DNA of 64,000 nucleotides, from NCBI RefSeq assembly GCF_038900055.1, contig NZ_JBBMQM010000001.1, positions 3,472,001 through 3,536,000 on the forward strand, read 5' to 3'. Under the pieces are notes generated by a model. That model ran no database searches and was not told the origin of the DNA. It saw nothing but the letters and a program-made list of their open reading frames with translations. Both the position numbers and the translations under genes were made by a program. Origin of the DNA: Henriciella sp. AS95 (GTDB lineage Bacteria; Pseudomonadota; Alphaproteobacteria; Caulobacterales; Hyphomonadaceae). Positions 1 through 64,000 of the stretch are shown piece after piece. Positions within the stretch are counted from its first letter, which is position 1, and each line of letters opens with the position of its first letter.

Positions 1-1051
1 CCCAGTACCCGCCTTCGCTGGGGTGTTCGCGCCGCTGGAAGAAATTCACGGCCTGCATGTGCGGGTCGTTTTTCACGTCTGAGATATCATTTGCCCTGGC
101 GGCGGGAATATCAGCCTCGCCCAGCATCTCCAAAAGCTGCTCGGTTGTGTAGTTCACAAAGTGCGCCTGCACCCGCGACATCATATAGTCCTGATTGAAG
201 TATCGGCCGCGATAGTCATTGATCCGCTCGTCTTCCAGCTCCTGCGCCTGACCAATCACATCAAACAATCTCACCCAGCGCGCATCGACATAAGGCGCGA
301 TGGTGATCCAGCCATTCTGCGTGCGAACGGGCTGACGCGAGGGATCCACCTGGCGCTGATAGCAATACGGCCCGACCGGAGGGTCGAACACCGCTTCGTA
401 GAAATGCTCTTCGAAAAGAAAGCTCGTCACGCACTCGAACATCGGCACCTCAACGTGCACTGCTTCACCCGTTCGATCACGATGATGAAGCGCGGCGAGC
501 GTCGCATACATGGCGTGCAGGCCCGACACCTTGTCGGCAAATGCTGTCGGAATGAAGCGCGGGCGCTCATTGCCGTCGACACGCGGCAGAAGGCTGGTGG
601 CGCCCGATAGTGACTGGATCAGGTCATCATAGGCCGGCTTGCCAGCATAGGGCCCTTCCGAGCCAAAGCCGAGGCAGTGCACATAGACCACATCGGGCTT
701 GATCGCCTTCACCTCCTCAAAGGTAAGGCCGAGGCGGGCCACAGCATCCGGGCGAATATTATGGATGAAAACGTCGCTCGTCTCGATCAGCTTGCGGATG
801 GCGGCCTGCCCTTCATCGGACTTCATGTCCCAGACAACCGATTTCTTTCCGCGATTGATCGTGAGGTGACACGGCCCCATGCCCCGCGTCTTCGCGTATT
901 TGCCGACATTGCGGAAATCATCGCCCTTGGGCGGCTCCAGCTTGATCACTTCGGCGCCCATATCGGCCAGAGTCTGCGTGCAGTAAGGCCCGAAAATGAC
1001 CGTGGTCATGTCCGCGATACGGATATCGTTCAGAAGCGAGGTTCCAGGCAT
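1..1051 (-). CDS. CaiB/BaiF family CoA transferase (3' end outside window)
   Basis: This is the N-terminal 350 residues of a class III CoA transferase, an enzyme family that moves CoA between carboxylic acids or racemises acyl-CoAs in the cytoplasm. The start is an ATG at 1051, reading MPGTSLLNDIRIADMTTV. The family hallmarks follow in order: GPYCTQTLADMGAEVIKLE near residue 20-40, LTINRGKKSVVWDMKS near 62-77, and GPYAGKPAYDDLIQSLSG, whose Asp after PAY matches the catalytic aspartate. The reading frame is open to base 1, so about 30-50 C-terminal residues should lie outside. The acyl substrate cannot be told from sequence. It is transcribed divergently from the TPR lipoprotein. Confidence 0.9.
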   Translation of the reverse strand, partial: MPGTSLLNDIRIADMTTVIFGPYCTQTLADMGAEVIKLEPPKGDDFRNVGKYAKTRGMGPCHLTINRGKKSVVWDMKSDEGQAAIRKLIETSDVFIHNIRPDAVARLGLTFEEVKAIKPDVVYVHCLGFGSEGPYAGKPAYDDLIQSLSGATSLLPRVDGNERPRFIPTAFADKVSGLHAMYATLAALHHRDRTGEAVHVEVPMFECVTSFLFEEHFYEAVFDPPVGPYCYQRQVDPSRQPVRTQNGWITIAPYVDARWVRLFDVIGQAQELEDERINDYRGRYFNQDYMMSRVQAHFVNYTTEQLLEMLGEADIPAARANDISDVKNDPHMQAVNFFQRREHPSEGGYW

Positions 1052-1383
1052 AGATATTGAACTCCGATTGGCGCTGCGGCTCAGCCATTTTCCGGCAATT
1101 GTCTACGCTCGACCCCGCCTCTGGCAAGGCTGACGGCACGTCAGATGCCACAAGGGACGAAGTCCGGGCTTCGCGCGGATTCCAATATTTCTCGACAGCG
1201 GGTCCGCCGAGCAAAGTGCTGACGCGTTCTGCAACAAATATTACAGAAGACAGGCCAAGTCTTAAATACCGAATATTTAAAACTACTCACGCCTCGAACG
1301 AATTCATCGAGTGGATATCTTTACCCACGCGAAAAAATCCCGTTTAACCAAGATATGGTTAATTGCCATGTGGTGGGGATATT
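1052..1383. other. Intergenic region between divergent genes
   Basis: About 330 bases with no convincing gene, lying between the CoA transferase start and the TPR lipoprotein start. Short frames in it overlap each other and look non-coding. The part from about 1235 to 1360 is AT-rich and probably carries the promoters for both flanking genes. I could not assign -35/-10 boxes with confidence. Confidence 0.5.
1344..1362. promoter_or_regulatory. Inverted repeat TTAACC-N7-GGTTAA upstream of TPR lipoprotein
   Basis: Two perfect 6-base arms, TTAACC and GGTTAA, flank a 7-base centre and end 21 bases before the lipoprotein start. The position suits an operator or leader element. TTAACC resembles half of an alphaproteobacterial CtrA site, but the two TTAA cores are 11 bases apart instead of the usual 7, so CtrA binding is only a weak guess. 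Confidence 0.3.
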
Positions 1384-3375
1384 ATGGTTTTGCGTAAGCG
1401 CAGTGAATTTCGTTTTTCAATTCTGACAGTTGGCCTGGCGTCGGCTGGCATGGTCGCCGCGTGTGGCGGTGGCGCCGCCGCCCCCGGACCTGTCACAACA
1501 GCCGGCACTGGAACATGCACCAGTTTCGCCTCACCCGGCTCAAGCGCCGCCATCGCCGTAGAGTGCATGGACCGCGCCGACGATTCTGACCTTTCAGGCC
1601 GCGAGTCTGCCCTCGCCTATTATCATGCCGCAGCCGCCTACAATGACGTTTCGAACTTTGCCGAAGCCGCGCGCGCCCTCGACGCCTCATTCGAAGAAGT
1701 GGCTGCGAACGACTCCTGGCTGACGACACCCCCTGCCGGGCAGAGCGAAGCGGAGCTCGACGCCTGGGTGAAGAGCCGGGCTGGCTTCAGGCTCGGCCGC
1801 GCGACCGAGTCGGCCATCGCCTATCAGGGGCTGGCCAGCCGGTATGATGCAGGGGCGAACCTGCCGCCCGCGACGATCTGCGCCAACCGTACCGAATGCC
1901 TGTCCAAGGCCGTCACGCGCATGTCAGCCGCCCAAAGCGCCCTCAGCGCGTTCGCCGCGACAGCGACGACACCACCAACCGCTGAGTACGACAATTACTA
2001 TCTCCAACTCGCGCGCCTGCACGCAGCCCGCGGCACGCCCGCCGACTATGAGCCTGCGATTTCGGCGTATCAGGAAGTCATGGCTCGCCAGCCGGCCGCC
2101 CGGGCTGAACTTGCGGCGATGACAAGCGCGCTCGGTTCCGAAGCCGCAGAACGCACTGATGCCGGCAGCGCGACGCTCGCCATCCGCTATTTCGACATCG
2201 CCCGCCAGGCCGATACAACCGCCTTCGAGCCTGAAGTGGGGCTCGGCAATGTCTACCTCCGTCTCGGACAGGCCGCGGGCGATATCGCCCAGTACCAGGC
2301 CGCAGAAGCAGCGTTCACGCGCGCGCTCAACAAGGCTGCCACCCCATCGCAGGAGGCCTCTGCCTATGTCGGACGCGGTAGTGCGCGCGATGCGATTGCC
2401 AGCATTCAGGGCACCTCGCGCGATGCCGCCCTGGCCGACTTCCAGGAAGCCTCCAGCCGGGCCTCCTCCGGCGATGTCTATCTGGTCCTCGCCGACGCCT
2501 ATAAGGATCAGGGCAACTGGGCCAAGGCCGATGCCGACTATACACGCGCTATCACGGCCCTTCAGGCTGAAGGCGCAAGCGGCGAAGTCCTGTCAGAAGC
2601 CTATATGAACCAGGCTCATGTCCGCACGAAGCTGGGCACCTCCGGCGCGCCAGCGATCCGCGCGCTCTACACAAACGCCATCGCCGCGAACAGCGCGTCA
2701 GCGGTTCCCCTCATGGCCCGCGCGCAGCACGATATTTCGACCGGCAATTGGAGCATGGCCGAAGCCGACCTTCTGAAAATCGCAAGTGCCAATACGCGCA
2801 GCGGCATGACGGACGCGGCCGCCTACAAGCCTGAAGCCAATGCGCTGCTCGCAGACCTTTACGCGTCCATGGCGACGCCGAACTACACCAAGGCCGTTCA
2901 ATACGCTGACGAGGCTGTGCGCCTTGATGGCACCAATGCAGAATACCGCACAGAGGCGTGTCTTGCCCGCATCCTGCTCGGCCGTAACGGCGTCTGGGGC
3001 GATGGGGCAGAAGCGGCCTGCAATCTCGGCGTGTCACCCGAAGGCCTGCTGGTGCAGTCCATGTTCGCGATGCGCCGGGCCCAATATGCCAGCGTCGCCA
3101 ACGCGAACACGATCCGCCGGGATGCCCGCGACAATGCCGACGATGCGCTGGACGAAATTGATGACGGTGTCACCGATCTCGGCTTCCCGACTGTTGGCGG
3201 CCCGGCCCCGGCCCGGACCAAGGCCATCCTGCTCTACCTGCAGGAAGCGTCATTGGCGTGCGGCGGCAATTACAGCTTCAACCTGCCCACTGACGAGGGC
3301 GTATCGCAAGCCGAATACTCGCAGGCCAGCGCGTTCCTGAACGCCTACAAGTCACGCACCTGCACACCGTCTTAG
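1384..3375 (+). CDS. TPR-repeat lipoprotein
   Basis: A 663-residue exported protein. The start at 1384 is preferred over the in-frame upstream ATG at 1363 because a GGGGA sits just before it and the product then begins with a compact lipoprotein signal (residues 1-27, lipobox VAAC). The rest is alanine-rich and helical, with repeated TPR-like blocks such as DVYLVLADAYKDQGNWAKAD followed by YTRAITAL, and similar units between about residues 250 and 520. TPR lipoproteins usually scaffold envelope complexes; the partner is unknown. It heads a forward cluster with the coiled-coil membrane protein, the TerB-like protein and a VWA protein. Confidence 0.8.
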   Translation: MVLRKRSEFRFSILTVGLASAGMVAACGGGAAAPGPVTTAGTGTCTSFASPGSSAAIAVECMDRADDSDLSGRESALAYYHAAAAYNDVSNFAEAARALDASFEEVAANDSWLTTPPAGQSEAELDAWVKSRAGFRLGRATESAIAYQGLASRYDAGANLPPATICANRTECLSKAVTRMSAAQSALSAFAATATTPPTAEYDNYYLQLARLHAARGTPADYEPAISAYQEVMARQPAARAELAAMTSALGSEAAERTDAGSATLAIRYFDIARQADTTAFEPEVGLGNVYLRLGQAAGDIAQYQAAEAAFTRALNKAATPSQEASAYVGRGSARDAIASIQGTSRDAALADFQEASSRASSGDVYLVLADAYKDQGNWAKADADYTRAITALQAEGASGEVLSEAYMNQAHVRTKLGTSGAPAIRALYTNAIAANSASAVPLMARAQHDISTGNWSMAEADLLKIASANTRSGMTDAAAYKPEANALLADLYASMATPNYTKAVQYADEAVRLDGTNAEYRTEACLARILLGRNGVWGDGAEAACNLGVSPEGLLVQSMFAMRRAQYASVANANTIRRDARDNADDALDEIDDGVTDLGFPTVGGPAPARTKAILLYLQEASLACGGNYSFNLPTDEGVSQAEYSQASAFLNAYKSRTCTPS

Positions 3376-3440
3376 GGGACACATCTTTGCCAGCCGGGCT
3401 CGCCCGGTCAGTCAACACGACGTCATGAGGAGAATGTCGA

Positions 3441-4076
3441 ATGTCGAGTCAACCACCCGGAGGGACGCCGGTTCTGTACGAAGACCGCACACTCTTTCCA
3501 ACCCCCATTCAGGAGCCGCCCCAGCAGCAACGCCGCGACGACGATGTGAAGACCGGCCTGTCGGCTGGCGGGGTCCTGATGGTCGCATTCCTCGCAGCCG
3601 CCGTGGCCGGCGCACTGGTCTGGGCCGCGCTGACCTTCGCTGGCCCGAGCGATGGTACGCCAGCAAGCAACCCTGAGCTGGAGCAGCTGCGCGCCGACAA
3701 TGAAGCGCTGCGCCAGACACTCGCCGATATCGAAGAGAAGGATCTCGACAATGAGATCACCGGCTACCAGACGAAGATTGCAGAACTGGAAGCCCAGATC
3801 GACAATTATGGGGAATATGGCGAACTGGCTGGGCTCGAACAGCAGATCGCGGCCCGCAAGGCTGAAATCGAACGCCTGATCGCCCAACCGGAGCGCCAGC
3901 GCATGCCGGCCAGCGCCAAGGCGATACCGGAACCGGAAAATGACACAGCCTGGGTGGCGCGCGTCGAGTCCGAGCTCGAGGACTATCTCGAAGTGCTGGA
4001 AGACCGCGTCGAGTGGGTCGCCGCCTGGCCCGCCCGCAACCCGCTGCCGCCATGCTCTGACCCGGAGAATTGCTAA
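3441..4076 (+). CDS. Coiled-coil single-pass membrane protein
   Basis: A 211-residue protein of unknown function. AGGAG precedes the ATG. A proline/glutamine-rich cytoplasmic head (residues 1-40) leads to one hydrophobic helix at about 43-66, then a charged heptad-rich segment at about 75-145 (LEQLRADNEALRQTLADIEE) predicted to form a coiled coil, and a short tail with two cysteines near the end (CSDPENC). It lies 65 bases after the TPR lipoprotein and shares its direction, so the two may belong to one envelope-associated complex. No known family was recognised. Confidence 0.75.
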   Translation: MSSQPPGGTPVLYEDRTLFPTPIQEPPQQQRRDDDVKTGLSAGGVLMVAFLAAAVAGALVWAALTFAGPSDGTPASNPELEQLRADNEALRQTLADIEEKDLDNEITGYQTKIAELEAQIDNYGEYGELAGLEQQIAARKAEIERLIAQPERQRMPASAKAIPEPENDTAWVARVESELEDYLEVLEDRVEWVAAWPARNPLPPCSDPENC

Positions 4077-4207
4077 CGGCTTTCGGCCCGAGCGGCCGGA
4101 CCATGAATTTCAACTGAGCGAGAAAGGGCGCAAACCGGAGACCGACAGCACACTGTTATGCCTCCGCGCCCAACTGGCCCGCCAACCAAGTGACAGGGAC
4201 CGAACAC

Positions 4208-4711
4208 ATGAGCGACGTCAAAATCCTTTTTGGAAACGAACCAGAGCCCGAAAAGAAGGAAGGCTCCTTTCCAGACATCACCAAGCTGGAGCAGGAGTTC
4301 AACGAGAACAGCGAATCCGACTGGACCATTCCTGAGGCCTTCCTCTGCCTCCTGCTGGAAGCGGCGTTTGCCGACGGGACGCTGGCCCCGGAAGAACGTG
4401 ATGAAATCGCAGCGCTCGTGCGCCGCTCGCGCACCATGAAACGCCTCAGCCCGCAGCAGATGGCAGCCGTGAACCAGACCGTGAATGAGCGGATGCGCGA
4501 GCGTAAGGAAGGCTTGCGCGAAGCCTGTCTCGCCTTGCCCCATGACATGCGCCTGTCCGTCTTTGCGCACTGCGTGGACATCGTTCTGGCCGACCGCCAG
4601 CTGCGTGAGACCGAGGAAGACTTCCTCAATCGCATCACCGACATCATGCAGCTCGACCCGAACATGACGCAGGCGATCAAGCGCGTCATGCTGATCAAGA
4701 ACCGTTATTAG
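4208..4711 (+). CDS. TerB-like helical protein
   Basis: A 167-residue soluble protein. The start at 4208 (MSDVKILF) is chosen over one 18 bases upstream because AGGGA lies at suitable distance. The segment around residues 45-70, with FLCLLLEAAFADGTLAPEER, matches the acidic helical pattern of tellurite-resistance TerB-like domains, and VLADRQLRETEEDFLNRI near residue 140 repeats it. TerB-like domains often act with VWA proteins, and a VWA gene follows 104 bases downstream, which strengthens the assignment. It is probably an accessory to that protein, not a tellurite resistance factor. Confidence 0.65.
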   Translation: MSDVKILFGNEPEPEKKEGSFPDITKLEQEFNENSESDWTIPEAFLCLLLEAAFADGTLAPEERDEIAALVRRSRTMKRLSPQQMAAVNQTVNERMRERKEGLREACLALPHDMRLSVFAHCVDIVLADRQLRETEEDFLNRITDIMQLDPNMTQAIKRVMLIKNRY

Positions 4712-4815
4712 CCGCAGCAATCTGCCGGAAATCGACGCTTGCGCCGCGTCAGCCCTTGGAGATGGCTGGCGCGCACGCTAGGTTTGAGGGGTAGAGCCAG
4801 CGGAGACTGCCCCTC

Positions 4816-5997
4816 ATGTTCCTGAACTTCTTCCATGAATTGCGCGACGCCAAGGTCCCGGTGACGCTGAAGGAATATTTGTCGCTGCTCGAAGCGATGG
4901 ATAAGGGCGTCATCGATATGGACGTCGAGGACTTCTATTACCTCTCGCGCACAGCGCTGGTGAAGGATGAGCGCAATCTCGACAAGTTCGACCAGGTCTT
5001 CAGCCATGTCTTCAAGGGCCTCGATACGATGCAGGACGCCGTCAACGTCCAGGACCTGCCGGACGAATGGCTGCGCAAGATGACCGAGAAATTCCTGACC
5101 AAGGAAGAGATGGACCAAATCGAGGCGCTTGGCGGTTTCGAAAAGCTGATGGAGACGCTGAAAGAGCGCCTCGAAGAGCAGAAGAAGCGCCATGAAGGCG
5201 GCAATAAATGGATCGGTACCGGCGGCACCTCGCCTTTTGGCGCGAATGGCTACAACCCGGAAGGCGTGCGGATTGGGCAGGAAAAGTCCCGCCATCGCCG
5301 CGCCGTGAAAGTCTGGGACAAGCGCGAGTTCAAGAACCTCGATGACAGCGTCGAGCTTGGTACCCGTAACATCAAGGTCGCGCTCAAACGCCTGCGCAAA
5401 TGGGCCCGCGAAGGGGCACAGGACGAGCTAGACCTCGACCAGACCATCAAGAACACCGCGCGCCAGGGCTATCTCGACCTCGAAATGCGCGCCGAAAAGC
5501 GCAATACGGTTTCGGTGCTCCTGCTGCTTGATGTCGGCGGCTCGATGGACCCGTACATCAAGGTTTGCGAGGAGCTGTTCTCGGCGGCCCGCTCAGAGAT
5601 CAAGAATCTGGAATATTTCTACTTCCACAACTGCCCCTATGAGGGCCTCTGGAAGGACAATCGCCGCCGCCACAATGAGCGCATTCCGACCTGGGACGTG
5701 CTCCACAAATACCCGTCCGACTACAAGGTGATTATTGTCGGCGATGCCACGATGAGCCCGTATGAGATCACCTATGCCGGTGGCTCGGTCGAGCACTGGA
5801 ACGAGGAAGCCGGCGGCGTCTGGCTAAAGCGCTTCGTGGAGCAATTCCCGAACCTGGTCTGGCTGAACCCGGTCAAGTCTGGCGCCTGGGAATACACTGG
5901 CTCGATCAAGCTCATCAACGAACTCATCGGCCCCGGCCGCATGTTCGAGATGACGCTGCAGGGCCTCGAAGATGCGATGAAGGAACTGGGCCGTTAG
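4816..5997 (+). CDS. VWA domain protein of the CoxE type
   Basis: A 393-residue cytoplasmic protein. The N-terminal half is helical and highly charged. A von Willebrand A domain follows from about residue 225, with LLLLDVGGSMDP giving the metal-binding loop at about D239. The first MIDAS serine of the usual DxSxS is glycine here, as I recall for this CoxE-like group. Such proteins typically work with a MoxR-type AAA+ ATPase in metalloenzyme maturation, but no AAA+ gene is visible in the window. The neighbouring TerB-like gene supports a chaperone-like role. Exact client unknown. Confidence 0.8.
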   Translation: MFLNFFHELRDAKVPVTLKEYLSLLEAMDKGVIDMDVEDFYYLSRTALVKDERNLDKFDQVFSHVFKGLDTMQDAVNVQDLPDEWLRKMTEKFLTKEEMDQIEALGGFEKLMETLKERLEEQKKRHEGGNKWIGTGGTSPFGANGYNPEGVRIGQEKSRHRRAVKVWDKREFKNLDDSVELGTRNIKVALKRLRKWAREGAQDELDLDQTIKNTARQGYLDLEMRAEKRNTVSVLLLLDVGGSMDPYIKVCEELFSAARSEIKNLEYFYFHNCPYEGLWKDNRRRHNERIPTWDVLHKYPSDYKVIIVGDATMSPYEITYAGGSVEHWNEEAGGVWLKRFVEQFPNLVWLNPVKSGAWEYTGSIKLINELIGPGRMFEMTLQGLEDAMKELGR

Positions 5998-6086
5998 CCT
6001 GTAACTGCAATTTCACGCGCCATCGCTTGAGCTTTGGCGGCAAGGTCATAGTGTCCCTTTCAAAGAACGTTTGAAGGGAGCCAGCC

Positions 6087-7007
6087 ATGCCGCGCATTGC
6101 CGCCAACGGGATCGAGATCGAATACGAAGAATACGGCAATCCATCCGATCCGATGCTGCTGGTCGTCTCCGGCTTTTCGGGGCAGATGATCACTTGGCCG
6201 GAGAGCTTCAAACAGGGTCTCGCCGAGGCTGGCCGCCGGGTCGTCATTTTCGACAATCGCGACATTGGCCTGACCACGGAGTTTGCCGACAAGATCCCGC
6301 CCTCCCCGCGCGACATCATGAAGGGTATCGCCGCCGGGGAGCCCATGCATGAACAAGTGCCCTACACACTCGATGACATGGCTGCCGATGCTGCTGCGCT
6401 GATCCAGGCGCTCGGCGCTGAGAAGGCCGACGTCATGGGCTTCTCAATGGGCGGCATGATCGTCCAGCTGCTTGCCCTGAACCACCCTGACCGCGTGCGC
6501 ACGCTGATCCCGGTCATGACAACATCCGGTGACCCGACCCTGCCGTCATCCACCGAAGAAGCCCAGAAAGCGCTGACGGCGGTTCCTGAAACGCGGGACG
6601 CCGAAACGATCGGCACACTCGCCGCGCAGTCCCGCCGCGTCATCGGCTCGCACGAAACCGTTCGAAATTCCGATGAGCAGACCAAGGCCATGGCGATGCG
6701 GGCCTTTGAACGCTCAGACCGCCCCATGGGCGTCGCGAGACAGTATGCGGCAATCCTGGCGCAGCCGCGCTGGCATCACCGTCTGCCCGGCCTCGACGTG
6801 CCAACCCTGGTGCTGCACGGCGCTCAGGACCCGCTGATCCGCCCCGCTGCCGGCCAGGATATCGCCGATCGCATACCGGGCGCCGAAATCGAGATCATAG
6901 ACAAATGGGGCCACGATCTTCCGGACAAGATGGTGCCGGTGCTGCTGAACCGCATCGTGCCTTTCCTCGGCAGACATGTACCAGAAGAGGCGCGGGCGGA
7001 CGCGTGA
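6087..7007 (+). CDS. Alpha/beta-fold hydrolase
   Basis: A 306-residue soluble hydrolase. The nucleophile elbow GFSMGG puts the catalytic Ser at residue 120. HGAQDPLI supplies the likely acid and KWGHDLP the histidine. AGGGAG precedes the start. The opening PRIAANGIEIEYEEYGNPSD is typical of esterase/peroxidase-like members of the fold. Its stop overlaps the next gene by an ATGA, and a crotonase-fold gene follows that, so the three may process a lipid or CoA-linked compound together. The substrate cannot be predicted. Confidence 0.85.
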   Translation: MPRIAANGIEIEYEEYGNPSDPMLLVVSGFSGQMITWPESFKQGLAEAGRRVVIFDNRDIGLTTEFADKIPPSPRDIMKGIAAGEPMHEQVPYTLDDMAADAAALIQALGAEKADVMGFSMGGMIVQLLALNHPDRVRTLIPVMTTSGDPTLPSSTEEAQKALTAVPETRDAETIGTLAAQSRRVIGSHETVRNSDEQTKAMAMRAFERSDRPMGVARQYAAILAQPRWHHRLPGLDVPTLVLHGAQDPLIRPAAGQDIADRIPGAEIEIIDKWGHDLPDKMVPVLLNRIVPFLGRHVPEEARADA

Positions 7008-7723
7008 TGAGCGAACAGATCCTGCAACAGATCGATACCGGCCTCTGGCTGGGGGAAGGCCCAGTGGTCGATTTCCACGGCATGCCCTACCCCACACGCA
7101 TGGTCATCGCCCGTTTGCCGGACGGGGATCTGTGGGTCTGGTCGCCCGTCGAGCTGACCGCCGCGCTGAAAGGCGAGGTCGAGGCGCTTGGCCCGGTGGC
7201 GCACCTCGTCAGCCCGAACCCGATCCACTACCTCTTCCTCGCCCAGTGGCACGAGGCCTGGCCGGACGCAAAACTCTGGGGCCCGGCCGCCACCATAAAG
7301 AAATGCGACTCGCTGCCCTTCGAACCGGCGCTGGAGGACACCGCGCCCGACGCCTGGCAGGGCGTGATCACGCAGGCCTGGTTCCGCGGCTCCTTCTTCA
7401 TGGACGAGATCGCCTTCGTGCATGAGCCAACGCACACCGCCATCTTTGCCGACCTGTCGGAGAATTTCAGCGACGACTTCCTGAAGAACAACTGGAAAGG
7501 CTGGCAGCGCGCCATCGCGAAAGTCTGGGGCATTACGGTCGGCAAGGGCCATGCGCCCCTGGAATGGCGGCTGAGCTGGCTGAACCGGGCGCCCGCCCGC
7601 AAGGCGCTCGCGAAGATCATGGCCAGCCAGCCGGACCGGGTCATCATGGCCCATGGCGAATGGGTCGACACCGGCGGAGACGCTTTCCTGCGTCAGGCCT
7701 TCGCCTGGCTGATCCGCGACTAG
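7007..7723 (+). CDS. DUF4336 domain protein (metallo-beta-lactamase-like)
   Basis: A 238-residue protein starting at the ATG that overlaps the previous stop. It matches DUF4336 proteins, a diverged metallo-beta-lactamase-like group: LVWSPVEL-like segment (LWVWSPVELTAAL), VAHLVSPNPIHYLFLAQW, and FVHEPTHTAIFADLSENF near the middle. Compared with true metallo-beta-lactamases the HxHxDH motif is absent, so hydrolase activity is doubtful. Function unknown. Translational coupling with the upstream hydrolase is likely. Confidence 0.8.
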   Translation: MSEQILQQIDTGLWLGEGPVVDFHGMPYPTRMVIARLPDGDLWVWSPVELTAALKGEVEALGPVAHLVSPNPIHYLFLAQWHEAWPDAKLWGPAATIKKCDSLPFEPALEDTAPDAWQGVITQAWFRGSFFMDEIAFVHEPTHTAIFADLSENFSDDFLKNNWKGWQRAIAKVWGITVGKGHAPLEWRLSWLNRAPARKALAKIMASQPDRVIMAHGEWVDTGGDAFLRQAFAWLIRD

Positions 7724-7735
7724 GGAGGACGCCAT

Positions 7736-8515
7736 ATGAGCGATGAGACCAATCCGGTCCTGACAGAGACGGACGGCCATATCCTCACCGTCACCATCAA
7801 CCGCCCGCAGGCGCGCAATGCCGTCGACCGTGACACCGCACAGGCGCTTTACGACACCTTCAAGGCATTTGATGCCGATGACGGCCTGTCAGTCGCCATC
7901 CTGACCGGCGCGGGCGGCAATTTCTGTGCAGGGGCAGACCTGAAAGCGGTGTCCGAAGGGCGCGGCAATGTCACCAGGCCGGATGGCGATCTCGGGCCGA
8001 TGGGACCCTCGCGGTTAAGACTGTCCAAGCCCGTCATCGCGGCGGTGGAAGGCTATGCCGTGGCCGGCGGGCTGGAGCTGGCCGTCTGGTGTGACCTGCG
8101 CGTGATCTCCGAAACGGCCCGCTTCGGCGTTTTCTGCCGGCGCTTCGGCGTGCCGCTGATCGATGGCGGGACGATCCGCCTGCCCCGTCTGATCGGCCAG
8201 TCGCGGGCGATGGACCTGATCCTGACCGGACGCGAAATTGCCCCCGACGAAGCGATGAGCATCGGCCTGGCCAATCGCCGCGCCCCGGCTGGCGAAGCGC
8301 TTGCCGCCACCCACGCGCTCGCAAGCCAGATCGCCGCCTTCCCTCAGCGCTGCCTGCGCGCCGACCGGCTGTCGGCGCTGACGCAGTGGAGCCTCGATGA
8401 AGACACGGCCCTGAAAGCGGAAATCGCGGGCGGGCTGGACGTCATCCAGTCAGGCGAAACGGTCTCGGGCGCCACAGCCTTCAAATCCGGCAAGGGCCGT
8501 CACGGAGCTTTCTGA
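7736..8515 (+). CDS. Enoyl-CoA hydratase/isomerase (crotonase) family protein
   Basis: A 259-residue crotonase-fold enzyme with AGGGAGG before the ATG. The oxyanion-hole segments are present: GGNFCAGADLKAVSEG near residue 60-75 and AVAGGLELAVWCDLRV near 110-125. The region that usually carries a catalytic glutamate reads RRFGVPLIDGGTIRLPRLIG, which is shorter than in classic hydratases and typical of a subgroup with uncertain chemistry. It follows the DUF4336 gene by 12 bases, so it is probably in the same operon. Confidence 0.88.
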   Translation: MSDETNPVLTETDGHILTVTINRPQARNAVDRDTAQALYDTFKAFDADDGLSVAILTGAGGNFCAGADLKAVSEGRGNVTRPDGDLGPMGPSRLRLSKPVIAAVEGYAVAGGLELAVWCDLRVISETARFGVFCRRFGVPLIDGGTIRLPRLIGQSRAMDLILTGREIAPDEAMSIGLANRRAPAGEALAATHALASQIAAFPQRCLRADRLSALTQWSLDEDTALKAEIAGGLDVIQSGETVSGATAFKSGKGRHGAF

Positions 8516-8540
8516 AGGCGGCCCGCAGGTGTCGGAGGGC

Positions 8541-10241
8541 CTACCAGCCCCCGCCGCCGCCGCCACCGCCGCCGCCGCCGGAAAATCCGCCACCGCCAGA
8601 TCCAGAAGAGCCTGAGCTTTTCGGCATGGAGCTGGTCACGGCAGAGCTGATATTGCTGGTGATCGCACGGTTCACATTGCCCCAGCCGCCGGACCGGTGA
8701 GCCATATGGGCCCAGGCGGGATTATAGGCCTCGGCCTCTTTTGGCAGCATCTTCTCGAAATGCTTGGTCCACGGCTCTTCCACGCCAAGCGCAATCGCAT
8801 AAGGCAGGAACGTCTCATACCGCTCCTTGGTCATCGGCGGCGGCCGGTCAGTCCCAACTTCAGCGGCGTTGAGCTGAAGCTTCTCGGCCTTCTCCAGGTA
8901 GAGCTTGAAGCCTTCAATCTCAGACCGCACTTTCTGGCCTTTCGGCGTTGCCGCCGGCATCAGATACATGAACAGCCCATTGAGCAGCGCCAGGGCGATT
9001 ACAGCGCCGGTCAACAGGATCGACCAGTTCGCCGAATGCCGGATCGCGAACACAATTGCGATGGCCGACAGGATGATGGCCACCATCGTGTAGCCGAGAT
9101 TCCATTTGAAATATGCGCTTCCAAACTTGTTGGAGAGCTTCTTCCGGAACGCGGTATAGGCGCTTGTAAAACTGGCATTGTATTTGTCGCCAAGCGTCAG
9201 CGTACCGCTCGAAAACAGCTTGCGGTCCAGCAGCGCCTCTTCTTCCGGCAGCTTGCCCTGACTGCCCGATTTAGGCGTCAGGACCGTGTTTGTCTTTCTC
9301 TGCGCATCGATATCGACAAAGCCCTTCACACCAAGATTGACGAGGGTCGCAATCAGCGCGTCATGACCGCTGAACCCGCGATGATAGATATGGTGGACGG
9401 CTGCGGGCGAATACCCTTTCGGCGCCTCATACCGCGCAAATACAGGGCCCTTCGGCGGGTCACGCCCAACCTTGTCCCAGGAGCGGTAGAGAAAGATGAA
9501 CACGCCAACCAGCGACGCCATAAGGACGGCCAGAGACCCGTAGAGCTGCCACCAGATGCTGGTCTTGTCTGAGGTGGATGGCGGATCGATCATCCCCTTC
9601 TCGATCCCGACCGCAATGGTCAGGCCTTGATTGCGGGCGAGAGGCTCGGTCGTCTCGAACACGAAGGCATCGCCATCGCGGCGAAAGCGATAGGCGCTGG
9701 CCTTTTCTCCGAGGCCGCCCGTATACCCCGCCTGCTGCACCATCTGGACGCCGTCAGGAAAGCGCACCTCGGCCGTCGCTGTCAGAATGGGAAACGCCCA
9801 GTAGCTGCCTGTGACGTTCCAGTACAGCTCGTCATAGGTCTCATGATAGCGAATCTGGTTCTTCACCCGGTAGCGGACAACGTAGACATGCTCGCCGCGC
9901 GGAAGGATGACATCGGGATTGCCGATGCGGATGCGCCAGGCATTGTCTTCGGTACTCGTCTCATAGGGTTCGTCGCGGCCGTCACGGCGCACTGACATCA
10001 CGCGATAATCATAGCGCAGCCGATCGCCCCCTTCGGTCTGGGTGTAGTAGCGCGGCAGATCCCGGAAGATACCGCGACTGATCTGATAGTTTTCAGCCGT
10101 CAGATTGATCGTCTCGGTGACGATAATATCACCGTCCCGCTCAACCTCGATGCCGACGTCAAACCGGTTGATGACTTCCTCGCCCATGGCCGTCAGCCCG
10201 ACCCACAGCGCGATGAAGAGAACAGTACAGAATCTCAGCAT
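8541..10241 (-). CDS. DUF2207 membrane protein with glycine-rich tail
   Basis: A 566-residue membrane protein. Residues 1-20 form a signal peptide. The extracytoplasmic DUF2207 domain (about 20-230) has the expected opening INRFDVGIEVERDGDIIVTE and RGIFRDLPRYY. One helix follows at about 237-260, then a cytoplasmic part and two further helices at about 385-435. The tail ends in a run of glycines and serines (FSGGGGGGGGGGGW), as is usual for this family. Its start overlaps the lemA stop by one base, and the LemA/DUF2207 pair is a common arrangement. Role unknown. Confidence 0.88.
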   Translation of the reverse strand: MLRFCTVLFIALWVGLTAMGEEVINRFDVGIEVERDGDIIVTETINLTAENYQISRGIFRDLPRYYTQTEGGDRLRYDYRVMSVRRDGRDEPYETSTEDNAWRIRIGNPDVILPRGEHVYVVRYRVKNQIRYHETYDELYWNVTGSYWAFPILTATAEVRFPDGVQMVQQAGYTGGLGEKASAYRFRRDGDAFVFETTEPLARNQGLTIAVGIEKGMIDPPSTSDKTSIWWQLYGSLAVLMASLVGVFIFLYRSWDKVGRDPPKGPVFARYEAPKGYSPAAVHHIYHRGFSGHDALIATLVNLGVKGFVDIDAQRKTNTVLTPKSGSQGKLPEEEALLDRKLFSSGTLTLGDKYNASFTSAYTAFRKKLSNKFGSAYFKWNLGYTMVAIILSAIAIVFAIRHSANWSILLTGAVIALALLNGLFMYLMPAATPKGQKVRSEIEGFKLYLEKAEKLQLNAAEVGTDRPPPMTKERYETFLPYAIALGVEEPWTKHFEKMLPKEAEAYNPAWAHMAHRSGGWGNVNRAITSNISSAVTSSMPKSSGSSGSGGGGFSGGGGGGGGGGGW

Positions 10242-10807
10242 TAGCGACCGGCTCCGAAATCGACCTCTGGGACCGCGCGGTCTGCGGTCACAATCTCGAA
10301 ATACTGCGCCTGGCTGAACCCGAACGGACCAGCAATCAGACCGGCCGGAAAACTCTCGACCAGCGTGTTCAGTTCGCGGACCGCGCCATTGTAGAACCGA
10401 CGCGCCATTTCGATCTTGTTTTCGGTGTCGGACAGCTCGTCCTGGAGGTCCTTGTAATTGGCGCTCGCTTTCAGGTCCGGATAGTCTTCCGCAACCGCCA
10501 TGAGCTTGCCAATCGGGCGGGAGAGCTCGGACTCTGCAGCGCCCCTTGCGGCTGCATCATCGCCGGCACTGGCTGCCAGGTTGCGCTTCTCGACGACCTC
10601 TTCGAACAGCTGGCGCTCATGGGCAGCATAGCCTTTCACCGTCGCGACGAGCTGCGGAATGAGGTTCGCCCGGCGCTTCAGCTGGACGTCGATATCCGCC
10701 CAGCCATTTCGAACCATCTGCCGCTTCCCAACGAGTTGGTTATAGATCACCACGACAACAACCAGCAGCAGGACTACGACCGCGCCTACGATCACCAAAC
10801 CTGTCAT
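10241..10807 (-). CDS. lemA: LemA family protein
   Basis: A 188-residue LemA-type protein: one N-terminal helix (about residues 4-24) followed by a long helical bundle. The diagnostic stretch NGWADIDVQLKRRANLIPQL lies near residues 35-54. Length matches the family. AGGAGAG precedes the ATG. It forms a two-gene operon with the DUF2207 protein. LemA proteins sit in the inner membrane; their biochemical role is not established. Confidence 0.93.
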   Translation of the reverse strand: MTGLVIVGAVVVLLLVVVVVIYNQLVGKRQMVRNGWADIDVQLKRRANLIPQLVATVKGYAAHERQLFEEVVEKRNLAASAGDDAAARGAAESELSRPIGKLMAVAEDYPDLKASANYKDLQDELSDTENKIEMARRFYNGAVRELNTLVESFPAGLIAGPFGFSQAQYFEIVTADRAVPEVDFGAGR

Positions 10808-10973
10808 CGAAATCTCTCCTCGCTGGATACCACTTGGCGGAAACTATCACCCAGGTCGCCGTATCTGTTAAGGGCCTAATCGGCATTCGCGCAGCGCAAG
10901 TCCAGTCTGGCGTTTGACAGGTCTTCGCGATCGGCTCACCAAGAAGCCTCTCAGGCTTCAGGAGACCCCAGAC

Positions 10974-12938
10974 ATGCTCAGACCGATGCTCGCAACCTCA
11001 GTGATCCTCCTCGCCGCGTCGCTGCCGGTGACCGCGCAGGAGGCCGAGACCGGGCCGGACATGTCGCTTGAGGCCATCTCGCCGGAAAGTGAGGCGGTGA
11101 ATGTCGGCCTTGCCGGACAGGATCCGTCCAACATCGCGCGATACCTGCTGGCCAGCGGCGCGGGCACCACCGCCATCTCCCCTGACGGCGAAACGCTGGC
11201 CTTTTCATGGGACATCACCGGCAAGCCACAGCTCTGGACCGTGCCCAGCACGGGGGGCCAGCCCGAGCAGCTGACATTCGGCAACGGCATCACTTTCTTC
11301 CGCTGGGCTCCCGATAGCGAGACGCTGGTCTATGGCGCCGACAATGATGGCAATGAGCAGGAAAGCTATTTCCGCATCGCCGCCGATGGCTCATCGGAGA
11401 CGCTGGTCCTGCCCGCCGTGGAGGACGGCTTCCGCCAGTTCGGAGACTTCGGCGCGGACGGCAAGACGATCGCCTTCGCCTCAACTGAACGCAATGGCCT
11501 CGATTACGACATCTACACCGCCGACCTGACCACCGGCGAAACCACGCGCCTCTATGAAGGCGTCTTCGGCTTCTTCGCCCATGACATCTCGCCAGACGGG
11601 AAGAAGCTGATCGCCACTGAAACCGTGGGCGAGGATTCCGACAATCTCTATCTCCTTGATATCGCATCGGGCGACCTGAAAGAGATCGCCAAGCCAGAGC
11701 CGCGCGCCAATCATGGCGATGGCGGCTTTGCGTGGCTGCCCGATAGTTCAGGCTTCTACTTTGCCTCAAATGAGCGCGGCGAATGGAAAGCGCTGACGGG
11801 TTACAGTGTCGAGAGCGGCAGGACTGACGTGCTCGAACACACCGCCCATGACGTCGAGAGCGTCAATCTGTGCGGCACCAGGGGCCAGTACCTCGTCTGG
11901 ACCGAAAATGAGGACGGCTTCTACTCGCTGCACATGGATGAGAACGGCGTTCCGCTCGATATCGACACATCGATGCTGCCCGAAGGCGTTTACCAGGTGT
12001 CGTGTTCGACCGCCTCAGACAAGGTCGCCGTGCGCGTCGATGGCTGGCGCACGCCGGGGGATGTCTTCATCATCGACCTCGGCACGGCCGAAATCGATCA
12101 GGTCTTCGCGTCCAATTATGCCGGGCTTGACCGCTCCCGCCTCATCCGGCCGGAAAGTGTTCGCATGACAGCGCGTGACGGTGTCGAACTGCAGGGCCTT
12201 CTCTACCTGCCGGATGACAGCTCGCAGAGCCAGGACGGACCACCGCCTGTGATCTTCTTCGTGCATGGCGGCCCGACCGGCCAGTCCGTCGCGAATTTCA
12301 ACCCGGTCGTCCAGTATCACCTGGATCGTGGCCTCGCCGTCTTCCAGCCAAATGTCCGCGGCTCAACCGGCTTCGGGCGGACTTATGTCACCCTCGACGA
12401 CCAGATGAAACGGCGCGACAGCGTGCGTGATCTCATCGATATGCTGGCCGCGCTGGAAGATGATGGCCGCGTCGACACCAGCCGCTCGGCGGTCGTTGGT
12501 GGCTCCTATGGCGGCTATATGGTCAACGCCGTCCTCGCCCTGTATCCGGACGCCTTCGATGCGGGCGCAGCCCTTTATGGCGTCGGCAACTGGGTCACCG
12601 CCCTGCAGATCGCCTCGCCCGCGCTCAAAGCGTCGGACCGGATCGAGTATGGCGATATCCGCGAGCAGGAATGGGTGGATTATTACACCGAGAACTCTCC
12701 GGTGGCGCTGGCCGACAATATCAAGGTGCCGGTACTCTATTCGCACGGCGTGATGGACCCCCGCATCGACATCACCGAGACAGAGATCATGGTGAAGACG
12801 TTGCGTGAAAACGGTATCGAAGCGCCCTATGTCCGCATCCCGGACGAAGGCCATGGCTGGCGCAAACTCGCCAACCAGCTCTTCTACTATCGCCGTCAGG
12901 CTGAGTTCCTGGAGGAACAGCTGAACGCGGCTGATTGA
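10974..12938 (+). CDS. Secreted S9 family prolyl oligopeptidase-like peptidase
   Basis: A 654-residue exported serine peptidase. The start at 10974 has AGGAGA eight bases upstream and opens a signal peptide (about residues 1-21, ending TAQ). A beta-propeller with TolB-like strands (AISPDGETLAFSWD, SPDGKKLIATE) fills the first 390 residues. The C-terminal alpha/beta-hydrolase domain has GGSYGGYM (Ser about 511), HGVMDPRID (Asp about 595) and DEGHGW (His about 627), a complete triad. It probably cleaves oligopeptides in the periplasm. A second S9 gene lies at 22324. Confidence 0.92.
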   Translation: MLRPMLATSVILLAASLPVTAQEAETGPDMSLEAISPESEAVNVGLAGQDPSNIARYLLASGAGTTAISPDGETLAFSWDITGKPQLWTVPSTGGQPEQLTFGNGITFFRWAPDSETLVYGADNDGNEQESYFRIAADGSSETLVLPAVEDGFRQFGDFGADGKTIAFASTERNGLDYDIYTADLTTGETTRLYEGVFGFFAHDISPDGKKLIATETVGEDSDNLYLLDIASGDLKEIAKPEPRANHGDGGFAWLPDSSGFYFASNERGEWKALTGYSVESGRTDVLEHTAHDVESVNLCGTRGQYLVWTENEDGFYSLHMDENGVPLDIDTSMLPEGVYQVSCSTASDKVAVRVDGWRTPGDVFIIDLGTAEIDQVFASNYAGLDRSRLIRPESVRMTARDGVELQGLLYLPDDSSQSQDGPPPVIFFVHGGPTGQSVANFNPVVQYHLDRGLAVFQPNVRGSTGFGRTYVTLDDQMKRRDSVRDLIDMLAALEDDGRVDTSRSAVVGGSYGGYMVNAVLALYPDAFDAGAALYGVGNWVTALQIASPALKASDRIEYGDIREQEWVDYYTENSPVALADNIKVPVLYSHGVMDPRIDITETEIMVKTLRENGIEAPYVRIPDEGHGWRKLANQLFYYRRQAEFLEEQLNAAD

Positions 12939-12992
12939 ATTGCAGACCAAGCTGATTGACGCGCCACCCAATCAAGGCCATTGCCTTCCCGC

Positions 12993-14252
12993 ATGACTGA
13001 GGCCCCAGCCACAAAGAAGCACGGAAAGAATGCCTTCCTGTTTGTCATCGTCTGCGTGGCGATCGACATGCTGGGCTTTGGCATCATCATCCCGGTCCTT
13101 CCATCCCTGCTGATGGAGCTCTCAGGGCGGGGGGCCTCCGAAGCGGTTGAAATCGGCGGACTGATCGGGGCCGTGTTTGGCCTGATGAACTTCATCGCCA
13201 TGCCGTTTCTTGGCAATCTGTCCGACAGGTATGGACGCCGTCCGGTGCTGCTGGCTTCAATCGCGACCCTCGGCATCGATTTCATGATCATGGGCTTTGC
13301 CCATTCGCTCATCCTTCTCTTCATCGGCCGGGCACTTTCAGGCATTTCATCAGCCACCTATTCGACCGCCAACGCCTATATCGCCGACACGACAGAGCCA
13401 GAGGAACGCGGCAAGGCGTTTGGCATGATCGGCGCCGCCTTCGGCTTTGGCTTCGTTGTCGGACCGGTGATTGGCGGATTTCTTGGCGATATGCATACCC
13501 GCCTGCCCTTCTTCGCCGCCGGCGGCCTTGCCTTCCTGAACTTTCTCTACGGATACTTCGTCCTGCCGGAATCCCTTGCGAAGGAAGACCGGCGCCCGTT
13601 CGACATCCGCCGCGCCAATCCCTTCGGCGCGTTCAAACACTTCTCGAAGCTGCCCAAAGTGGCCTGGTTCATCGCGACAATCGGCCTGTTCAGCCTCGCG
13701 CATTCGGTTTTCCCATCGACATGGAGCTTCCATGGCGTCATTCGCTATGACTGGAGCGACCGCGAGATTGGCATATCCCTCGCCTGCGTCGGGGCGGGCT
13801 CCGCCGTGGTTCAGGCCGGGCTGATCGGCCCGATCATCAAGCGCTTTGGCCCGGTGCGCACGGCCGCTGGGGGCCTCTTCATCAATGTCGTGGCGCTCTT
13901 GCTTTACGCCTTCGCTGACCTGCCCTGGATGGTCTATGCGATCATCCCGGTTGGCTCTCTGGGAGGCGTCATGATGCCTGCGATCAACCAGATCACTTCC
14001 GGCATTACCTCACGGCGCGAACAGGGCGAGCTTCAGGGCGCGACGGCCAGCCTGCAATCACTGATGTTGATTTTCAGCCCGATCATCATGACGCAAACCC
14101 TGCATGCCTTTTCGGCCGATGACGCACCGATCCATTTTCCGGGCGCCGCCTTCATGCTGGCGGCAATCATCACGGCGCTGGCGGCGATCCCCTTCATCCT
14201 TGGCGTGCGCGCAAATCGTGAAAAAGTCTCCGAACTTGCGGCCGCCGAATAG
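12993..14252 (+). CDS. MFS transporter, TCR/Tet type
   Basis: A 419-residue permease with about twelve hydrophobic helices. The ATG at 12993 is preferred over an upstream TTG. Helix 1 carries DMLGFGIIIPVLPSLL, characteristic of the Tet-like branch, and the loop between helices 2 and 3 has the MFS motif A form NLSDRYGRRPVLL. GAAFGFGFVVGPVIGG corresponds to motif C of drug/H+ antiporters. An efflux role is likely; the substrate is not predictable. A hairpin terminator follows the stop. Confidence 0.9.
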   Translation: MTEAPATKKHGKNAFLFVIVCVAIDMLGFGIIIPVLPSLLMELSGRGASEAVEIGGLIGAVFGLMNFIAMPFLGNLSDRYGRRPVLLASIATLGIDFMIMGFAHSLILLFIGRALSGISSATYSTANAYIADTTEPEERGKAFGMIGAAFGFGFVVGPVIGGFLGDMHTRLPFFAAGGLAFLNFLYGYFVLPESLAKEDRRPFDIRRANPFGAFKHFSKLPKVAWFIATIGLFSLAHSVFPSTWSFHGVIRYDWSDREIGISLACVGAGSAVVQAGLIGPIIKRFGPVRTAAGGLFINVVALLLYAFADLPWMVYAIIPVGSLGGVMMPAINQITSGITSRREQGELQGATASLQSLMLIFSPIIMTQTLHAFSADDAPIHFPGAAFMLAAIITALAAIPFILGVRANREKVSELAAAE

Positions 14253-14265
14253 GGCCCAGGAAAAA

Positions 14266-14292
14266 GGCGGCCCCGACCATTATGGGACCGCC
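14266..14292. terminator. Bidirectional hairpin terminator
   Basis: Arms GGCGGcCCC and GGGaCCGCC flank a 9-base loop. On the + strand the stem is followed by TCTTTCATTT; on the - strand it is followed by TTTTT. It sits between the convergent MFS gene and the small glycine-rich gene and can serve both. Confidence 0.65.
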
Positions 14293-14319
14293 TCTTTCAT
14301 TTGAGATGTCGAGCGCCGA

Positions 14320-14589
14320 TCAGGCCTTCGGCTTCATCACCATGCCGGCAATGACGCCCAGAATGCCGCCACCAACGCCACCTTCCAGAAGGCTCTGGAT
14401 GTGCACCATGATGCCGTCGCCGAGCAGATTGCCAATGCCGGCTGCGTCTGCACCAAAGTGGCCGCCGACACCGCCGATGATGCCGCCAAGCAGTCCGCCG
14501 GTCCCGCTTCCGCCAAGAATTTTCGAAATGATGGGACCAAGCACACCGCCGCCGACGGCGCTCAGAATGATGGGTAGATACTGTTCCAT
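14320..14589 (-). CDS. Small glycine-rich membrane protein
   Basis: An 89-residue hydrophobic protein with GAGGGAGG just upstream of the ATG. Glycine recurs in GxxxG and GG spacing throughout (SAVGGGVLGPIISKILGG, GGLLGGIIGGVGGHFG, GGVGGGILGVIAGMV), a pattern that favours tight helix packing as in glycine-zipper proteins. Two to three membrane-embedded helices are plausible. No family recognised; it is a single-gene unit ending at a shared terminator. Confidence 0.7.
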   Translation of the reverse strand: MEQYLPIILSAVGGGVLGPIISKILGGSGTGGLLGGIIGGVGGHFGADAAGIGNLLGDGIMVHIQSLLEGGVGGGILGVIAGMVMKPKA

Positions 14590-14722
14590 TTATTTCCTCC
14601 CTCGAGGGAGACATTTGTTTTTCGTTGCGTCTCCCTGTTGAAAGAAAAGGCCAAATTTCCAGAAATGGCCAGAAAAACTTCGTGGCTGGCCCCGCGCACA
14701 AGCCTCGTTTATGAGGGCTTTG

Positions 14723-15250
14723 ATGATTCAGAAACGCCCTGCCCTCTTCCTTGACCGCGATGGCGTCCTCAACGTCGACCGTGGCTATGTCAGCAGGATC
14801 GAGGACTTCGAGTGGGTCGACGGCGCCATTGAGTGCGTCATCAATTTCAAGAAGCGCGGCTGGTACGTTTTTGTCGTCACCAACCAGTCAGGAATCGCGC
14901 GCGGCCTCTATACCGAAGCGGACATGCAGGCCCTTCACGCGCATATGATAGAAGATCTCGCCAAAGCCGGTACAGCCATCGACCAGTTCTACTTCGCCCC
15001 CTGGCATGAAGAGGGTGAGGTCGTGCGCTATCGAAGAAAGAGCATTGATCGCAAGCCCGGCCCCGGCATGCTGCTTCAGGCGATGGCCGACCACCCGGTG
15101 AACCGCGAACAGAGCTTCCTGATTGGCGACAAGGAGACAGACATCGCAGCCGGGCATGCCGCTGGCGTCGGCGCGTTCCTGTTCAGGGGCGGCAACCTCG
15201 CCAACTTCGCCGAGTGGGCGCTCGCCAGTTTTGAGGATGGAATGAGATGA
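14723..15250 (+). CDS. GmhB-like D-glycero-D-manno-heptose bisphosphate phosphatase (HAD-IIIA)
   Basis: A 175-residue HAD phosphatase. The start at 14723 is chosen because GAGGG precedes it at good distance; the ATG at 14711 would add four residues. LFLDRDGVLNVDRGYV is the catalytic aspartate motif, VTNQSGIARGLYTEADM the second motif, and IGDKETDIAAG the acidic motif. Length and order match GmhB, which dephosphorylates heptose bisphosphate for LPS core. The usual zinc-binding cysteine loop is absent: FAPWHEEGEVVRYRRKS stands where CxH...CxC is expected. The precise sugar substrate is therefore uncertain. Confidence 0.8.
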   Translation: MIQKRPALFLDRDGVLNVDRGYVSRIEDFEWVDGAIECVINFKKRGWYVFVVTNQSGIARGLYTEADMQALHAHMIEDLAKAGTAIDQFYFAPWHEEGEVVRYRRKSIDRKPGPGMLLQAMADHPVNREQSFLIGDKETDIAAGHAAGVGAFLFRGGNLANFAEWALASFEDGMR

Positions 15251-15687
15251 GCGCCACGATTCGGCCGCTACGGCGGGCAGACCGCGACGCGTGGGCAAGG
15301 CTCTGGACCGGCTATCTGGACTTCTACGAAACTTCCTTGCCCCAAGACGTGTATGAGGCGACATTCTCGCGCCTCATCGATCCGGACATGGCCGACATGC
15401 ACGGGCTGATCGCGGAGCAGGCCGGGCGGCCGACCGGGCTCGTTCATTATCTCTATCATCGTCATTGCTGGCGGGTGGAGGATGTTTGCTACCTGCAGGA
15501 TCTGTTCGTTGACCCGGAGGTGCGCGGCAGCGGCCTCGGACGCGCGCTGATCGAGGCTGTCTACAAGGCCGCCGACGATCACGGCACACCGTCGGTCTAC
15601 TGGATGACGCAGGAATTCAATTATCGCGGCCGCATCCTCTATGATCAGGTCGCCACACGCACGCCCTTCATCAAATACCAGCGCTGA
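15247..15687 (+). CDS. GNAT family N-acetyltransferase
   Basis: A 146-residue single-domain acetyltransferase. The acetyl-CoA pyrophosphate loop is RGSGLG within DLFVDPEVRGSGLGRALIEA. The start overlaps the GmhB-like stop in an ATGA, implying translational coupling. The substrate is not evident. Confidence 0.88.
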   Translation: MSATIRPLRRADRDAWARLWTGYLDFYETSLPQDVYEATFSRLIDPDMADMHGLIAEQAGRPTGLVHYLYHRHCWRVEDVCYLQDLFVDPEVRGSGLGRALIEAVYKAADDHGTPSVYWMTQEFNYRGRILYDQVATRTPFIKYQR

Positions 15688-15715
15688 GCATCGCTTCGCT
15701 CACCCAAAATTCCGC

Positions 15716-15753
15716 TTGACTTCAGCCATCCCATTACATGTTATATAACATGT
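15716..15753 (+). promoter_or_regulatory. Promoter with perfect 18-bp palindromic operator
   Basis: TTGACT at 15716-15721 is a good -35 box. About 15 bases downstream is the perfect palindrome ACATGTTATATAACATGT (15736-15753), which covers the expected -10 region. The first codon of the downstream MarR gene (15771) follows a GGAGG. The layout is that of a self-repressing MarR promoter; binding is inferred, not shown. Confidence 0.7.
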
Positions 15754-15770
15754 TCTTTGTGGAGGCAGGC

Positions 15771-16745
15771 ATGGGCCAGGACATTCTCGTCACATCTGGA
15801 TATCTCGCGCTGGGCAGCCGGCTCAAACGCCTCGCCGAACGTATGCAGGCCGATGCCGCCAAGGCCCATGCCGAGATGGGCTATCCGATCCAGTGCAGCC
15901 AGTTTCCCCTGCTCGCCGCGCTGGACCAGTTCGGCCCCATGAGTGTGGGCGACGCCGTCGATTGCCTCGGCGCGAGCCAGCCTGGCGTCACGCGTATTCA
16001 CAACTCGCTGAAAGATCTGGGCCTCACCGAACTGAAAGTCGCGGCAGACGACAAGCGCAGCAAGGTGATCAGCCTGACCGAAGCTGGCCAGCGCCTTGTC
16101 GACCGCATGAGACGCGATCTCTGGCCGCATATCGACCGGGCCGCCGCCGATGTGTGCGCCGGAACCACCGCTGACACACTAGAGGCCCTCGACAAGATCG
16201 AAGCCGCGCTAGACGAGCGCTCCCTGATTGACCGGATCAACGCCTCAAGAGCCGAACAGAGTTTCAACCAGCTCGAAATCGTCGAGTACGACCCGTCTCT
16301 CGACCGCGACTTCTACGACATCACCCATGAATGGGTGGACAGCATGTTCGCGCTCGAAGAAAACGACTTCAAGCTCATGGAAAATCCGAAGGGTGAGATC
16401 ATCGATCGCGGCGGCGTGATCCTCTTCGTGAAGGCAGCCGATCTCGGCATCATCGGCACATGCGCCCTGATGCCCGTCGACGGCGGGGCGTTCGAACTGA
16501 CAAAGATGGGGGTTCGCGCGTCAGCACGCGGACGCAAGGCGGGCGAGTTCCTGCTGGCCAAGGCCCTCGAGCGTGCGAAATCAATGGGGATGGAGGATCT
16601 GTTCCTGCTCACCAACAGGAGATGCGAAGCCGCCATCCACCTCTATGAAAAGGCCGGCTTCCAGCACGACAAGGCCAGGCTCGACCAGTTCGGGGCGCGC
16701 TATTGCCGCTGCGATGTCGCCATGAGTTACGACCTGGCAGCCTAG
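15771..16745 (+). CDS. MarR-type regulator fused to GNAT acetyltransferase
   Basis: A 324-residue fusion. Residues 1-150 are a winged-helix MarR domain (VDCLGASQPGVTRIHNSLKD as the recognition region, DDKRSKVISLTEAGQRLVD as the wing). Residues 165-324 are a GNAT domain with ASARGRKAGEFLLAKALE as the CoA loop. The start at 15771 is chosen because GGAGG lies before it and the in-frame ATGs upstream fall inside the operator. Such fusions are known in alphaproteobacteria; the acetyl acceptor is unknown. Its stop overlaps the convergent EVE gene by three bases. Confidence 0.88.
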   Translation: MGQDILVTSGYLALGSRLKRLAERMQADAAKAHAEMGYPIQCSQFPLLAALDQFGPMSVGDAVDCLGASQPGVTRIHNSLKDLGLTELKVAADDKRSKVISLTEAGQRLVDRMRRDLWPHIDRAAADVCAGTTADTLEALDKIEAALDERSLIDRINASRAEQSFNQLEIVEYDPSLDRDFYDITHEWVDSMFALEENDFKLMENPKGEIIDRGGVILFVKAADLGIIGTCALMPVDGGAFELTKMGVRASARGRKAGEFLLAKALERAKSMGMEDLFLLTNRRCEAAIHLYEKAGFQHDKARLDQFGARYCRCDVAMSYDLAA

Positions 16746-17179
16746 AGCGGTTTCAACGTCTTCCCGTTGAGGCCGCCCATCCGGCAGACTTCCATCCACT
16801 CGTCTTCCTTCACGGGCTGTACAGACAGGCGGAAGCTGGTCACCAGCGCCATGTCCTCCAGCTTTTCATTCGCCTTGACCGCCTTGAGGGTCACCGGCTT
16901 TGGCATGTCGCACACTGCGCGAATGTCGACGCAGTCCCAGCGCTCATCATCGGTTGTCGAATCCTGGCTGCTTTCGGCACAAATCTCAGCGATCCCAACG
17001 ACTTCGAGGCCTTTATTGGAGTGATAGAAAAACGCCTTGTCGCCGACTTTCATGTCCCGCATGAAATTGCGCGCCTGATAGTTGCGCACACCGTCCCATT
17101 CGGTGCCTTTCTTGCCGGCCTTCTTCTGCTGGTCCCAGCCCCATTTGAAAGGTTCGGATTTGAAGAGCCAATAGGCCAT
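16742..17179 (-). CDS. EVE domain protein
   Basis: A 145-residue protein that is essentially one EVE domain, the PUA-like fold that reads modified bases. It starts at 17179 with MAYWLFKSEPFKWGWDQQ and continues with WDGVRNYQARNFMRDMKVGD and FFYHSNKGLEVVGIAEI, all typical. The frame is open further upstream but the family begins here. The biological target (modified DNA or RNA) is not known for this subgroup. Confidence 0.92.
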   Translation of the reverse strand: MAYWLFKSEPFKWGWDQQKKAGKKGTEWDGVRNYQARNFMRDMKVGDKAFFYHSNKGLEVVGIAEICAESSQDSTTDDERWDCVDIRAVCDMPKPVTLKAVKANEKLEDMALVTSFRLSVQPVKEDEWMEVCRMGGLNGKTLKPL

Positions 17180-17261
17180 GCACGTCTCCCGGAAAATCGT
17201 CAGTGAATCAGCGTCGCCCAAACACATAAAGCAGTTTTCGGAGATTTCGACCGGTGAGCCG

Positions 17262-17765
17262 CTAATCTGCGACAGGTTGGTCGGCGCCGTCACTCTGGCG
17301 CAACCTGCCCCTGGCGGAGCGCGCCCGCCCGGCCGCATCCACGACATTGCCCGCATGCGCCAGACCATAGGTCGGCATATTGCCGTAGATCGCCTCATAC
17401 TGACCGGCAGGGACCAGATAAGTCTCATGCCAGATGCCGACATCACCGTTTGCCCCCACCGCCTTGTTGAAGGCTTTCCAGGCGGGCAGATGTTCGGCCT
17501 CTTTCGAGACCGCATAAGCGTGCAGATGCTCGAAACTCTTCCAATACTGGACGACCATGACATTGCGCAGGCCGAAATGGCTCCGGGCGTGCAGCATGCC
17601 AATCTCTGGCTTCTGCATCAGTTCCGTGATCATGCGTGGCATCGCACCGGCCACAGGCATCCATTTCCAGGGTTTCCAGAACTTGTTGATACGCATGCCG
17701 ATCAGAAAGACGACAAAGTCACCGTCCATGTCGACGGTCACGCGCTTTTCGGCGATTTTTCCCAC
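17262..17765 (-). CDS. DUF4188 domain protein
   Basis: A 167-residue protein matching DUF4188, a dimeric alpha-beta barrel monooxygenase-like family: KRVTVDMDGDFVVFLIGMRI near the N-terminus, RNVMVVQYWKSFEHLHAYA in the middle, and HETYLVPAGQYEAIYGNMP near residue 115-135. The last 25 residues are a variable polar tail. It ends 83 bases before the EVE gene and is read in the same direction. The enzymatic role is unproven. Confidence 0.82.
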   Translation of the reverse strand: MGKIAEKRVTVDMDGDFVVFLIGMRINKFWKPWKWMPVAGAMPRMITELMQKPEIGMLHARSHFGLRNVMVVQYWKSFEHLHAYAVSKEAEHLPAWKAFNKAVGANGDVGIWHETYLVPAGQYEAIYGNMPTYGLAHAGNVVDAAGRARSARGRLRQSDGADQPVAD

Positions 17766-17792
17766 CTCACACTCTCTTTCTAATGCACAGGC

Positions 17793-18602
17793 TCATCCCG
17801 CCGCAGCCGATTGCCGGCAGGCCTGGCCAACCAGGTCTTCAATATCGTCCCAGCCCTTATAGGCCCGAATGTCCTTGTCGGCGCCGATCCAGGAATCCTC
17901 AAACGTTTCGCGGATTTCCGGATCTGAAAGCACGGGCAGCAGAGGATCGACGCAAACACGTATTGTGAAACATATGGCGCCGGTCTCCGGCAGCTTGCGG
18001 ATTGTCTGGCGTTCGACGCGCAGGTGCAGATCCTCTGGCTCGGCACCGTCAGCCGTTGGACGGCGCGGCGTGAACCGCTCACCAGAGACCTGAACCGTCC
18101 AGTTGAACCGTTCCAGCACGCGTGCAGGCTGAAGCCCATCAAAAATCCGATTGATCCGCGACGCGAGCTCCGGATCGCCGCCTGGCACCGGTGAGTGAAG
18201 CCCGCCCAGCGTTTTCCCGATCTGGTCTTCCAGGCGCCAGAATGTCGGCGCCGCGACGACACCTGCGCAAAGCGTCCAGGCGCCGTTCTCCGGCTCGAGC
18301 AGGCACAGATCATCCGAGACCAGCGCCCCGGCTGTGGCCAGCGCATTCGGCCAATACTCGCTGCATCTTTCGCCGGTCGCTTCGCCCACCATGGACAGGA
18401 GTTCGCGGCTGGCCGCCCCATCCACGTCGCCCAGTACCGTGTCGCTGGGGCGTTCGGCCATGAGCGTATGTTTCTCAAGCAGCCAGGCATCGGCTTCGGT
18501 ATCGGGTGTCAGCCACTTTTCCAGTCCGATCGGTTTCAGCGCTGGCGCAATGACAGGAGGGCCTTCAAGGAATGGTAAATATGGCGGCGTCCTACGCGGC
18601 AC
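17793..18602 (-). CDS. DUF3445 protein, heme-dependent oxidative N-demethylase-like
   Basis: A 269-residue protein matching DUF3445. Characteristic segments are LGLEKWL-like IGLEKWLTPDTEADAWLLEK near residue 25-44, DLCLLEPENGAWTLCAGVVA near 105-125, FWRLEDQIGKTLGGLHSPVP near 128-147, and RIFDGLQPARVLERFNW. Family members bind heme and can oxidatively demethylate amines, giving formaldehyde. It overlaps the upstream methyltransferase start-to-end by 11 bases, so they are co-transcribed. Confidence 0.85.
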   Translation of the reverse strand: MPRRTPPYLPFLEGPPVIAPALKPIGLEKWLTPDTEADAWLLEKHTLMAERPSDTVLGDVDGAASRELLSMVGEATGERCSEYWPNALATAGALVSDDLCLLEPENGAWTLCAGVVAAPTFWRLEDQIGKTLGGLHSPVPGGDPELASRINRIFDGLQPARVLERFNWTVQVSGERFTPRRPTADGAEPEDLHLRVERQTIRKLPETGAICFTIRVCVDPLLPVLSDPEIRETFEDSWIGADKDIRAYKGWDDIEDLVGQACRQSAAAG

Positions 18603-19218
18603 GCGCTGATCCCCAGCTACAGAAACCGGCGATCCTGGGCGTGCTCGGCAGGTACATCGTATCCATCTCGTCGACCGTGAAGCCGGCTGATTTCAGCATG
18701 TCCCCCGTGTCGCGCGTCAGGTGGCATCCGCCGGCCAGCGGTCTCCAGACCGGCTCGATGCGGCGCTGCCATTTGGCGATGCCGTCATCCGGCGCCAGAC
18801 CGTGCTCGGAAAAGAGGATCTGCCCGTCCGGCCTCAGCACACGGCGCGCCTCGCTCAGCGCCCCCTGCCAGTCCGGAATGGTGCACAGGACAAAAGTGAT
18901 AACCACCGTATCAACGCTATTGTCATCGAGCGGCACGGCTTCTGCGCCAGCCTGGAGGAATTCGATCCGGTTGCCCCAGCCAATATCCGAAGCGGTCTTA
19001 CGCGCCCGCTTGATCATGCCTTTGGAGGGTTCGAGCGCGTACAGCGTCTCGACATCATTGTGGGCGTAAAAATTGAAATTCGTGCCGGAGCCGCAACCGA
19101 TCTCCAGCACCTTCCCGCGCGCTTTGGGGACCACTTTCGCGCGTTGCTTCATGATCGGCTTGGTCGAGCAGGCGCAGGAGACAAGCGGCGGTACGACATA
19201 TCTCTCCCACAGTCCCAT
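18592..19218 (-). CDS. Class I SAM-dependent methyltransferase
   Basis: A 208-residue Rossmann-fold methyltransferase. KVLEIGCGSGTNFNFYA is motif I at about residues 36-52, LYALEPSKGM the acidic loop, and GAEAVPLDDNSVDTVVITFV motifs post-I to IV. The overall form resembles the METTL7/UbiE-like group. Overlap with the DUF3445 gene suggests a shared pathway, for example methylation and oxidative demethylation of a small amine, but that is speculative. Confidence 0.88.
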   Translation of the reverse strand: MGLWERYVVPPLVSCACSTKPIMKQRAKVVPKARGKVLEIGCGSGTNFNFYAHNDVETLYALEPSKGMIKRARKTASDIGWGNRIEFLQAGAEAVPLDDNSVDTVVITFVLCTIPDWQGALSEARRVLRPDGQILFSEHGLAPDDGIAKWQRRIEPVWRPLAGGCHLTRDTGDMLKSAGFTVDEMDTMYLPSTPRIAGFCSWGSARAA

Positions 19219-19223
19219 CGGCT

Positions 19224-19922
19224 CTAATCCCTCCGGTCCATCGCCTGGCGCGCGGCCGGATTGCCCGGCTCCAGCTTCAGCGCATCCTGCGTCATCACGA
19301 CATCATAGGACAGGCCATCTGCCATCGGCGCGTAAACAGCGGACCCGAACTGGGTCTCCATGCCCATCGAATTACCCTGCTCCTTCGCCAGCGTGTAGAC
19401 ATCGAGACCGGGGTTTTTCGAGAGGGCGAGGCCGTTCGAGGTCGCTTCCGTCACCGTCGCGGTATTGTAGCGACGCGACACGCGGCCTTCGACATATTCA
19501 AGCCGGTAGACGCTGTCATAACCGACAATGTTGGCCATGGGCTTATAGGTGATGACCTGGGCGCCCATGGAGAACTCATCGCCGGTCAGGACGCAGTCTT
19601 CCTCTGTGCCGCCATCGACAAAACAGGTGACCCGGTCGCCCTCGGCAAGCTGAATATTGGCGCGATAGCCGCTTTCGACGCCAGCTTCGCGGGAAAATGT
19701 GATCTTTGCGACCGGGCGTTCATAAGTCAGGCGCTGATAGGTCTGCAGATTGAGCCCGGCAAACGTGCCGACGCCAGCAACGCCCAGAAAGCCGATCCCG
19801 AACAGGAAGCGCAAACCGCCAGCCGCAACGCGCAGCTTCATCAGACGGCCAAGCCCGGCAAATGTCAGCATCAGGCCGATGACGCCTGTCAGCGCGGGTA
19901 TAATCCACCAGATCAGTCCCAT
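19224..19922 (-). CDS. Two-helix membrane protein, unknown function
   Basis: A 232-residue protein with hydrophobic helices at about residues 4-26 and 36-60, followed by a soluble domain rich in beta strands, with a pair of cysteines near the middle (VTCFVDGGTEEDCVL). It precedes the methyltransferase by 5 bases and is probably the first gene of that reverse operon. No family recognised with confidence. Confidence 0.72.
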   Translation of the reverse strand: MGLIWWIIPALTGVIGLMLTFAGLGRLMKLRVAAGGLRFLFGIGFLGVAGVGTFAGLNLQTYQRLTYERPVAKITFSREAGVESGYRANIQLAEGDRVTCFVDGGTEEDCVLTGDEFSMGAQVITYKPMANIVGYDSVYRLEYVEGRVSRRYNTATVTEATSNGLALSKNPGLDVYTLAKEQGNSMGMETQFGSAVYAPMADGLSYDVVMTQDALKLEPGNPAARQAMDRRD

Positions 19923-20163
19923 AAGTCCTCCGGACGCTTCGGACGGTCATTCCAACGTATGATACGCTAAACCCAGTCCGGGCAACATCCAAATGCCCCG
20001 TTCAGCGATCCTCTGCCTGACCAACGTGCAATATGCGCTACGAGTTGCCAGCCTACCGCGTTGTGGCATCAAATCGTATCGCAAACGAAACAAATATCGT
20101 GCTGAGCCTTAACTGGCCTTCCGATTGTGGTTAATAGATGACAGACGGCTGGGAGCACAACAC

Positions 20164-21375
20164 ATGGCGGACGCGACCTCAGAGGCCAGCGCACAGACAC
20201 AACGCGACCTCTCCTATTTCGCAACGCGGCCCAATCCGGTGCTGGATAATGTCATTCTCGAAGCCGACTATGCCGCGCGCGCCGCACTGAGTTTCTGGCG
20301 GTTTCGCCAGCTTGGTGGTGGGGGCCCAGAGATCAAGCTGGTCAAGGATGGCGAGGGCAAGCTGCGAAAAATCCCGCAGCGCCCGGAAGTCGGCGAACTC
20401 ACCACGTCTGGCATCCACTATGTCTCCGACCATCCGGAAGTGCGTATCTTCCACCTGTCCTTCATCGCCCTTCTGGTCCTCTTCGAGAGTGCCGCCAACG
20501 CGTATTTCTTTGCACAGCAAAGCGAGTTCGGCATTTCCGGCGGCCTGTTCCAGGCAGCCGCTGTCTCCCTCGCCAATGTCGCTGTGTCCTATTTCATCAT
20601 CGGCTTCTGGGGGCTGCGCCACGTCACCTCGCCCTGGTCGTGGAAGGCGCCCTGGAACTGGAACCGCCTGCATTTCCGAAGACTGTTCGCCTATGCGGCC
20701 ATTTTTCTCGGCCTTGTGCTGGTGCTGCTGGTCAATCTGTCAGCGGCGCACTACCGCAACATCCTCGACCTGCGGGCTGAAGGGCTGGCCTCGCCTGAAG
20801 TCTTCACCTCGACCTTCCCGCGCTTTCCGATTCCGGCCGCCCAGTGCGAAGCCATCCTGAGCTCGGATATCGGCCAGTCCATCGGCAGCGCCGCAACGAA
20901 TGCCATGTGCCGGCCATTCTCGCTGCATTCGCTGGACGCCATGGTCCTCTTCGCGCTCGGCATTGCCATCTCGTGCCTTGCGGCCTTCGAAGGGCGCAAG
21001 TCCGACGCAGCCTTTCCCGGCTTCAGCGATGCCGCCCGCCAGTTCGAGCGCGCCCGCAAGGATCTGCAATACGCGCTGGAGGATTATTACGACACCTATC
21101 AGGACACGATCGGTGAGGCTGGCGAAGTCCTCGGCACGGAAGAGGTCGAGGAAGATGGCGAGACCTACCGCGTCCTGTCTCCGTCTCAGGAGATCGAGCT
21201 GATGCGCATGCTCGACGCCCAGATCGAACCCTATCGCAAGCTCCTCACCAGCGACCCTGATTTGCTCCGCGACGAGTATGCGGCCCCCTCCGAAGCCGTC
21301 GAGCGCGTGACCGGCAGGAAGGTCACAATCCCGGACCGGAAAGACGCCTACCCTTCCAGCGGGAACGATAACTGA
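20164..21375 (+). CDS. Four-helix integral membrane protein, unknown
   Basis: A 403-residue protein. The ATG at 20164 has GGGAG upstream; an in-frame TTG 39 bases earlier is less likely. Four hydrophobic helices lie at about residues 100-120, 130-155, 175-200 and 255-275, with an extracytoplasmic cysteine-containing loop between the last two, then a charged cytoplasmic tail (DLQYALEDYYDTYQDTIGEA). It overlaps the next gene by one base. The pair is likely one functional unit. Confidence 0.72.
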   Translation: MADATSEASAQTQRDLSYFATRPNPVLDNVILEADYAARAALSFWRFRQLGGGGPEIKLVKDGEGKLRKIPQRPEVGELTTSGIHYVSDHPEVRIFHLSFIALLVLFESAANAYFFAQQSEFGISGGLFQAAAVSLANVAVSYFIIGFWGLRHVTSPWSWKAPWNWNRLHFRRLFAYAAIFLGLVLVLLVNLSAAHYRNILDLRAEGLASPEVFTSTFPRFPIPAAQCEAILSSDIGQSIGSAATNAMCRPFSLHSLDAMVLFALGIAISCLAAFEGRKSDAAFPGFSDAARQFERARKDLQYALEDYYDTYQDTIGEAGEVLGTEEVEEDGETYRVLSPSQEIELMRMLDAQIEPYRKLLTSDPDLLRDEYAAPSEAVERVTGRKVTIPDRKDAYPSSGNDN

Positions 21376-22244
21376 TGGCACGCCGGCGCAAGCGTCCGAG
21401 CCGCAGCCGTGTATCGGGGCGGTCGCACCGGCCCCGCCGGTCGGGCGCACGCGCGTCCCGGCTGAAACGTCTTGCTCTCATCAATATGCTGGCCGTCGCG
21501 GGCGCGATCGCAGGCGTTTTCGTGCTGATCGCGGTTCTGACGCCCAAACCGTTCGACGAACAGAGCCTCTGCGTGGAAAGCGACACCCTGCCCCCGCATA
21601 CCGCCGTCATTGTCGACAAGACCGATGAGTACTCACAAGTCCAGGCCGACCGCATCGCCGCCGCGATCCGGCGCGAACAGAACACGCTGGCCCTCGGTGA
21701 ACGCTTCAGCCTGTACGAACTCGACGCGCGCGGCCGGTTTGATCCGCGCGGGGCCTTCTCTCTCTGTAATCCGGGACGCGGCGACCAGGCCAATCCGCTT
21801 TTCCGTAATCCGAAGCGGATGGAAGAGCGCTACACTGAAATGTTCGAAGGGCCCCTGGACGGTGTGCTCGACGATCTCGTGGAGCCGAAAGAGGCCCCAT
21901 CGAGCCCGATCCTCGAAGCGATTGCCCGCCTCGCCCAGACAGAAGCCTATTCGCCCGCGGCGCCATCGCGGCGGCTGCTGCTGATCTCGGACATGCTGCA
22001 GAATTCCGACGCGTTCACAGCCTATGGCGGAGGCGGCGTCGAGATGCCGCCAGATTCACCCGCGCCGTCGAGCGTGGCCGATGCCATTACAGACCGGTTC
22101 GGCGACAATCTTCGCGGTGTACGCCTGGAGGTCCTCCTCATTCCACGCGACACGCATGTCGACCTGCAACGCGGCGCCCTCAAAACCTTCTGGGACGAGG
22201 TCGCCCGCGATCTTGGCATGGACATTACCTGGCGCGACCTCTGA
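21375..22244 (+). CDS. VWA-like fold membrane-anchored protein, unknown
   Basis: A 289-residue protein. A strongly basic head (residues 1-34: many Arg/Ser) leads to one membrane helix at about 36-55, then a domain with the pattern of a degenerate von Willebrand A fold: TAVIVDKTDEYSQVQADRI as first strand and helix, and RRLLLISDMLQNSDAFTAYG as a later strand with an Asp. The classic DxSxS metal site is replaced by DKTDEYS. It is translationally coupled to the upstream membrane protein. Function unknown. Confidence 0.7.
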   Translation: MARRRKRPSRSRVSGRSHRPRRSGARASRLKRLALINMLAVAGAIAGVFVLIAVLTPKPFDEQSLCVESDTLPPHTAVIVDKTDEYSQVQADRIAAAIRREQNTLALGERFSLYELDARGRFDPRGAFSLCNPGRGDQANPLFRNPKRMEERYTEMFEGPLDGVLDDLVEPKEAPSSPILEAIARLAQTEAYSPAAPSRRLLLISDMLQNSDAFTAYGGGGVEMPPDSPAPSSVADAITDRFGDNLRGVRLEVLLIPRDTHVDLQRGALKTFWDEVARDLGMDITWRDL

Positions 22245-22323
22245 CACTTCAGCAGCGGGCCTTGCGCGGCTCCATCATTGACCGCATTGTCCTGTTGAAA
22301 CTGGGCTATTCGGGATGATGATC

Positions 22324-24414
22324 ATGACACGCAAACTCTTTTCAACGGCGCTCACATCGGCCCTCATGGCCCTGCCCGCGCTTACCCTGCCGGCACTGGC
22401 CCAGGACGCGCCGGACGAGGCCGACACCAACCGCTTCACCGCCGAACGCGTCTTCGACATCGAATATGCGACCTCGCCGCAGATTTCCCCCGACGGCTCC
22501 AGGATCGTCTATGTCCGCCACGCCATGGACCGGGTGAAGGACCAGGATCGCGGCGACCTCTGGATCATCGACGTGAAGTCCGGCGAACAGCGCCCGCTCG
22601 TTGTCGGTGGCGCGTCAGCCAGCAGCCCCGTCTGGTCGCCCGATGGCACGAAGCTGCTCTACTCGACCTCAAAGGACGGCAAGCCGGAACTGCGCCTTCT
22701 CTATATCGATAGCGGCGACAGCTTCTCACTCGCCCAGCTCGAACAGGGCGCGTCCGGGGCGACATGGTCACCCAATGGCCAGCTCATCGCCTTCTCCATG
22801 TTTGTCCCAGACGAGAAACCGAGCTTCGCCACGCCTATCGCGCAGCCCGAAGGCGCGGAATGGAACGAGCCGGTCAAAGTCTTCGACGACCTGACCTTTC
22901 GCTTCGATGGGGCCGGCTATCTTGAAGACGGCTACAGCCAGATCTTCACCCTGTCTGCCGATGGCGGCTCACCCCGCCAGATCACCGAGGCCGATGGTGG
23001 CCTGTCCGGTCCTGTCTGGCTCGACAATGACACCTTGCTCGCCGCTGGCAATCTCGACGAAGGCCGCGACTTGCAGCCCGTCGAGAGCGACATTTATGCG
23101 ATTGAGCTGTCAGACAAATCCGTCCGTGCCCTGACAGACAGGGATGGCCCGGACTATGCCCCGGTCATCTCGCCAGACGGCAAGACCATCGCCTTTCGCG
23201 GCTTTGACAACCACATCAAGGCTTACGAGCAGGACAATCTCTATCTGATGAATGCAGACGGCTCGAATGTCCGCGAACTGGCCGCCGATTTCGACCGCTC
23301 TTTCGGCCCAACGGTCTGGGGTCCCAATGGCCGCAGCCTCTACTCCCTGATCGAGAATGCCGGCAATCTCGACATCTTCGAGATCGAAATGGATGGCGAT
23401 ACCAGCGTTGCGGTCTCCGGCCTCGGCGGAACATCGATCGGCCGCCCCTATGGCAGTGCCGATTTCTCTGTTTCGACCACCAGCCGGCCGGTCTTCGCCT
23501 ACACAGCCGGCTCGCCGGACATGCCGTCCGAAGTCGCGGTCGCGGGCCGCAACGTGACCGACCGTACACTGACGGCACTCAACGCCGATGTGATCCCCTA
23601 TCTCGACATGGCCCGCATCGAGGAATTCAAGGTCTCGTCCAGCCATGATGGCCGCGAGATTGAGGCCTGGGTGGCCCTGCCGCCAGACTTTGAGGCCAAT
23701 GGCACCTTCCCGATGATCCTCGAAATCCACGGTGGCCCCTTCTCCATGTACGGGCCATTTTTCGCCAGCGAAATCCAGCGTTATGCCGCCGAAGGCTATG
23801 TCACCGTCTGGTCCAATCCGCGCGGCTCGACCAGCTATGGCGAGGAGTTCGCGCAGCTGATCGACAAGAAATATCCGGGTAATGACTATGATGACCTGAT
23901 GAGCGTCGTCGACGAGATGGTCGCCCGCAACTATGTCGACCCGGAGCGGCTCTTCGTAACCGGCGGCTCGGGCGGCGGCATCCTGACCGCCTGGACGGTC
24001 ACCAAGACCGATCGCTTCGTCGCGGCTGCCTCGATCAAGCCGGTCATCAACTGGATGACGATGGGGCTCGCCAGCGATATCGGCGTCTTCGTCAACAAGC
24101 ACTGGATCGGTGCCAATCCATGGGAAGAGCCGGAAAAATTCCTCGCCCTCTCGCCCATCAACTATGTCGGCAATGTCACGACCCCGACCATGATGATGGT
24201 CGGCGAGCAGGACTTCCGCACGCCCGCCTGGGAAGCCGAGCAATTCTATTCCGGCCTTAAGCAGAATGGCGTCGATACCGTCCTTGTCCGCGTGCCGGGC
24301 TCACCCCACTATATTGCGAGCAGGCCAAGCCGCCTGATCGCCAAGACCGACAATATCATGGGCTGGTTCGCGAAATACGACCCGGCCAAGCAGGATGAAG
24401 AGAACGAGGACTAG
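22324..24414 (+). CDS. Secreted S9 family peptidase
   Basis: A 696-residue exported serine peptidase. ATGs at 22315, 22318 and 22324 are in frame; the last has GGGA eight bases upstream. The signal peptide covers about residues 1-26 (ends ALAQ). TolB-like propeller strands (ISPDGSRIVYVRH, WSPDGTKLLYSTS) precede the hydrolase domain with GGSGGGILTAW (Ser about 549), GEQDFRTP (Asp about 630) and GSPHYI (His about 662). It resembles dipeptidyl/acylaminoacyl peptidases. It is a different branch from the copy at 10974, whose motif is GGSYGG. Confidence 0.92.
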   Translation: MTRKLFSTALTSALMALPALTLPALAQDAPDEADTNRFTAERVFDIEYATSPQISPDGSRIVYVRHAMDRVKDQDRGDLWIIDVKSGEQRPLVVGGASASSPVWSPDGTKLLYSTSKDGKPELRLLYIDSGDSFSLAQLEQGASGATWSPNGQLIAFSMFVPDEKPSFATPIAQPEGAEWNEPVKVFDDLTFRFDGAGYLEDGYSQIFTLSADGGSPRQITEADGGLSGPVWLDNDTLLAAGNLDEGRDLQPVESDIYAIELSDKSVRALTDRDGPDYAPVISPDGKTIAFRGFDNHIKAYEQDNLYLMNADGSNVRELAADFDRSFGPTVWGPNGRSLYSLIENAGNLDIFEIEMDGDTSVAVSGLGGTSIGRPYGSADFSVSTTSRPVFAYTAGSPDMPSEVAVAGRNVTDRTLTALNADVIPYLDMARIEEFKVSSSHDGREIEAWVALPPDFEANGTFPMILEIHGGPFSMYGPFFASEIQRYAAEGYVTVWSNPRGSTSYGEEFAQLIDKKYPGNDYDDLMSVVDEMVARNYVDPERLFVTGGSGGGILTAWTVTKTDRFVAAASIKPVINWMTMGLASDIGVFVNKHWIGANPWEEPEKFLALSPINYVGNVTTPTMMMVGEQDFRTPAWEAEQFYSGLKQNGVDTVLVRVPGSPHYIASRPSRLIAKTDNIMGWFAKYDPAKQDEENED

Positions 24415-24495
24415 GCGCTGACAACCAACTTCGGTGAATTAATCAAGTCATTCTTCGAGAACTTCGAACCGGCCTCAGATCTCAAAAAGACGTTC

Positions 24496-24876
24496 GTGTC
24501 TTTGTGGGACGGTTGGCTTGGGAAAGAGCGATACCACCTGCTCGACGAAGTGACGCGAGACGATGACGCAAAATTCGCCGCTTTTTGGAGAGCAGTCGCT
24601 TCCGAGTTCGACGCATACACAGTTGATCTCGATAGAAATTCGCTTGATCTAATCGCCCCGTCGAATGATCTGCTCACCATTGAAATTATTTCTGACGGCA
24701 GTCGCACCGCAAACGAGTTTATCAAACTCATCATTCCTTCCCTCGATTGCATGATCACGGAGGAATGGGATTACACGCTCATAATCTGGCATCGCACTCA
24801 GCCGGCGCCTGCGCGATTGCTCGAGCTGGTGGAACAGGCTGGCTTGAAGTACTTCCTCGATTCGCGAACTCAATGA
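24496..24876 (+). CDS. Hypothetical protein, start uncertain
   Basis: A 126-residue predicted protein from a GTG at 24496. It is acidic, with no signal or membrane helix. Coding-like sequence continues upstream in frame to 24415, immediately after the peptidase stop, but contains no ATG, GTG or TTG there, so either translation begins at an unusual codon or the N-terminus has been lost. Codon use is more AT-rich than its neighbours, suggesting recent acquisition. It lies 15 bases before the adenine deaminase. Confidence 0.55.
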   Translation: MSLWDGWLGKERYHLLDEVTRDDDAKFAAFWRAVASEFDAYTVDLDRNSLDLIAPSNDLLTIEIISDGSRTANEFIKLIIPSLDCMITEEWDYTLIIWHRTQPAPARLLELVEQAGLKYFLDSRTQ

Positions 24877-24891
24877 CGGAGCATCACCCGA

Positions 24892-25905
24892 ATGTCAGAC
24901 CTGAATAACCTGATCGCCGCGCTGCCCAAGGCCGAACTCCATCTTCACCTAGAAGGCAGCCTTGAGCCCGAACAGCTCATGGAGTTTGCCGCGCGCAACA
25001 AGGTCGACATCCCGTTCAAGTCGTTGGAAGAAGTCCGCGCCGCTTATGAGTTCTCGAACCTGCAGGACTTTCTCGACATCTATTATCAGGGCATGTCCGT
25101 CCTTCAGACCGAGGCTGATTTCCACGACCTCACCGACGCTTATCTGCAGCGCGTCGCGGCCGACAATGTGCGCCATGTTGAGGTCTTCTTCGACCCGCAG
25201 GGCCACACAGATCGCGGCATCCCCTTCGAGGTGCCCATCAAGGGTATCCTGCAAGCGCTTGATGCGGCTGAGGAAAAATACGGGATAACCTATCGGCTCA
25301 TCATGTGCTTCCTGCGCCACCTGTCAGAGGAAGATGCCTTCAAGACCTGGGAGCAGGCCCAGCCCTGGCTGAGCAAGATCCACGGTATCGGCCTCGACAG
25401 TTCCGAGAATGGCCATCCCCCGTCGAAGTTTGCCCGCATCTATGAAGCGGCCCGCGAGGCTGGGCTGAAGCTTGTCGCGCATGCGGGCGAAGAAGGTCCG
25501 CCATCCTATGTTTACGAGGCCATCGATGAGTTGAAGATCGACCGCATCGACCATGGTAACCGGTCGCTCGAAGATGAGGCCCTCGTCGCGCGCATTCGCG
25601 ACGCTGGCATCACGCTGACTGTCTGTCCGCTCTCCAACCTGTCGCTCTGCGTCGTCGATGACCTGAAGGATCATCCGATGAAAAAGATGCTGGCGCTCGG
25701 CCTGAAGGCGACGGTCAATTCAGACGATCCGGCCTATTTCGGGGGCTATGTAAACGAGAATTTCCGCGAGACAGCCGCAGCCGTCGGTCTCACCCGGGAC
25801 GAGATCATCACGCTCGCGAAGAACAGCTTCACAGGCTCTTTCCTGCCCGAAGCCGAACAGGCAAGGCATCTTGCTGAAATCGAGGACGTTGCAGCCCGCG
25901 TCTAG
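24892..25905 (+). CDS. Adenine deaminase (adenosine deaminase superfamily)
   Basis: A 337-residue amidohydrolase. [19 protein letters not shown] supplies the first metal-binding Hx[20 protein letters not shown] the next histidine and catalytic Glu, [12 protein letters not shown] and [14 protein letters not shown] follow, and [15 protein letters not shown] gives the metal-binding Asp. HAGEEGPP, where adenosine deaminases have HAGE followed by a different triplet, is the form of the bacterial/fungal adenine deaminase branch, so adenine to hypoxanthine is the better guess. Nucleobase salvage. Confidence 0.88.
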
Positions 25906-26381
25906 GGGCCGCTAAGGCGTCTCTGGCCTTCGCGGGGCGGCAGCAGGCCAACCTTTTCAGACCAGCCCATCGCCTTGTACGCCGCGATGGCCCGCTCATT
26001 CTGCGAGTCGACATCAAGCAGCAGCGGCGCCCGCGCCATGTCCCGGGCCACCTGCAATAGCCCTGCCGCAACGCCGCAAAAGCGCCAGTCACGATGGACG
26101 AAGAGGTGTGGAACATAGGCCTTGCGGCGCTCAAGCGTCAGAAAGCCGACAATACCGGCATGCGCTTCATGCGCGACCAGGCAGTGATTGGATGCAAGAA
26201 GACCGTGGAGCCGGATAAGTTCGACATCATGTGCGCGGCGCCAAGGGAAGTCTGCCAGGCAATCGCGGAAGACAGATTCAATCTGCACATCGTCAGAGGC
26301 CATCCGTAACCGGATCCTCCAACCAGCGGCACGATGCGTCATCAGCTCCATGGGTGCGACAATATGACGGAAAAAAGGCAT
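25902..26381 (-). CDS. GNAT family N-acetyltransferase
   Basis: A 159-residue acetyltransferase, convergent with the adenine deaminase and overlapping it by four bases at the stops. [20 protein letters not shown] is the CoA-binding helix, with RFCGVA in place of the more usual RGxGxG/A, and [17 protein letters not shown] is the canonical C-terminal motif. An ATG further downstream would shorten it. Substrate unknown. Confidence 0.82.
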
Positions 26382-26490
26382 CGTGAAGCCGATTCCTGCG
26401 ATTCAACTGCAAATGATCTGCCTACGCACGAGCTTGCCAAGCCCGATTCCCGCGTAAATACTCACGATTAGGCGGAAAGAGGGAACGCAG

Positions 26491-27003
26491 ATGAGACCTG
26501 CAGTCATCGCAGCAGCGGCAGCGATCTGCCTGCCGGCAAGCGCTGAAATCGTGGCCGCCACGAGCGATCATTATACGCTGCGGCACGAAGCCGTCTCATC
26601 GCTTTCGCCAGAGGATATGTGGGAGCGCCTGCTCCAGCCGGTAGCCTGGTGGCACCCCGACCATACTTATTCCGGATCCGCTGATCACCTGACCCTTGAT
26701 CCGGAAGCCGGCGGCACCTGGACGGAAAACTGGGGCATGAATTCGGTGACCCACGGAACGGTGCTGTCCATCATCGAGGGCGAGTCCATCCGCCTCGACG
26801 CGCCCTTCGGCCCGCTTCAGGGCATGGCGGTCAATGTCGTCTGGACCATCACCATCGAACCCGACGGCGAGGGCACACGCGTCATCTTCGATGAAATCGC
26901 CAACGGCTCATCCGCCAGCGCCCTGGACCAGATCGCCCCCGCCGTAGACGGCGTCAAACAACAGGCGATTGATCGGCTGACGATGACCAGCGAGGAAGGC
27001 TAG
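26491..27003 (+). CDS. Exported SRPBCC/START-like domain protein
   Basis: A 170-residue protein with a short signal peptide (residues 1-18, ending ASA) and one SRPBCC-type ligand-binding fold: WERLLQPVAWWHPDHTYSG, ggTWTENW-type GGTWTENWGMNSVTHGTVL, and VVWTITIEPDGEGTRVIFDE. AHSA1-like proteins of this shape bind hydrophobic ligands; export to the periplasm is less common. GAGGGA lies upstream of the ATG. Confidence 0.8.
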   Translation: MRPAVIAAAAAICLPASAEIVAATSDHYTLRHEAVSSLSPEDMWERLLQPVAWWHPDHTYSGSADHLTLDPEAGGTWTENWGMNSVTHGTVLSIIEGESIRLDAPFGPLQGMAVNVVWTITIEPDGEGTRVIFDEIANGSSASALDQIAPAVDGVKQQAIDRLTMTSEEG

Positions 27004-27094
27004 GCGTCCACGAAAAGTGCAACCCCATGCTACAGTTGACCAAAATTAACCATAGGTGTATTTTCATCTAGGTGAGAAGTGGGGGCGCGCGCAT

Positions 27095-28591
27095 ATGCGA
27101 ATACTTTCAATCTTTATTTTATGCTGCACAATTCAAACGGCATGCGTTTCTGCATACAGAGCGCCTGATGACACCATTAGTGACTGCCCAGAGTATGTCG
27201 ATAAGCAAGAAAAACACTTCAAGCGATATCGCGGCCCGTTACGAAGCGACCTAGTCGCAGACGCGGCTTATCCACCTGAAGGCGATCATGCTCACGATCT
27301 TCATGAGTACAACAAAATTCTTGCGCCTAAGTCGGCGTCGGCTCGACCCATAATAGTAAGATACAGCGAAGGCGGTGACCTTGTGAGTCGCTGCGACTAC
27401 AGCTTGGCCTTGAATGCCATCAAACACTCTGCTCCTGGAAAACGCCTGACCGTTTTGGTCTATGTCCATGGCTGGAACAACGATTCTGGGCCTGTCTCAG
27501 ACAGGCTGTACAACTACAGAGCATCGGCTCTCCCGTCGGCAGCCAATGCCCCCGCATCGCCAGAGAGCTGCAATTTGATTGAAGAGAGCGGCAGTGACTA
27601 TTGCAACTTTTCAAAGCTACTCGAACGTCACCGCGAAAAAGTCCGACCTGACGAAGCGGTTATAGGCATTTATTTGAGTTGGAAGGGCAGTTCGCCAATT
27701 CCTTACTTGGATTACTTCAGCAGAAGGTCGGGGGCTGACAAACTTTCTAGAGGACAGCAAATTCCGAGGATATTGGGAGCGATTGAGAGCCTGAGAACAC
27801 GCAGGCAAAATACGAAAGTCATATACTTCGGACACAGCATGGGCGCTCGTATACTCTACAACGCGGTCGCACAGGACATGTTACGTTCCATTCAGATGGC
27901 TTATCCAGAGGACGATACCGGCTGCCACACCCCAAAAAATTTCGAACCCGCCCATTGCACTTATGAATTAGTCGAACCGACGGCGGACCTCGTTTTTCTA
28001 ATCAATCCGGCGTTTGAAGCCGCGTCGTACAAGGCGCTCGATGAGTTTCGGACTTCAAATCTTATTTTTCAGGACGACCAGTCTCCACTTATTGTTACAT
28101 TACAAGGTGAAGGTGATTGGCCGACAAAAACGGCATTCGCGCTAGCTGAAGGCGTGGGTTTGTTAAACGACCCCGGTCAGTCTGGACTACGTCGCGTCTC
28201 TGTAGGCCATCACGCAAAATTCCGTACGCACGAATTGAAACCAGACGACGAATGTGTGGAAGCGAACACAAGGGCTGCCAGGATCGAGGAAGAAGGAATA
28301 TTTTGTGCAGGTGGACTGAACTTGGAGGCGGTTGAGGGCCACAAGAACAATAGAACCCCGTTTATTATCGCCAGCATTCCCAAAAATTTGATGCCGGGCC
28401 ACTCTTGGTTTCGTAGTGCGGATGAGGAAGAACGGATAAACGCCGATTTCAATGATTGGCTGAGCGCCGTGATCTTGTCGGTCCGCACCCCCGAAGAGCG
28501 TGCGAAAATGTCTTCCGATGCAATCGATATGAGTATATCCGCTCCAGATAGTTCTCTTACTCTGTCAAAAGTCCCTGAGGACCCAAATTGA
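27095..28591 (+). CDS. Alpha/beta hydrolase lipoprotein (DUF900-like), AT-rich
   Basis: A 498-residue protein with a lipoprotein signal (residues 1-17, lipobox IQTAC) when started at the ATG at 27095; an upstream in-frame TTG is unlikely. LTVLVYVHGWNN near residue 125 is the oxyanion strand, and KVIYFGHSMGARILYNAV carries the nucleophile elbow GHSMGA. The layout matches DUF900-type hydrolases. Base composition is clearly more AT-rich than the flanking genes and codon use differs, so it was probably acquired by transfer. Enzymatic target unknown. Confidence 0.75.
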   Translation: MRILSIFILCCTIQTACVSAYRAPDDTISDCPEYVDKQEKHFKRYRGPLRSDLVADAAYPPEGDHAHDLHEYNKILAPKSASARPIIVRYSEGGDLVSRCDYSLALNAIKHSAPGKRLTVLVYVHGWNNDSGPVSDRLYNYRASALPSAANAPASPESCNLIEESGSDYCNFSKLLERHREKVRPDEAVIGIYLSWKGSSPIPYLDYFSRRSGADKLSRGQQIPRILGAIESLRTRRQNTKVIYFGHSMGARILYNAVAQDMLRSIQMAYPEDDTGCHTPKNFEPAHCTYELVEPTADLVFLINPAFEAASYKALDEFRTSNLIFQDDQSPLIVTLQGEGDWPTKTAFALAEGVGLLNDPGQSGLRRVSVGHHAKFRTHELKPDDECVEANTRAARIEEEGIFCAGGLNLEAVEGHKNNRTPFIIASIPKNLMPGHSWFRSADEEERINADFNDWLSAVILSVRTPEERAKMSSDAIDMSISAPDSSLTLSKVPEDPN

Positions 28592-28630
28592 CAGCGCCAT
28601 CAATCATGGCATTGGATAGATCATAAATAT

Positions 28631-30463
28631 TTAAGCCCCCGCGCCCGCCTTGGCCGCCCGCTTGCGCTCATGTGGGTCGAGGTGGACCTTGCGCAGGCGG
28701 ATGTTTTCGGGTGTCACTTCGACCAGCTCATCGTCAGCGATATAGGCCAGCGCCCGCTCCAGCGTCATCTGCAGCGGCGGCGTCAGGCGCACCGCTTCAT
28801 CCGTGCCTGAGGCGCGGACGTTGGTGAGCTTCTTGCCCTTCATCACGTTCACTTCGAGGTCGTTGTCGCGGTTGTGCTCGCCAATGATCATGCCCTGATA
28901 GACCTTGTCGCCGGGATGAATCATCATCGGGCCGCGATCTTCAAGGTTCCACAGCGCGAAAGCCACCGCCTCGCCCTGCTCCATCGAGACCAGCACGCCG
29001 GTGTGACGGCCTTTGATGGCCCCCTTGTATGGCGCGTATTCGAGGAAGACGCGGTTCATGATGGCCGTGCCGCGCGTGTCCGAGAGAAGCTCGCCCTGAT
29101 AGCCGATCAGGCCGCGCGTCGGCGCATGGAAGACGAGCCGCGTGCGGCCCGCGCCGGACGGCTTCATCTCCGTCATATCGGCTTTGCGCTCATTGAGCTT
29201 CTGCACGATGATACCGGTATGCTCATCATCCACGTCGATCACGACTTCCTCGATCGGCTCGAGTTTCTCGCCGGTCGCTTCATCGGTCTGCATCACGACC
29301 TGCGGGCGCATCACGCCCAGCTCAAAGCCTTCGCGCCGCATCGTCTCGATCAGGACCGCCAGCTGAAGTTCGCCCCGGCCGGACACGGTAAAGGCCTCTG
29401 CCTCCGCCGAACGTTCAACCTTCAGCGCGACATTGCCTTCAGCCTCTTTCACCAGCCGATCCCAGATCAACCGTGAGGTGACCTTCTTGCCCTCGGTTCC
29501 CGCGAGAGGGGAATCGTTGACGCGGAAGGTCATCGACAGGGTTGGCGGGTCAATCGGCTGCGCTTCGATGGGTTCGGAGACGGACGGGTCCACGAACGTA
29601 TCGGCCACATTGGCCTTGGTGAGGCCCGCCAGCGAAACGATGTCACCGGCAATGCCCTCATCAATCGGTTCGCGCTCAAGCCCGCGGAAAGCCAACACTT
29701 TCGACACGCGCCCCTGCTCGACCAGCTCGCCGTCGCGCGACAGCACTTTGACAGTCTGGTTCGGCTTGATCGACCCAGCGGTGATCCGCCCGGTCAGGAT
29801 ACGACCGAGGAAATTGTCGGATGAGATCGTGGTCGCCAGCATGCGGAACGGGCCGTCCTCGACGGCAGGCTCCGGCACATGTTTCACGACCATGTCGAAG
29901 AGCGCGTCCATGCTGTCTGTCGGGGAATCGTAATCGGTCGACATCCAGCCATTCTTGGCCGAGCCGTAGAGGATCGGGAAATCGAGCTGCTCGTCATCGG
30001 CGCCGAGGTCAGCAAAGAGGTCGAACACCTCGTTGATCACATAGTCCGGACGGCTGTCGGATTTGTCGATCTTGTTGACGGCCACGATCGGGCGGAGCCC
30101 AACCTTCAGCGCTTTCGACACAACGAATTTGGTCTGCGGCATCGGGCCTTCAGCGGCGTCCACCAGCACGATCGCGCCGTCCACCATGTGAAGGATCCGC
30201 TCCACCTCGCCGCCAAAGTCGGCATGTCCGGGCGTGTCGACGATATTGATCCGCGTATCGCCCCAGACGACAGACGTCGTTTTGGCGAGAATGGTGATGC
30301 CGCGCTCACGCTCCAGATCATTGGAGTCCATCATCCGGTCTTCGGTCTGTTCGTTCTCGCGGAACGTGCCAGACTGTTTCAGCAGGCAGTCGACCAGCGT
30401 GGTCTTGCCGTGGTCAACGTGGGCGATGATCGCGATATTGCGAAGCGCAGTAGGCTCAGTCAT
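28631..30463 (-). CDS. typA: Translational GTPase TypA/BipA
   Basis: A 610-residue ribosome-associated GTPase. The start at 30463 ([20 protein letters not shown]) is chosen because the family begins there, although a GTG 42 bases upstream is in frame. G1 is AHVDHGKTT, the switch region is [14 protein letters not shown]3 is [16 protein letters not shown], and G4 is [10 protein letters not shown]. The C-terminal domain has the BipA-specific [17 protein letters not shown]. Length is normal. It assists 50S assembly under stress and cold. Confidence 0.96.
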
Positions 30464-30608
30464 GGGAGGGAGGGCTTTCAAAGCTTGTTTGGCGCGCGTG
30501 TACACGTCATCGCGCCGAAAAGCGAGGGGCTAACCTCACTGCCACGGGAACACCTCACCCCCACACATCGTTAATTTGGTCAGGACACCCCGAAGAGGCA
30601 CCGGCCGA

Positions 30609-31070
30609 ATGAGTTATATAGAGAAGCACCTGCACCAGGGCGAACACGTCATCAAGGAAGGCGAGTTCCACTGGCTATGGCATGCGCGGGCCTGGGCCGC
30701 CCTTCTCATTTTCGGCTGGCTGATCATCGGCATCATCTACTGGGCCTATGAGATGATCCGCCTCAACACGACCGAATTCGCGATCACCAACCGGTCGATC
30801 CTGCTCAAGAAGGGCTTTATCTCCGCCCACGTGACCCAGCTGTCACTGGAAGCGGTTGAAGGCGCCAAGCTCGACCAGGGCATTTTTGGCCGGATTTTCG
30901 GCTTTGGCGGGCTCGACATTGAAGGCCGCGGTGCCGGCGAAGTCGACTTTCCGACCATGGCCAAACCCAGCGAATTTCTAAGTGCTCTCAACCACGCGCA
31001 GATGGAGGCCGAAGAAGCCCCCATTGAGCGCCTCGCAGACGAGATAGAACATCATGACGACGCAGCCTGA
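30609..31070 (+). CDS. PH-like domain membrane protein (bPH2/YdbT-like)
   Basis: A 153-residue protein. Two hydrophobic segments at about residues 25-55 precede a bacterial PH domain (DUF304): TTEFAITNRSILLKKGFI, then VTQLSLEAVEGAKLDQGIFG and IFGFGGLDIEGRGAGE. These features match single-domain YdbT-type proteins of the inner membrane. The start at 30609 fits the family. Divergent from typA. Confidence 0.85.
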   Translation: MSYIEKHLHQGEHVIKEGEFHWLWHARAWAALLIFGWLIIGIIYWAYEMIRLNTTEFAITNRSILLKKGFISAHVTQLSLEAVEGAKLDQGIFGRIFGFGGLDIEGRGAGEVDFPTMAKPSEFLSALNHAQMEAEEAPIERLADEIEHHDDAA

Positions 31071-31187
31071 GACAACAACAGTTAAAACCCCTTCACGCCG
31101 GAACGCGAAGCCGCCGCACCCGTTGGTTAAACAGGTGGCGCGCCGAGTCGCGGCCGCCATGATCCGAAAGAAATTCAGGAGATTTAA

Positions 31188-31763
31188 ATGACCAATAGAG
31201 CAGAAGGAAAAACACTCGCAATCCTCGCCGCAGACGGCTTTGAGGAAGTCGAGCTGACCTCACCGAAAGAAGCCATCGAGAACGCTGGCGGCAAGACGGT
31301 GATCGTGTCGCTTGAGCATGGCGAGATCGAAGCCAATCAACACCGCAAGCACGGCATGAAGATCGCCGTCGACAAGACGCTGGATGAGGTGAAGGCCGAC
31401 GATTTCGACGCTCTTCTCATCCCTGGCGGCCTGTTCAATCCGGACACGCTGCGCACCAATCAGAAGGCGCTTGATTTTGCGTCAGCCTTTTTTGAGCAGA
31501 AGAAGCCCGTCTTCTCCATCTGCCACGGCCCGCAAGTGCTGATTTCGGCCAATCTGGTGAATGGCCGCAAGGTCACCGGCTTCAAGGCGATCCAGCAGGA
31601 TCTGAAGAATGCAGGCGGCATCGTTTCTGACGAACCAGTCGTTGTTGACAAAGGTCTTGTGACCTCACGCAACCCAGACGACCTTGGCGCGTTCAACGAC
31701 AAGATCGTCGAAGAAATTTGCGAGGGCAAACACGATGGTCAACGACAATCGGTCGCCGCGTAG
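31188..31763 (+). CDS. DJ-1/PfpI family protein
   Basis: A 191-residue class I glutamine-amidotransferase-like protein with AGGAG before the ATG. TLAILAADGFEEVELTSPKE contains the conserved Glu, and FSICHGPQVL the reactive nucleophile-elbow Cys. This is the YhbO/PfpI branch, associated with protein and DNA deglycation or general stress protection. A strong terminator follows. Confidence 0.9.
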   Translation: MTNRAEGKTLAILAADGFEEVELTSPKEAIENAGGKTVIVSLEHGEIEANQHRKHGMKIAVDKTLDEVKADDFDALLIPGGLFNPDTLRTNQKALDFASAFFEQKKPVFSICHGPQVLISANLVNGRKVTGFKAIQQDLKNAGGIVSDEPVVVDKGLVTSRNPDDLGAFNDKIVEEICEGKHDGQRQSVAA

Positions 31764-31792
31764 TCTCATCCCCTTCGCCAAGCGAACCGACC

Positions 31793-31825
31793 GAAGCGTC
31801 CCTCTCCAGAGGGGCGCTTCTTTTA
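31793..31825 (+). terminator. Rho-independent terminator after DJ-1/PfpI gene
   Basis: Stem GAAGCGtCCCTCT and AGAGGGgCGCTTC form a 13-bp hairpin with one G-U pair and a very tight loop, followed by TTTTAT. Confidence 0.85.
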
Positions 31826-31842
31826 TGGGCGGAACATTTTGA

Positions 31843-31880
31843 TTAGCTTGACAGCTAATTTTGAATCATGCTAATTAGCA
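31843..31880 (+). promoter_or_regulatory. SdpR-type autorepressor promoter and operators
   Basis: TTAGC and GCTAA arms (31843-31858) flank TTGACA, which is a consensus -35. Seventeen bases downstream is the 12-base perfect palindrome TGCTAATTAGCA (31869-31880), which overlaps the -10. Both elements share the TTAGC/GCTAA core, as expected for two operators of one regulator. The ArsR gene starts only four bases after the palindrome, so the leader is very short. Confidence 0.7.
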
Positions 31881-31883
31881 AAT

Positions 31884-32183
31884 ATGGCAATTAAGGTCTT
31901 CAGCGCACTGGGTCACCCGTTGAGGCGTCAGGTCATGACGCTTCTTCGCAAAGGCCCAATGACCTCGGGCGATCTCGCCGAGGCGTTCGATGCGAGCTGG
32001 CCGACGGTCAGCCGGCACCTCAACGTCTTGAAGGATGCCGACCTGATTACCGCCGAACGCAAAGGCACCAGCATTCTCTACCGGGCCAATACGAGCGTTC
32101 TGGAAGATGCAGCAGCCGCCCTTCTCGCCCTGACAGGACGGGACAATGGCGACGATGATGAAATGAAGGAAGCAGCAGAATGA
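31884..32183 (+). CDS. ArsR-family regulator, SdpR-like
   Basis: A 99-residue winged-helix repressor. ALGHPLRRQVMTLLRKGPMT is the family opening, and LAEAFDASWPTVSRHLNVLK the recognition helix. No metal-binding cysteines are present. It overlaps the SdpI-like gene by four bases, which is the conserved SdpR/SdpI arrangement in which the membrane protein titrates the repressor. Confidence 0.88.
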   Translation: MAIKVFSALGHPLRRQVMTLLRKGPMTSGDLAEAFDASWPTVSRHLNVLKDADLITAERKGTSILYRANTSVLEDAAAALLALTGRDNGDDDEMKEAAE

Positions 32184-32878
32184 TCAAGACAGGACTCATC
32201 TGGTCCGCAGGGGCCATCGCCTTGATGCTAGGCACGATTTACTGGGCGTACGGCGCCATGCCGGATGGCCAGATTCCGGTTCACTGGGGCCCATCGGGAG
32301 AGGCAGACGGCTTCGCCGCGAAGGACGAGGCCCTGCTCTATCTGCTCTTTCTCCCGGGCAGTGCGCTCCTGACAAGCCTGTTGCTCGCCGCCGCGCCAAT
32401 GCTCGACCCGTTCAGGGACAATCTGAGACGCAGCCGCAAAGCCTACATCGCCATCTGGGCAGCAACCATGGTGCTGCTGACGGCCCTCAATGCGGGGATC
32501 GCCTGGATGATGGTCAATGCAGCCGGCGCTTCAGAGTCGAATGAATTTGTCCGCTTCGTCATGGCTGGATGTGGCCTGCTCTTCATTGTGATCGGCAACT
32601 ACCTGCCCAAAACGCGCAAGACCTTCTTTCTCGGCATCCGCACGCCCTGGACGCTGACCAGCGACTATACGTGGGAAAAGACGCACCGCCTTGTCGGCCC
32701 GCTCTACATTCTGGCCGGTCTCGCGGGCATCGTGATCGCCTTCACGATGAAGGGACTGCCCATGGTCATCGCCTTTGTCGGCTGCGTGGGAGCCGTCAGC
32801 CTGTTCGGGGTCGCCTATTCCTGGTGGGTCTGGCGCCGCGCATCTGACCGCGATGAAGGTGCAGATTACGTGGTGTAA
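32180..32878 (+). CDS. SdpI family membrane protein (DUF1648)
   Basis: A 232-residue integral membrane protein with about six helices. The DUF1648 opening has IPVHWGPSGEADGFAAKDEA, and the SdpI-like half has FIVIGNYLPKTRKTFFLGIR followed by TPWTLTSDYTWEKTHRLVGP, a strong signature. In Bacillus SdpI gives immunity to the SdpC toxin and holds SdpR at the membrane. No toxin gene is recognisable here, so the role may be only envelope-stress sensing. Confidence 0.88.
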   Translation: MIKTGLIWSAGAIALMLGTIYWAYGAMPDGQIPVHWGPSGEADGFAAKDEALLYLLFLPGSALLTSLLLAAAPMLDPFRDNLRRSRKAYIAIWAATMVLLTALNAGIAWMMVNAAGASESNEFVRFVMAGCGLLFIVIGNYLPKTRKTFFLGIRTPWTLTSDYTWEKTHRLVGPLYILAGLAGIVIAFTMKGLPMVIAFVGCVGAVSLFGVAYSWWVWRRASDRDEGADYVV

Positions 32879-32930
32879 TTTCTGCGATGTCGTTACAAGG
32901 TCTTTCGCCTCCCAGGAAAGACCTTGCCCT

Positions 32931-33458
32931 ATGCGCTTCGCCTACGCCCTCATCGCTCCCCTGCTGCTCGCTGCATGCGGGGGCGATACGACCGACGATG
33001 TCAGCACAGCCTCGCTGCGCGACGCCATGGTGGACATTGTCGAGCCTGCCTCGGACGATATCCAGACCATCGCTTTCGAGCTCTACGACGAAGACGGCGA
33101 ACTGGACCCGACCAGGCTCAACGGCTCGCAATGGGATCAACTATATGAGGCGGCTCGCGAGATCGAGCAGGTTGCGCTCGCCCTTGAGGACGCCGCCAGC
33201 CTGACCGTGGTTGCTGAAGGCGAGACAATCCAGAATGAAGGCAATGACGGCGCGTCTACAGCCGAGGATGTGGCCAGCTATATCGCTGCAGACCCTGAAG
33301 GCTGGGCCTCCGAAGCGCGCGCCCTTGCGGGCATTGGTCAGGCCCTTTCAATCGCCGCAGAGTCTCGCGACCCGATCGCCCTCGATGAAGCCGCCTTCGC
33401 CCTGACAGACAGCTGCACCAGCTGCCACGAGAAATTCTGGTACAAGCAGGGCGACTAG
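32931..33458 (+). CDS. Cytochrome c'-like lipoprotein
   Basis: A 175-residue exported protein. Starting at 32931 gives a lipoprotein signal (lipobox LAAC near residue 16). A helical body ends with CTSCHEKFWYKQGD, a CxxCH heme c site at the extreme C-terminus as in cytochrome c'. It should be a periplasmic, membrane-tethered monoheme protein. The partner is unknown. Confidence 0.82.
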   Translation: MRFAYALIAPLLLAACGGDTTDDVSTASLRDAMVDIVEPASDDIQTIAFELYDEDGELDPTRLNGSQWDQLYEAAREIEQVALALEDAASLTVVAEGETIQNEGNDGASTAEDVASYIAADPEGWASEARALAGIGQALSIAAESRDPIALDEAAFALTDSCTSCHEKFWYKQGD

Positions 33459-34156
33459 AGCCCGCGCAGCAGATCCGGCAGCTCGTCAATCATCTTGATG
33501 GCCCGAAACCGGTCTGCGTGTTCCGGCGGGTCGGCGCGCTCAAGCGCCCAGGTCAGGTCATGCGGGACATGCACGCCCCAGGCCCCCGCTTCGATCGCCG
33601 GAATAATATCTGACTTCAGCGAATTGCCGACCATCATCGCGGCCTCCGGTCCGCCCTCCGTCGCACCGAAAATGCGCTCATACACATCCGGCGTCTTGTT
33701 CGAGACGATTTCAACGCCGTCGAAATAATCGCCCAGCCCCGACTGGGCGAGCTTTCGTTCCTGGTCGAACAGGTCGCCCTTGGTAATCAGGATCAGCGAA
33801 TAGTCCGGGGCAACGGCTTCCAGCGTGTCGTGAACGCCGGGCAATGTCTCCACCGGGTGGCTCAGCATGGCGCGGCCTGCCTCAAGGATTTCCTTGATCG
33901 TCGACGCCGGAACCTTGCCGCTCGTCACTTCGATGGCGGTCTCGATCATCGACAGGGTAAACCCCTTCACCCCGAACCCGTAGAGGCCCAGATTGCGCCG
34001 CTCCGCCGCGAGCAGCTTCTCCTCCATCGTATCGGGATCGGCATGATCGGCCAGCATGTCGAAAATCTGCGCCTGGGTCAGCCGGAACACGCTCTCATTG
34101 TGCCAGAGCGTATCGTCTGCATCGAAGCCGATCGTCGTGATGGGTCGGGTTTTCAT
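33455..34156 (-). CDS. HAD family hydrolase
   Basis: A 233-residue HAD-like phosphatase. GFDADDTLWHNE is the catalytic aspartate motif, LILITKGDLFDQERKLA contains the second motif and lysine region, and MMVGNSLKSDIIPAIEAG the acidic motif. It resembles YjjG-type nucleotidases/phosphoglycolate phosphatases. It overlaps the cytochrome gene's stop by four bases (convergent) and is divergent from the paralogue array. Confidence 0.88.
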   Translation of the reverse strand: MKTRPITTIGFDADDTLWHNESVFRLTQAQIFDMLADHADPDTMEEKLLAAERRNLGLYGFGVKGFTLSMIETAIEVTSGKVPASTIKEILEAGRAMLSHPVETLPGVHDTLEAVAPDYSLILITKGDLFDQERKLAQSGLGDYFDGVEIVSNKTPDVYERIFGATEGGPEAAMMVGNSLKSDIIPAIEAGAWGVHVPHDLTWALERADPPEHADRFRAIKMIDELPDLLRGL

Positions 34157-34259
34157 GCGCCTTTCCTAGTCCGCTCTGAATGACGAAACAAGCAAGTTGC
34201 TTGCCTCCCACGCCGATACAGAGAATAGTCAAGTATCGGGGATCCGGGGGGACAACTAA

Positions 34260-35021
34260 GTGTTGCTGAGGCGCCTGAGCCAGCATGTAAAAAGCCAGAA
34301 CTGGTTCGCCGTCGCGCTCGATTTCGTGATCGTTGTGCTCGGTGTCTTCATCGGTCTGCAGATTTCAAACTGGAATGACGCCCGCGCCTTCGACCAGCTG
34401 GAGCGCAATTATCTCGTCCAGCTGAAGGACGAGGTCGCCCTGAACCGGCGGGTGACGGAATACCAGATCGTCTATGTCGATACCGTGGTCGAATCCGGGA
34501 AGCGCGCGCTCGTCTATCTTGAAAGCGACCAGCAATGCGAAGACGACTGCGCCGACCTGCTGGTCGATTTCTTCCATGCCAGCCAGGTTTGGGGCGCGCC
34601 GCGCACCCTGACGATTTTCGAGGAAATGGAACGGCTCGGCCTGCCGCGAGATGCTGAGAGGCGCCAGACGCTGCTGGACCTGTACCGCTTTCTCGAAGGC
34701 TGGGATGTCGTGAACCTGTCGCCGCCAGCATATCGGGAATCCGCACGCGGTTACTTCTCGCCCGAAGTGAGCGAGGCCCTGTGGCGCAATTGCATGAGGT
34801 ATCCCGATGGCGACGTCGAAGAGCTGGTGCGCGATTGCGTCGACGACTTGAGAGCGATGGATACTTCTGCAGTGCTTGAAGACATGCGCGCTTCGCCCGA
34901 CCTCGCCAATCATCTCCGGTTCTGGATCGGCCAGAATGTCACCGCGCAAGTCCTGTTGCCCGACGCACTTGGGTACTCTGACTCTGCTCAAGCGGCCATT
35001 GATGAGGCGCTTGCTCAATGA
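34260..35021 (+). CDS. Array paralogue 1 (founder-like, divergent N-terminus)
   Basis: 253 residues from a GTG. The N-terminus MLLRRLSQHVKSQNWFAV differs from the array consensus, but the membrane helix and GVFIGLQISNWNDAR signature align. Four cysteines (C93, C97, C178, C193) lie in the C-terminal domain. C93/C97, and blocks such as LVDFFHASQ and an EEM-x4-GLPR segment, match paralogue 16 at the far end of the array. The Met-proximal DNA lacks the common 5' cassette, so this copy may represent the ancestor or an entry gene. No promoter boxes are clear in the 100 bases upstream. Confidence 0.85.
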   Translation: MLLRRLSQHVKSQNWFAVALDFVIVVLGVFIGLQISNWNDARAFDQLERNYLVQLKDEVALNRRVTEYQIVYVDTVVESGKRALVYLESDQQCEDDCADLLVDFFHASQVWGAPRTLTIFEEMERLGLPRDAERRQTLLDLYRFLEGWDVVNLSPPAYRESARGYFSPEVSEALWRNCMRYPDGDVEELVRDCVDDLRAMDTSAVLEDMRASPDLANHLRFWIGQNVTAQVLLPDALGYSDSAQAAIDEALAQ

Positions 35022-35791
35022 TCCTCCAGCGCCTCGCCACCTCCATCCGCAAGCAGGACTGGTTCACCGTCCTCATCGAGACCCTCATCGTCGTGCTCGG
35101 CGTCTTCCTTGGTATCCAGCTTGGCAACTGGAATGCCGCGCGGGCCGAGCAACGGCTGGCGGAAAGTTACACCGTCCGGCTCATCGCTGATCTTGAGCAG
35201 GATTTGTCTGCTTCCCGAAGGCTGACCAGCTATTATGACGCCGTGACGCAGAGCATTGTTGATGCCGACAGGATGTTGTCGCTGACCGATCCGGACCCCA
35301 AAGCGCTCATCGTCGCGGCCTACAGGGCAAGTGAGTTCACGTACACCCCAAAGAGACGCGCAACCTGGGACCAGATTGTCTCATCCGGCGATCTCGACCT
35401 CCTGCCGAACGACATGATCGCTAGCGGTCTGTCCGACTATTACAAATTCGACGAAGCCGCAGACGACACGATATCGCGCCTTCAAGACACGCCGTACAGG
35501 CTAAGCGTGCGGTTCCTCGTGCCCTTGCCCATCCAACTCGAGATCCGGGACGGGTGCAGTGATGACATCGAAGAGAACTCGAATATCAACGGTTTTGTCG
35601 CCGAGTGCCGGATCGCGGTCGACGATTCGCTGCTGGAGGACACAGCTAGCGCCTTGCTGGAGTCCAACGACTTGCAGAAGGCGCTACGCTACCAGTACTC
35701 GATGGTCGCGGCGGTGCAGGTCAACAATCGCGGCGACGTTTTCGCTCTGAACCAGCTGCTGGCTGCGCTCAAGGAAGAGACAGCCCCATGA
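35018..35791 (+). CDS. Array paralogue 2 (type A, class II cysteines)
   Basis: 257 residues. First 18 residues MILQRLATSIRKQDWFTV, then a helix ending GVFLGIQLGNWN (type A). The C-terminal domain has DPDPKALIVAAYRASEF and RATWDQIVSSGDLDLLP, shared with paralogues 9 and 11, and cysteines at 180 and 197. It begins in an ATGA overlap with paralogue 1. The basic N-terminus predicts that residues after about 40 are periplasmic. Confidence 0.87.
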   Translation: MILQRLATSIRKQDWFTVLIETLIVVLGVFLGIQLGNWNAARAEQRLAESYTVRLIADLEQDLSASRRLTSYYDAVTQSIVDADRMLSLTDPDPKALIVAAYRASEFTYTPKRRATWDQIVSSGDLDLLPNDMIASGLSDYYKFDEAADDTISRLQDTPYRLSVRFLVPLPIQLEIRDGCSDDIEENSNINGFVAECRIAVDDSLLEDTASALLESNDLQKALRYQYSMVAAVQVNNRGDVFALNQLLAALKEETAP

Positions 35792-36573
35792 TCCTCCAGC
35801 GCCTCGCCACCTCCATCCGCAAGCAGGACTGGTTCACCGTCGCGATTGAGACGCTGATTGTGGTGTTCGGTGTGTTTATCGGTTTGCAGGTGAGTAACTG
35901 GAATGAAGCTCGAAATGAGCGGATTGAGGAACGGGATATTTTCAAGCGTCTGATCTTGGAAGGTGCTGCGGAAGAGGCCGAACTTGTTCGTCATCGCGCC
36001 TATCACGTGAACAATCTCGGCGAAATCGCCGAGTTGGTTGCACGGCTTGAAGATCCGGAGCGATGTGGCGATTACTCAAGCGAGTCCAGCAAGCGGGTTT
36101 TGCTCTCCATCGGCGATTTTCCTGAGCCAAGGTTAGCTTTCTCAACGGCGCGCGAGCTTGTCTCAACTGGCCGGATTGCGCTTGTGTCATCTGATGAGGT
36201 CAGGATTGGGTTACAAGCGACGCTTGTGCAGGCGGAATGGATCGAAAGAGCGTGGCAGAGATATTTGCCCCTGAAACAAGCAGCCGAGGATGTCTACATG
36301 GCCGCGGGCCCCGCCTACACCAATCCAATCGAATGGACCCTCGACTATGACCTACCGTATGAGGACTTCTTAAAGTCCGTGGAGCTCCGCACGCCAGATA
36401 AACTCTGTAACCGGCCAGACCTTGTCGCCCTCGCATCGAATGCGGCGACCAGCCAGGCGTTCTATGTTGCGAAAATAAACGTGCTGGCTCGCAAGTTATC
36501 GGCTTACCGCGCTGAGCTATCGGCAACTGCGGAAGAACGGTTTGGATCGGAATTTGTCGGAGAGGCCCCATGA
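35788..36573 (+). CDS. Array paralogue 3 (type B)
   Basis: 261 residues. The membrane helix ends GVFIGLQVSNWNEAR (type B). Its C-terminal domain has C93 and C207, LLSIGDFPEPRLAFSTA and AWQRYLPLKQAAED, all closely paralleled at the same residue numbers in paralogue 5. Paralogues 2-3 and 4-5 therefore look like one A-B pair duplicated. DNA beyond the 5' cassette is less GC-rich than in its neighbours. Confidence 0.87.
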   Translation: MILQRLATSIRKQDWFTVAIETLIVVFGVFIGLQVSNWNEARNERIEERDIFKRLILEGAAEEAELVRHRAYHVNNLGEIAELVARLEDPERCGDYSSESSKRVLLSIGDFPEPRLAFSTARELVSTGRIALVSSDEVRIGLQATLVQAEWIERAWQRYLPLKQAAEDVYMAAGPAYTNPIEWTLDYDLPYEDFLKSVELRTPDKLCNRPDLVALASNAATSQAFYVAKINVLARKLSAYRAELSATAEERFGSEFVGEAP

Positions 36574-37352
36574 TCCTCCAGCGCCTCGCCACTTCCATCC
36601 GCAAGCAGGACTGGTTCACCGTCCTCATCGAGACACTGATCGTCGTGCTCGGCGTCTTTCTCGGTATCCAGCTCGGCAACTGGAACGAGTCGCGCGCCGA
36701 CCTGCGCAGGGGCGCTGAATTCACCGAGCAGCTGCGTGAGGACCTGCGAATGGAAGCCTGGGGCTATGCGCGCCTCATCGAGTACAATACCGACGTACTC
36801 GCGGCCGCCGAAGCGGCGGTCAGCGCACTCGAAGGCAACAGCGAACTCTCAGACGAGGCTCTCCTGATCAATGCCTATGTCGCCACGCAATACCTCAATC
36901 ATCATCGTAGCAACGCGACTTATGAAGAAATCAAGTCAACCGGTGCGATGGGACTGGTTGCGGACAAGGACCTGCGCGACCTTGCAGCAAGGATGTACAC
37001 GACTCCCATTTTTACGGTGATCCAGCAGGAAGGCGCTCAGTCCACGTACCGCGCGAGGTTCAGAATGATCGTCCCGAGCCAAGTCCAGTCCGCGCTCGCA
37101 AGGGCCTGCGGTGACCTGGTCGGGGAACGGGGAAATTTTGAGCAGATAAAGGACATGATTGGATATCCCTGTGAGACCGGACTGGCGCCGGATGTCATTG
37201 CCCGGTCTGCGGCGATCCTGCGGTCAGACGACCTCCTCCTTCAGGAGCTGCGACGGCGGGTGTCGGACCTCAAGACCGCGCTCGGCAACCTGCTGCAGAA
37301 CAGTGAGGATATTCTCGAAGGTCTGCGCAGCCTCGTGGAGGAAATGCCATGA
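36570..37352 (+). CDS. Array paralogue 4 (type A, class II cysteines)
   Basis: 260 residues. Type A helix (GVFLGIQLGNWNESR). The C-terminal domain is related to paralogues 2, 9 and 11 but more diverged: SNATYEEIKSTGAMGLVADK replaces the TWDQIVSSG block, and cysteines fall at 180 and 201. Ends with a helix LKTALGNLLQNSEDILEGL. ATGA overlaps at both ends. Confidence 0.87.
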   Translation: MILQRLATSIRKQDWFTVLIETLIVVLGVFLGIQLGNWNESRADLRRGAEFTEQLREDLRMEAWGYARLIEYNTDVLAAAEAAVSALEGNSELSDEALLINAYVATQYLNHHRSNATYEEIKSTGAMGLVADKDLRDLAARMYTTPIFTVIQQEGAQSTYRARFRMIVPSQVQSALARACGDLVGERGNFEQIKDMIGYPCETGLAPDVIARSAAILRSDDLLLQELRRRVSDLKTALGNLLQNSEDILEGLRSLVEEMP

Positions 37353-38128
37353 TCCTCCAGCGCCTCGCCACTTCCATCCGCAAGCAGGACTGGTTCACCG
37401 TCCTCATCGAGACGCTGATCGTCGTCTTCGGCGTGTTCATCGGTCTGCAGGTGAATAACTGGAACGCCGAACGGGAGGCCCGCGCCGACGCCGATGACCT
37501 GCTGGCGCGCATGCGGGTCGAGGCGCAAGAGGCGCAGACAGACATGGCTGAGTATCAATCCCAGCACGCCCTTATTCTGGACCGGGCGATCCGATTTTCC
37601 GTCCGCCTGACTGAAATAGAGCGCTGCCTCGCCATGGACGACGAAACAAAGGAGCTACTCCTGTCAGTGGGTGACTTCCCGCCGCCGCGCTTTTCGCTCG
37701 CGACGGCCAGTGAAGCCATCGGCTCAGGGCATCTGGCGGTCGTTGGCTCTGAAAATGTCCGTGAAGAGGTGCGCCGGATCATAGACGAGATGACCTTCAT
37801 GGACAGGCAGTGGCAGCGTTACATCAGGATCAAGCAGGACACCGAATCGGCGATCTACACCGCTTCGGGGCTTAGCCTGACAACCGATGAAACACTTGAG
37901 TTTGATCCGGGCGACGATATGTGGGCCGGTCTGGACCAGTTTCGCCTGCAGACCCCGGAAGGCGTTTGCGGCAAACCGCAAATGATCGCCTTCGCCTCCA
38001 ACGCCGCAGCCACGCAGCACGTCTACACGCAATACATCGAACAGGTGTCGGACAAGCTCGATGCCTATGCCGCGCTTCTGGCGGGCGAGGCCGGAACGAC
38101 GCATGAGACAGGCGAGGCCGCCCCATGA
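37349..38128 (+). CDS. Array paralogue 5 (type B)
   Basis: 259 residues. Type B helix (GVFIGLQVNNWNAER). C93 and C207 coincide with paralogue 3; LLSVGDFPPPRFSLATA and RQWQRYIRIKQDTES repeat its landmarks. The start region could form a 6-bp hairpin, GGAGGA (37337-37342) with TCCTCC (37353-37358), enclosing the ATG and hiding the ribosome-binding site until the upstream gene is translated. Confidence 0.87.
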   Translation: MILQRLATSIRKQDWFTVLIETLIVVFGVFIGLQVNNWNAEREARADADDLLARMRVEAQEAQTDMAEYQSQHALILDRAIRFSVRLTEIERCLAMDDETKELLLSVGDFPPPRFSLATASEAIGSGHLAVVGSENVREEVRRIIDEMTFMDRQWQRYIRIKQDTESAIYTASGLSLTTDETLEFDPGDDMWAGLDQFRLQTPEGVCGKPQMIAFASNAAATQHVYTQYIEQVSDKLDAYAALLAGEAGTTHETGEAAP

Positions 38129-38853
38129 TCCTCCAGCGCCTCGCCACCTCCATCCGCAAGCAGGACTGGTTCACGGTCCTGATCGAGACGCTCATCGTGG
38201 TTCTCGGTGTCTTCCTCGGTCTCCAGCTTGGCAACTGGAATGAGGCGCGGCTGACGGACACCCAACGTGAACTTATCGAGACTCGCCTGCTGAATGATTT
38301 CGTGCTGATGCATGAAGATGTGATTGCGGCGGCTAAAGGCCATGCCGCCATCATAGAATCCCTCCACGTGCTGCGGGGAGCGATCGAGCGCGGGCAGGCC
38401 TTTTCCGAGGAAGATGCCGCGATCAAACAGGCCCTTATGCGGGGGTTCAGCTACCAGTCTCCTATCCACCGCTCCGGCACGTTTCTTGAGCTTCTGTCCA
38501 GCGGACAACTGGAGCTGATCTCCGATGAGGAGCTGCGCGTCGCTCTGTTGCGCTATGACACGCGGGCGCAGCGCGTGCTGTTCAATCTCGACCAGATCAG
38601 AAACTACATGCACACGAACATGCCCAATCTCAATGCGTACAAGGATCCAGCGCCGCTAACCCGGGACGAGCATGGACGGATCGTTCTGAGTCCGGTCCAG
38701 GGATACGACATTGAGGGGATGGCAAGTGACCAGGCGTTTCGCGATGCTTTGGATCTGCTGATCGAAAACCAGACCTGGATCCAGATCAACATCGCCGGTC
38801 AGGAGGATGCGCTGGAGGACGTGCTTGTCGTTCTGCGGGAGCCGACACCATGA
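38125..38853 (+). CDS. Array paralogue 6 (type A, no cysteine)
   Basis: 242 residues, one of two copies without any cysteine. Helix ends GVFLGLQLGNWNEAR. The C-terminal domain has the array-wide pattern ELLSSGQLELISDEELRVAL followed by LLRYDTRAQRVLFNLD, but otherwise resembles no other copy closely. ATGA overlaps at both ends. Confidence 0.86.
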   Translation: MILQRLATSIRKQDWFTVLIETLIVVLGVFLGLQLGNWNEARLTDTQRELIETRLLNDFVLMHEDVIAAAKGHAAIIESLHVLRGAIERGQAFSEEDAAIKQALMRGFSYQSPIHRSGTFLELLSSGQLELISDEELRVALLRYDTRAQRVLFNLDQIRNYMHTNMPNLNAYKDPAPLTRDEHGRIVLSPVQGYDIEGMASDQAFRDALDLLIENQTWIQINIAGQEDALEDVLVVLREPTP

Positions 38854-39557
38854 TCCTCCAGCGCCTCGCCACCTCCATCCGCAAGCAGGACTGGTTCACC
38901 GTGCTCATTGAGACGTTGATCGTGGTGTTCGGCGTCTTCATCGGTCTGCAGGTCAATAACTGGAATGCGGAGCGCCACGGCCGCCTCGACGAACAGGCCC
39001 TGATTGGACGGCTGGCGGACGAGTTCACGACCCTCGAAACGGTTGTCCTGCAACGCACGGAACGCGCCGAACGGCTCGTCGCGGACACGGCCGAGCTGAT
39101 CGAGTGTGTCAGGCAGGACGAGGTGCCTGCGGACGAGGCGCGGACGAAGGACATGCTCCGCGTCGCCCTGCTCCTGTACAATGGGCAGGTGCCACCCCCG
39201 ACGTCTTTTTCCGATGCCCTGCAATCGGGCCGGATCGGCAGTCTCAGAAATGACGCGCTGAGGCAGGCGCTCTATGACTACCAGATCTCGACCGACTGGT
39301 GGTCGACCGTTCGCGGTCCCGCCCCGTCCCAGATCGACCCCGATTCCAGGCTGAGTCAGGCCGTCACACAATCGGCAGAGAAGACGCGAGAGGGGTCGAT
39401 ACGGCCCGAAATTCTGAGCTACGACTGGGAAAAGGTGCGCGAGGCCGAGCGCGAACTGGTCGCCATTCATCACCACCAGGCCCTGCAGGCCGAAGCCTAC
39501 CGCCTTGAACTGGCGGAGATCCGGCAGGTCATCGCCGTACTGGAACAATCGCCATGA
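38850..39557 (+). CDS. Array paralogue 7 (type B, shortest)
   Basis: 235 residues, the shortest full copy, with a single cysteine (C86). Helix ends GVFIGLQVNNWNAER. The shared C-terminal landmark appears as SDALQSGRIGSLRNDALRQA. A histidine run HHH lies near the C-terminal helix (ELVAIHHHQALQAEAYRLEL). The lone cysteine breaks the paired pattern seen in most copies. Confidence 0.86.
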   Translation: MILQRLATSIRKQDWFTVLIETLIVVFGVFIGLQVNNWNAERHGRLDEQALIGRLADEFTTLETVVLQRTERAERLVADTAELIECVRQDEVPADEARTKDMLRVALLLYNGQVPPPTSFSDALQSGRIGSLRNDALRQALYDYQISTDWWSTVRGPAPSQIDPDSRLSQAVTQSAEKTREGSIRPEILSYDWEKVREAERELVAIHHHQALQAEAYRLELAEIRQVIAVLEQSP

Positions 39558-40297
39558 TCCTCCAGCGCCTCGCCACCTCCATCCGCAAGCAGGACTGGTT
39601 CACCGTCCTCATCGAGACGCTGATTGTGGTGCTGGGTGTGTTCATCGGTCTGCAAGTGAATAACTGGAACGAGACGAGACGCGAGCGCGCCTTTGAGGCG
39701 CAGATCATGGAGCGTCTCAACAACGAAGTGCCGGCGCTGATAGCGACGCGGTCAGCGGAGCGCGGTTTCACTGCCCACCGGAAGGCCGCGCTTGACACCG
39801 CCCTGGTCAAATTGTTCGCGCCCGGCAGTGATGAAGAACTTACAGATATGGAATGTCTGGCGATTGCGCTGTCGCACATCTATCCGCGTTCGCCCGATGA
39901 TTTGACGGTGCTGGATGAGCTCAAATCCACCGGCCGCATCGACATTATTCGCGATGCCAACATCCGCGCAGCCCTGTCCGGTTTCGTGCTGGCGCGCGAC
40001 GAGGGTCGCTCAACGCAGAGCGCTGTCAGCATCGACCTGCATCAACTCCCTGCCGAGTTTCATGACTTGTTGCAATCTTCGTTTGAGCCAGCCCCGGGCG
40101 AGAGCCTTGAAGACGCAGATGCGAGTTATAGTTGCGATACGGCCGGCATGCGCCAAGATCGGGCGTTTCTGACTAAGCTGGTCATCAATCGCCAGCGCCT
40201 CAAAACCTATTTCAAGACGGAATTCGAGGACGTGGACGCAACGCTCCAGACCTTGCGCGTCGCTATTTCTGGAGAGCGGGGGCAGACCGCCAGATGA
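39554..40297 (+). CDS. Array paralogue 8 (mixed type)
   Basis: 247 residues. The helix combines type A VVLGVF with type B IGLQVNNWN, as though recombined. C101 and C194 match paralogue 13 almost exactly, as do LDELKSTGRIDIIRDANIRA and YSCDTAGMRQDRAFLTKL, so 8 and 13 form a C-terminal subfamily although they carry different N-terminal variants. Confidence 0.87.
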   Translation: MILQRLATSIRKQDWFTVLIETLIVVLGVFIGLQVNNWNETRRERAFEAQIMERLNNEVPALIATRSAERGFTAHRKAALDTALVKLFAPGSDEELTDMECLAIALSHIYPRSPDDLTVLDELKSTGRIDIIRDANIRAALSGFVLARDEGRSTQSAVSIDLHQLPAEFHDLLQSSFEPAPGESLEDADASYSCDTAGMRQDRAFLTKLVINRQRLKTYFKTEFEDVDATLQTLRVAISGERGQTAR

Positions 40298-41076
40298 TCC
40301 TACAGCGACTTGCCACCTCCATCCGCAAACAGGACTGGTTCACCGTCCTGATCGAGACGCTGATCGTGGTGCTTGGTGTCTTCCTCGGTATCCAGCTTGG
40401 TAACTGGAATGCGGAGCGAGCCAATGCCAAGCTTGGCGAAGAGTATGTCAGCCTGCTCGCCCGCGAAACACAGGTGAACCTTGAAGGGACAAAGTCGCAG
40501 GCCGCCTATTACGATGCTGTCCTCGACAGCGTCATTCGCACAGACGAGTTGCTGCGCCAGACAGACCCGGACCCGCGTGATCTCATCGTCAACGCCTACC
40601 GGGGGACCGAGGTTTCCTACATTACCCCGGAGCGGGCCACCTGGGACCAGATTGTCTCCTCCGGCCATCTCAGCCTGTTGCCAAAAGACGCGGTCGAGTC
40701 CGGCCTTTCACAATTCTACGCCTTCGATACTGCGCAGGATATGTATCAGCTCGGTCTCAAGTCCACTTACCGCGTCACCGCGCGGCAGATCATTCCCATG
40801 CATATGCAAATTGCGATGCGGGAGACGTGCAGCGATCTTCGAGACGATGAGGGGAATATCCTCGGCTTCATGGATAGCTGCGATTTCGACGCTGATCCTG
40901 CTGAGATAGAGGCCGTCGCACTCGCCCTTCGCAGCGACCCCGCCGTCGCTGCCACACTGACCTATCATTACTCCATGGTTGTATCGGCGAAACTCAACCT
41001 GGGCGGTGTTGCAACATCGCTTGAGGATGCCCTCGCGCGACTTGGTTCGCCCGCGACACCGGAGGCGGCCCCATGA
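40294..41076 (+). CDS. Array paralogue 9 (type A, class II cysteines)
   Basis: 260 residues. Helix ends GVFLGIQLGNWNAER. The C-terminal domain has DPDPRDLIVNAYRGTEV, RATWDQIVSSGHLSLLP and cysteines 179 and 196, placing it with paralogues 2 and 11. Its 5' cassette has a few synonymous changes (CTACAGCGACTT), making it slightly less uniform than the others. Confidence 0.87.
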   Translation: MILQRLATSIRKQDWFTVLIETLIVVLGVFLGIQLGNWNAERANAKLGEEYVSLLARETQVNLEGTKSQAAYYDAVLDSVIRTDELLRQTDPDPRDLIVNAYRGTEVSYITPERATWDQIVSSGHLSLLPKDAVESGLSQFYAFDTAQDMYQLGLKSTYRVTARQIIPMHMQIAMRETCSDLRDDEGNILGFMDSCDFDADPAEIEAVALALRSDPAVAATLTYHYSMVVSAKLNLGGVATSLEDALARLGSPATPEAAP

Positions 41077-41198
41077 TCCTCCAGCGCCTCGCCACCTCCA
41101 TCCGCAAGCAGGACTGGTTCACCGTCCTGATCGAGACGCTGATCGTGGTGCCCAACGACATCGACATCCACCCTCTCCAAGGAAGGAAAACCCCATGA
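41073..41198 (+). pseudogene. Truncated array paralogue: 5' cassette only
   Basis: The first 78 bases (41073-41150) are the array consensus, encoding 26 residues to TLIVV. The sequence then becomes unrelated and runs to a TGA at 41196-41198, giving 41 residues. The membrane helix is cut in half, so this is probably not a functional paralogue. Its stop overlaps the next gene's ATG, and it may act as a leader that keeps translation moving through the operon. The breakpoint lies inside the shared block. Confidence 0.85.
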
Positions 41199-42253
41199 AA
41201 TTTCTCGCGGCCTGCGTGACTTTGAGCCTGGTGACGGCCTGTGCGCACACTGATGAAATCCCGCCCACACCCGAATGGACATTCTCAGGCGAGAGTATGT
41301 TCTTTCCCAAAGACCGATCTCTGACGCATGCAGAGGATGGTGTGGTGCTCGCTGATGGAACCTTGCTGGTCGGAGATTGGGACCACGGATTGGTGGCTCT
41401 TTCTCCAGACGGGGCGAAACGTCCCTTCGGCGATTTTGCCGGCGCCGGGTTCAAGACCAAGCCTGCACCTGATTGGGGAAGCCCCAACGGCATTTCGTTC
41501 GAACCTGACGGGCGGCATGTGCTGGTCGCGGACATTACGACGGGTTCGATTTATCGCGTCGATAGCCAAACCGAAGCCACGAAACGCCTTTATGATCATC
41601 CGTATGGAGTGAATTCCGTTGTCCGGGATTCAACGGGCGCGGTCTGGTTCACACAATCGACCGAAAATCCGGAAGGCGACGGCTCCGAAGCGCGCATGTT
41701 CGCGGCGGTCGACGGAATGGGTGACGGGGCGGTTTTTCGCATCGCGCCGGATGAAGTCGGCAAGGCTGAGCCCATCGCGACGCCCATGGTAACAGGTCTT
41801 GATTTCGCAAATGGGATCGTGGCGGATGAACGCCGGGGCCGTCTTTATGTCAATGAAATCTCGGCCAACCGTGTCCTGAGTTTCCCTGCCGATTTTGCCA
41901 ATGGCACTCTCGGAGACCAAGAGGTTCTTGCGACGATTGTCTCCCCTGACAATGCCGAACTTGATGAAGACGGCAATCTGTGGATCGCCTCCCCTTTCGG
42001 CAATGAAGTGGTGATCATCAATCCAGATACCGGCGATGTTACGCCTGTTTTCCAGCCGACGCCCGAAGCCAGCGCTGTGGTCAAGGCGGAAGTCCTCCGC
42101 AGGGTCGAGGCAGGTGAACCCGTCCTGCCTCTGCTGAGCCCCGACGTCTGGGGCCCTATGCCCGGACTTGTGACCGGGGTCATCCTGTCGCCCGATAACG
42201 GTCCTGTATATATCTCAGGCCTGGGCGATGCGCTCGTCAAGCTGGATAGATAA
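41195..42253 (+). CDS. SMP-30/gluconolactonase-like lipoprotein embedded in the array
   Basis: A 352-residue exported protein unrelated to the array family. Lipoprotein signal at residues 1-16 (lipobox VTAC). Beta-propeller repeats follow: LVADITTGSIYRVDSQTE, FANGIVADERRGRLYVNE and ELDEDGNLWIASPFGNEV, typical of SMP-30-like lactonases. It has its own ribosome-binding site AAGGAAGG at 41179-41186 inside the tail of the truncated copy. It is the only gene in the run followed by a gap (4 bases) instead of an overlap. Substrate unknown. Confidence 0.83.
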   Translation: MKFLAACVTLSLVTACAHTDEIPPTPEWTFSGESMFFPKDRSLTHAEDGVVLADGTLLVGDWDHGLVALSPDGAKRPFGDFAGAGFKTKPAPDWGSPNGISFEPDGRHVLVADITTGSIYRVDSQTEATKRLYDHPYGVNSVVRDSTGAVWFTQSTENPEGDGSEARMFAAVDGMGDGAVFRIAPDEVGKAEPIATPMVTGLDFANGIVADERRGRLYVNEISANRVLSFPADFANGTLGDQEVLATIVSPDNAELDEDGNLWIASPFGNEVVIINPDTGDVTPVFQPTPEASAVVKAEVLRRVEAGEPVLPLLSPDVWGPMPGLVTGVILSPDNGPVYISGLGDALVKLDR

Positions 42254-42257
42254 CACC

Positions 42258-42995
42258 ATGATCCTCCAGCGCCTCGCCACCTCTATCCGCAAGCAGGACT
42301 GGTTCACCGTCCTGATCGAGACGCTGATCGTCGTGTTCGGTGTCTTCCTCGGTATCCAGCTCGGCAACTGGAATGAGGCTCGGCAGGATCAGTCAGGCCT
42401 GCTCAGTGCTGTCGACCGTCTGAAGGGAGAGGCCGAGCTCAATCTGAAAATCGCCGATGGCGTGATCGAGCGTATTGATGATTTCGAAGACGGCCGGATC
42501 GCCGCAATGCGGGCCATTTCATCCTGCGATGCCAGCGAGGAGGCGCAGCGAGGTGTCGAAAGCGCCATTGAGGAAATGATGTCTGATCTCTCGCCCGAAC
42601 TTGTCGATTTCAGTCTGACGGAGCTTGGCCGCCGGGACGAGTATCTCGACAGGCTGTCAGATGAGTTCCGCGAGGCGATGAACACCTATCAGGGCGATCT
42701 GGCGGAGGAGAAATCAGCGCTCGCCTCGAACAATGTCCTGCTTTGGGATCAGCATGTGATCAAGCACCCCGCAATTGGGGCTGAGTTTACGCCCGACGAT
42801 CCGGAAACGTCCACAGTGCTGAAGCTACGGGTGCCGCTGGCCGAACTTTGCCTGGACGCTGAATTTCAACGGGAGTTCGCGGTCACCGCTGGCTTTGTCG
42901 AGTCCACGAAACTCCGCCTCAAGCGCTTCCAGACCCGGACACGAGATTATCTGGACGCCCTGCAGGACGAACAGGCGAGGCTCGACGCCAGATGA
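42258..42995 (+). CDS. Array paralogue 10 (mixed type)
   Basis: 245 residues from the ATG at 42258, chosen because it begins the conserved cassette. The helix mixes type B VVFGVF with type A LGIQLGNWNEAR. Cysteines at 90 and 198. The C-terminal domain is highly helical and acidic (SSCDASEEAQRGVESAIEEM), and the usual SxGxL landmark is degenerate (DFSLTELGRRDEYLDRL). Confidence 0.85.
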   Translation: MILQRLATSIRKQDWFTVLIETLIVVFGVFLGIQLGNWNEARQDQSGLLSAVDRLKGEAELNLKIADGVIERIDDFEDGRIAAMRAISSCDASEEAQRGVESAIEEMMSDLSPELVDFSLTELGRRDEYLDRLSDEFREAMNTYQGDLAEEKSALASNNVLLWDQHVIKHPAIGAEFTPDDPETSTVLKLRVPLAELCLDAEFQREFAVTAGFVESTKLRLKRFQTRTRDYLDALQDEQARLDAR

Positions 42996-43765
42996 TCCTC
43001 CAGCGCCTCTCCCAATCCATCCGCAAGCAGGACTGGTTCACGGTCCTCATCGAGACGCTGATTGTGGTGCTGGGTGTGTTTCTCGGTATCCAGCTCGGCA
43101 ATTGGAACGAGGCCCGCGCGGGCCAGCGGCTGGGCGAGGAGTATGTGGAACGGCTGATTGTCGACCTGCGCGCTGATCTTCATGGCGCGCAGAACCTTGC
43201 TCACTATTACGCAGAAGTTCTCGAAGCCGTTATCGAGACCGACCGGCTGCTGTCGCTGCCCGATCCGGACGCCAAGGCCCTCGTCATCAATGCCTACCGC
43301 GCCACTGAAATCGCGCTATGGCCGCAGAGTAAGGCGACGTGGGAGCAGATCGTCTCATCCAGCCATCTCAGCCTGTTGCCTGACCGCGTCGACCTGGAGC
43401 CGCTGAACCTCTATTTCGGCTATGATCAGGCCTATGAGTCCTATGAGGTGCTCGAGAATTCAGACTATCGCAAGGTGGTGCGATCGATCATTCCAATCAC
43501 CGTGCAAATGGAAATCCGTGCGGGCTGTAGCGACATCTTGGATGAGAACGGGAGTGTGAGGGGCTTCGTTGATCCATGCGTCGTCGACGTGCCGCCAGAC
43601 GTCTTCGCCGCCACGGCTGAGCGCCTGAAATCGGACAGCCGGGTGATCGAAGCGCTCGGCTTCCAGTTTTCAGAGCTGCAGAGCGCCCTCAACAATCTCA
43701 CAGGCAATGTCGACTACATCGAGAAGTCGATCAGCACTCTTTCTGACATCGAGGCTCCCGAATGA
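42992..43765 (+). CDS. Array paralogue 11 (type A, class II cysteines)
   Basis: 257 residues. The N-terminus reads MILQRLSQSIRKQDWFTV, the SQ echoing paralogue 1 (RRLSQHV). Type A helix. C179 and C196 with DPDAKALVINAYRATEI and KATWEQIVSSSHLSLLP assign it to the subfamily of paralogues 2 and 9. ATGA overlaps at both ends. Confidence 0.87.
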   Translation: MILQRLSQSIRKQDWFTVLIETLIVVLGVFLGIQLGNWNEARAGQRLGEEYVERLIVDLRADLHGAQNLAHYYAEVLEAVIETDRLLSLPDPDAKALVINAYRATEIALWPQSKATWEQIVSSSHLSLLPDRVDLEPLNLYFGYDQAYESYEVLENSDYRKVVRSIIPITVQMEIRAGCSDILDENGSVRGFVDPCVVDVPPDVFAATAERLKSDSRVIEALGFQFSELQSALNNLTGNVDYIEKSISTLSDIEAPE

Positions 43766-44514
43766 TCCTCCAGCGCCTCGCCACCTCGATCCGCAAGCAG
43801 GACTGGTTCACCGTCCTGATCGAAACGCTGATCGTAGTGTTCGGCGTGTTCATCGGTCTGCAGGTCAACAACTGGAATGAGGCGCGGGCTGACGGCGTGG
43901 CTTATGACGAAGCCCTCATCCGCTTCGAGGCCGAGATCGAGCGGAACGCCGCCGAGCTGGAACGCGTCATCGCTGACCTTGCCATATCCCTTCCGCGTGC
44001 CGAGGCGGCGATCGAGACCCTTCAGGCTTGCAACGACGCCGATGGGGCAAAGGCGTTGATCGACGAAGCGATGCGATCGGCGCGGGGAACAGCAAGCATC
44101 CGGATGCGACGCGCCTCCCTCGATGCCCTCACAAGCGACCCGATTTTGCTGTCGCAGCAGACCAGCGCGGAGCGTCAGCGCTTTTCGGATCTCGCTTTCA
44201 TGTTCGACCTGTTCGAGGTCGAGGCGGACTGGGCGGAGTTTCACCCACTCGACATTCCCATCGAGAACGTGCCCGTTCTCGGTATCGGCACGCCGCTGCC
44301 GCCACGTGAGACCGAATATGCAGGGCGGACGTATCAGTGGAACAAGAGCTATCCGCTTGTGCTTGCAGCGCCGCTTTCGGAGGCCTGCGAACAGGGCGAT
44401 CTGATCAAGGCGCTGTTTTCCTGGCACCGCTGGCAGAACAATCTGACACCTCTTTCAGTGGGCGTGTTGGAAGAGCTCAAGGCGACCAAAACACTGCTGG
44501 AGGAGAGACGATGA
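43762..44514 (+). CDS. Array paralogue 12 (type B)
   Basis: 250 residues. Helix ends GVFIGLQVNNWNEAR. Cysteines at 90 and 209, the first in a position equivalent to paralogue 10. The middle of the domain is distinctive, with PLDIPIENVPVLGIGTPLPP, suggesting an inserted loop. It ends in an ATGA overlap with a non-paralogous membrane protein gene. Confidence 0.86.
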   Translation: MILQRLATSIRKQDWFTVLIETLIVVFGVFIGLQVNNWNEARADGVAYDEALIRFEAEIERNAAELERVIADLAISLPRAEAAIETLQACNDADGAKALIDEAMRSARGTASIRMRRASLDALTSDPILLSQQTSAERQRFSDLAFMFDLFEVEADWAEFHPLDIPIENVPVLGIGTPLPPRETEYAGRTYQWNKSYPLVLAAPLSEACEQGDLIKALFSWHRWQNNLTPLSVGVLEELKATKTLLEERR

Positions 44515-44999
44515 CCCTCGAACAGGCCGCCCTCGTTGCGCAGATCGTCGGTGTGGTGGTCGTCGCCGCCACCCTCATCTACCTCGCCATGCAGGTGCAT
44601 CAGGGCGCGCGGCAGATGCGCTCCGAAGCCCGGCAGGCGCAGCTCACCTATGATCAGACGGGCGTCTACAAATTCGTCGACTTCCCCGAGCTTGGCCGCA
44701 TCTTCTCGCAGACCGAAACACCCAGCTTCGAGGAGAAGACCAAGCTCTTCTTCTGGATGATCGGCCAGATGCGGGCACGCGAATATGAGTGGCTTCAATA
44801 CCAGAACGGCGCGATCACAAAGGAGTCCTGGGAGACCTATCGGGGCGTGATCTATTTCGTCCTGGGCACTGAGAGGGGCCGCGCACTCTGGGAGGTCTGC
44901 AAAGGCTATTTCAATCCAGGCTTCGTCGAGACCGTAGCGGCGATGATGACGGGCGTGCCGCCAATCGACCTTTGGGACCAGCTGCAGGCAATCGAATGA
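44511..44999 (+). CDS. Single-helix protein inside array, not a paralogue (DUF4760-like)
   Basis: A 162-residue protein. One N-terminal membrane helix (about residues 8-27, AQIVGVVVVAATLIYLAMQV) is followed by a helical soluble part (MRSEARQAQLTYDQTGVYKF, MIGQMRAREYEWLQYQNGAI). The form resembles DUF4760-type proteins. It lacks the array's 5' cassette but keeps ATGA overlaps on both sides, so it is translated with the array. Its topology mirrors that of the paralogues. Confidence 0.75.
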   Translation: MTLEQAALVAQIVGVVVVAATLIYLAMQVHQGARQMRSEARQAQLTYDQTGVYKFVDFPELGRIFSQTETPSFEEKTKLFFWMIGQMRAREYEWLQYQNGAITKESWETYRGVIYFVLGTERGRALWEVCKGYFNPGFVETVAAMMTGVPPIDLWDQLQAIE

Positions 45000-45757
45000 T
45001 CCTCCGCCGTCTCACCACCGCGTTTCGCAAGCAGGACTGGTTCACCGTGGCGGTGGAGACACTGATCGTGGTGTTTGGCGTGTTTCTCGGTTTGCAGGTT
45101 CAGCAATGGACGCTGGAGCGCGCCCGCAAGGATGGCGAAAGCGCATATCTCATCCGTCTCCACGGCGAGACCGTTCAGCTGCTCGACCGGCGCGCGAGCT
45201 ATGACCAGAGCCGCACGACTTTTTCCGCCGACCTCGTCGCCGCCGTCAGGGTCTTGCAAGACACGTCCGCCGGTTCCGCATTGTCCCAGGCCCAGTGCGA
45301 CGCCATTGCCGGCTCGTCTCACACGACCGTCCCCCCGGTCGACCTTCCAACCATCACCGAGCTGTTATCGACGGGCCGGCTTGACCAGATCAGCTCGCAG
45401 GCGATGCGTACCAGCATTCTGAACCTCACCCAGGATGCGGCCAGTGCCCGCGATCTCATTCAGCTCATCAGCGAGGAAAACCAGAATCTGGGCCGCGCCT
45501 TTCCGGCCCTCATGCGCTATGAACTCGGCGCTCCAGCCTTCGAACAAGACGATTACTGGCTCAGTCCCGATTGCGACACTGACGGCATGCGGGCAGATCC
45601 GGCTTTCCTGAACGCGCTGATCGACAACACTTACATGTACAACGTCTACACCGGGCGAGGAGTCCTGCCGGTCAGCCAGCGCGTGAAGGAGTTGCATGAC
45701 GTCCTCGACGAGACGCTGGGCATTACCCATGCGAGCGAAGCCGGGGCGCAGCCATGA
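44996..45757 (+). CDS. Array paralogue 13 (diverged cassette)
   Basis: 253 residues. The N-terminus MILRRLTTAFRKQDWFTV and the helix end GVFLGLQVQQWTLER differ from the consensus in both protein and DNA, second only to paralogue 1. C101 and C193, ITELLSTGRLDQISSQAMRT and SPDCDTDGMRADPAFLNAL match paralogue 8. The diverged cassette suggests this copy has escaped recent exchange with the others. Confidence 0.86.
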   Translation: MILRRLTTAFRKQDWFTVAVETLIVVFGVFLGLQVQQWTLERARKDGESAYLIRLHGETVQLLDRRASYDQSRTTFSADLVAAVRVLQDTSAGSALSQAQCDAIAGSSHTTVPPVDLPTITELLSTGRLDQISSQAMRTSILNLTQDAASARDLIQLISEENQNLGRAFPALMRYELGAPAFEQDDYWLSPDCDTDGMRADPAFLNALIDNTYMYNVYTGRGVLPVSQRVKELHDVLDETLGITHASEAGAQP

Positions 45758-46524
45758 TCCTGCAGCGCCTCGCCACCTCCATCCGCAAGCAGGACTGGTT
45801 CACCGTCCTCATCGAGACGCTGATTGTTGTGCTCGGTGTGTTTCTCGGTCTCCAGCTCGGCAATTGGAACCAGGAGCGTGGTGATCGGGAGCGGGAGGTA
45901 CAGATCGTGGCGGACCTGCTTGCCGATCTGGAAACGGCGCGCGTCGAATACGCCAATGGGCTTGAATTCGGACTGCGCCGGATCAGCGCCGCCAATGCCT
46001 CGCTCACAGGGGCAGGATTGGCGCCAATCGAGATCGAGTTTGACATGTCCAATACAAGCCTCGTTGAATACGAGACCGCGACCGAGGACGCCGAAGGCAC
46101 ATCAATCGGTGATCCGGAGCTCATATGGACCGATGTGGTGATGGGCTACTATCCGACGCCGAGCTCCGCCGCTTATGATGCGATTGTCGGGTCGGGTGAC
46201 ATCAACATCATCCGCGACCGGAACCTGGTACGCCAGCTCATGTTGTACCGGGCCCGGAGCCTCGGCGTTGAAGCGCAGAACGCAAAGATCCTGCCGATCC
46301 GGGCCGAAGTCATGCGCATCGGCATGTCCTATGGTCTCGCGCCGTATGGCCGCGTGTCCAAAGATGAGTACCTCGCCCTCATTGCCGGTGAACCGGAACT
46401 GGCTGCCGCGATACGCTTGCAGGGCGCTTTTTCCGTGTTCCACTATGGGGACATCAAGAGCGCCGACGCGCGGGCCGCCGAACTAGAAGCGAGTCTCGAG
46501 GCATATCTGGAGGACAGGCAATGA
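45754..46524 (+). CDS. Array paralogue 14 (type A, no cysteine)
   Basis: 256 residues without cysteine. Helix ends GVFLGLQLGNWNQER. The C-terminal domain begins with a long helix (VQIVADLLADLETARVEYAN), then an acidic stretch, and the array landmark appears as IVGSGDINIIRDRNLVRQLM. It has no close partner among the other copies. Confidence 0.86.
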   Translation: MILQRLATSIRKQDWFTVLIETLIVVLGVFLGLQLGNWNQERGDREREVQIVADLLADLETARVEYANGLEFGLRRISAANASLTGAGLAPIEIEFDMSNTSLVEYETATEDAEGTSIGDPELIWTDVVMGYYPTPSSAAYDAIVGSGDINIIRDRNLVRQLMLYRARSLGVEAQNAKILPIRAEVMRIGMSYGLAPYGRVSKDEYLALIAGEPELAAAIRLQGAFSVFHYGDIKSADARAAELEASLEAYLEDRQ

Positions 46525-47285
46525 TCCTCCAGCGCCTCGCCACCTCCATCCGCAAGCAGGACTGGTTCACCGTCCTGATCGAGACGCTGATCGTCGTATT
46601 CGGTGTCTTCTTGGGTATTCAGCTCGGCAACTGGAACAAGGCCAACACCGACAAGGCAACCGAGCGCCAGATCCTGTCGCAGGTGCAAGCTGATGTCGAA
46701 GCGGCGGTAGCATTGAAGGCTGAATGGCTGGCCTCAATCACGGCACATCGTCAAAAACTGATTGAAGCGATCGACATTGTTCAGAACGAGCCTGAAACGG
46801 AGATGTTGGCCGATGAGGCGTGTCGCGCGATGTGGTCGTCCCACCTTCTGTTCTATCCGGTCGCGCCACTTGGCTCTCTGGATGAACTTCTGGACCGAGG
46901 CGGTCTTCACACGTCCAGGGCCAGAGCCCTGCGACCAGCTTTGCTGACATATCGCGATCACCGTGAGGTCATTCGGCAGCTCAACACTTCTCTGACCGGC
47001 CTTGCCAATCTGGGCGATACGTATAGCGATGCCTTTCCGCGCCGCGTGATGTCCCCAACCACGCGTGAGGCGGCTGTGATTGATCCAGCCGAAAAGCACG
47101 CCGCACGAGTTACCGATGCGACGTTTCAAACCGCATGCGTGCTGGACGTGATACGCGCCGATCAGACGATCCAGAACAAGTTACTGAGTAATCTCGCACG
47201 CACCGATGGTGTTTTGCAGCGCGTCATCATCGAGCTTTCAGCGCTGGAGAAAATTGAGGCGGATTTACTGGAGACCGCCCCATGA
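46521..47285 (+). CDS. Array paralogue 15
   Basis: 254 residues. Helix ends VVFGVFLGIQLGNWN, a mixed form, followed by KANTDKATERQ where most copies have an Arg-rich turn. Cysteines at 101 and 206. Landmark LDELLDRGGLHTSRARALRP. The start region can pair GGAGGA (46509-46514) with TCCTCC (46525-46530), enclosing the ATG. The coding DNA beyond the cassette is less GC-rich than in neighbours. Confidence 0.86.
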   Translation: MILQRLATSIRKQDWFTVLIETLIVVFGVFLGIQLGNWNKANTDKATERQILSQVQADVEAAVALKAEWLASITAHRQKLIEAIDIVQNEPETEMLADEACRAMWSSHLLFYPVAPLGSLDELLDRGGLHTSRARALRPALLTYRDHREVIRQLNTSLTGLANLGDTYSDAFPRRVMSPTTREAAVIDPAEKHAARVTDATFQTACVLDVIRADQTIQNKLLSNLARTDGVLQRVIIELSALEKIEADLLETAP

Positions 47286-48043
47286 TCCTCCAGCGCCTCG
47301 CCACTTCCATCCGCAAGCAGGACTGGTTCACCGTCCTGATCGAGACGCTGATCGTCGTGCTCGGTGTGTTTCTCGGTCTCCAGCTCGGCAACTGGAACGA
47401 GGCGCGAGCGTCGCGGGCGCAGGAGACCGAACTTCTACAGGCACTTCATCAGGAAATCGAGACGGGCATCCGCCTCACCGAACAGAAAGTCGATGCCATT
47501 CGCCAGGTCGTCAATGCCGGCAAGCGGTCCCTTGCCTTCCTTGAAGCCGGCGAGAGCTGCGGGGACGCGTGCTGGCCGATCCTGGTTGATTTCTTTCACG
47601 CCTCCCAATGGCAATCCATCGAGGTCGACCGGTCGACCTTTGACGAGATGCGCCGGCAGGGCTTTCCGCGGTCGCGGGAGATCATCGATGCCGTTGAAGG
47701 CTATCTTGCCCAGAACGCTACCCTGGCGATCACCAACATCCTGCCCGCCTATCGCTCTCGCGTGCGCCAGCTCATTCCGCTGGATGCGCAGGAGTTCTAC
47801 TGGAACAATTGCTATTTTCTGGACGATGGCGCGGAAACCTACGACCTCGACTGCCCGAAAGGCGTCAGCGATGAGGCTGCCGCGCGCGCCGTCCAGAATA
47901 TCGCCGATACGCCCGATATTGCCCTCCTCCTCACCGAATGGGCAGGTCTCCACAGCGCCACGCCGGCCGATCTTGAGGAGCAGAACAAGGCTGCAGCGCG
48001 CGCTCTGGAAGTCATAGAGGCTGAACTGGCGCGGCGCCGATGA
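47282..48043 (+). CDS. Array paralogue 16 (C-terminal partner of paralogue 1)
   Basis: 253 residues. The cassette and helix are array consensus (GVFLGLQLGNWNEAR), yet the C-terminal domain is that of paralogue 1: C93 and C97 at identical positions, C177 and C191, AGKRSLAFLEAGESCGDAC, LVDFFHASQ and FDEMRRQGFPRSRE. The same C-terminal type therefore brackets the array while being joined to two different N-termini, a strong sign of exchange at the cassette. Confidence 0.87.
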   Translation: MILQRLATSIRKQDWFTVLIETLIVVLGVFLGLQLGNWNEARASRAQETELLQALHQEIETGIRLTEQKVDAIRQVVNAGKRSLAFLEAGESCGDACWPILVDFFHASQWQSIEVDRSTFDEMRRQGFPRSREIIDAVEGYLAQNATLAITNILPAYRSRVRQLIPLDAQEFYWNNCYFLDDGAETYDLDCPKGVSDEAAARAVQNIADTPDIALLLTEWAGLHSATPADLEEQNKAAARALEVIEAELARRR

Positions 48044-48612
48044 CCGGTTTCGACCTCGTCCTCCTGCTCCTCTCCTTCGTCTATGCGCTGGCGCTCGGGC
48101 ACCTTCTGTCGCGGCTCGGCGCGCTGCTGGTGGCACGCGACCGGGTGCGCTTCTCCGGCCTTCTCGCGCTCGCCATGCTGAATGCCGTGACGCAGGTCTA
48201 TATCGGTTGGCTCGCCATGTGGGACTTTCGCGACGTCGAGAGCTGGGATCTCTACACGATCACCCTCTTCCTCCTGTCGGCCATCCTGATTTATCTGATG
48301 TGCGTCGCCGCATCGCCGGAAACGCCGGACAACGAACCCGTCGACATGGAGGCGTTCTACTGGTCCAATCACCGGCTCTTCTACGGCCTCTATCTGGGCC
48401 TGCTCGGCACCTACATCGCGATGACGGCCGTCTATCTGATGACGCCGACGCCGGAGCTGGCGGTGCAACAGTCTCTCGGCAATGTACCCTTCATCCTCAC
48501 CAGCCTTCTTGCGATCTTCATCTCCGCCCGCTGGGCGCAATGGATGGCGGGCCTCCTGATGTTTTTTATGTCGGCCGGCTGGGCCATCATCTTCAGCCAC
48601 ACGCTCGGCTGA
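48040..48612 (+). CDS. Integral membrane protein at end of array
   Basis: A 190-residue protein with about five hydrophobic helices (residues roughly 4-25, 42-63, 72-92, 110-135, 145-185). It overlaps paralogue 16 by an ATGA and ends the co-directional run. It is not an array paralogue and no family was recognised. As the only multi-pass protein in the operon it could be a membrane partner of the paralogues, which is inference from position. Confidence 0.78.
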   Translation: MTGFDLVLLLLSFVYALALGHLLSRLGALLVARDRVRFSGLLALAMLNAVTQVYIGWLAMWDFRDVESWDLYTITLFLLSAILIYLMCVAASPETPDNEPVDMEAFYWSNHRLFYGLYLGLLGTYIAMTAVYLMTPTPELAVQQSLGNVPFILTSLLAIFISARWAQWMAGLLMFFMSAGWAIIFSHTLG

Positions 48613-48628
48613 AACAGGTCCAGCGGTT

Positions 48629-48940
48629 TCAGGCGCCGTTCGCCAGATACCCCACCACCGCAGGATGCAGCCGGTCGACCAGCGCGGCGCGGTCGGTCTC
48701 TCCGGCAAGCCCGGCCGCATCGATCATGCCGCGGCTCAGGGCGGCAACATCGCGCGTTGCAAGGTCTGCATGCTCAAAACCGCGCCCGCTAAGGATGGCC
48801 GCAAGCAGCGCTGCTATCTTCGCATTCGTCGCCTCTGTCTGCTGCTCGAGCGGCAGCCGATCAGCGGGAGGCCTTCCTGCGCGACGGCTGTCGATCCGCC
48901 AGAGCGCCGACACCTGCCCGCCTTGACGCTGAGTCACCAC
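48629..48940 (-). CDS. Hypothetical small protein
   Basis: A possible 103-residue protein from a GTG start, convergent with the array and divergent from the monooxygenase gene. Composition is coding-like (PAVVGYLANG at the end, regular helix AKIAALLAAILSGRG), but no ATG start, clear ribosome-binding site or family is visible. The start lies just outside the divergent promoter with the 48949 palindrome. Confidence 0.45.
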   Translation of the reverse strand: MVTQRQGGQVSALWRIDSRRAGRPPADRLPLEQQTEATNAKIAALLAAILSGRGFEHADLATRDVAALSRGMIDAAGLAGETDRAALVDRLHPAVVGYLANGA

Positions 48941-48966
48941 GCCCTATATAGTTATCATGATAACTA
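48923..48966 (+). promoter_or_regulatory. Promoter with 18-bp perfect palindrome (MarR operator)
   Basis: TTGACG at 48923-48928 and TATAGT at 48947-48952 are spaced by 18 bases. The perfect palindrome TAGTTATCATGATAACTA (48949-48966) overlaps the -10 box and expected start of transcription. The second downstream gene is a MarR regulator, so auto-repression is likely. Confidence 0.72.
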
Positions 48967-48980
48967 CTTGGAACACACCA

Positions 48981-49271
48981 ATGTCCCCCTTCTATCTCTT
49001 TGCTGAAATCAGCCCGAAGCCAGAGCACTTCATCGAGGCCCGCGACGCGGTCATGTCCATCGTCAAACCGACCCGCGAGGAACCCGGCTGCGAACGCTTC
49101 AACCTTTTTGAAAACGAGGCCGAACACCGTCTCTACCTGTTTGAGGAATGGCGAGACCAGTCCGATCTCGATGCGCACTATGAAAAGCCATACACAGCAG
49201 CGGTCTTCAGCAAATACGAAAACTGGCTGCTGCGCGCCCCCGCCATCTCCAAGATGCAGAAGCGGGCCTGA
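48981..49271 (+). CDS. Antibiotic biosynthesis monooxygenase (ABM) domain protein
   Basis: A 96-residue protein with the ABM ferredoxin-like fold: LFAEISPKPEHFIEARDAVM, EEPGCERFNLFENE and LYLFEEWRDQSDLDAHYEKP. This matches YgiN-like putative quinol monooxygenases. The start at 48981 is chosen because an in-frame ATG at 48957 falls inside the operator. It is followed by a MarR gene six bases later. Confidence 0.88.
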   Translation: MSPFYLFAEISPKPEHFIEARDAVMSIVKPTREEPGCERFNLFENEAEHRLYLFEEWRDQSDLDAHYEKPYTAAVFSKYENWLLRAPAISKMQKRA

Positions 49272-49277
49272 TCTGAC

Positions 49278-49724
49278 ATGTTCTTCCTGAAGGACCTGCC
49301 ATCGCTGGACATGATCGAACGCTATGCCGATCAGCACGCCGCTGGAAAGGCAAGAGAGATCGAGCGTACGCTGCACACGCTACGCGCGGCCAGCCGGCTT
49401 ATCCGGTTGCTCGACGCCTATTTTGCCCGGCATGATTTCTCGCAGCTGCGGTTCCTGATCCTGATGGTGATTGATCGCGACACCCAACGTGACCGCTTCA
49501 CCTTCTCGGAAATCGCGGCAAAGACCGACGTCTCCAAACCGGTCATGTCGAGGACGATGCGCAGCCTTGTCGAGAGCGGCTTGCTGGTTGAAGAGACAGA
49601 TCCCGACGATGGCCGGGTCCGCCACTATTCAATCAGCCCTCTGGGCCAGGACAAGCTCGCTTCCCTCCTACCGGAATACTTCGCCTTGCTAACCTCGACA
49701 GCCGAAACGGAGGGCATTGCATGA
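49278..49724 (+). CDS. MarR family transcriptional regulator
   Basis: A 148-residue winged-helix regulator. FSEIAAKTDVSKPVMSRTMR is the recognition helix region and EETDPDDGRVRHYSISPLGQ the wing. It is the likely binder of the palindrome at 48949 and probably senses phenolic or quinone-like compounds handled by the adjacent monooxygenase. Overlaps the next gene by four bases. Confidence 0.9.
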   Translation: MFFLKDLPSLDMIERYADQHAAGKAREIERTLHTLRAASRLIRLLDAYFARHDFSQLRFLILMVIDRDTQRDRFTFSEIAAKTDVSKPVMSRTMRSLVESGLLVEETDPDDGRVRHYSISPLGQDKLASLLPEYFALLTSTAETEGIA

Positions 49725-49933
49725 AAGCCCGTCTCCTCCATCTCTTCCTGGTCTGGCTGACCGTCTATTGCGGGGTCACCGGGTCGCTTATTGTCCTGCA
49801 GGCGCTGGTCCCCGGCCTGCCGCTTGCGGTTCAGACCCTGCTTTTGACGTTGGTCCTCGTACCACTGATCCTGCTCGCCATCGGCCCCATGGCCGCCAAG
49901 CTTTCGGCCCGCATTTTCCCTGCGCCCCAATAG
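49721..49933 (+). CDS. Small two-helix membrane protein
   Basis: A 70-residue protein, almost all hydrophobic: helices at about residues 6-28 and 35-58. ATGA overlap with the MarR gene. Size and pattern (LLLTLVLVPLILLAIGPMAA) recall DUF2798-type proteins, but the match is loose. Likely the last gene of this operon. Confidence 0.7.
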   Translation: MKARLLHLFLVWLTVYCGVTGSLIVLQALVPGLPLAVQTLLLTLVLVPLILLAIGPMAAKLSARIFPAPQ

Positions 49934-49934
49934 C

Positions 49935-49965
49935 AAAACCCCCGCTCGTTCAGGGCGAGCGGGGG
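49935..49965 (-). terminator. Rho-independent terminator for VWA lipoprotein gene
   Basis: Arms CCCCCGCTCG and CGAGCGGGGG form a 10-bp GC-rich stem with a 7-base loop. Read on the - strand it is followed by TTTT. It ends the reverse gene at 50000-50770 and may also stop forward transcription. Confidence 0.8.
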
Positions 49966-49999
49966 CCGTGGGCACAAGGGCTTCCAAAGAGGAGCCGTA

Positions 50000-50770
50000 T
50001 CAGTTGCCCTTGCGCTGTTTCACATCCTCTTCATTGGCGACGGCGCGGTCGTCGGCGTCGAACTCGATCTCGGCCTCCTCGCCCTTGCCATAGGAGCGTG
50101 ACTTCTTGGCGAGGCGCGACATCGACTCCTGCATCGAGCCCTGGCCGATCGCCATCTGCTTGCTGGCCGACACACCGACCGCGTCGGCATCATCGAACTT
50201 CGCGAATTCAGCGCCTAGGAAGACAACTTCCCAGCCTTTCGCCTCGACCCGGTCGAGCGCGGCCTTTGCGCCGTCCTTGGTGATCTCACGCGACGAATTC
50301 TCTGCGCCGTCGGTCATGATCACGATGACGGCCTTCTCCGGATTGTCGGCTTCGGCGGTCGCCACGATGCGGCCGATGGCGTCAAACAAGGGCGTCATGC
50401 CGCGCGGGCTGACCTCATCGCTTGTCACCTGCGTCCAGGCGTCTGGCTGAACATCCTTGCGCAGCACGTCGTATTGCAACCCGTCCTGGGCATCGAACAC
50501 AGCCAGCGTCACGGAGGTTTCAAGATCGTCAGTCTCGCCTTCTTCAGCTTCGCCAACGGCGGCGGCGTATGCGTTCACGGAGGTCAGCGCCTCGTCCCAG
50601 ATCGAGGACATGGAGCCGGTACGGTCAAGCAGGATGTAGGAATGCACTTCATTGCCCCCTGTCAGTGTCGGTTGGGTCTGGTCTGGCGCAGGCGCCGGTT
50701 TGGCCGCGCAGGCGCCGAATGTGGCGGCAGCAGCGGCGATGGTCATTATTGCGGTCTTGCGGATCATCAT
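50000..50770 (-). CDS. VWA domain lipoprotein
   Basis: A 256-residue exported protein. The ATG at 50770 has GGAGA upstream and opens a signal peptide with FGAC as lipobox (about residue 21). The VWA domain follows: ILLDRTGSMSSIWDEALTSV gives a DxTxS metal-binding loop, SPRGMTPLFDAIGRIV the conserved Thr, and VIVIMTDGAENSSRE the second Asp. The tail after residue 225 is charged. It likely binds a protein partner at the envelope; partner unknown. Confidence 0.88.
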   Translation of the reverse strand: MMIRKTAIMTIAAAAATFGACAAKPAPAPDQTQPTLTGGNEVHSYILLDRTGSMSSIWDEALTSVNAYAAAVGEAEEGETDDLETSVTLAVFDAQDGLQYDVLRKDVQPDAWTQVTSDEVSPRGMTPLFDAIGRIVATAEADNPEKAVIVIMTDGAENSSREITKDGAKAALDRVEAKGWEVVFLGAEFAKFDDADAVGVSASKQMAIGQGSMQESMSRLAKKSRSYGKGEEAEIEFDADDRAVANEEDVKQRKGN

Positions 50771-50984
50771 GGTCTCCTCTTTCCCTCGAAGCCCCACCCT
50801 AAGGAGCTCCAGTGACAGAGAGGCTGCGCCCCGAATGAGGCGGCGAGGGGGCAGGTTTTAGGTGAAAGGTCGGTAATCTTCAGGCAGTCGCTCGCTCAAC
50901 CCGTGAACGAATTAAGCGCGTATCGGTGGAACCATTACGGTCGTCGCTCGGTTATTCTTGCAACCACACAAAGGAGGGATTCCC

Positions 50985-51236
50985 ATGGATCCGGTTGCAA
51001 TTCTCATCTGGCTCGTCATCGGTGCCATCGCTGGTTGGCTTGCCGGCCAGGTCATGCGCGGCGCAGGCTTCGGCCTTCTCGGCAACATTGTTGTCGGCAT
51101 TGTCGGCGCTGTTCTCGGCGGCGTCATCTTCGGCGCGCTCGGCATCACATTCGGCGGCATACTCGGCAGTATCCTCGGCGCCTTCCTCGGTGCCTGTATC
51201 CTGCTCTTCCTGATCAGTCTTGTGAAACGCGCCTGA
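50985..51236 (+). CDS. GlsB/YeaQ/YmgE family membrane protein
   Basis: An 83-residue protein of three glycine-rich membrane helices, with AAGGAGGGA ideally placed. AILIWLVIGAIAGWLAGQVM and GFGLLGNIVVGIVGAVLGG are the family signature. These small proteins respond to stress; molecular role not established. A terminator follows. Confidence 0.93.
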   Translation: MDPVAILIWLVIGAIAGWLAGQVMRGAGFGLLGNIVVGIVGAVLGGVIFGALGITFGGILGSILGAFLGACILLFLISLVKRA

Positions 51237-51267
51237 CACCCCTCTCGCCCGACACAGACTTTTAGAG

Positions 51268-51299
51268 CGCCCCGGCCAATGGCTGGGGCGTTTCTTTTT
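51268..51299 (+). terminator. Rho-independent terminator after GlsB/YeaQ gene
   Basis: Arms CGCCCCGGCC and GGCTGGGGCG make a 10-bp stem with a 3-base loop, followed by TTTCTTTTT. Confidence 0.88.
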
Positions 51300-51385
51300 G
51301 ACCAGACGCGCCGCTCCCCCTTGCAGCGAGCGTCATCGCACGCCATACCGCCGCCATTGATCTTCCTGCCCGATATGGAGCGCCC

Positions 51386-52627
51386 ATGGCCCAGTCCACC
51401 ACACCGCCGAAGAAAGTCGTCCTTGCCTATTCCGGCGGCCTCGACACCTCGATCATCCTGAAATGGCTGCAGACAGAGTTCGGCGCCGAAGTCGTGACCT
51501 TCACCGCAGACCTTGGCCAGGGCGAAGAGCTGGAGCCGGCCCGCAAGAAGGCGCTCGCCGCCGGGGTAAAGCCGGAAAACATCTTCATTGAGGATGTGCG
51601 CGAGGATTTCGTGCGCGACTATGTCTTCCCGATGTTCCGCGCCAATGCCGTCTATGAAGGCGTGTACCTGCTCGGCACCTCGATCGCCCGCCCGCTCATC
51701 GCCAAGCGCCAGATCGAGATCGCCGACATGGTTGGCGCCGACGCCGTCTGCCATGGCGCGACCGGCAAGGGCAATGACCAGGTCCGCTTCGAGCTTGGCT
51801 ATTACGGCCTCAACCCGGACATCAAGGTCATCGCCCCGTGGCGCGACTGGGACTTCAAGTCCCGCACGGACCTGCTGAAATTCGCCGAATCCCACGGCAT
51901 CGAGATCGCCAAGGACAAGCGCGGCGAGGCCCCCTTCTCGGTCGACGCGAATCTTCTGCACTCTTCCTCTGAGGGCAAGGTGCTGGAAGACCCGGCCGAG
52001 CCCGCCCCCGAATTCGTCCACATGCGCACGATCAGCCCGGAAGACGCGCCTGACGAGCCGGAGATCATCACCATCGGCTTTGAAAAAGGCGATGCCTGCT
52101 CGATCAATGGCGAGGAGATGTCGCCGGCGACCCTGCTCACCGCGCTCAACGCCTATGGCAAGAAGCACGGCATCGGCCGCCTCGACCTTCTGGAAAACCG
52201 CTTCGTCGGCATGAAATCGCGCGGCATCTATGAGACGCCCGGCGGCACCATCCTGCTGGTCGCCCATCGCGGCATCGAACAGGCCACGCTCGACAAGGGC
52301 GCGAGCCACCTGAAAGACGAGCTGATGCCGAAATATGCGGAGATCATCTATAATGGCTTCTGGTGGAGCCCGGAGCGCGAAATGCTGCAGGCCGCCATCG
52401 ACTATTCCCAGCGCTGGGTCACCGGCGAAGTGAAACTCAAGCTATACAAGGGCCAGGCCTACCTGATCGGCCGCTCCAGCCCCTATTCTCTGTACCGGGA
52501 AGATATCGTCACCTTCGAAGACGACCACGGCGCCTACAACCAGAAAGACGCCGAAGGCTTCATCAAGCTGAACGCGCTACGCCTGCGGCTACTGGCCGGG
52601 CGCGACCGGAAGGCTGGGAAGAATTAG
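51386..52627 (+). CDS. argG: Argininosuccinate synthase
   Basis: A 413-residue enzyme that joins citrulline and aspartate with ATP in arginine biosynthesis. [18 protein letters not shown] is the N-type ATP pyrophosphatase motif at about residues 11-28. [19 protein letters not shown] and the tail [13 protein letters not shown] [18 protein letters not shown] are typical. Length is normal. Single-gene unit, with no argH visible in the window. Confidence 0.97.
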
Positions 52628-52636
52628 GGCTGCTGG

Positions 52637-53143
52637 CTAATCCGATTTCGAAAACGCCGAAATCGTGCGGAACAACCGCGCGGGAATTCCAGTGAATATA
52701 GCCGAGCACACAGAGACATATCCACGTACACGAATCCATTGCGCCGACTTGAGGTTACCCTCTGCAAGTGCCTCGTTGTACTCTTCCTGCATGTCTTGAA
52801 TCGTTTGCTCGAGCACGGATTGAAAGAACCGCTTAGGAAACAAAACCTTCAGAAGCTTGGCCAGCCGGTATCCGGGAGGCGAAATGATTTTTGGATTTTG
52901 CGCGCGTTTTCTGGATCGAATCTCCTCCGCTTCGAGTTGGTTAGCCAACATCCGTACGTACATGACTTTGCCACTGCCCGACGTGATGCGTACGCTTTTT
53001 GTAACTCGACCCGAAAGACCAAGCCGATGAACAGCCGCAATCACTTGGTTCCGTGACCAACCATCTAACTGCGTCGCGATGTCGGCAGCGCTAAAACCAT
53101 GCGCCCAAAGATCACGAATCTTGATTTCTTCTCGCTTGTTCAT
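52637..53143 (-). CDS. GcrA-like HTH protein coupled to PadR gene
   Basis: A 168-residue protein. Residues 1-45 form a helix-turn-helix reminiscent of GcrA (LWAHGFSAADIATQLDGWSR then NQVIAAVHRLGLSGR). The C-terminal half contains a basic amphipathic block and a helix pair (FFQSVLEQTIQDMQEEYNEA, SAQWIRVRGYVSVCSAIFTG) like that seen in PadR-linked envelope proteins. The ATG at 53143 sits in an ATGA overlap with the PadR stop and is preferred over an upstream start at 53188. More AT-rich than argG. Confidence 0.7.
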   Translation of the reverse strand: MNKREEIKIRDLWAHGFSAADIATQLDGWSRNQVIAAVHRLGLSGRVTKSVRITSGSGKVMYVRMLANQLEAEEIRSRKRAQNPKIISPPGYRLAKLLKVLFPKRFFQSVLEQTIQDMQEEYNEALAEGNLKSAQWIRVRGYVSVCSAIFTGIPARLFRTISAFSKSD

Positions 53144-53451
53144 CGGGACCACGCTACTTGGTCGGAGCCCACATTCTGACTGCTCCATAATTCCAGAGCG
53201 TTCATCGCGCGCTGACCTACGCCGGTTACGCGGTAGCGAGGCCGCGGTTTACCTGAGACGGAGTTTTCGGCAGGTATTCTGGACGATACCAATCCTTTTT
53301 CTTCCAAACGCATCAACATCACGTAGACGCTTCCTCGTTTGATGCCGTCCGCTGCTCGAACGATCTGAAGCCCGTACAGTTCGCCGTGAGCGATCAGCAC
53401 ATCAAGTATCGCACGTTCTTTTGCTGAAATGCGGGGAAAGTCGGACAACAT
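53140..53451 (-). CDS. PadR family transcriptional regulator
   Basis: A 103-residue winged-helix protein. ERAILDVLIAHGELYGLQIV and IKRGSVYVMLMRLEEKGLVS are the PadR signature, and PRPRYRVTGVGQRAMNALE the wing. It lacks the C-terminal dimerisation helices of larger PadR proteins. It heads a two-gene operon and probably represses itself through the repeat upstream. Confidence 0.88.
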   Translation of the reverse strand: MLSDFPRISAKERAILDVLIAHGELYGLQIVRAADGIKRGSVYVMLMRLEEKGLVSSRIPAENSVSGKPRPRYRVTGVGQRAMNALELWSSQNVGSDQVAWSR

Positions 53452-53469
53452 AGCACTCCTTTATGACTG

Positions 53470-53495
53470 AGTCTTACAAATATTAAGACTTAAGT
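53470..53495 (-). promoter_or_regulatory. Inverted repeat upstream of PadR gene
   Basis: AGTCTTA (53470-53476) and TAAGACT (53484-53490) are perfect 7-base arms spaced by 7 bases, followed by the palindrome ACTTAAGT (53488-53495). They lie 19-44 bases before the PadR start, where an auto-operator is expected. Confidence 0.6.
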
Positions 53496-53571
53496 GCAAG
53501 TCATTTTCGGCAGGTTGGTCGCATTCAGGCCGAATGGCAGACCCTGCCATTTGGCCATAGCCAGCCTCTTT

Positions 53572-53642
53572 CGATCTGATTTCGCCGGTCAAGGGCGCTT
53601 CGCGTCCGAAGGATTTCACCCTTGACCGGCGAAATCAGATCG
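53572..53642. repeat. 24-bp perfect inverted repeat
   Basis: Arms at 53572-53595 and 53619-53642 are perfectly complementary over 24 bases around a 23-base loop. No T-tract follows either end, so it is not a standard terminator. It could be a palindromic interspersed element or an RNA structure. Confidence 0.85.
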
Positions 53643-53670
53643 GACACCGCGAAACCTCTCAACTGCGCCT

Positions 53671-53691
53671 CCCCGTGGCTTGACCACGGGG
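53671..53691. repeat. 8-bp hairpin with CTTGA loop
   Basis: CCCCGTGG and CCACGGGG flank CTTGA. The hairpin at 53801 has the same stem length and the reverse-complement loop. Confidence 0.7.
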
Positions 53692-53800
53692 TCCATCTCC
53701 TGCCTTCGGGCCGAAGACTAAGGGCAGTGAGACCGATCAGCTTTGCCGCCCCGACAGCTTCGCCAGAGCCCCCGCGCCAACCGCCACCTCGGGAGATGGG

Positions 53801-53821
53801 CACCGCGATCAAGTCGCGGTG
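53801..53821. repeat. 8-bp hairpin with TCAAG loop
   Basis: CACCGCGA and TCGCGGTG flank TCAAG, the reverse complement of the loop at 53679-53683, so the two hairpins face each other about 110 bases apart. Confidence 0.7.
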
Positions 53822-53861
53822 AGGCGCATGGGGCTAGGGAGCGACAAACCGCAAAAACCCC

Positions 53862-54164
53862 TCAATACGGCGTCAGCGAACCCGTCAGATCGTCCCAATC
53901 CGGATTGCTCTTCTCGATCAGGTCGATCTTCCACTGGCGTTTCCATTCCTTCATTCGCCGCTCGGCATGCAGCGCGGGCGGCATCTCAGGGAAGCGATCG
54001 AACCAGACCAGTCTGGTCACACCATATTTCCGCGTGAAGACGGAGCCCTCCCCGCTCTTGTGCTGGCCCATGCGCGTGATGAGATCGGCCGTCGAGCCGA
54101 CATAGAGCGTCCCCATCTTTCGGTTCGCCAGCAGGTAAACAGCGATGAAGTCGTACTTTGCCAC
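53862..54164 (-). CDS. GIY-YIG nuclease family protein
   Basis: A 100-residue single-domain protein of the UPF0213/YhbQ-like group. The GIY-YIG motif appears as VYLLANR then GTLYVGSTADLITRMGQHKS, with the catalytic Tyr and Arg. RKYGVTRLVWFDRF is also family-typical. Small GIY-YIG proteins are widespread and of unknown role. It lies beside the hairpin cluster. Confidence 0.88.
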   Translation of the reverse strand: MAKYDFIAVYLLANRKMGTLYVGSTADLITRMGQHKSGEGSVFTRKYGVTRLVWFDRFPEMPPALHAERRMKEWKRQWKIDLIEKSNPDWDDLTGSLTPY

Positions 54165-54284
54165 CTGGCTGTTCTTGCACCTTCGATTGAGGCGTCAAGC
54201 CACCCCCTACGCAATCTTACGGATTGCTGGCCTCGCGAGCAGGGCGCAGCGTTCGGGTCTAGCTGTCTGGAGGGAGACGCACGC

Positions 54285-54419
54285 ATGGAAATCGGCAATC
54301 TCAGCATAGACCCGCTGGCCGTGATGGCGCTGATCGGGTTCGGGTCACTGGTCGCGATCACGCTCGGCCTGTTCATCTGGCTGTGGCGCAAGTCGGGCAA
54401 GAAACCGGGCGAGCTTTAA
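54285..54419 (+). CDS. Small single-helix membrane protein
   Basis: A 44-residue protein with GGAGGGAG upstream of the ATG. One hydrophobic helix at about residues 13-34 (AVMALIGFGSLVAITLGLFI), then a basic end (RKSGKKPGEL). Function unknown. The strong ribosome-binding site supports expression. Confidence 0.6.
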   Translation: MEIGNLSIDPLAVMALIGFGSLVAITLGLFIWLWRKSGKKPGEL

Positions 54420-54523
54420 GCCCGTTCGGCCATCCTGAGCGAAGGCGGGGAGGAGCGAAGGCGCGTAAGGCGCTTTCACGCAAATCCATCCTCCCCCTTC
54501 GCTCACCGGCTATAACCGCGTCC

Positions 54524-54898
54524 ATGTTCTCGCGCGCATGGATTCTCGACACTCTGTCCAGGCTGGAGCTTCGCTACTGGCCCATCTTCTTCTGGGAGAT
54601 GCTGTGGGTGGAGCGCTATTACCGCGCCTATCGCGCCGCGAACCCTGTCGGCATTCTCGCCGTCGGCGTCACGGCCAAGGGCCGCCTTCACATCAAGCTT
54701 CAGGCGGCCGGCGACGCACCCGACCCGAATGACTGGACCGCGCACGCCCCGCGCGCGCCCTGGCTCGCCCTCGCGCCGGGCGCTGGCCTGCCTGCGCCAC
54801 TCGCTGTCCATTCAGCCCACATCCTGCTGGCAGAGCGGGCAACCGGCCCTGCGTCCGTCGCGGCTGGCCACGCCGCTTTCCACCTCGAACCCGGTTAG
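54524..54898 (+). CDS. Hypothetical protein
   Basis: A 124-residue predicted protein. The N-terminus has a hydrophobic-aromatic stretch (LRYWPIFFWEMLWVERYYRA) that could associate with the membrane. The remainder is alanine/proline-rich. No family recognised. The ATG at 54524 lacks a strong ribosome-binding site. Confidence 0.5.
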   Translation: MFSRAWILDTLSRLELRYWPIFFWEMLWVERYYRAYRAANPVGILAVGVTAKGRLHIKLQAAGDAPDPNDWTAHAPRAPWLALAPGAGLPAPLAVHSAHILLAERATGPASVAAGHAAFHLEPG

Positions 54899-55033
54899 GC
54901 CCGACACACCGTCAATTGAGCCCATTTACGCCGCAAGTCCCCGACTCTGCGGCCGCTCGTGCTGGTCGCGACTGGAACCGACATCCCCGTCATGTCATTG
55001 TTCTTGTGGACACTCCGTCCCTGGACCCAGCCC

Positions 55034-55450
55034 ATGACCCTCAAGACAATTTACCTGACTGCCTCGCTCGCCTTCATCCTGGCCGGCTGTAGCGAACCCG
55101 CCGATGCGCCCGCGCCCGCCCCTGCCCCTGAAGAGAGCGCGGTGCAGCCCGCCGAAACCCCGGCCGCACCCGCTGATGATGGCTTCGTGCCCGTCACGCT
55201 CACCGGCTTTGAATGCGGCGACAATTGCTATGTCGAGATCATCGAGACCGAAGGCGACGCGCCCGAAATGGTGCTCTGCACGGCCGATATCTGCTGGGGA
55301 GACTGGCAGGCCGAAGGCTCTTTGCCGCCCGAACTCGACAACACGACGGCCGAAGTCAAATTCGACGTGGCCGACCAGGTCGACAATGAAGGCAATGTGA
55401 TGGAAGCCGACATGCGCGCCGTGGTCGAGCTGCGGCTAATAGAAGAATAA
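55034..55450 (+). CDS. Small cysteine-containing lipoprotein
   Basis: A 138-residue exported protein. Signal at residues 1-17 with lipobox LAGC. A proline/alanine-rich linker (about 20-45) leads to a compact domain with four cysteines (FECGDNCYVEI, VLCTADICWGDW), likely two disulfides. The start at 55034 is preferred over an upstream ATG because it gives the normal signal length. No family recognised. Confidence 0.75.
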   Translation: MTLKTIYLTASLAFILAGCSEPADAPAPAPAPEESAVQPAETPAAPADDGFVPVTLTGFECGDNCYVEIIETEGDAPEMVLCTADICWGDWQAEGSLPPELDNTTAEVKFDVADQVDNEGNVMEADMRAVVELRLIEE

Positions 55451-55539
55451 CAGCGCCGGACGCCTCAAGCGCCTGGAGTGGAACCGGCTCTATCGCGGCA
55501 AGTATTGACGGGCGTGCGCATTCTTCGCATGGCCTTTTC

Positions 55540-56040
55540 ATGCCTATACGTCCCTATCGTCCGTCAGACCTTCCTGCTCTCTTTGCCATCAACCAGGCCT
55601 CGACGCCCGGTGTTGGCCATGAGGAGACCGCAGACGGCCTCAAGCGCTGGATCGACATATCGACCTGCCTCGTCGCCACGGATGAAGACGACACCCCGCT
55701 CGGCTTCATCACCCTGCTCGAGCCGTACACCAAGGCATATGCCAGCGACAATCTGCGCTGGATGGAGGACTGGATGGCGCGTGAGGAGACCGACATGGTC
55801 TATGTTGACCGGATCGCGCTCGCCGAGGCGGCCCGCGGGCAACGCATCGGACAGGCGCTTTATGCTGCTGCGTTCGAGCACGCACGCGGGCGCAAGCACA
55901 TCACCTGCGAGGTCAATACCGATCCGGACAATCCCGGCTCCCACCGCTTCCACCAACGGCTCGGTTTCGTCGAGGTCGGCCGCAAACGCCACAAGCCCGA
56001 CTATGAAGTCGCCTATTATGCGCGGCCATTAAAAGACTGA
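55540..56040 (+). CDS. GNAT family N-acetyltransferase
   Basis: A 166-residue acetyltransferase. VYVDRIALAEAARGQRIGQA and LYAAAFEHARGRKHITCEVN carry the CoA-binding loop RGQRIG, and PGSHRFHQRLGFVEVGRKRH is the C-terminal motif. Length normal. Substrate unknown. Confidence 0.87.
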   Translation: MPIRPYRPSDLPALFAINQASTPGVGHEETADGLKRWIDISTCLVATDEDDTPLGFITLLEPYTKAYASDNLRWMEDWMAREETDMVYVDRIALAEAARGQRIGQALYAAAFEHARGRKHITCEVNTDPDNPGSHRFHQRLGFVEVGRKRHKPDYEVAYYARPLKD

Positions 56041-56151
56041 CGGGCGATCCGGGGGCGCAATCTGCCAGCTGGCGTGGCGATTTTGTACAATCCTTGAGAC
56101 TGCGATCCGCCTAGCTTTGGCGACCCTGTCGCCGAACCGAAACGAGCGCGC

Positions 56152-57051
56152 ATGTCCCGAACCTTCCGCTTTGCCATTGCGGCAGCTGCCGTGTTTGCAG
56201 CAGCCTTTCCGGCGCTCGCCGAGGGCGACACCGCGGCGCCAGCGGCCTGTCCGGAAACCGTTGAACAGACCCTGTATCAGAGGATTTATTACCTTGTACG
56301 CGGCCAGACCAACGCACAGCAAACCTATGCGATCGCCCAGCAGGTCGAGGCCGTTTGCGCAGACCGGCCCGAGGCGCTCGGTCTTGCGGCGCTGATTTAT
56401 TCAAACCTGTACAGTCCGGACGCGGATCAGCTCACACGGCACACACTGCTAGATGGAATCTGGCGCATCCAGATCGCGCAGGACAAGGTCTGGAACAGCG
56501 AAACCAACAAACGCATCCTGGTGCATGACCCGAACAATGTATTTGCGACGACCAGGCTGGATACGCGCGACAATCTCTATCTTATCTTTCAGAAAAAGGT
56601 CGTCCCAGAGCTGATGCGGCTACACGTCGAGGGGGCAGATGTGCCGATCTATGATGTGTCACAGCAACTCGAAACCTGTCCCTGGCCGATTGAACCCGCA
56701 GACAAAAGCCGGGCCCGCGACGAGGCATGGGGTCTCTTCAACGCCGTCCACGCGGATCGCTCAAAAGTCGATATTGAGGCCGGGGCGCACCGCTTGCGTG
56801 AACTCGGCCGGGTCTGCCCGGATCAGTCAGCCTATATGACAAGAATGCTGGCTGAGTATCTGGCTGCCGCCTCGCGCCTAGCTGCCAAAGACGGAGAGCT
56901 GGACAAGGCGAGGCAATATGCCAAGGGCGCGATTGAGGCTGGATTTCATCTGCTTGATGACATCCCGGGCACTGTCGGTGAGATGGCGTATCTGAAGGGT
57001 CAGACCGAGCTGATCATCAAGGAATTCCAGACCACCTATCCGGACCTTTAG
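56152..57051 (+). CDS. Exported protein of unknown function
   Basis: A 299-residue protein with a clear signal peptide (residues 1-23, ending ALA). The mature part is helical, with three or four cysteines and no membrane helix, so it is probably periplasmic. Helical pairs in the second half (GAHRLRELGRVCPDQSAYMT, DGELDKARQYAKGAIEAGFH) recall TPR/Sel1-like packing, but no repeat is certain. Confidence 0.72.
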   Translation: MSRTFRFAIAAAAVFAAAFPALAEGDTAAPAACPETVEQTLYQRIYYLVRGQTNAQQTYAIAQQVEAVCADRPEALGLAALIYSNLYSPDADQLTRHTLLDGIWRIQIAQDKVWNSETNKRILVHDPNNVFATTRLDTRDNLYLIFQKKVVPELMRLHVEGADVPIYDVSQQLETCPWPIEPADKSRARDEAWGLFNAVHADRSKVDIEAGAHRLRELGRVCPDQSAYMTRMLAEYLAAASRLAAKDGELDKARQYAKGAIEAGFHLLDDIPGTVGEMAYLKGQTELIIKEFQTTYPDL

Positions 57052-57052
57052 G

Positions 57053-57661
57053 TTAAGCCGCCGCCGCCTGGACCGATCCGGAATGGATCGCCGGCATGAC
57101 GGCCTGCAATGGGATGTCGCTGTCACGCGCTTCAAACTGCTCAAGCATCTGGGCAAGATGCACCCGATAGTGCGATACGGCCCCGTCGGAGCCTGCCGAC
57201 TGCGCCCCGAGCGCGCGCATCAGGGCCCGGCCCGCCCTGTTCTCATGCAGGACATATGCGTCCATCGCGGCCACGCCCTTTGCAAGCGCCTCGGCAGAGA
57301 CCAGCGCGATGAGCAGGCGGGCAACGCCGCGGCTCTGCCAGTCGTCTACCAGGCCAATCGCAAGCTCTCCGGCACTCAGAGAAGGATTGTCGCGTATGAT
57401 ATGCGCCGCGCCGATGACCTTGCCGCCGGGCACAGTCTCGTCAATCGCGACCCAGGCCATATGACACGTGCCGTCAACGTCAGCGAGCATGTGGATCACC
57501 GGATCCGGTACAGCGGCAACGCCAGAAAAGAAGCGCATATAGCGGGTCCGGTTCGAGAAACTCTCAATAGCTTCTCGAAGCGCTGGCTCGTCCGACACCG
57601 CCAGTGGACGCAGAAGGACGGGGTCGCCATCCGCTGTCTGAATTCTCATCTCGATACTCAT
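57053..57661 (-). CDS. GNAT family N-acetyltransferase
   Basis: A 202-residue acetyltransferase from the ATG at 57661; an alternative at 57649 would remove four residues. RPLAVSDEPALREAIESFSN and TRYMRFFSG are typical of the Pat-like/GNAT branch, and LVDDWQSRGVARLLIALVSA holds the CoA loop. It is convergent with and one base from the exported protein. Confidence 0.84.
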   Translation of the reverse strand: MSIEMRIQTADGDPVLLRPLAVSDEPALREAIESFSNRTRYMRFFSGVAAVPDPVIHMLADVDGTCHMAWVAIDETVPGGKVIGAAHIIRDNPSLSAGELAIGLVDDWQSRGVARLLIALVSAEALAKGVAAMDAYVLHENRAGRALMRALGAQSAGSDGAVSHYRVHLAQMLEQFEARDSDIPLQAVMPAIHSGSVQAAAA

Positions 57662-57881
57662 ATGCTGCACCTGCACACTGAATGCTGCAATTGCGAAATA
57701 AGACTTTTAAGCCCGCACTTCAACGCAACCCGAGCAGGATACTGCATGAAATTCTGCATAGGTGGTGAGCGATGTCGCGAGAGCTCTCTTGCCGGACAGT
57801 CATTGTCCGGGATTTGGGCGGCTTCCGGACGCTGCGGGCCCGGCAAGAGACAAGCGCGCCTGCCTCTGCTAATCAGGCCGG

Positions 57882-58781
57882 ATGTCCGAGACCCATACCT
57901 ATAAAGGCGATGAGCCCATCCGTCTGAACAAGTGGATGGCGCAGCTTGGCCTCTGCTCACGCCGCGAAGCGGAAGCCCTAATAGGGGCGGGCAATGTGAA
58001 GGTGAATGGCGAGGCGGTCAGCGAGCCCGGCCACAAGATTTCGCCGGGAGAGACGATGGAGCTTGCCGGAAAGGCAGCCAAGGCGCTCGACGACCAGCTC
58101 ACCGTCGTGATGCACAAGCCTGTTGGCTACGTCTCAGCCCAGCCAGAGCCGGAACAGACACCCGCGATCCGGCTGGCAAGCAAAGCCAATCTCATTGGCA
58201 GCGCGCCCAAACTTCCAGGACGCAACACCAACTTTGCCCCGCTCGGCCGTCTCGACATGGACAGCCGTGGCCTTCTCCTCCTCTCCGAGGACGGCGTCCT
58301 CGCCAAAGCCATAATCGGCCCGGCCTCGGATCTGGAAAAAGAATATCTGGTCACCGTCAAAGGCCAGGTGACACAACAGGCCATCGGCAAATTGCGCCAC
58401 GGACTATCGCTTGACGGCCGGCGCCTGAAAGCGGCCAAGGTGGACGAGGTGAGCCCCGGACGCCTGCGCTTCATCCTGCGCGAGGGCCGCAACCGCCAGA
58501 TCCGCCGGATGTGCGAACTCGTCGGACTGCTGGTCGTCGACCTTTACCGCACCCGCATCGGAACGCTGGACATTGGCAAGCTTCCGGAAGGCAAGTGGCG
58601 CGCCCTTACGAGCGAAGAACGCGCCAGCCTGATCAAGGCGTCTAAGCCGCTTTCGACTCGTCCGCCGCCGTCCGCTTCTTCTTCCGGGTCCCGCGCATCC
58701 GGGGCCAGATCAGCTTCAGCCAGATCCAGAGGAAAACACCCAAAAGCAGGAGCCAGGGCAGGCCGACCGCGAAAGCCGTAA
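57882..58781 (+). CDS. RluF-like 23S rRNA pseudouridine synthase
   Basis: A 299-residue enzyme. An S4 RNA-binding domain (RLNKWMAQLGLCSRREAEAL) at about residues 13-60 precedes the RsuA-type catalytic domain, where GRLDMDSRGLLLLSEDG has the catalytic Asp and LREGRNRQIRRMCELVGL the following motif. LPEGKWRALTSEE resembles RluF more than RluB or RluE. The last ~50 residues are a basic Ser/Arg-rich tail that overlaps the convergent DUF4349 gene by 140 bases. Confidence 0.88.
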   Translation: MSETHTYKGDEPIRLNKWMAQLGLCSRREAEALIGAGNVKVNGEAVSEPGHKISPGETMELAGKAAKALDDQLTVVMHKPVGYVSAQPEPEQTPAIRLASKANLIGSAPKLPGRNTNFAPLGRLDMDSRGLLLLSEDGVLAKAIIGPASDLEKEYLVTVKGQVTQQAIGKLRHGLSLDGRRLKAAKVDEVSPGRLRFILREGRNRQIRRMCELVGLLVVDLYRTRIGTLDIGKLPEGKWRALTSEERASLIKASKPLSTRPPPSASSSGSRASGARSASARSRGKHPKAGARAGRPRKP

Positions 58782-59619
58782 TCACCGCGCCAATGGCCGC
58801 CGACAGATTGTAGAAGAAGTCGCCGAAGGCTTCGCCGAGCGGATTGCTCCGGGAGCTGGAGAACGGCGGAATGATGGTCTCGTAAGAGATATCCAGCGAC
58901 GACATCGACACCCGCAGACGCAGCGCTTTCAGCTGCGCTTCAATCGACTCGATATCGCCCGTGACGCGCGCCAGTTCGCGTTCAATCTGCAACAAGTCGC
59001 CCAGCGTTCCGTCCCGGCGCTCCAGCAGGCCTTCAAGACGGCCCTGCAAGGTCCGCTGCGCGTCCAGCCGCGAGTCCGTATCGATGATCTGCCGCGTGAG
59101 ATCGTCGGCGCGAGTTGAGCGGGACGTGATTTCACCGCCTGCCGCTTCGGTCGCCTCATCGACGGCGCCGAGGAATTGCTCGATCCATTCAGGCTTGGCC
59201 CGCAGCGAGACGTTGCCGTTCACCTGGTCTTCGTCATAGCTGTACGTGTTGGAATTGATGACGATGCACGTGTTGGTTCCGGCGGATTTACAGGCGTCGA
59301 CGTGCGCTTGCATCATCGCATCGACGCCGCCTTTGGGCAGCTTCAGGCCGAGTGAATGGCTGTAAGCGATGTATTGCTCGGCGCCAGGCTCGGCATCCGG
59401 TGTGTCAGGTCGCACAGGCTCGGAGGGGCTCTGCGAATAGGCCTGCTTCGACATTCCGCCAACGACACCATCAGCGGCCATCTCCATTGTTGGCGCGGGC
59501 GGTGGAGGCGGCGGCGGTGATGAGGGCCGGTCATAGTCAGCCGATGATTCACCCCCCGGGCCGCCACAAGCGGCCGTCAGGGCGATTGCGGCCAATGCGG
59601 GCACAATAAGTTTCTTCAT
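58642..59619 (-). CDS. DUF4349 domain lipoprotein
   Basis: A 325-residue exported protein. The ATG at 59619 has GGGAGG upstream and begins a lipoprotein signal (lipobox TAAC). A proline run (about residues 35-42) follows, then a DUF4349 domain with a coiled coil: VNGNVSLRAKPEWIEQFLGA and QIERELARVTGDIESIEAQL. A membrane helix near residues 275-300 precedes a basic tail. DUF4349 proteins are envelope proteins of unknown role. Confidence 0.86.
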   Translation of the reverse strand: MKKLIVPALAAIALTAACGGPGGESSADYDRPSSPPPPPPPAPTMEMAADGVVGGMSKQAYSQSPSEPVRPDTPDAEPGAEQYIAYSHSLGLKLPKGGVDAMMQAHVDACKSAGTNTCIVINSNTYSYDEDQVNGNVSLRAKPEWIEQFLGAVDEATEAAGGEITSRSTRADDLTRQIIDTDSRLDAQRTLQGRLEGLLERRDGTLGDLLQIERELARVTGDIESIEAQLKALRLRVSMSSLDISYETIIPPFSSSRSNPLGEAFGDFFYNLSAAIGAVITAFAVGLPWLLLLGVFLWIWLKLIWPRMRGTRKKKRTAADESKAA

Positions 59620-59690
59620 TTCGCGTCCTCCCACGGACATTACCACAACGACACTATTGAAGGGAGGTTCGCGGCGAATCTTGGGCGAAG

Positions 59691-61238
59691 TCAGGGCCTT
59701 GGGCCGAAACTCGTTTTGCCGGGCTCCATTCGCCGGCGCGCATGGTGGACGAAATCGACCAGCAGTGGGCGCGTCTCCCTCGGGTCGATGATCTCCTCGG
59801 CGAAGAAGGCTTCGGCTGTGCGGAACGGGTCCTCCATCGCTTCGAACTTCTTGTAGAGCGACTTGAGCAGCGCCTCGCGGTCATCGGTCTCAGACAGCTC
59901 CTTGCGGAACGCCGCCTCAATGCCCCCTGCCATGGGGAGCGATCCCCAGTTTCCGGACGGCCAGCAATAGCGCCATTTGGCCTTGGTCGGGTTCATCATC
60001 GCAGAGCCTGCAAGCCCGAACGCCTTGCGGATCACCACGGCACAGACCGGCACGGTCGCCTGATACACGGCGGCCATGGCGCGCACGCCCTTGCGTGTCA
60101 CACCAGCTGTCTCATGCTTCACGCCAACGGCAAAGCCAGCGCAATCGACAAAGTGGATGACCGGCAAATGGAAGGTGGAGCAGAGGTCCATATGCCTTGT
60201 GACCTTGTCGCAGACATCGGCCGTCCAGGCGCCATCGAGGAAGAAGGGGTTGCCCGCCATGATGCCGACCGGGTGGCCATCGATGCGCGCAAGGCCCGTG
60301 ACAATGCCCCTGCCCCACTGGCTACCGATCTCGAAAAAACTGCCCTCGTCGACCGTCCCCTCAATGATCTTCTGTGGCTTGTAAGGTGTCTTCCCATCCT
60401 TCGGGACGAGCGAAATGAGGCTCTCTTCCTTGCGGTTCGGATCATCCGTTGGCTCGATAACCGGCGGCAGTTCGTGCACGGATGAAGGCAGATAGGAGAG
60501 AAAGCGTTTCGCCGCCTTGAAGGCGTCGGCTTCGGTGTCGACGACATCGTCGACCGTTCCGTTCTTGGCCTGGATTTCCCAGCCGCCGAGCTCCTCCTTT
60601 GAGACGTCCTCGCCAATCGCAATGGCCACGGGCGGGCCTGCCACGAAGACCTGGGACAGCTCCTTCACCATCACCGAATAGTGGCTCGCGCCGACGCGCC
60701 CCGCCCCAAGACCAGCGCACGGCCCGAGCGCCAGCGACACCATGGGCACCTCGCCCATGCCGGCGACGATCAGCTCCCAGCTTGGCGTCTCGGGGATGTA
60801 GGTGCGGGGATCCTTGAGGAACATCTTGATCGAGCCGCCGCCGCCCGTCCCGTCGATCAGCTGCACCAGCGGCATGCGGTATTCGATCGCCTGCTTCAGC
60901 GCGACGACGGTCTTGCCGCGAATGGAAGCATCAGCCGCCCCGCCGCGCACGGTGAAATCATCGCCCAGCACCACAACCGGGCGCTCATCCAGCGTCGCGC
61001 GTCCGACGACCGAATTGGACGCCATGAAGCTTTCCAGCTGCTCGTCATCATCATAGGTCGCAACGCCGGCAATCTTGCCGATCTCGTGGAAGCTGCCAGG
61101 ATCAACGAGGAAGGAAACCCGTTCCCGAACCGTCAGCTTGCCCCGCCCGCGCTGGCGCGAGACCGGCTCCTCGCCGCCCATCTTTTCCGCCATGCGTTCC
61201 CGGCGGCGAAGCTCTTCAATCGACTTTTCCCAAGACAT
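59691..61238 (-). CDS. Acyl-CoA carboxylase carboxyltransferase (beta) subunit
   Basis: A 515-residue carboxyltransferase of the propionyl/acyl-CoA carboxylase beta type. GRGKLTVRERVSFLVDPGSF is the family opening. The two acyl-CoA/biotin half-sites are visible as GDDFTVRGGAADASIRGKTV and, in the C-terminal half, MAGNPFFLDGAWTADVCDKV and HFVDCAGFAVGVKHETAGV. The biotin-carrying alpha subunit is not in the window, so the exact acyl-CoA cannot be assigned. Confidence 0.92.
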   Translation of the reverse strand: MSWEKSIEELRRRERMAEKMGGEEPVSRQRGRGKLTVRERVSFLVDPGSFHEIGKIAGVATYDDDEQLESFMASNSVVGRATLDERPVVVLGDDFTVRGGAADASIRGKTVVALKQAIEYRMPLVQLIDGTGGGGSIKMFLKDPRTYIPETPSWELIVAGMGEVPMVSLALGPCAGLGAGRVGASHYSVMVKELSQVFVAGPPVAIAIGEDVSKEELGGWEIQAKNGTVDDVVDTEADAFKAAKRFLSYLPSSVHELPPVIEPTDDPNRKEESLISLVPKDGKTPYKPQKIIEGTVDEGSFFEIGSQWGRGIVTGLARIDGHPVGIMAGNPFFLDGAWTADVCDKVTRHMDLCSTFHLPVIHFVDCAGFAVGVKHETAGVTRKGVRAMAAVYQATVPVCAVVIRKAFGLAGSAMMNPTKAKWRYCWPSGNWGSLPMAGGIEAAFRKELSETDDREALLKSLYKKFEAMEDPFRTAEAFFAEEIIDPRETRPLLVDFVHHARRRMEPGKTSFGPRP

Positions 61239-61504
61239 GCTCTGATCAATCCACGTTTGGTGACGGGTCCGTCAAGAACATTCCGGCACTGTTCGAGCGG
61301 TGTCGCAGCGTCACTGCGTCGAAACGGGCTTGGGCACTGTTGCGGAATAACAAGCGAAGGCGGCACATCACGGATTGTTGAATTCGAGTTGGCCAAACTC
61401 TGTGTGTGCTTTCAATGACATAGGCGTCACTTTCATCCGTTTAGGCCTTGCCTAACACGCCAGCAAACTGCTTTATCGCCTTGGTTCTATACGAGGAGGC
61501 ATCA

Positions 61505-61807
61505 ATGGATCTCGCAACACTCACCCAGAAAGCCAATGAGGCTGTTTCAGAGGGCGGAGACTTCAAGAAAAAAGTGAAGTTCGACTTTGGCGATGACGGA
61601 AAACTGTTCATCGACGGGGCAAACGGCACGGCCGACAATTCCGACGGGGACGCTGATGCCACCGTGAAGGTCGACTGGGACGATTTCAAGAAGCTCGCCG
61701 CTGGAGAGATGGACCCGACTATGGCGTTCATGCAAGGCAAGCTCAAAGTGCTCGGCGACATGTCAGTTGCCATGCAGCTGCAGGGCCTGATGAAGAAGTT
61801 CTCCTAA
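61505..61807 (+). CDS. SCP2 sterol-binding domain protein
   Basis: A 100-residue stand-alone SCP2 domain with GAGGAGG before the ATG. DADATVKVDWDDFKKLAAGE and DPTMAFMQGKLKVLGDMSVA are the family signature. It binds acyl-CoA or other hydrophobic ligands, fitting the lipid genes on both sides. Confidence 0.93.
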   Translation: MDLATLTQKANEAVSEGGDFKKKVKFDFGDDGKLFIDGANGTADNSDGDADATVKVDWDDFKKLAAGEMDPTMAFMQGKLKVLGDMSVAMQLQGLMKKFS

Positions 61808-61887
61808 GACGGGCATCTTCCATTGCAGATGATTGAGGGGCGCTGCGCAGATTGACTGCCAGCGCCCTTCTTGTCTGGTAAGAGACA

Positions 61888-62838
61888 ATGATGAGCGACA
61901 CGGAAACAAGCCGGCGATCCGAATTCGTGGAGGTGCCGGGTAACCCTGCGCCGACCGGGGCACGGATAATCTGGTTTGAGGGCATTGCAGGTCGCAGCCT
62001 TCGCGCTTGCGTCGCGCCAAGCCAGGCGGCCAAACCGCGCGGCACGGCCATTATCTGTCCCGGCCGCACTGAATTCATCGAGAAATATTTCGAGACCGCG
62101 CGCGACCTGCAGTCCCGCGGCTTTGCTGTCGTGATCCTCGACTGGCCCGGTCAGGGCCTGTCGGACCGATTGCTGGACGACCCCGCCAAGGGTCATATCG
62201 ACCGGTTCGAGACCTTTATGGGCGCGCTTCGCAATGGTCTGGACGCCCTTCGCGACGAGCTGCCGAGGCCATATGTCTCGCTCGCGCACTCCATGGGCGG
62301 CGCCATTGCCCTCGCCGCGATCGCGCAGAAGCTGGTGAAGGTTGAGGCCGCAGCCTTTTCCGCCCCGATGTGGGGTTTGCCGATCAACTTCGTTGCGCGC
62401 TACTTCATCTGGGCAATGCGGGCGCTGGGCAAGTCCGGCGATTATGCCCGCCAGCCTGGTCCGGACGAAACCTTCGAGTCGAATATCGTCACGCATGACC
62501 GCGCACGTTGGCAGCTGCAGCGAAATCTCATTGATGTCGCCCCTGAGCTGAAACTTGGACAGGTCACATGGGGGTGGCTCGGCGCGTCGCTGGATATTCT
62601 TGACCGCACCACCAAACCGGCGCTGCTACGCGGGATCGACATTCCAGTCTACGTCGCCAGTGCGGGCGAAGAAAAACTCGTCGACAACAAGGCCCACACC
62701 AGGGTTGCGCAAAACCTGCCTCACTGCACGCATGAAGTTATTGATGGGGCCTGTCACGAAATCCTCATGGAAACGGATGACAAGCGCGCACAGTTCTGGG
62801 CAGGCTTTGATGCCTTGCTCTCAACCGCCGGCATCTGA
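61888..62838 (+). CDS. Alpha/beta hydrolase, lysophospholipase/monoglyceride lipase-like
   Basis: A 316-residue hydrolase. AIICPGRTEFIEKYFETARD and VVILDWPGQGLSDRLL are typical of the PldB group, and SLAHSMGGAIAL carries the nucleophile Ser. ASAGEEKLVDN gives the likely acid and GACHEILMETD the histidine. Two ATGs lie at the start; the second has the same frame and is equally possible. Confidence 0.88.
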   Translation: MMSDTETSRRSEFVEVPGNPAPTGARIIWFEGIAGRSLRACVAPSQAAKPRGTAIICPGRTEFIEKYFETARDLQSRGFAVVILDWPGQGLSDRLLDDPAKGHIDRFETFMGALRNGLDALRDELPRPYVSLAHSMGGAIALAAIAQKLVKVEAAAFSAPMWGLPINFVARYFIWAMRALGKSGDYARQPGPDETFESNIVTHDRARWQLQRNLIDVAPELKLGQVTWGWLGASLDILDRTTKPALLRGIDIPVYVASAGEEKLVDNKAHTRVAQNLPHCTHEVIDGACHEILMETDDKRAQFWAGFDALLSTAGI

Positions 62839-62928
62839 ACTGCGCTTCCCGCCACGTCACCGCTTTTCTTTCAGCCCGGCTCATCTACCTGCTTGAGACT
62901 GGGCATATTCAACAGAAAGCAGACCGGC

Positions 62929-63591
62929 ATGATCAAGATCCACCATCTCGAACATTCGCGCTCTCAACGCATTCTCTGGCTGTTGGAAGAGCTCGGTCTC
63001 GACTACGAAATCGTCCATTACAAGCGCCACCCTGAAACCATGTTGGCTCCCGATGAGCTGCGCGCCATCCATCCGCTCGGCAAGTCGCCCATCCTCGAAG
63101 AGGACGGCATCATTGTCGCCGAAACGGGTGCCATCATCGAATATATCATCGAGACGCACAGCGAAGGCCGTCTGAAGCCACCCAAAGGCACGCCGGAGGC
63201 ACGCGCCTGGACCTACTGGATGCACTATGCCGAAGGCTCAGCCATGCCGCCGCTGCTTATGAAGCTTGTCTTCCAGCGGCTGCCGGAAAACGCAAACGCC
63301 CTGATGCGCCCCCTCGTGAAGAGCGTGGCGTCGCGCGCCGAAAGCGGCTTTGTCGACCCACGCCTGAAGGAACATATCGACTACTGGGAAGCCTCTCTGT
63401 CTGAAACCGGCTGGTTCGCCGGCAAGGAGTTCAGCGCCGCCGACATCATCATGAGCTTCCCGCTGGAAGCGGCAGTCAGCCGAGCTGGCGCGGGGGATCG
63501 CGCGAATATCGCGGACTTCCTCGGCCGCATTCATGCCCGTCCGGCCTACCTCACCGCCCTCGAGAAAGGCGGACCCTACGCTTACGCATAG
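62929..63591 (+). CDS. Glutathione S-transferase
   Basis: A 220-residue GST. The thioredoxin-like N-domain (IKIHHLEHSRSQRILWLLEE, with PLGKSPILEEDG and AETGAIIEYI for glutathione contact) is followed by the helical C-domain, with FAGKEFSAADIIMSFPLEAA. The start at 62929 fits the fold. Beta or similar class; substrate not predictable. Confidence 0.9.
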   Translation: MIKIHHLEHSRSQRILWLLEELGLDYEIVHYKRHPETMLAPDELRAIHPLGKSPILEEDGIIVAETGAIIEYIIETHSEGRLKPPKGTPEARAWTYWMHYAEGSAMPPLLMKLVFQRLPENANALMRPLVKSVASRAESGFVDPRLKEHIDYWEASLSETGWFAGKEFSAADIIMSFPLEAAVSRAGAGDRANIADFLGRIHARPAYLTALEKGGPYAYA

Positions 63592-63603
63592 GGTCGACCG
63601 TCT

Positions 63604-64000
63604 CTAGTCGGCAGACGAGTCGTTCGGTTTCGACTGAAGCTGGATGTAGTTCTGGATACCGATGCGTTCGATCAGGTCGAACTGCGTTTCGAGGTAATCG
63701 ATGTGTTCTTCCTCGCTGTGGAGGATCTTGCCGAAGAGATCACGGCTCACATAATCGCGAACGCTTTCAGCGTGCTCCATCGCATCCTTGAGCTCTGGAA
63801 CAGCCTCCTGCTCCACTTCGAGATCACACTTCAGGATCTCTTCAACAGTCTCGCCGATGCGCAACTTGCCGAGATCCTGCAAATTCGGCAGGCCACCCAG
63901 AAACAGGATGCGCTCGATCAGCCAGTCGGCATGCTCCATCTCTTCGATGGATTCCTTGTATTCATGCTCAGCGAGAATGGAGACTCCCCAATCCTTCAAC
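63604..64000 (-). CDS. bfr: Bacterioferritin (N-terminus outside window)
   Basis: The C-terminal 131 residues of a bacterioferritin. SIEEMEHADWLIERILFLGG contains the ferroxidase Glu and His and the Met that ligates heme at the dimer interface, LRIGETVEEILKCDLEVEQE follows, and SEEEHIDYLETQFDLIERIG completes the di-iron site. The open frame runs through the window edge with no start, so about 25-30 N-terminal residues are missing. Iron storage. Confidence 0.95.
   Translation of the reverse strand, partial: LKDWGVSILAEHEYKESIEEMEHADWLIERILFLGGLPNLQDLGKLRIGETVEEILKCDLEVEQEAVPELKDAMEHAESVRDYVSRDLFGKILHSEEEHIDYLETQFDLIERIGIQNYIQLQSKPNDSSAD

Follow-up and report, generated by a model that had tools for sequence, protein, structure and literature searches.

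Pfam family DUF6090 (PF19578) has the same membrane-helix motif (an acidic residue, VV, G...G.Q..NW) as the genes described here, and several database relatives of these genes carry the name DUF6090 family protein. The Pfam entry is uncharacterised, and its name implies neither arrays nor an exchange of heads. Our search of the open-licence literature found no paper naming DUF6090 and no relevant one on Henriciella hypothetical proteins. Integron gene-cassette arrays (see PMC11641012) are alike in effect: their units are interchangeable, have a short stretch of DNA in common and are exchanged horizontally. In the present array the common element is instead coding and lies where each gene begins; a Pfam search of 13 frames from the window and 7 from relatives found no integrase. 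The toxin tails of CDI and Rhs systems with their orphan modules (PMC3150448) likewise have a constant upstream and an exchangeable downstream part. In contrast, no toxin/immunity pairs were found here, and every unit of the coupled run is a complete gene that has a start of its own. Paralogue follows paralogue instead of the pairing of polymorphic toxins, the foreign frames being an SMP-30-like gene, a companion gene and a last membrane protein. The lpl cluster of Staphylococcus aureus (PMC4470592) is also made of tandem paralogues for anchored exported proteins (lipoproteins), but belongs to another family and phylum. The array studied here is ATGA-coupled, with DNA-level homogenisation of heads and horizontally shared tails.

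The window, a stretch of 64,000 nucleotides from Henriciella sp. AS95, contains 20 forward frames lying back to back at 34260-48612 (Table 1). Our recount agreed with an earlier note on this DNA in finding 4-base ATGA overlaps at 18 of the 19 junctions, which leave no intergenic room there for an attC site outside coding sequence; the lone non-overlapping junction is a 4-base gap between the end of the SMP-30-like gene (42253) and the next start (42258). Sixteen full-length DUF6090-like paralogues (235-261 aa), here called cassettes, and a truncated copy of 41 codons were present as that note had claimed, and the remaining three frames encode the SMP-30-like protein and two further membrane proteins, one small and unrelated and the other of a different kind. 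The GC content of the array (0.597) is close to that of the rest of the window (0.604), and a foreign GC island was rejected. Carriage as phage or plasmid cargo was also rejected, as there was no plasmid match and the 39 candidate stretches in viral contigs all failed confirmation. Between 34000 and 49000, no convincing promoter (2 promoter-like sites vs 3.9 expected) or terminator (12 terminator-like sites vs 10.2 expected) was detected.

Table 1. Frames of the cassette array, with positions counted from the first letter of the window
Feature	Position	Strand	Remarks
Leader cassette	34260..35021	+	GTG start; N-type head (QNW); tail cluster D
Cassette 2	35018..35791	+	T-type head; sole structure model
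Cassette 3	35788..36573	+	T-type head
Cassette 4	36570..37352	+	T-type head
Cassette 5	37349..38128	+	T-type head; tail cluster E
Cassette 6	38125..38853	+	T-type head
Cassette 7	38850..39557	+	T-type head
Cassette 8	39554..40297	+	T-type head
Cassette 9	40294..41076	+	T-type head
Head stub	41073..41198	+	Head sequence for about 76 nt, unrelated beyond; TGA overlaps ATG at 41195 (ATGA)
Passenger gene, SMP-30/gluconolactonase-like	41195..42253	+	PF08450
Cassette 10	42258..42995	+	T-type head; tail cluster G
Cassette 11	42992..43765	+	T-type head; tail cluster H; above Pfam DUF6090 cut-off
Cassette 12	43762..44514	+	T-type head; tail cluster I; companion gene next, likewise in G008
Companion family gene	44511..44999	+	One membrane helix
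Cassette 13	44996..45757	+	T-type head, another allele
Cassette 14	45754..46524	+	T-type head
Cassette 15	46521..47285	+	T-type head
Cassette 16	47282..48043	+	T-type head; tail cluster A
Last frame	48040..48612	+	Several hydrophobic stretches (by eye); no family match

Each of the 16 copies keeps its start codon and an unbroken frame; of the 15 copies after the leader, 14 overlap the prior stop by 4 bases and one starts 4 bases past it. This arrangement makes it highly improbable that the locus serves antigenic variation by silent cassettes, in which donors would feed one expressed gene. The constant head, variable tail and copying of heads are what such a system would also display, but no separate expression site was seen, and the copied part is the head rather than the tail.

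The relationship to DUF6090, proposed in the earlier note, appears correct though weak in profile searches. The gene at 42992 scored 25.5 bits and was the only one of the 16 window genes above the cut-off of 23.5, which was also exceeded by a copy at locus L032; the gene at 35018 scored 20.7 bits. In a scan of 10 proteins, the latter and four others fell below 23.5, and the remainder had no match. At E<0.01, 44 of 88 aligned members matched, 14 of them from the window. Among 143 genomes from the class, the Pfam model found the family in one, that of the window, and in none of 14 controls; in a family-wide count, a profile of the same kind as the head motifs found matches in 46 of 91 genomes.

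Features of the encoded proteins were examined in a set of 325 genes, comprising 109 genes and 216 ATG-start genes (225-285 aa) from other loci of the head-motif scan, with the duplicate contigs L036, L044, L045, L050, L080, L088 and L098 excluded. In the membrane helix, residue 21 is D or E and residue 28 is G in all 325, and Q34 is conserved in 311, in a feature list not taken from Pfam. The charge is +2.3 before the helix and -1.3 after it, and the number of tail cysteines is even in 315 of the 325. The structure model of gene 35018 (pLDDT 94.8) has a helical domain beyond the membrane helix and ends in a helix (219-255) with no further domain. All 13 pairs tested showed purifying selection on the tails (dN/dS 0.08-0.31). 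The tails are predicted to be periplasmic helical domains, and the repertoire of variable periplasmic domains suggested in the earlier note is supported by the positive-inside charge, the even cysteines, the modelled domain and the purifying selection.

Fold comparison of the 35018 model returned generic helical bundles only. Foldseek gave no match at E<=0.001, and no convincing solved relative was found by sequence, the best being a designed three-helix bundle (E 0.05). The periplasmic helical domains of chemoreceptors and sensor kinases (MCP2201, Tar, Vc1313 and Adeh_2942) were listed at this generic level, their Z values lying within the span reached by generic helical bundles, among which designed bundles score up to 11.2. 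Unlike those proteins, the model lacks a second membrane helix and a cytoplasmic signalling domain, and there was no sequence match.

The similarity among the cassettes is concentrated in their heads. The tails (residue 46 onward) have a median pairwise identity of 22% and a maximum of 41% (120 window pairs). When two cassettes have the same residue in codons 2-18, the codon is identical in 0.89 of the pairs against 0.47 expected; the value falls to 0.60 against 0.49 in codons 25-39 and reaches background from codon 40. In 14 unrelated window frames, drawn from the open-reading-frame list and not from annotation, it was 0.43 in codons 2-18 (100 pairs). The fifteen near-identical 18-residue starts reported previously were found as 14 full-length copies, one of them with two changes, plus the stub; the heads of the leader (34260) and of 44996 differ from the common start. 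The stub head (41073) is 98.7% identical to that of 46521 over 76 nt, and the nearest heads to that of 44996 are in L049, L026 and L018 (90-93% over 72 nt). Codon identity was higher in the head than in the tail in 31 of 32 array or dialect sets, from which the same duplicates were removed except L088, and in which L066 and L067, having genes in common, were both included. The exception, L040, had no head excess, and in 11 of the 32 sets the uniformity of codons 25-39 equalled or exceeded that of codons 2-18, indicating that the tract varies.

Amplification of one gene, as the earlier note had worded it, was rejected, as the tails have diverged, other species possess distinct orthologues of several of them, and likeness is confined to the heads. 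An assembly artefact is also unlikely because no two tails are alike; with a maximum tail identity of 41%, the assembler had no near-copy units to multiply.

Comparison across genomes provided evidence for replacement of heads. Heads cluster by genome (0.910 within and 0.850 between; 0 of 2000 label permutations), and tails show no such clustering (0.32 vs 0.33). Two neighbouring genes of G005 and G006, which are two Henriciella species, carry a paired change. The pairs L019_8136/L020_4089 and L019_7363/L020_4838 have common substitutions at positions 18, 19, 25, 27 and 28, their heads differing by 14.8% and 9.3% and their tails by 0.8% and 0.5%, respectively (Fisher 1.8e-6 and 2.6e-4). A shared set of five head changes in adjacent genes indicated that heads were overwritten within a genome. 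Head replacement is not universal. The third cassette of G005/G006 has no head excess, and among 13 orthologue pairs a significant excess was found in only 3 and a significant deficit in one. For 43 genes whose tails have a close orthologue, the better head match was a paralogue in 17 and the orthologue in 18, with 8 ties, in a comparison that leans toward paralogues since their score is the best of several. Also on the opposing side, the head of the distant L032 copy is equally close to a G004 head and to window heads (0.972). The leader differs from its G012 orthologue by 27.8% in the head and by 6.7% in the tail (nt 121 to the end).

Could selection alone, acting on first codons constrained for re-initiation and membrane insertion, have made the heads uniform without recombination? 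The head protein sequence is conserved family-wide, and SD-like 4-mers precede 169 of the 325 starts against a background of 12%, making re-initiation plausible. We nevertheless regard this explanation as distinctly unlikely: head alleles vary by genome and shift jointly at synonymous and non-synonymous sites, the unrelated window frames have no 5' codon uniformity, and codons 25-39 fall to the lower value given above even though many are equally invariant in protein. The paired five-site change in G005/G006 strains it further.

Tails were found to move between species. In G005/G006, core genes have pS values of 0.46 and 0.55, and three tails have 0.02, 0.02 and 0.07. In G000/G004, tail values are 0.11, 0.17, 0.37, 0.43 and 0.51 and core values 0.48 and 0.52; the lowest value, 0.11, is that of cassette 10 (42258) and its G004 orthologue. 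The core comparison comprised two genes, one of which is absent for G007. Several blocks common to different genomes consist of a single tail and the next head, with differing neighbours; larger shared blocks of 5.7 kb in G005/G006 and 8.4 kb in G001/G017 exceed one cassette. Orthologues of the leader are also first in the G004 and G012 arrays, and tail cluster A, that of cassette 16, likewise closes the G004, G007 and G025 arrays.

In the six genomes where the flanking gene is present, the site has 16, 3, 3, 0, 0 and 0 copies, and identical arrays in all relatives, which the earlier note had set against its own reading, were not found. The unusual size claimed there is half borne out: 16 is the top of the observed range, but arrays of at least three occurred in 36 of 75 loci, selected by head motif from the best 80 of 137 matches, and as two head motifs were sought and some loci are contigs of genomes already in the set, this is not an unbiased frequency. 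These comparisons showed head homogenisation, horizontal tail exchange between species and copy-number differences at one site. Such shifting membership, from 0 to 16 copies, is ill-suited to a fixed hetero-oligomeric machine in which the cassettes would be non-interchangeable subunits of one large membrane assembly. That reading is unlikely, even with the tight translational overlap, the common helix with its conserved acid and small-residue motif, and the recurrence of companion membrane proteins on its side.

We consider it probable that the locus is a head-anchored cassette array. Each unit would comprise a coding repeat of 54-72 bp, the head, and its own tail. The head begins exactly at the ATGA overlap and encodes the positive N-terminus and the first part of the membrane helix; it would serve translation start, membrane anchoring and recombination at once. 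As the heads are alike, ordinary homologous recombination could copy head sequence between neighbours, and recombination between heads, presumably of the RecA type, could also add, drop or swap tails, every product being an intact, translationally coupled gene. The cassettes may be co-expressed as an inner-membrane repertoire showing different disulphide-stabilised helical domains in the periplasm. They might join a common complex through the shared helix (acidic residue 21, G28, G32 and Q34), often alongside a companion membrane protein oriented towards the cytoplasm. The job would most likely be the recognition of diverse periplasmic ligands or targets.

Periplasmic placement of the tails, which is probable, would equally suit a stack of immunity or exclusion proteins gathered horizontally, with a separate toxin active in the periplasm, or a separate step in phage injection, blocked by each tail, as would the presence/absence polymorphism, the horizontal exchange and the coupled run of many variants. 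We judge this somewhat unlikely. PADLOC matched none of the 88 aligned members (E<=0.01), by which a known anti-phage defence system was also rejected; Pfam toxin families were absent from the 19 window frames other than the stub; and PHROGs gave only two weak spanin-like matches and one to an unnamed family among the 88. Relatives were absent from the plasmids and viral contigs searched, and the tails form one alignable family under the purifying selection described above.

With the head-anchored array, a widely found family of unknown function gains a clear genomic logic. It suggests that plain homologous recombination on a coding repeat at the coupling point could sustain a library of cassettes with no need of a dedicated recombinase. 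A bolder and doubtful extension is that the head repeat might be an exchange platform, at once re-initiation site, complex-fitting anchor and recombination site for trade in tails, and that the cassettes with their companions, whose domain is probably cytoplasmic, might form split receptors, a repertoire for periplasmic sensing or protection across proteobacteria.

Two leads to function are the conserved acidic residue in the membrane helix and the second membrane family adjoining the cassettes, which does so in 20 of its 29 copies in the genus. Its window member (44511) had no convincing match in Pfam or NCBIfam, and its charge pattern, judged by eye, makes an N-out/C-in orientation probable. 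The passenger SMP-30-like gene was found at E<=1e-40 in 1 of 29 Henriciella genomes, that of the window only. An orthologue of the last frame (48040), with 84% identity, ends the G025 array at the same site.

The run of 20 forward frames (34260-48612), as claimed in the earlier note, was confirmed to the base, together with the ATGA overlaps at 18 of its 19 junctions. The 16 claimed full-length paralogues were also found, each a DUF6090-like cassette with a head (54-72 bp coding repeat at the gene start) and its own tail, and the truncated copy turned out to be a head stub. The segment 41073-42253 has the appearance of a foreign gene captured behind a head; no counterpart of the SMP-30-like gene was detected in the other 28 Henriciella genomes at E<=1e-40. 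A similar stub adjoins a peptidase gene in another fetched locus (L024, 6913-7053). The array of the Henriciella genome G004 includes a 287-aa membrane protein (L016:6084-6944) with a distantly similar start, for which Pfam and NCBIfam gave no family match.

Head stub and the gene coupled to it in the window
Feature	Position	Strand	Observation
Stub	41073-41198	+	about 76 nt of head, then unrelated sequence; stop overlaps the start of the SMP-30-like gene
SMP-30-like gene (PF08450)	41195-42253	+	Pfam match; ATGA-coupled to the head stub

The first 54 bases were near-identical at the DNA level in 14 of the 16 window genes, and this likeness faded across codons 19-39. The share of same-residue pairs using the same codon, with the expectation taken from codon usage, was 0.89 in codons 2-18 of the window cassettes (0.47 expected), 0.66 in codons 19-24, 0.60 in codons 25-39 (0.49 expected) and 0.36-0.38 in codons 40-200. 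As codons 2-18 of 14 unrelated window frames gave 0.43 (100 pairs), the head uniformity could not be put down to a general 5' effect. Between tails of the window cassettes the median pairwise identity was 22%, and purifying selection acted on all 13 intergenomic tail pairs tested (dN/dS 0.08-0.31). Among 32 array/dialect sets of at least four genes each, head codons were more uniform than tail codons in 31 (means 0.67 vs 0.39) and more uniform than codons 25-39 (mean 0.61) in 21. A natural contrast was a ten-gene Marinicella array (L075) with 1-base overlaps at seven of nine junctions, where head homogenisation was almost nil (0.40 head vs 0.38 tail).

Sequence comparison between genomes indicated that heads are overwritten, with a mixed gene-by-gene picture. 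The Henriciella genomes G005 and G006 had three common cassettes, the tails of which (nucleotide 121 on) differed by 0.5%, 0.8% and 2.1%. The heads of the first two, which are neighbours, differed by 9.3% and 14.8% (Fisher 2.6e-4 and 1.8e-6), with the same five substitutions in both (positions 18, 19, 25, 27 and 28), and those of the third were without difference. Between the first cassette of the window (34260) and its G012 orthologue, head divergence was 27.8%, as against 6.7% for the tail (p 7.9e-6). The head excess was not significant in the other 10 of 13 orthologue pairs, one of which showed a head deficit (head 3.7%, tail 15.0%; p 0.024). The 59 Henriciella heads of the T type, the main type in the window, clustered by genome, with identities of 0.910 within and 0.850 between genomes (0 of 2000 label permutations), the corresponding values for tails being 0.32 and 0.33. 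When the heads of 43 genes were matched, a paralogue beat the closest tail orthologue in 17, tied in 8 and lost in 18; as the paralogue value was the best of several, this count is biased to the paralogue, and the case for overwriting therefore rests on the clustering by genome and on the substitutions common to both neighbouring cassettes. A head in a Hyphomonas genome (L046:12248) was 97% identical to the window stub over 76 nt, and thus head alleles themselves may pass between genera. Two contigs of one fragmented genome ended within a head (L029, 3561-3674) and about 60 bases past a short head frame (L030, 6202-6384), as expected if heads confuse assemblers.

The pS values argued that tails travel horizontally; the core reference consisted of two genes, BipA/TypA (28634) and an unnamed frame at 22315. 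Between the window genome G000 and G004, core pS was 0.48 and 0.52, and tail pS 0.11, 0.17, 0.37, 0.43 and 0.51; between G005 and G006, the values were 0.46 and 0.55 for the core and 0.02, 0.02 and 0.07 for tails; between G007 and G025, one tail gave 0.05 and one core gene 0.34. G005 and G006 had a common 5.7 kb block of 95.7% identity with flanks of 70-91%, and G001 and G017 one of 8.4 kb (85.9%). Most blocks common to the window and G004 or G012 held one tail and the head after it, beyond which the cassettes differed. In G000, G004 and G012 the cassette after tail D was a different one each time, and the same applied to tail E; tail G preceded H or A. The block common to the window and G008 held cassette I and the companion gene (44511). 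The order was partly kept: the arrays of G000, G004 and G012 began with D, those of G000, G004, G007 and G025 ended with A, and C-P-F recurred in G001 and G017.

Copy number also varied at a single site. The HAD-hydrolase gene (33455) was present in 6 of 29 Henriciella genomes; the interval from this gene to the frame at 50000 held 16 cassettes in G000, three in G025, three plus a GNAT gene and a companion in G007, and none in G002, G024 and G008, the last having 5.7 kb there unannotated. Nine other arrays were fetched together with their flanks (L016-L020, L022-L025), and seven of them lay near a gene that we take, from its motif, to be dihydroorotase-like. At that location G000 carried one cassette (L032), its head 97% identical to window heads and equally to one G004 head.

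Family members were present in 18 of the 29 Henriciella genomes (1 to 19 matches each). Among 75 fetched loci, picked by head motifs, runs of at least three cassettes occurred in 36 and of at least five in 23, and 151 of 186 junctions were 4-base and 20 were 1-base overlaps. Arrays of at least three included loci from Hyphomonas, Parvularcula, Erythrobacter, Lysobacterales, Wenzhouxiangella and Marinicella. At least three head dialects (QDW, QNW and QEW) were seen, at times mixed within a single array.

The heads are homogenised, the tails horizontal and the copy number variable. Recombination between any two heads, presumably RecA-dependent, would keep the start, the anchor and the coupling signal intact in every product, and the array would therefore act as a library gaining, losing and swapping tails without breaking. 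We regard this genomic mechanism as highly probable. The cassettes would be co-expressed and their products might share a complex; that the tails recognise ligands or targets is a tentative proposal. The two taken together are somewhat favoured, with the genomic mechanism carrying most of that confidence.

The net charge, +2.3 ahead of the membrane stretch and -1.3 beyond it (325 genes), together with 0, 2 or 4 cysteines per tail in 315 of 325, suggests a periplasmic tail with disulphides, a placement that the sequences support. Residue 21, within the membrane helix, was D or E in 325/325, and G28, G32 and Q34 were kept in 325, 299 and 311. The alignment-based model of gene 35018, the sole tail modelled (mean pLDDT 94.8), had a helix at residues 15 to 87, helices in its distal part and a helix running back at 219-255; the first helix would exit the membrane and join the helical domain. 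Chemoreceptor ligand-binding domains were among the natural fold matches, at a level no higher than that of generic bundles.

The companion gene (44511-44999) is a member of a second family, which has a single membrane helix and, by eye, the charge pattern of a cytoplasmic C-terminus; searches of Pfam and NCBIfam gave no convincing match. Its association with cassettes is real. In the fetched loci, chosen for cassettes, 41 of 62 companion matches lay within 300 nt of a same-strand cassette (34 of 52 after removal of 10 second copies of the same contigs). In whole Henriciella genomes, 20 of 29 were within about 2.5 kb of cassettes and 9 were not, with all four copies of G000 among the former (by eye). 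One stretch of G008 (L022) contained six companion copies and six cassettes.
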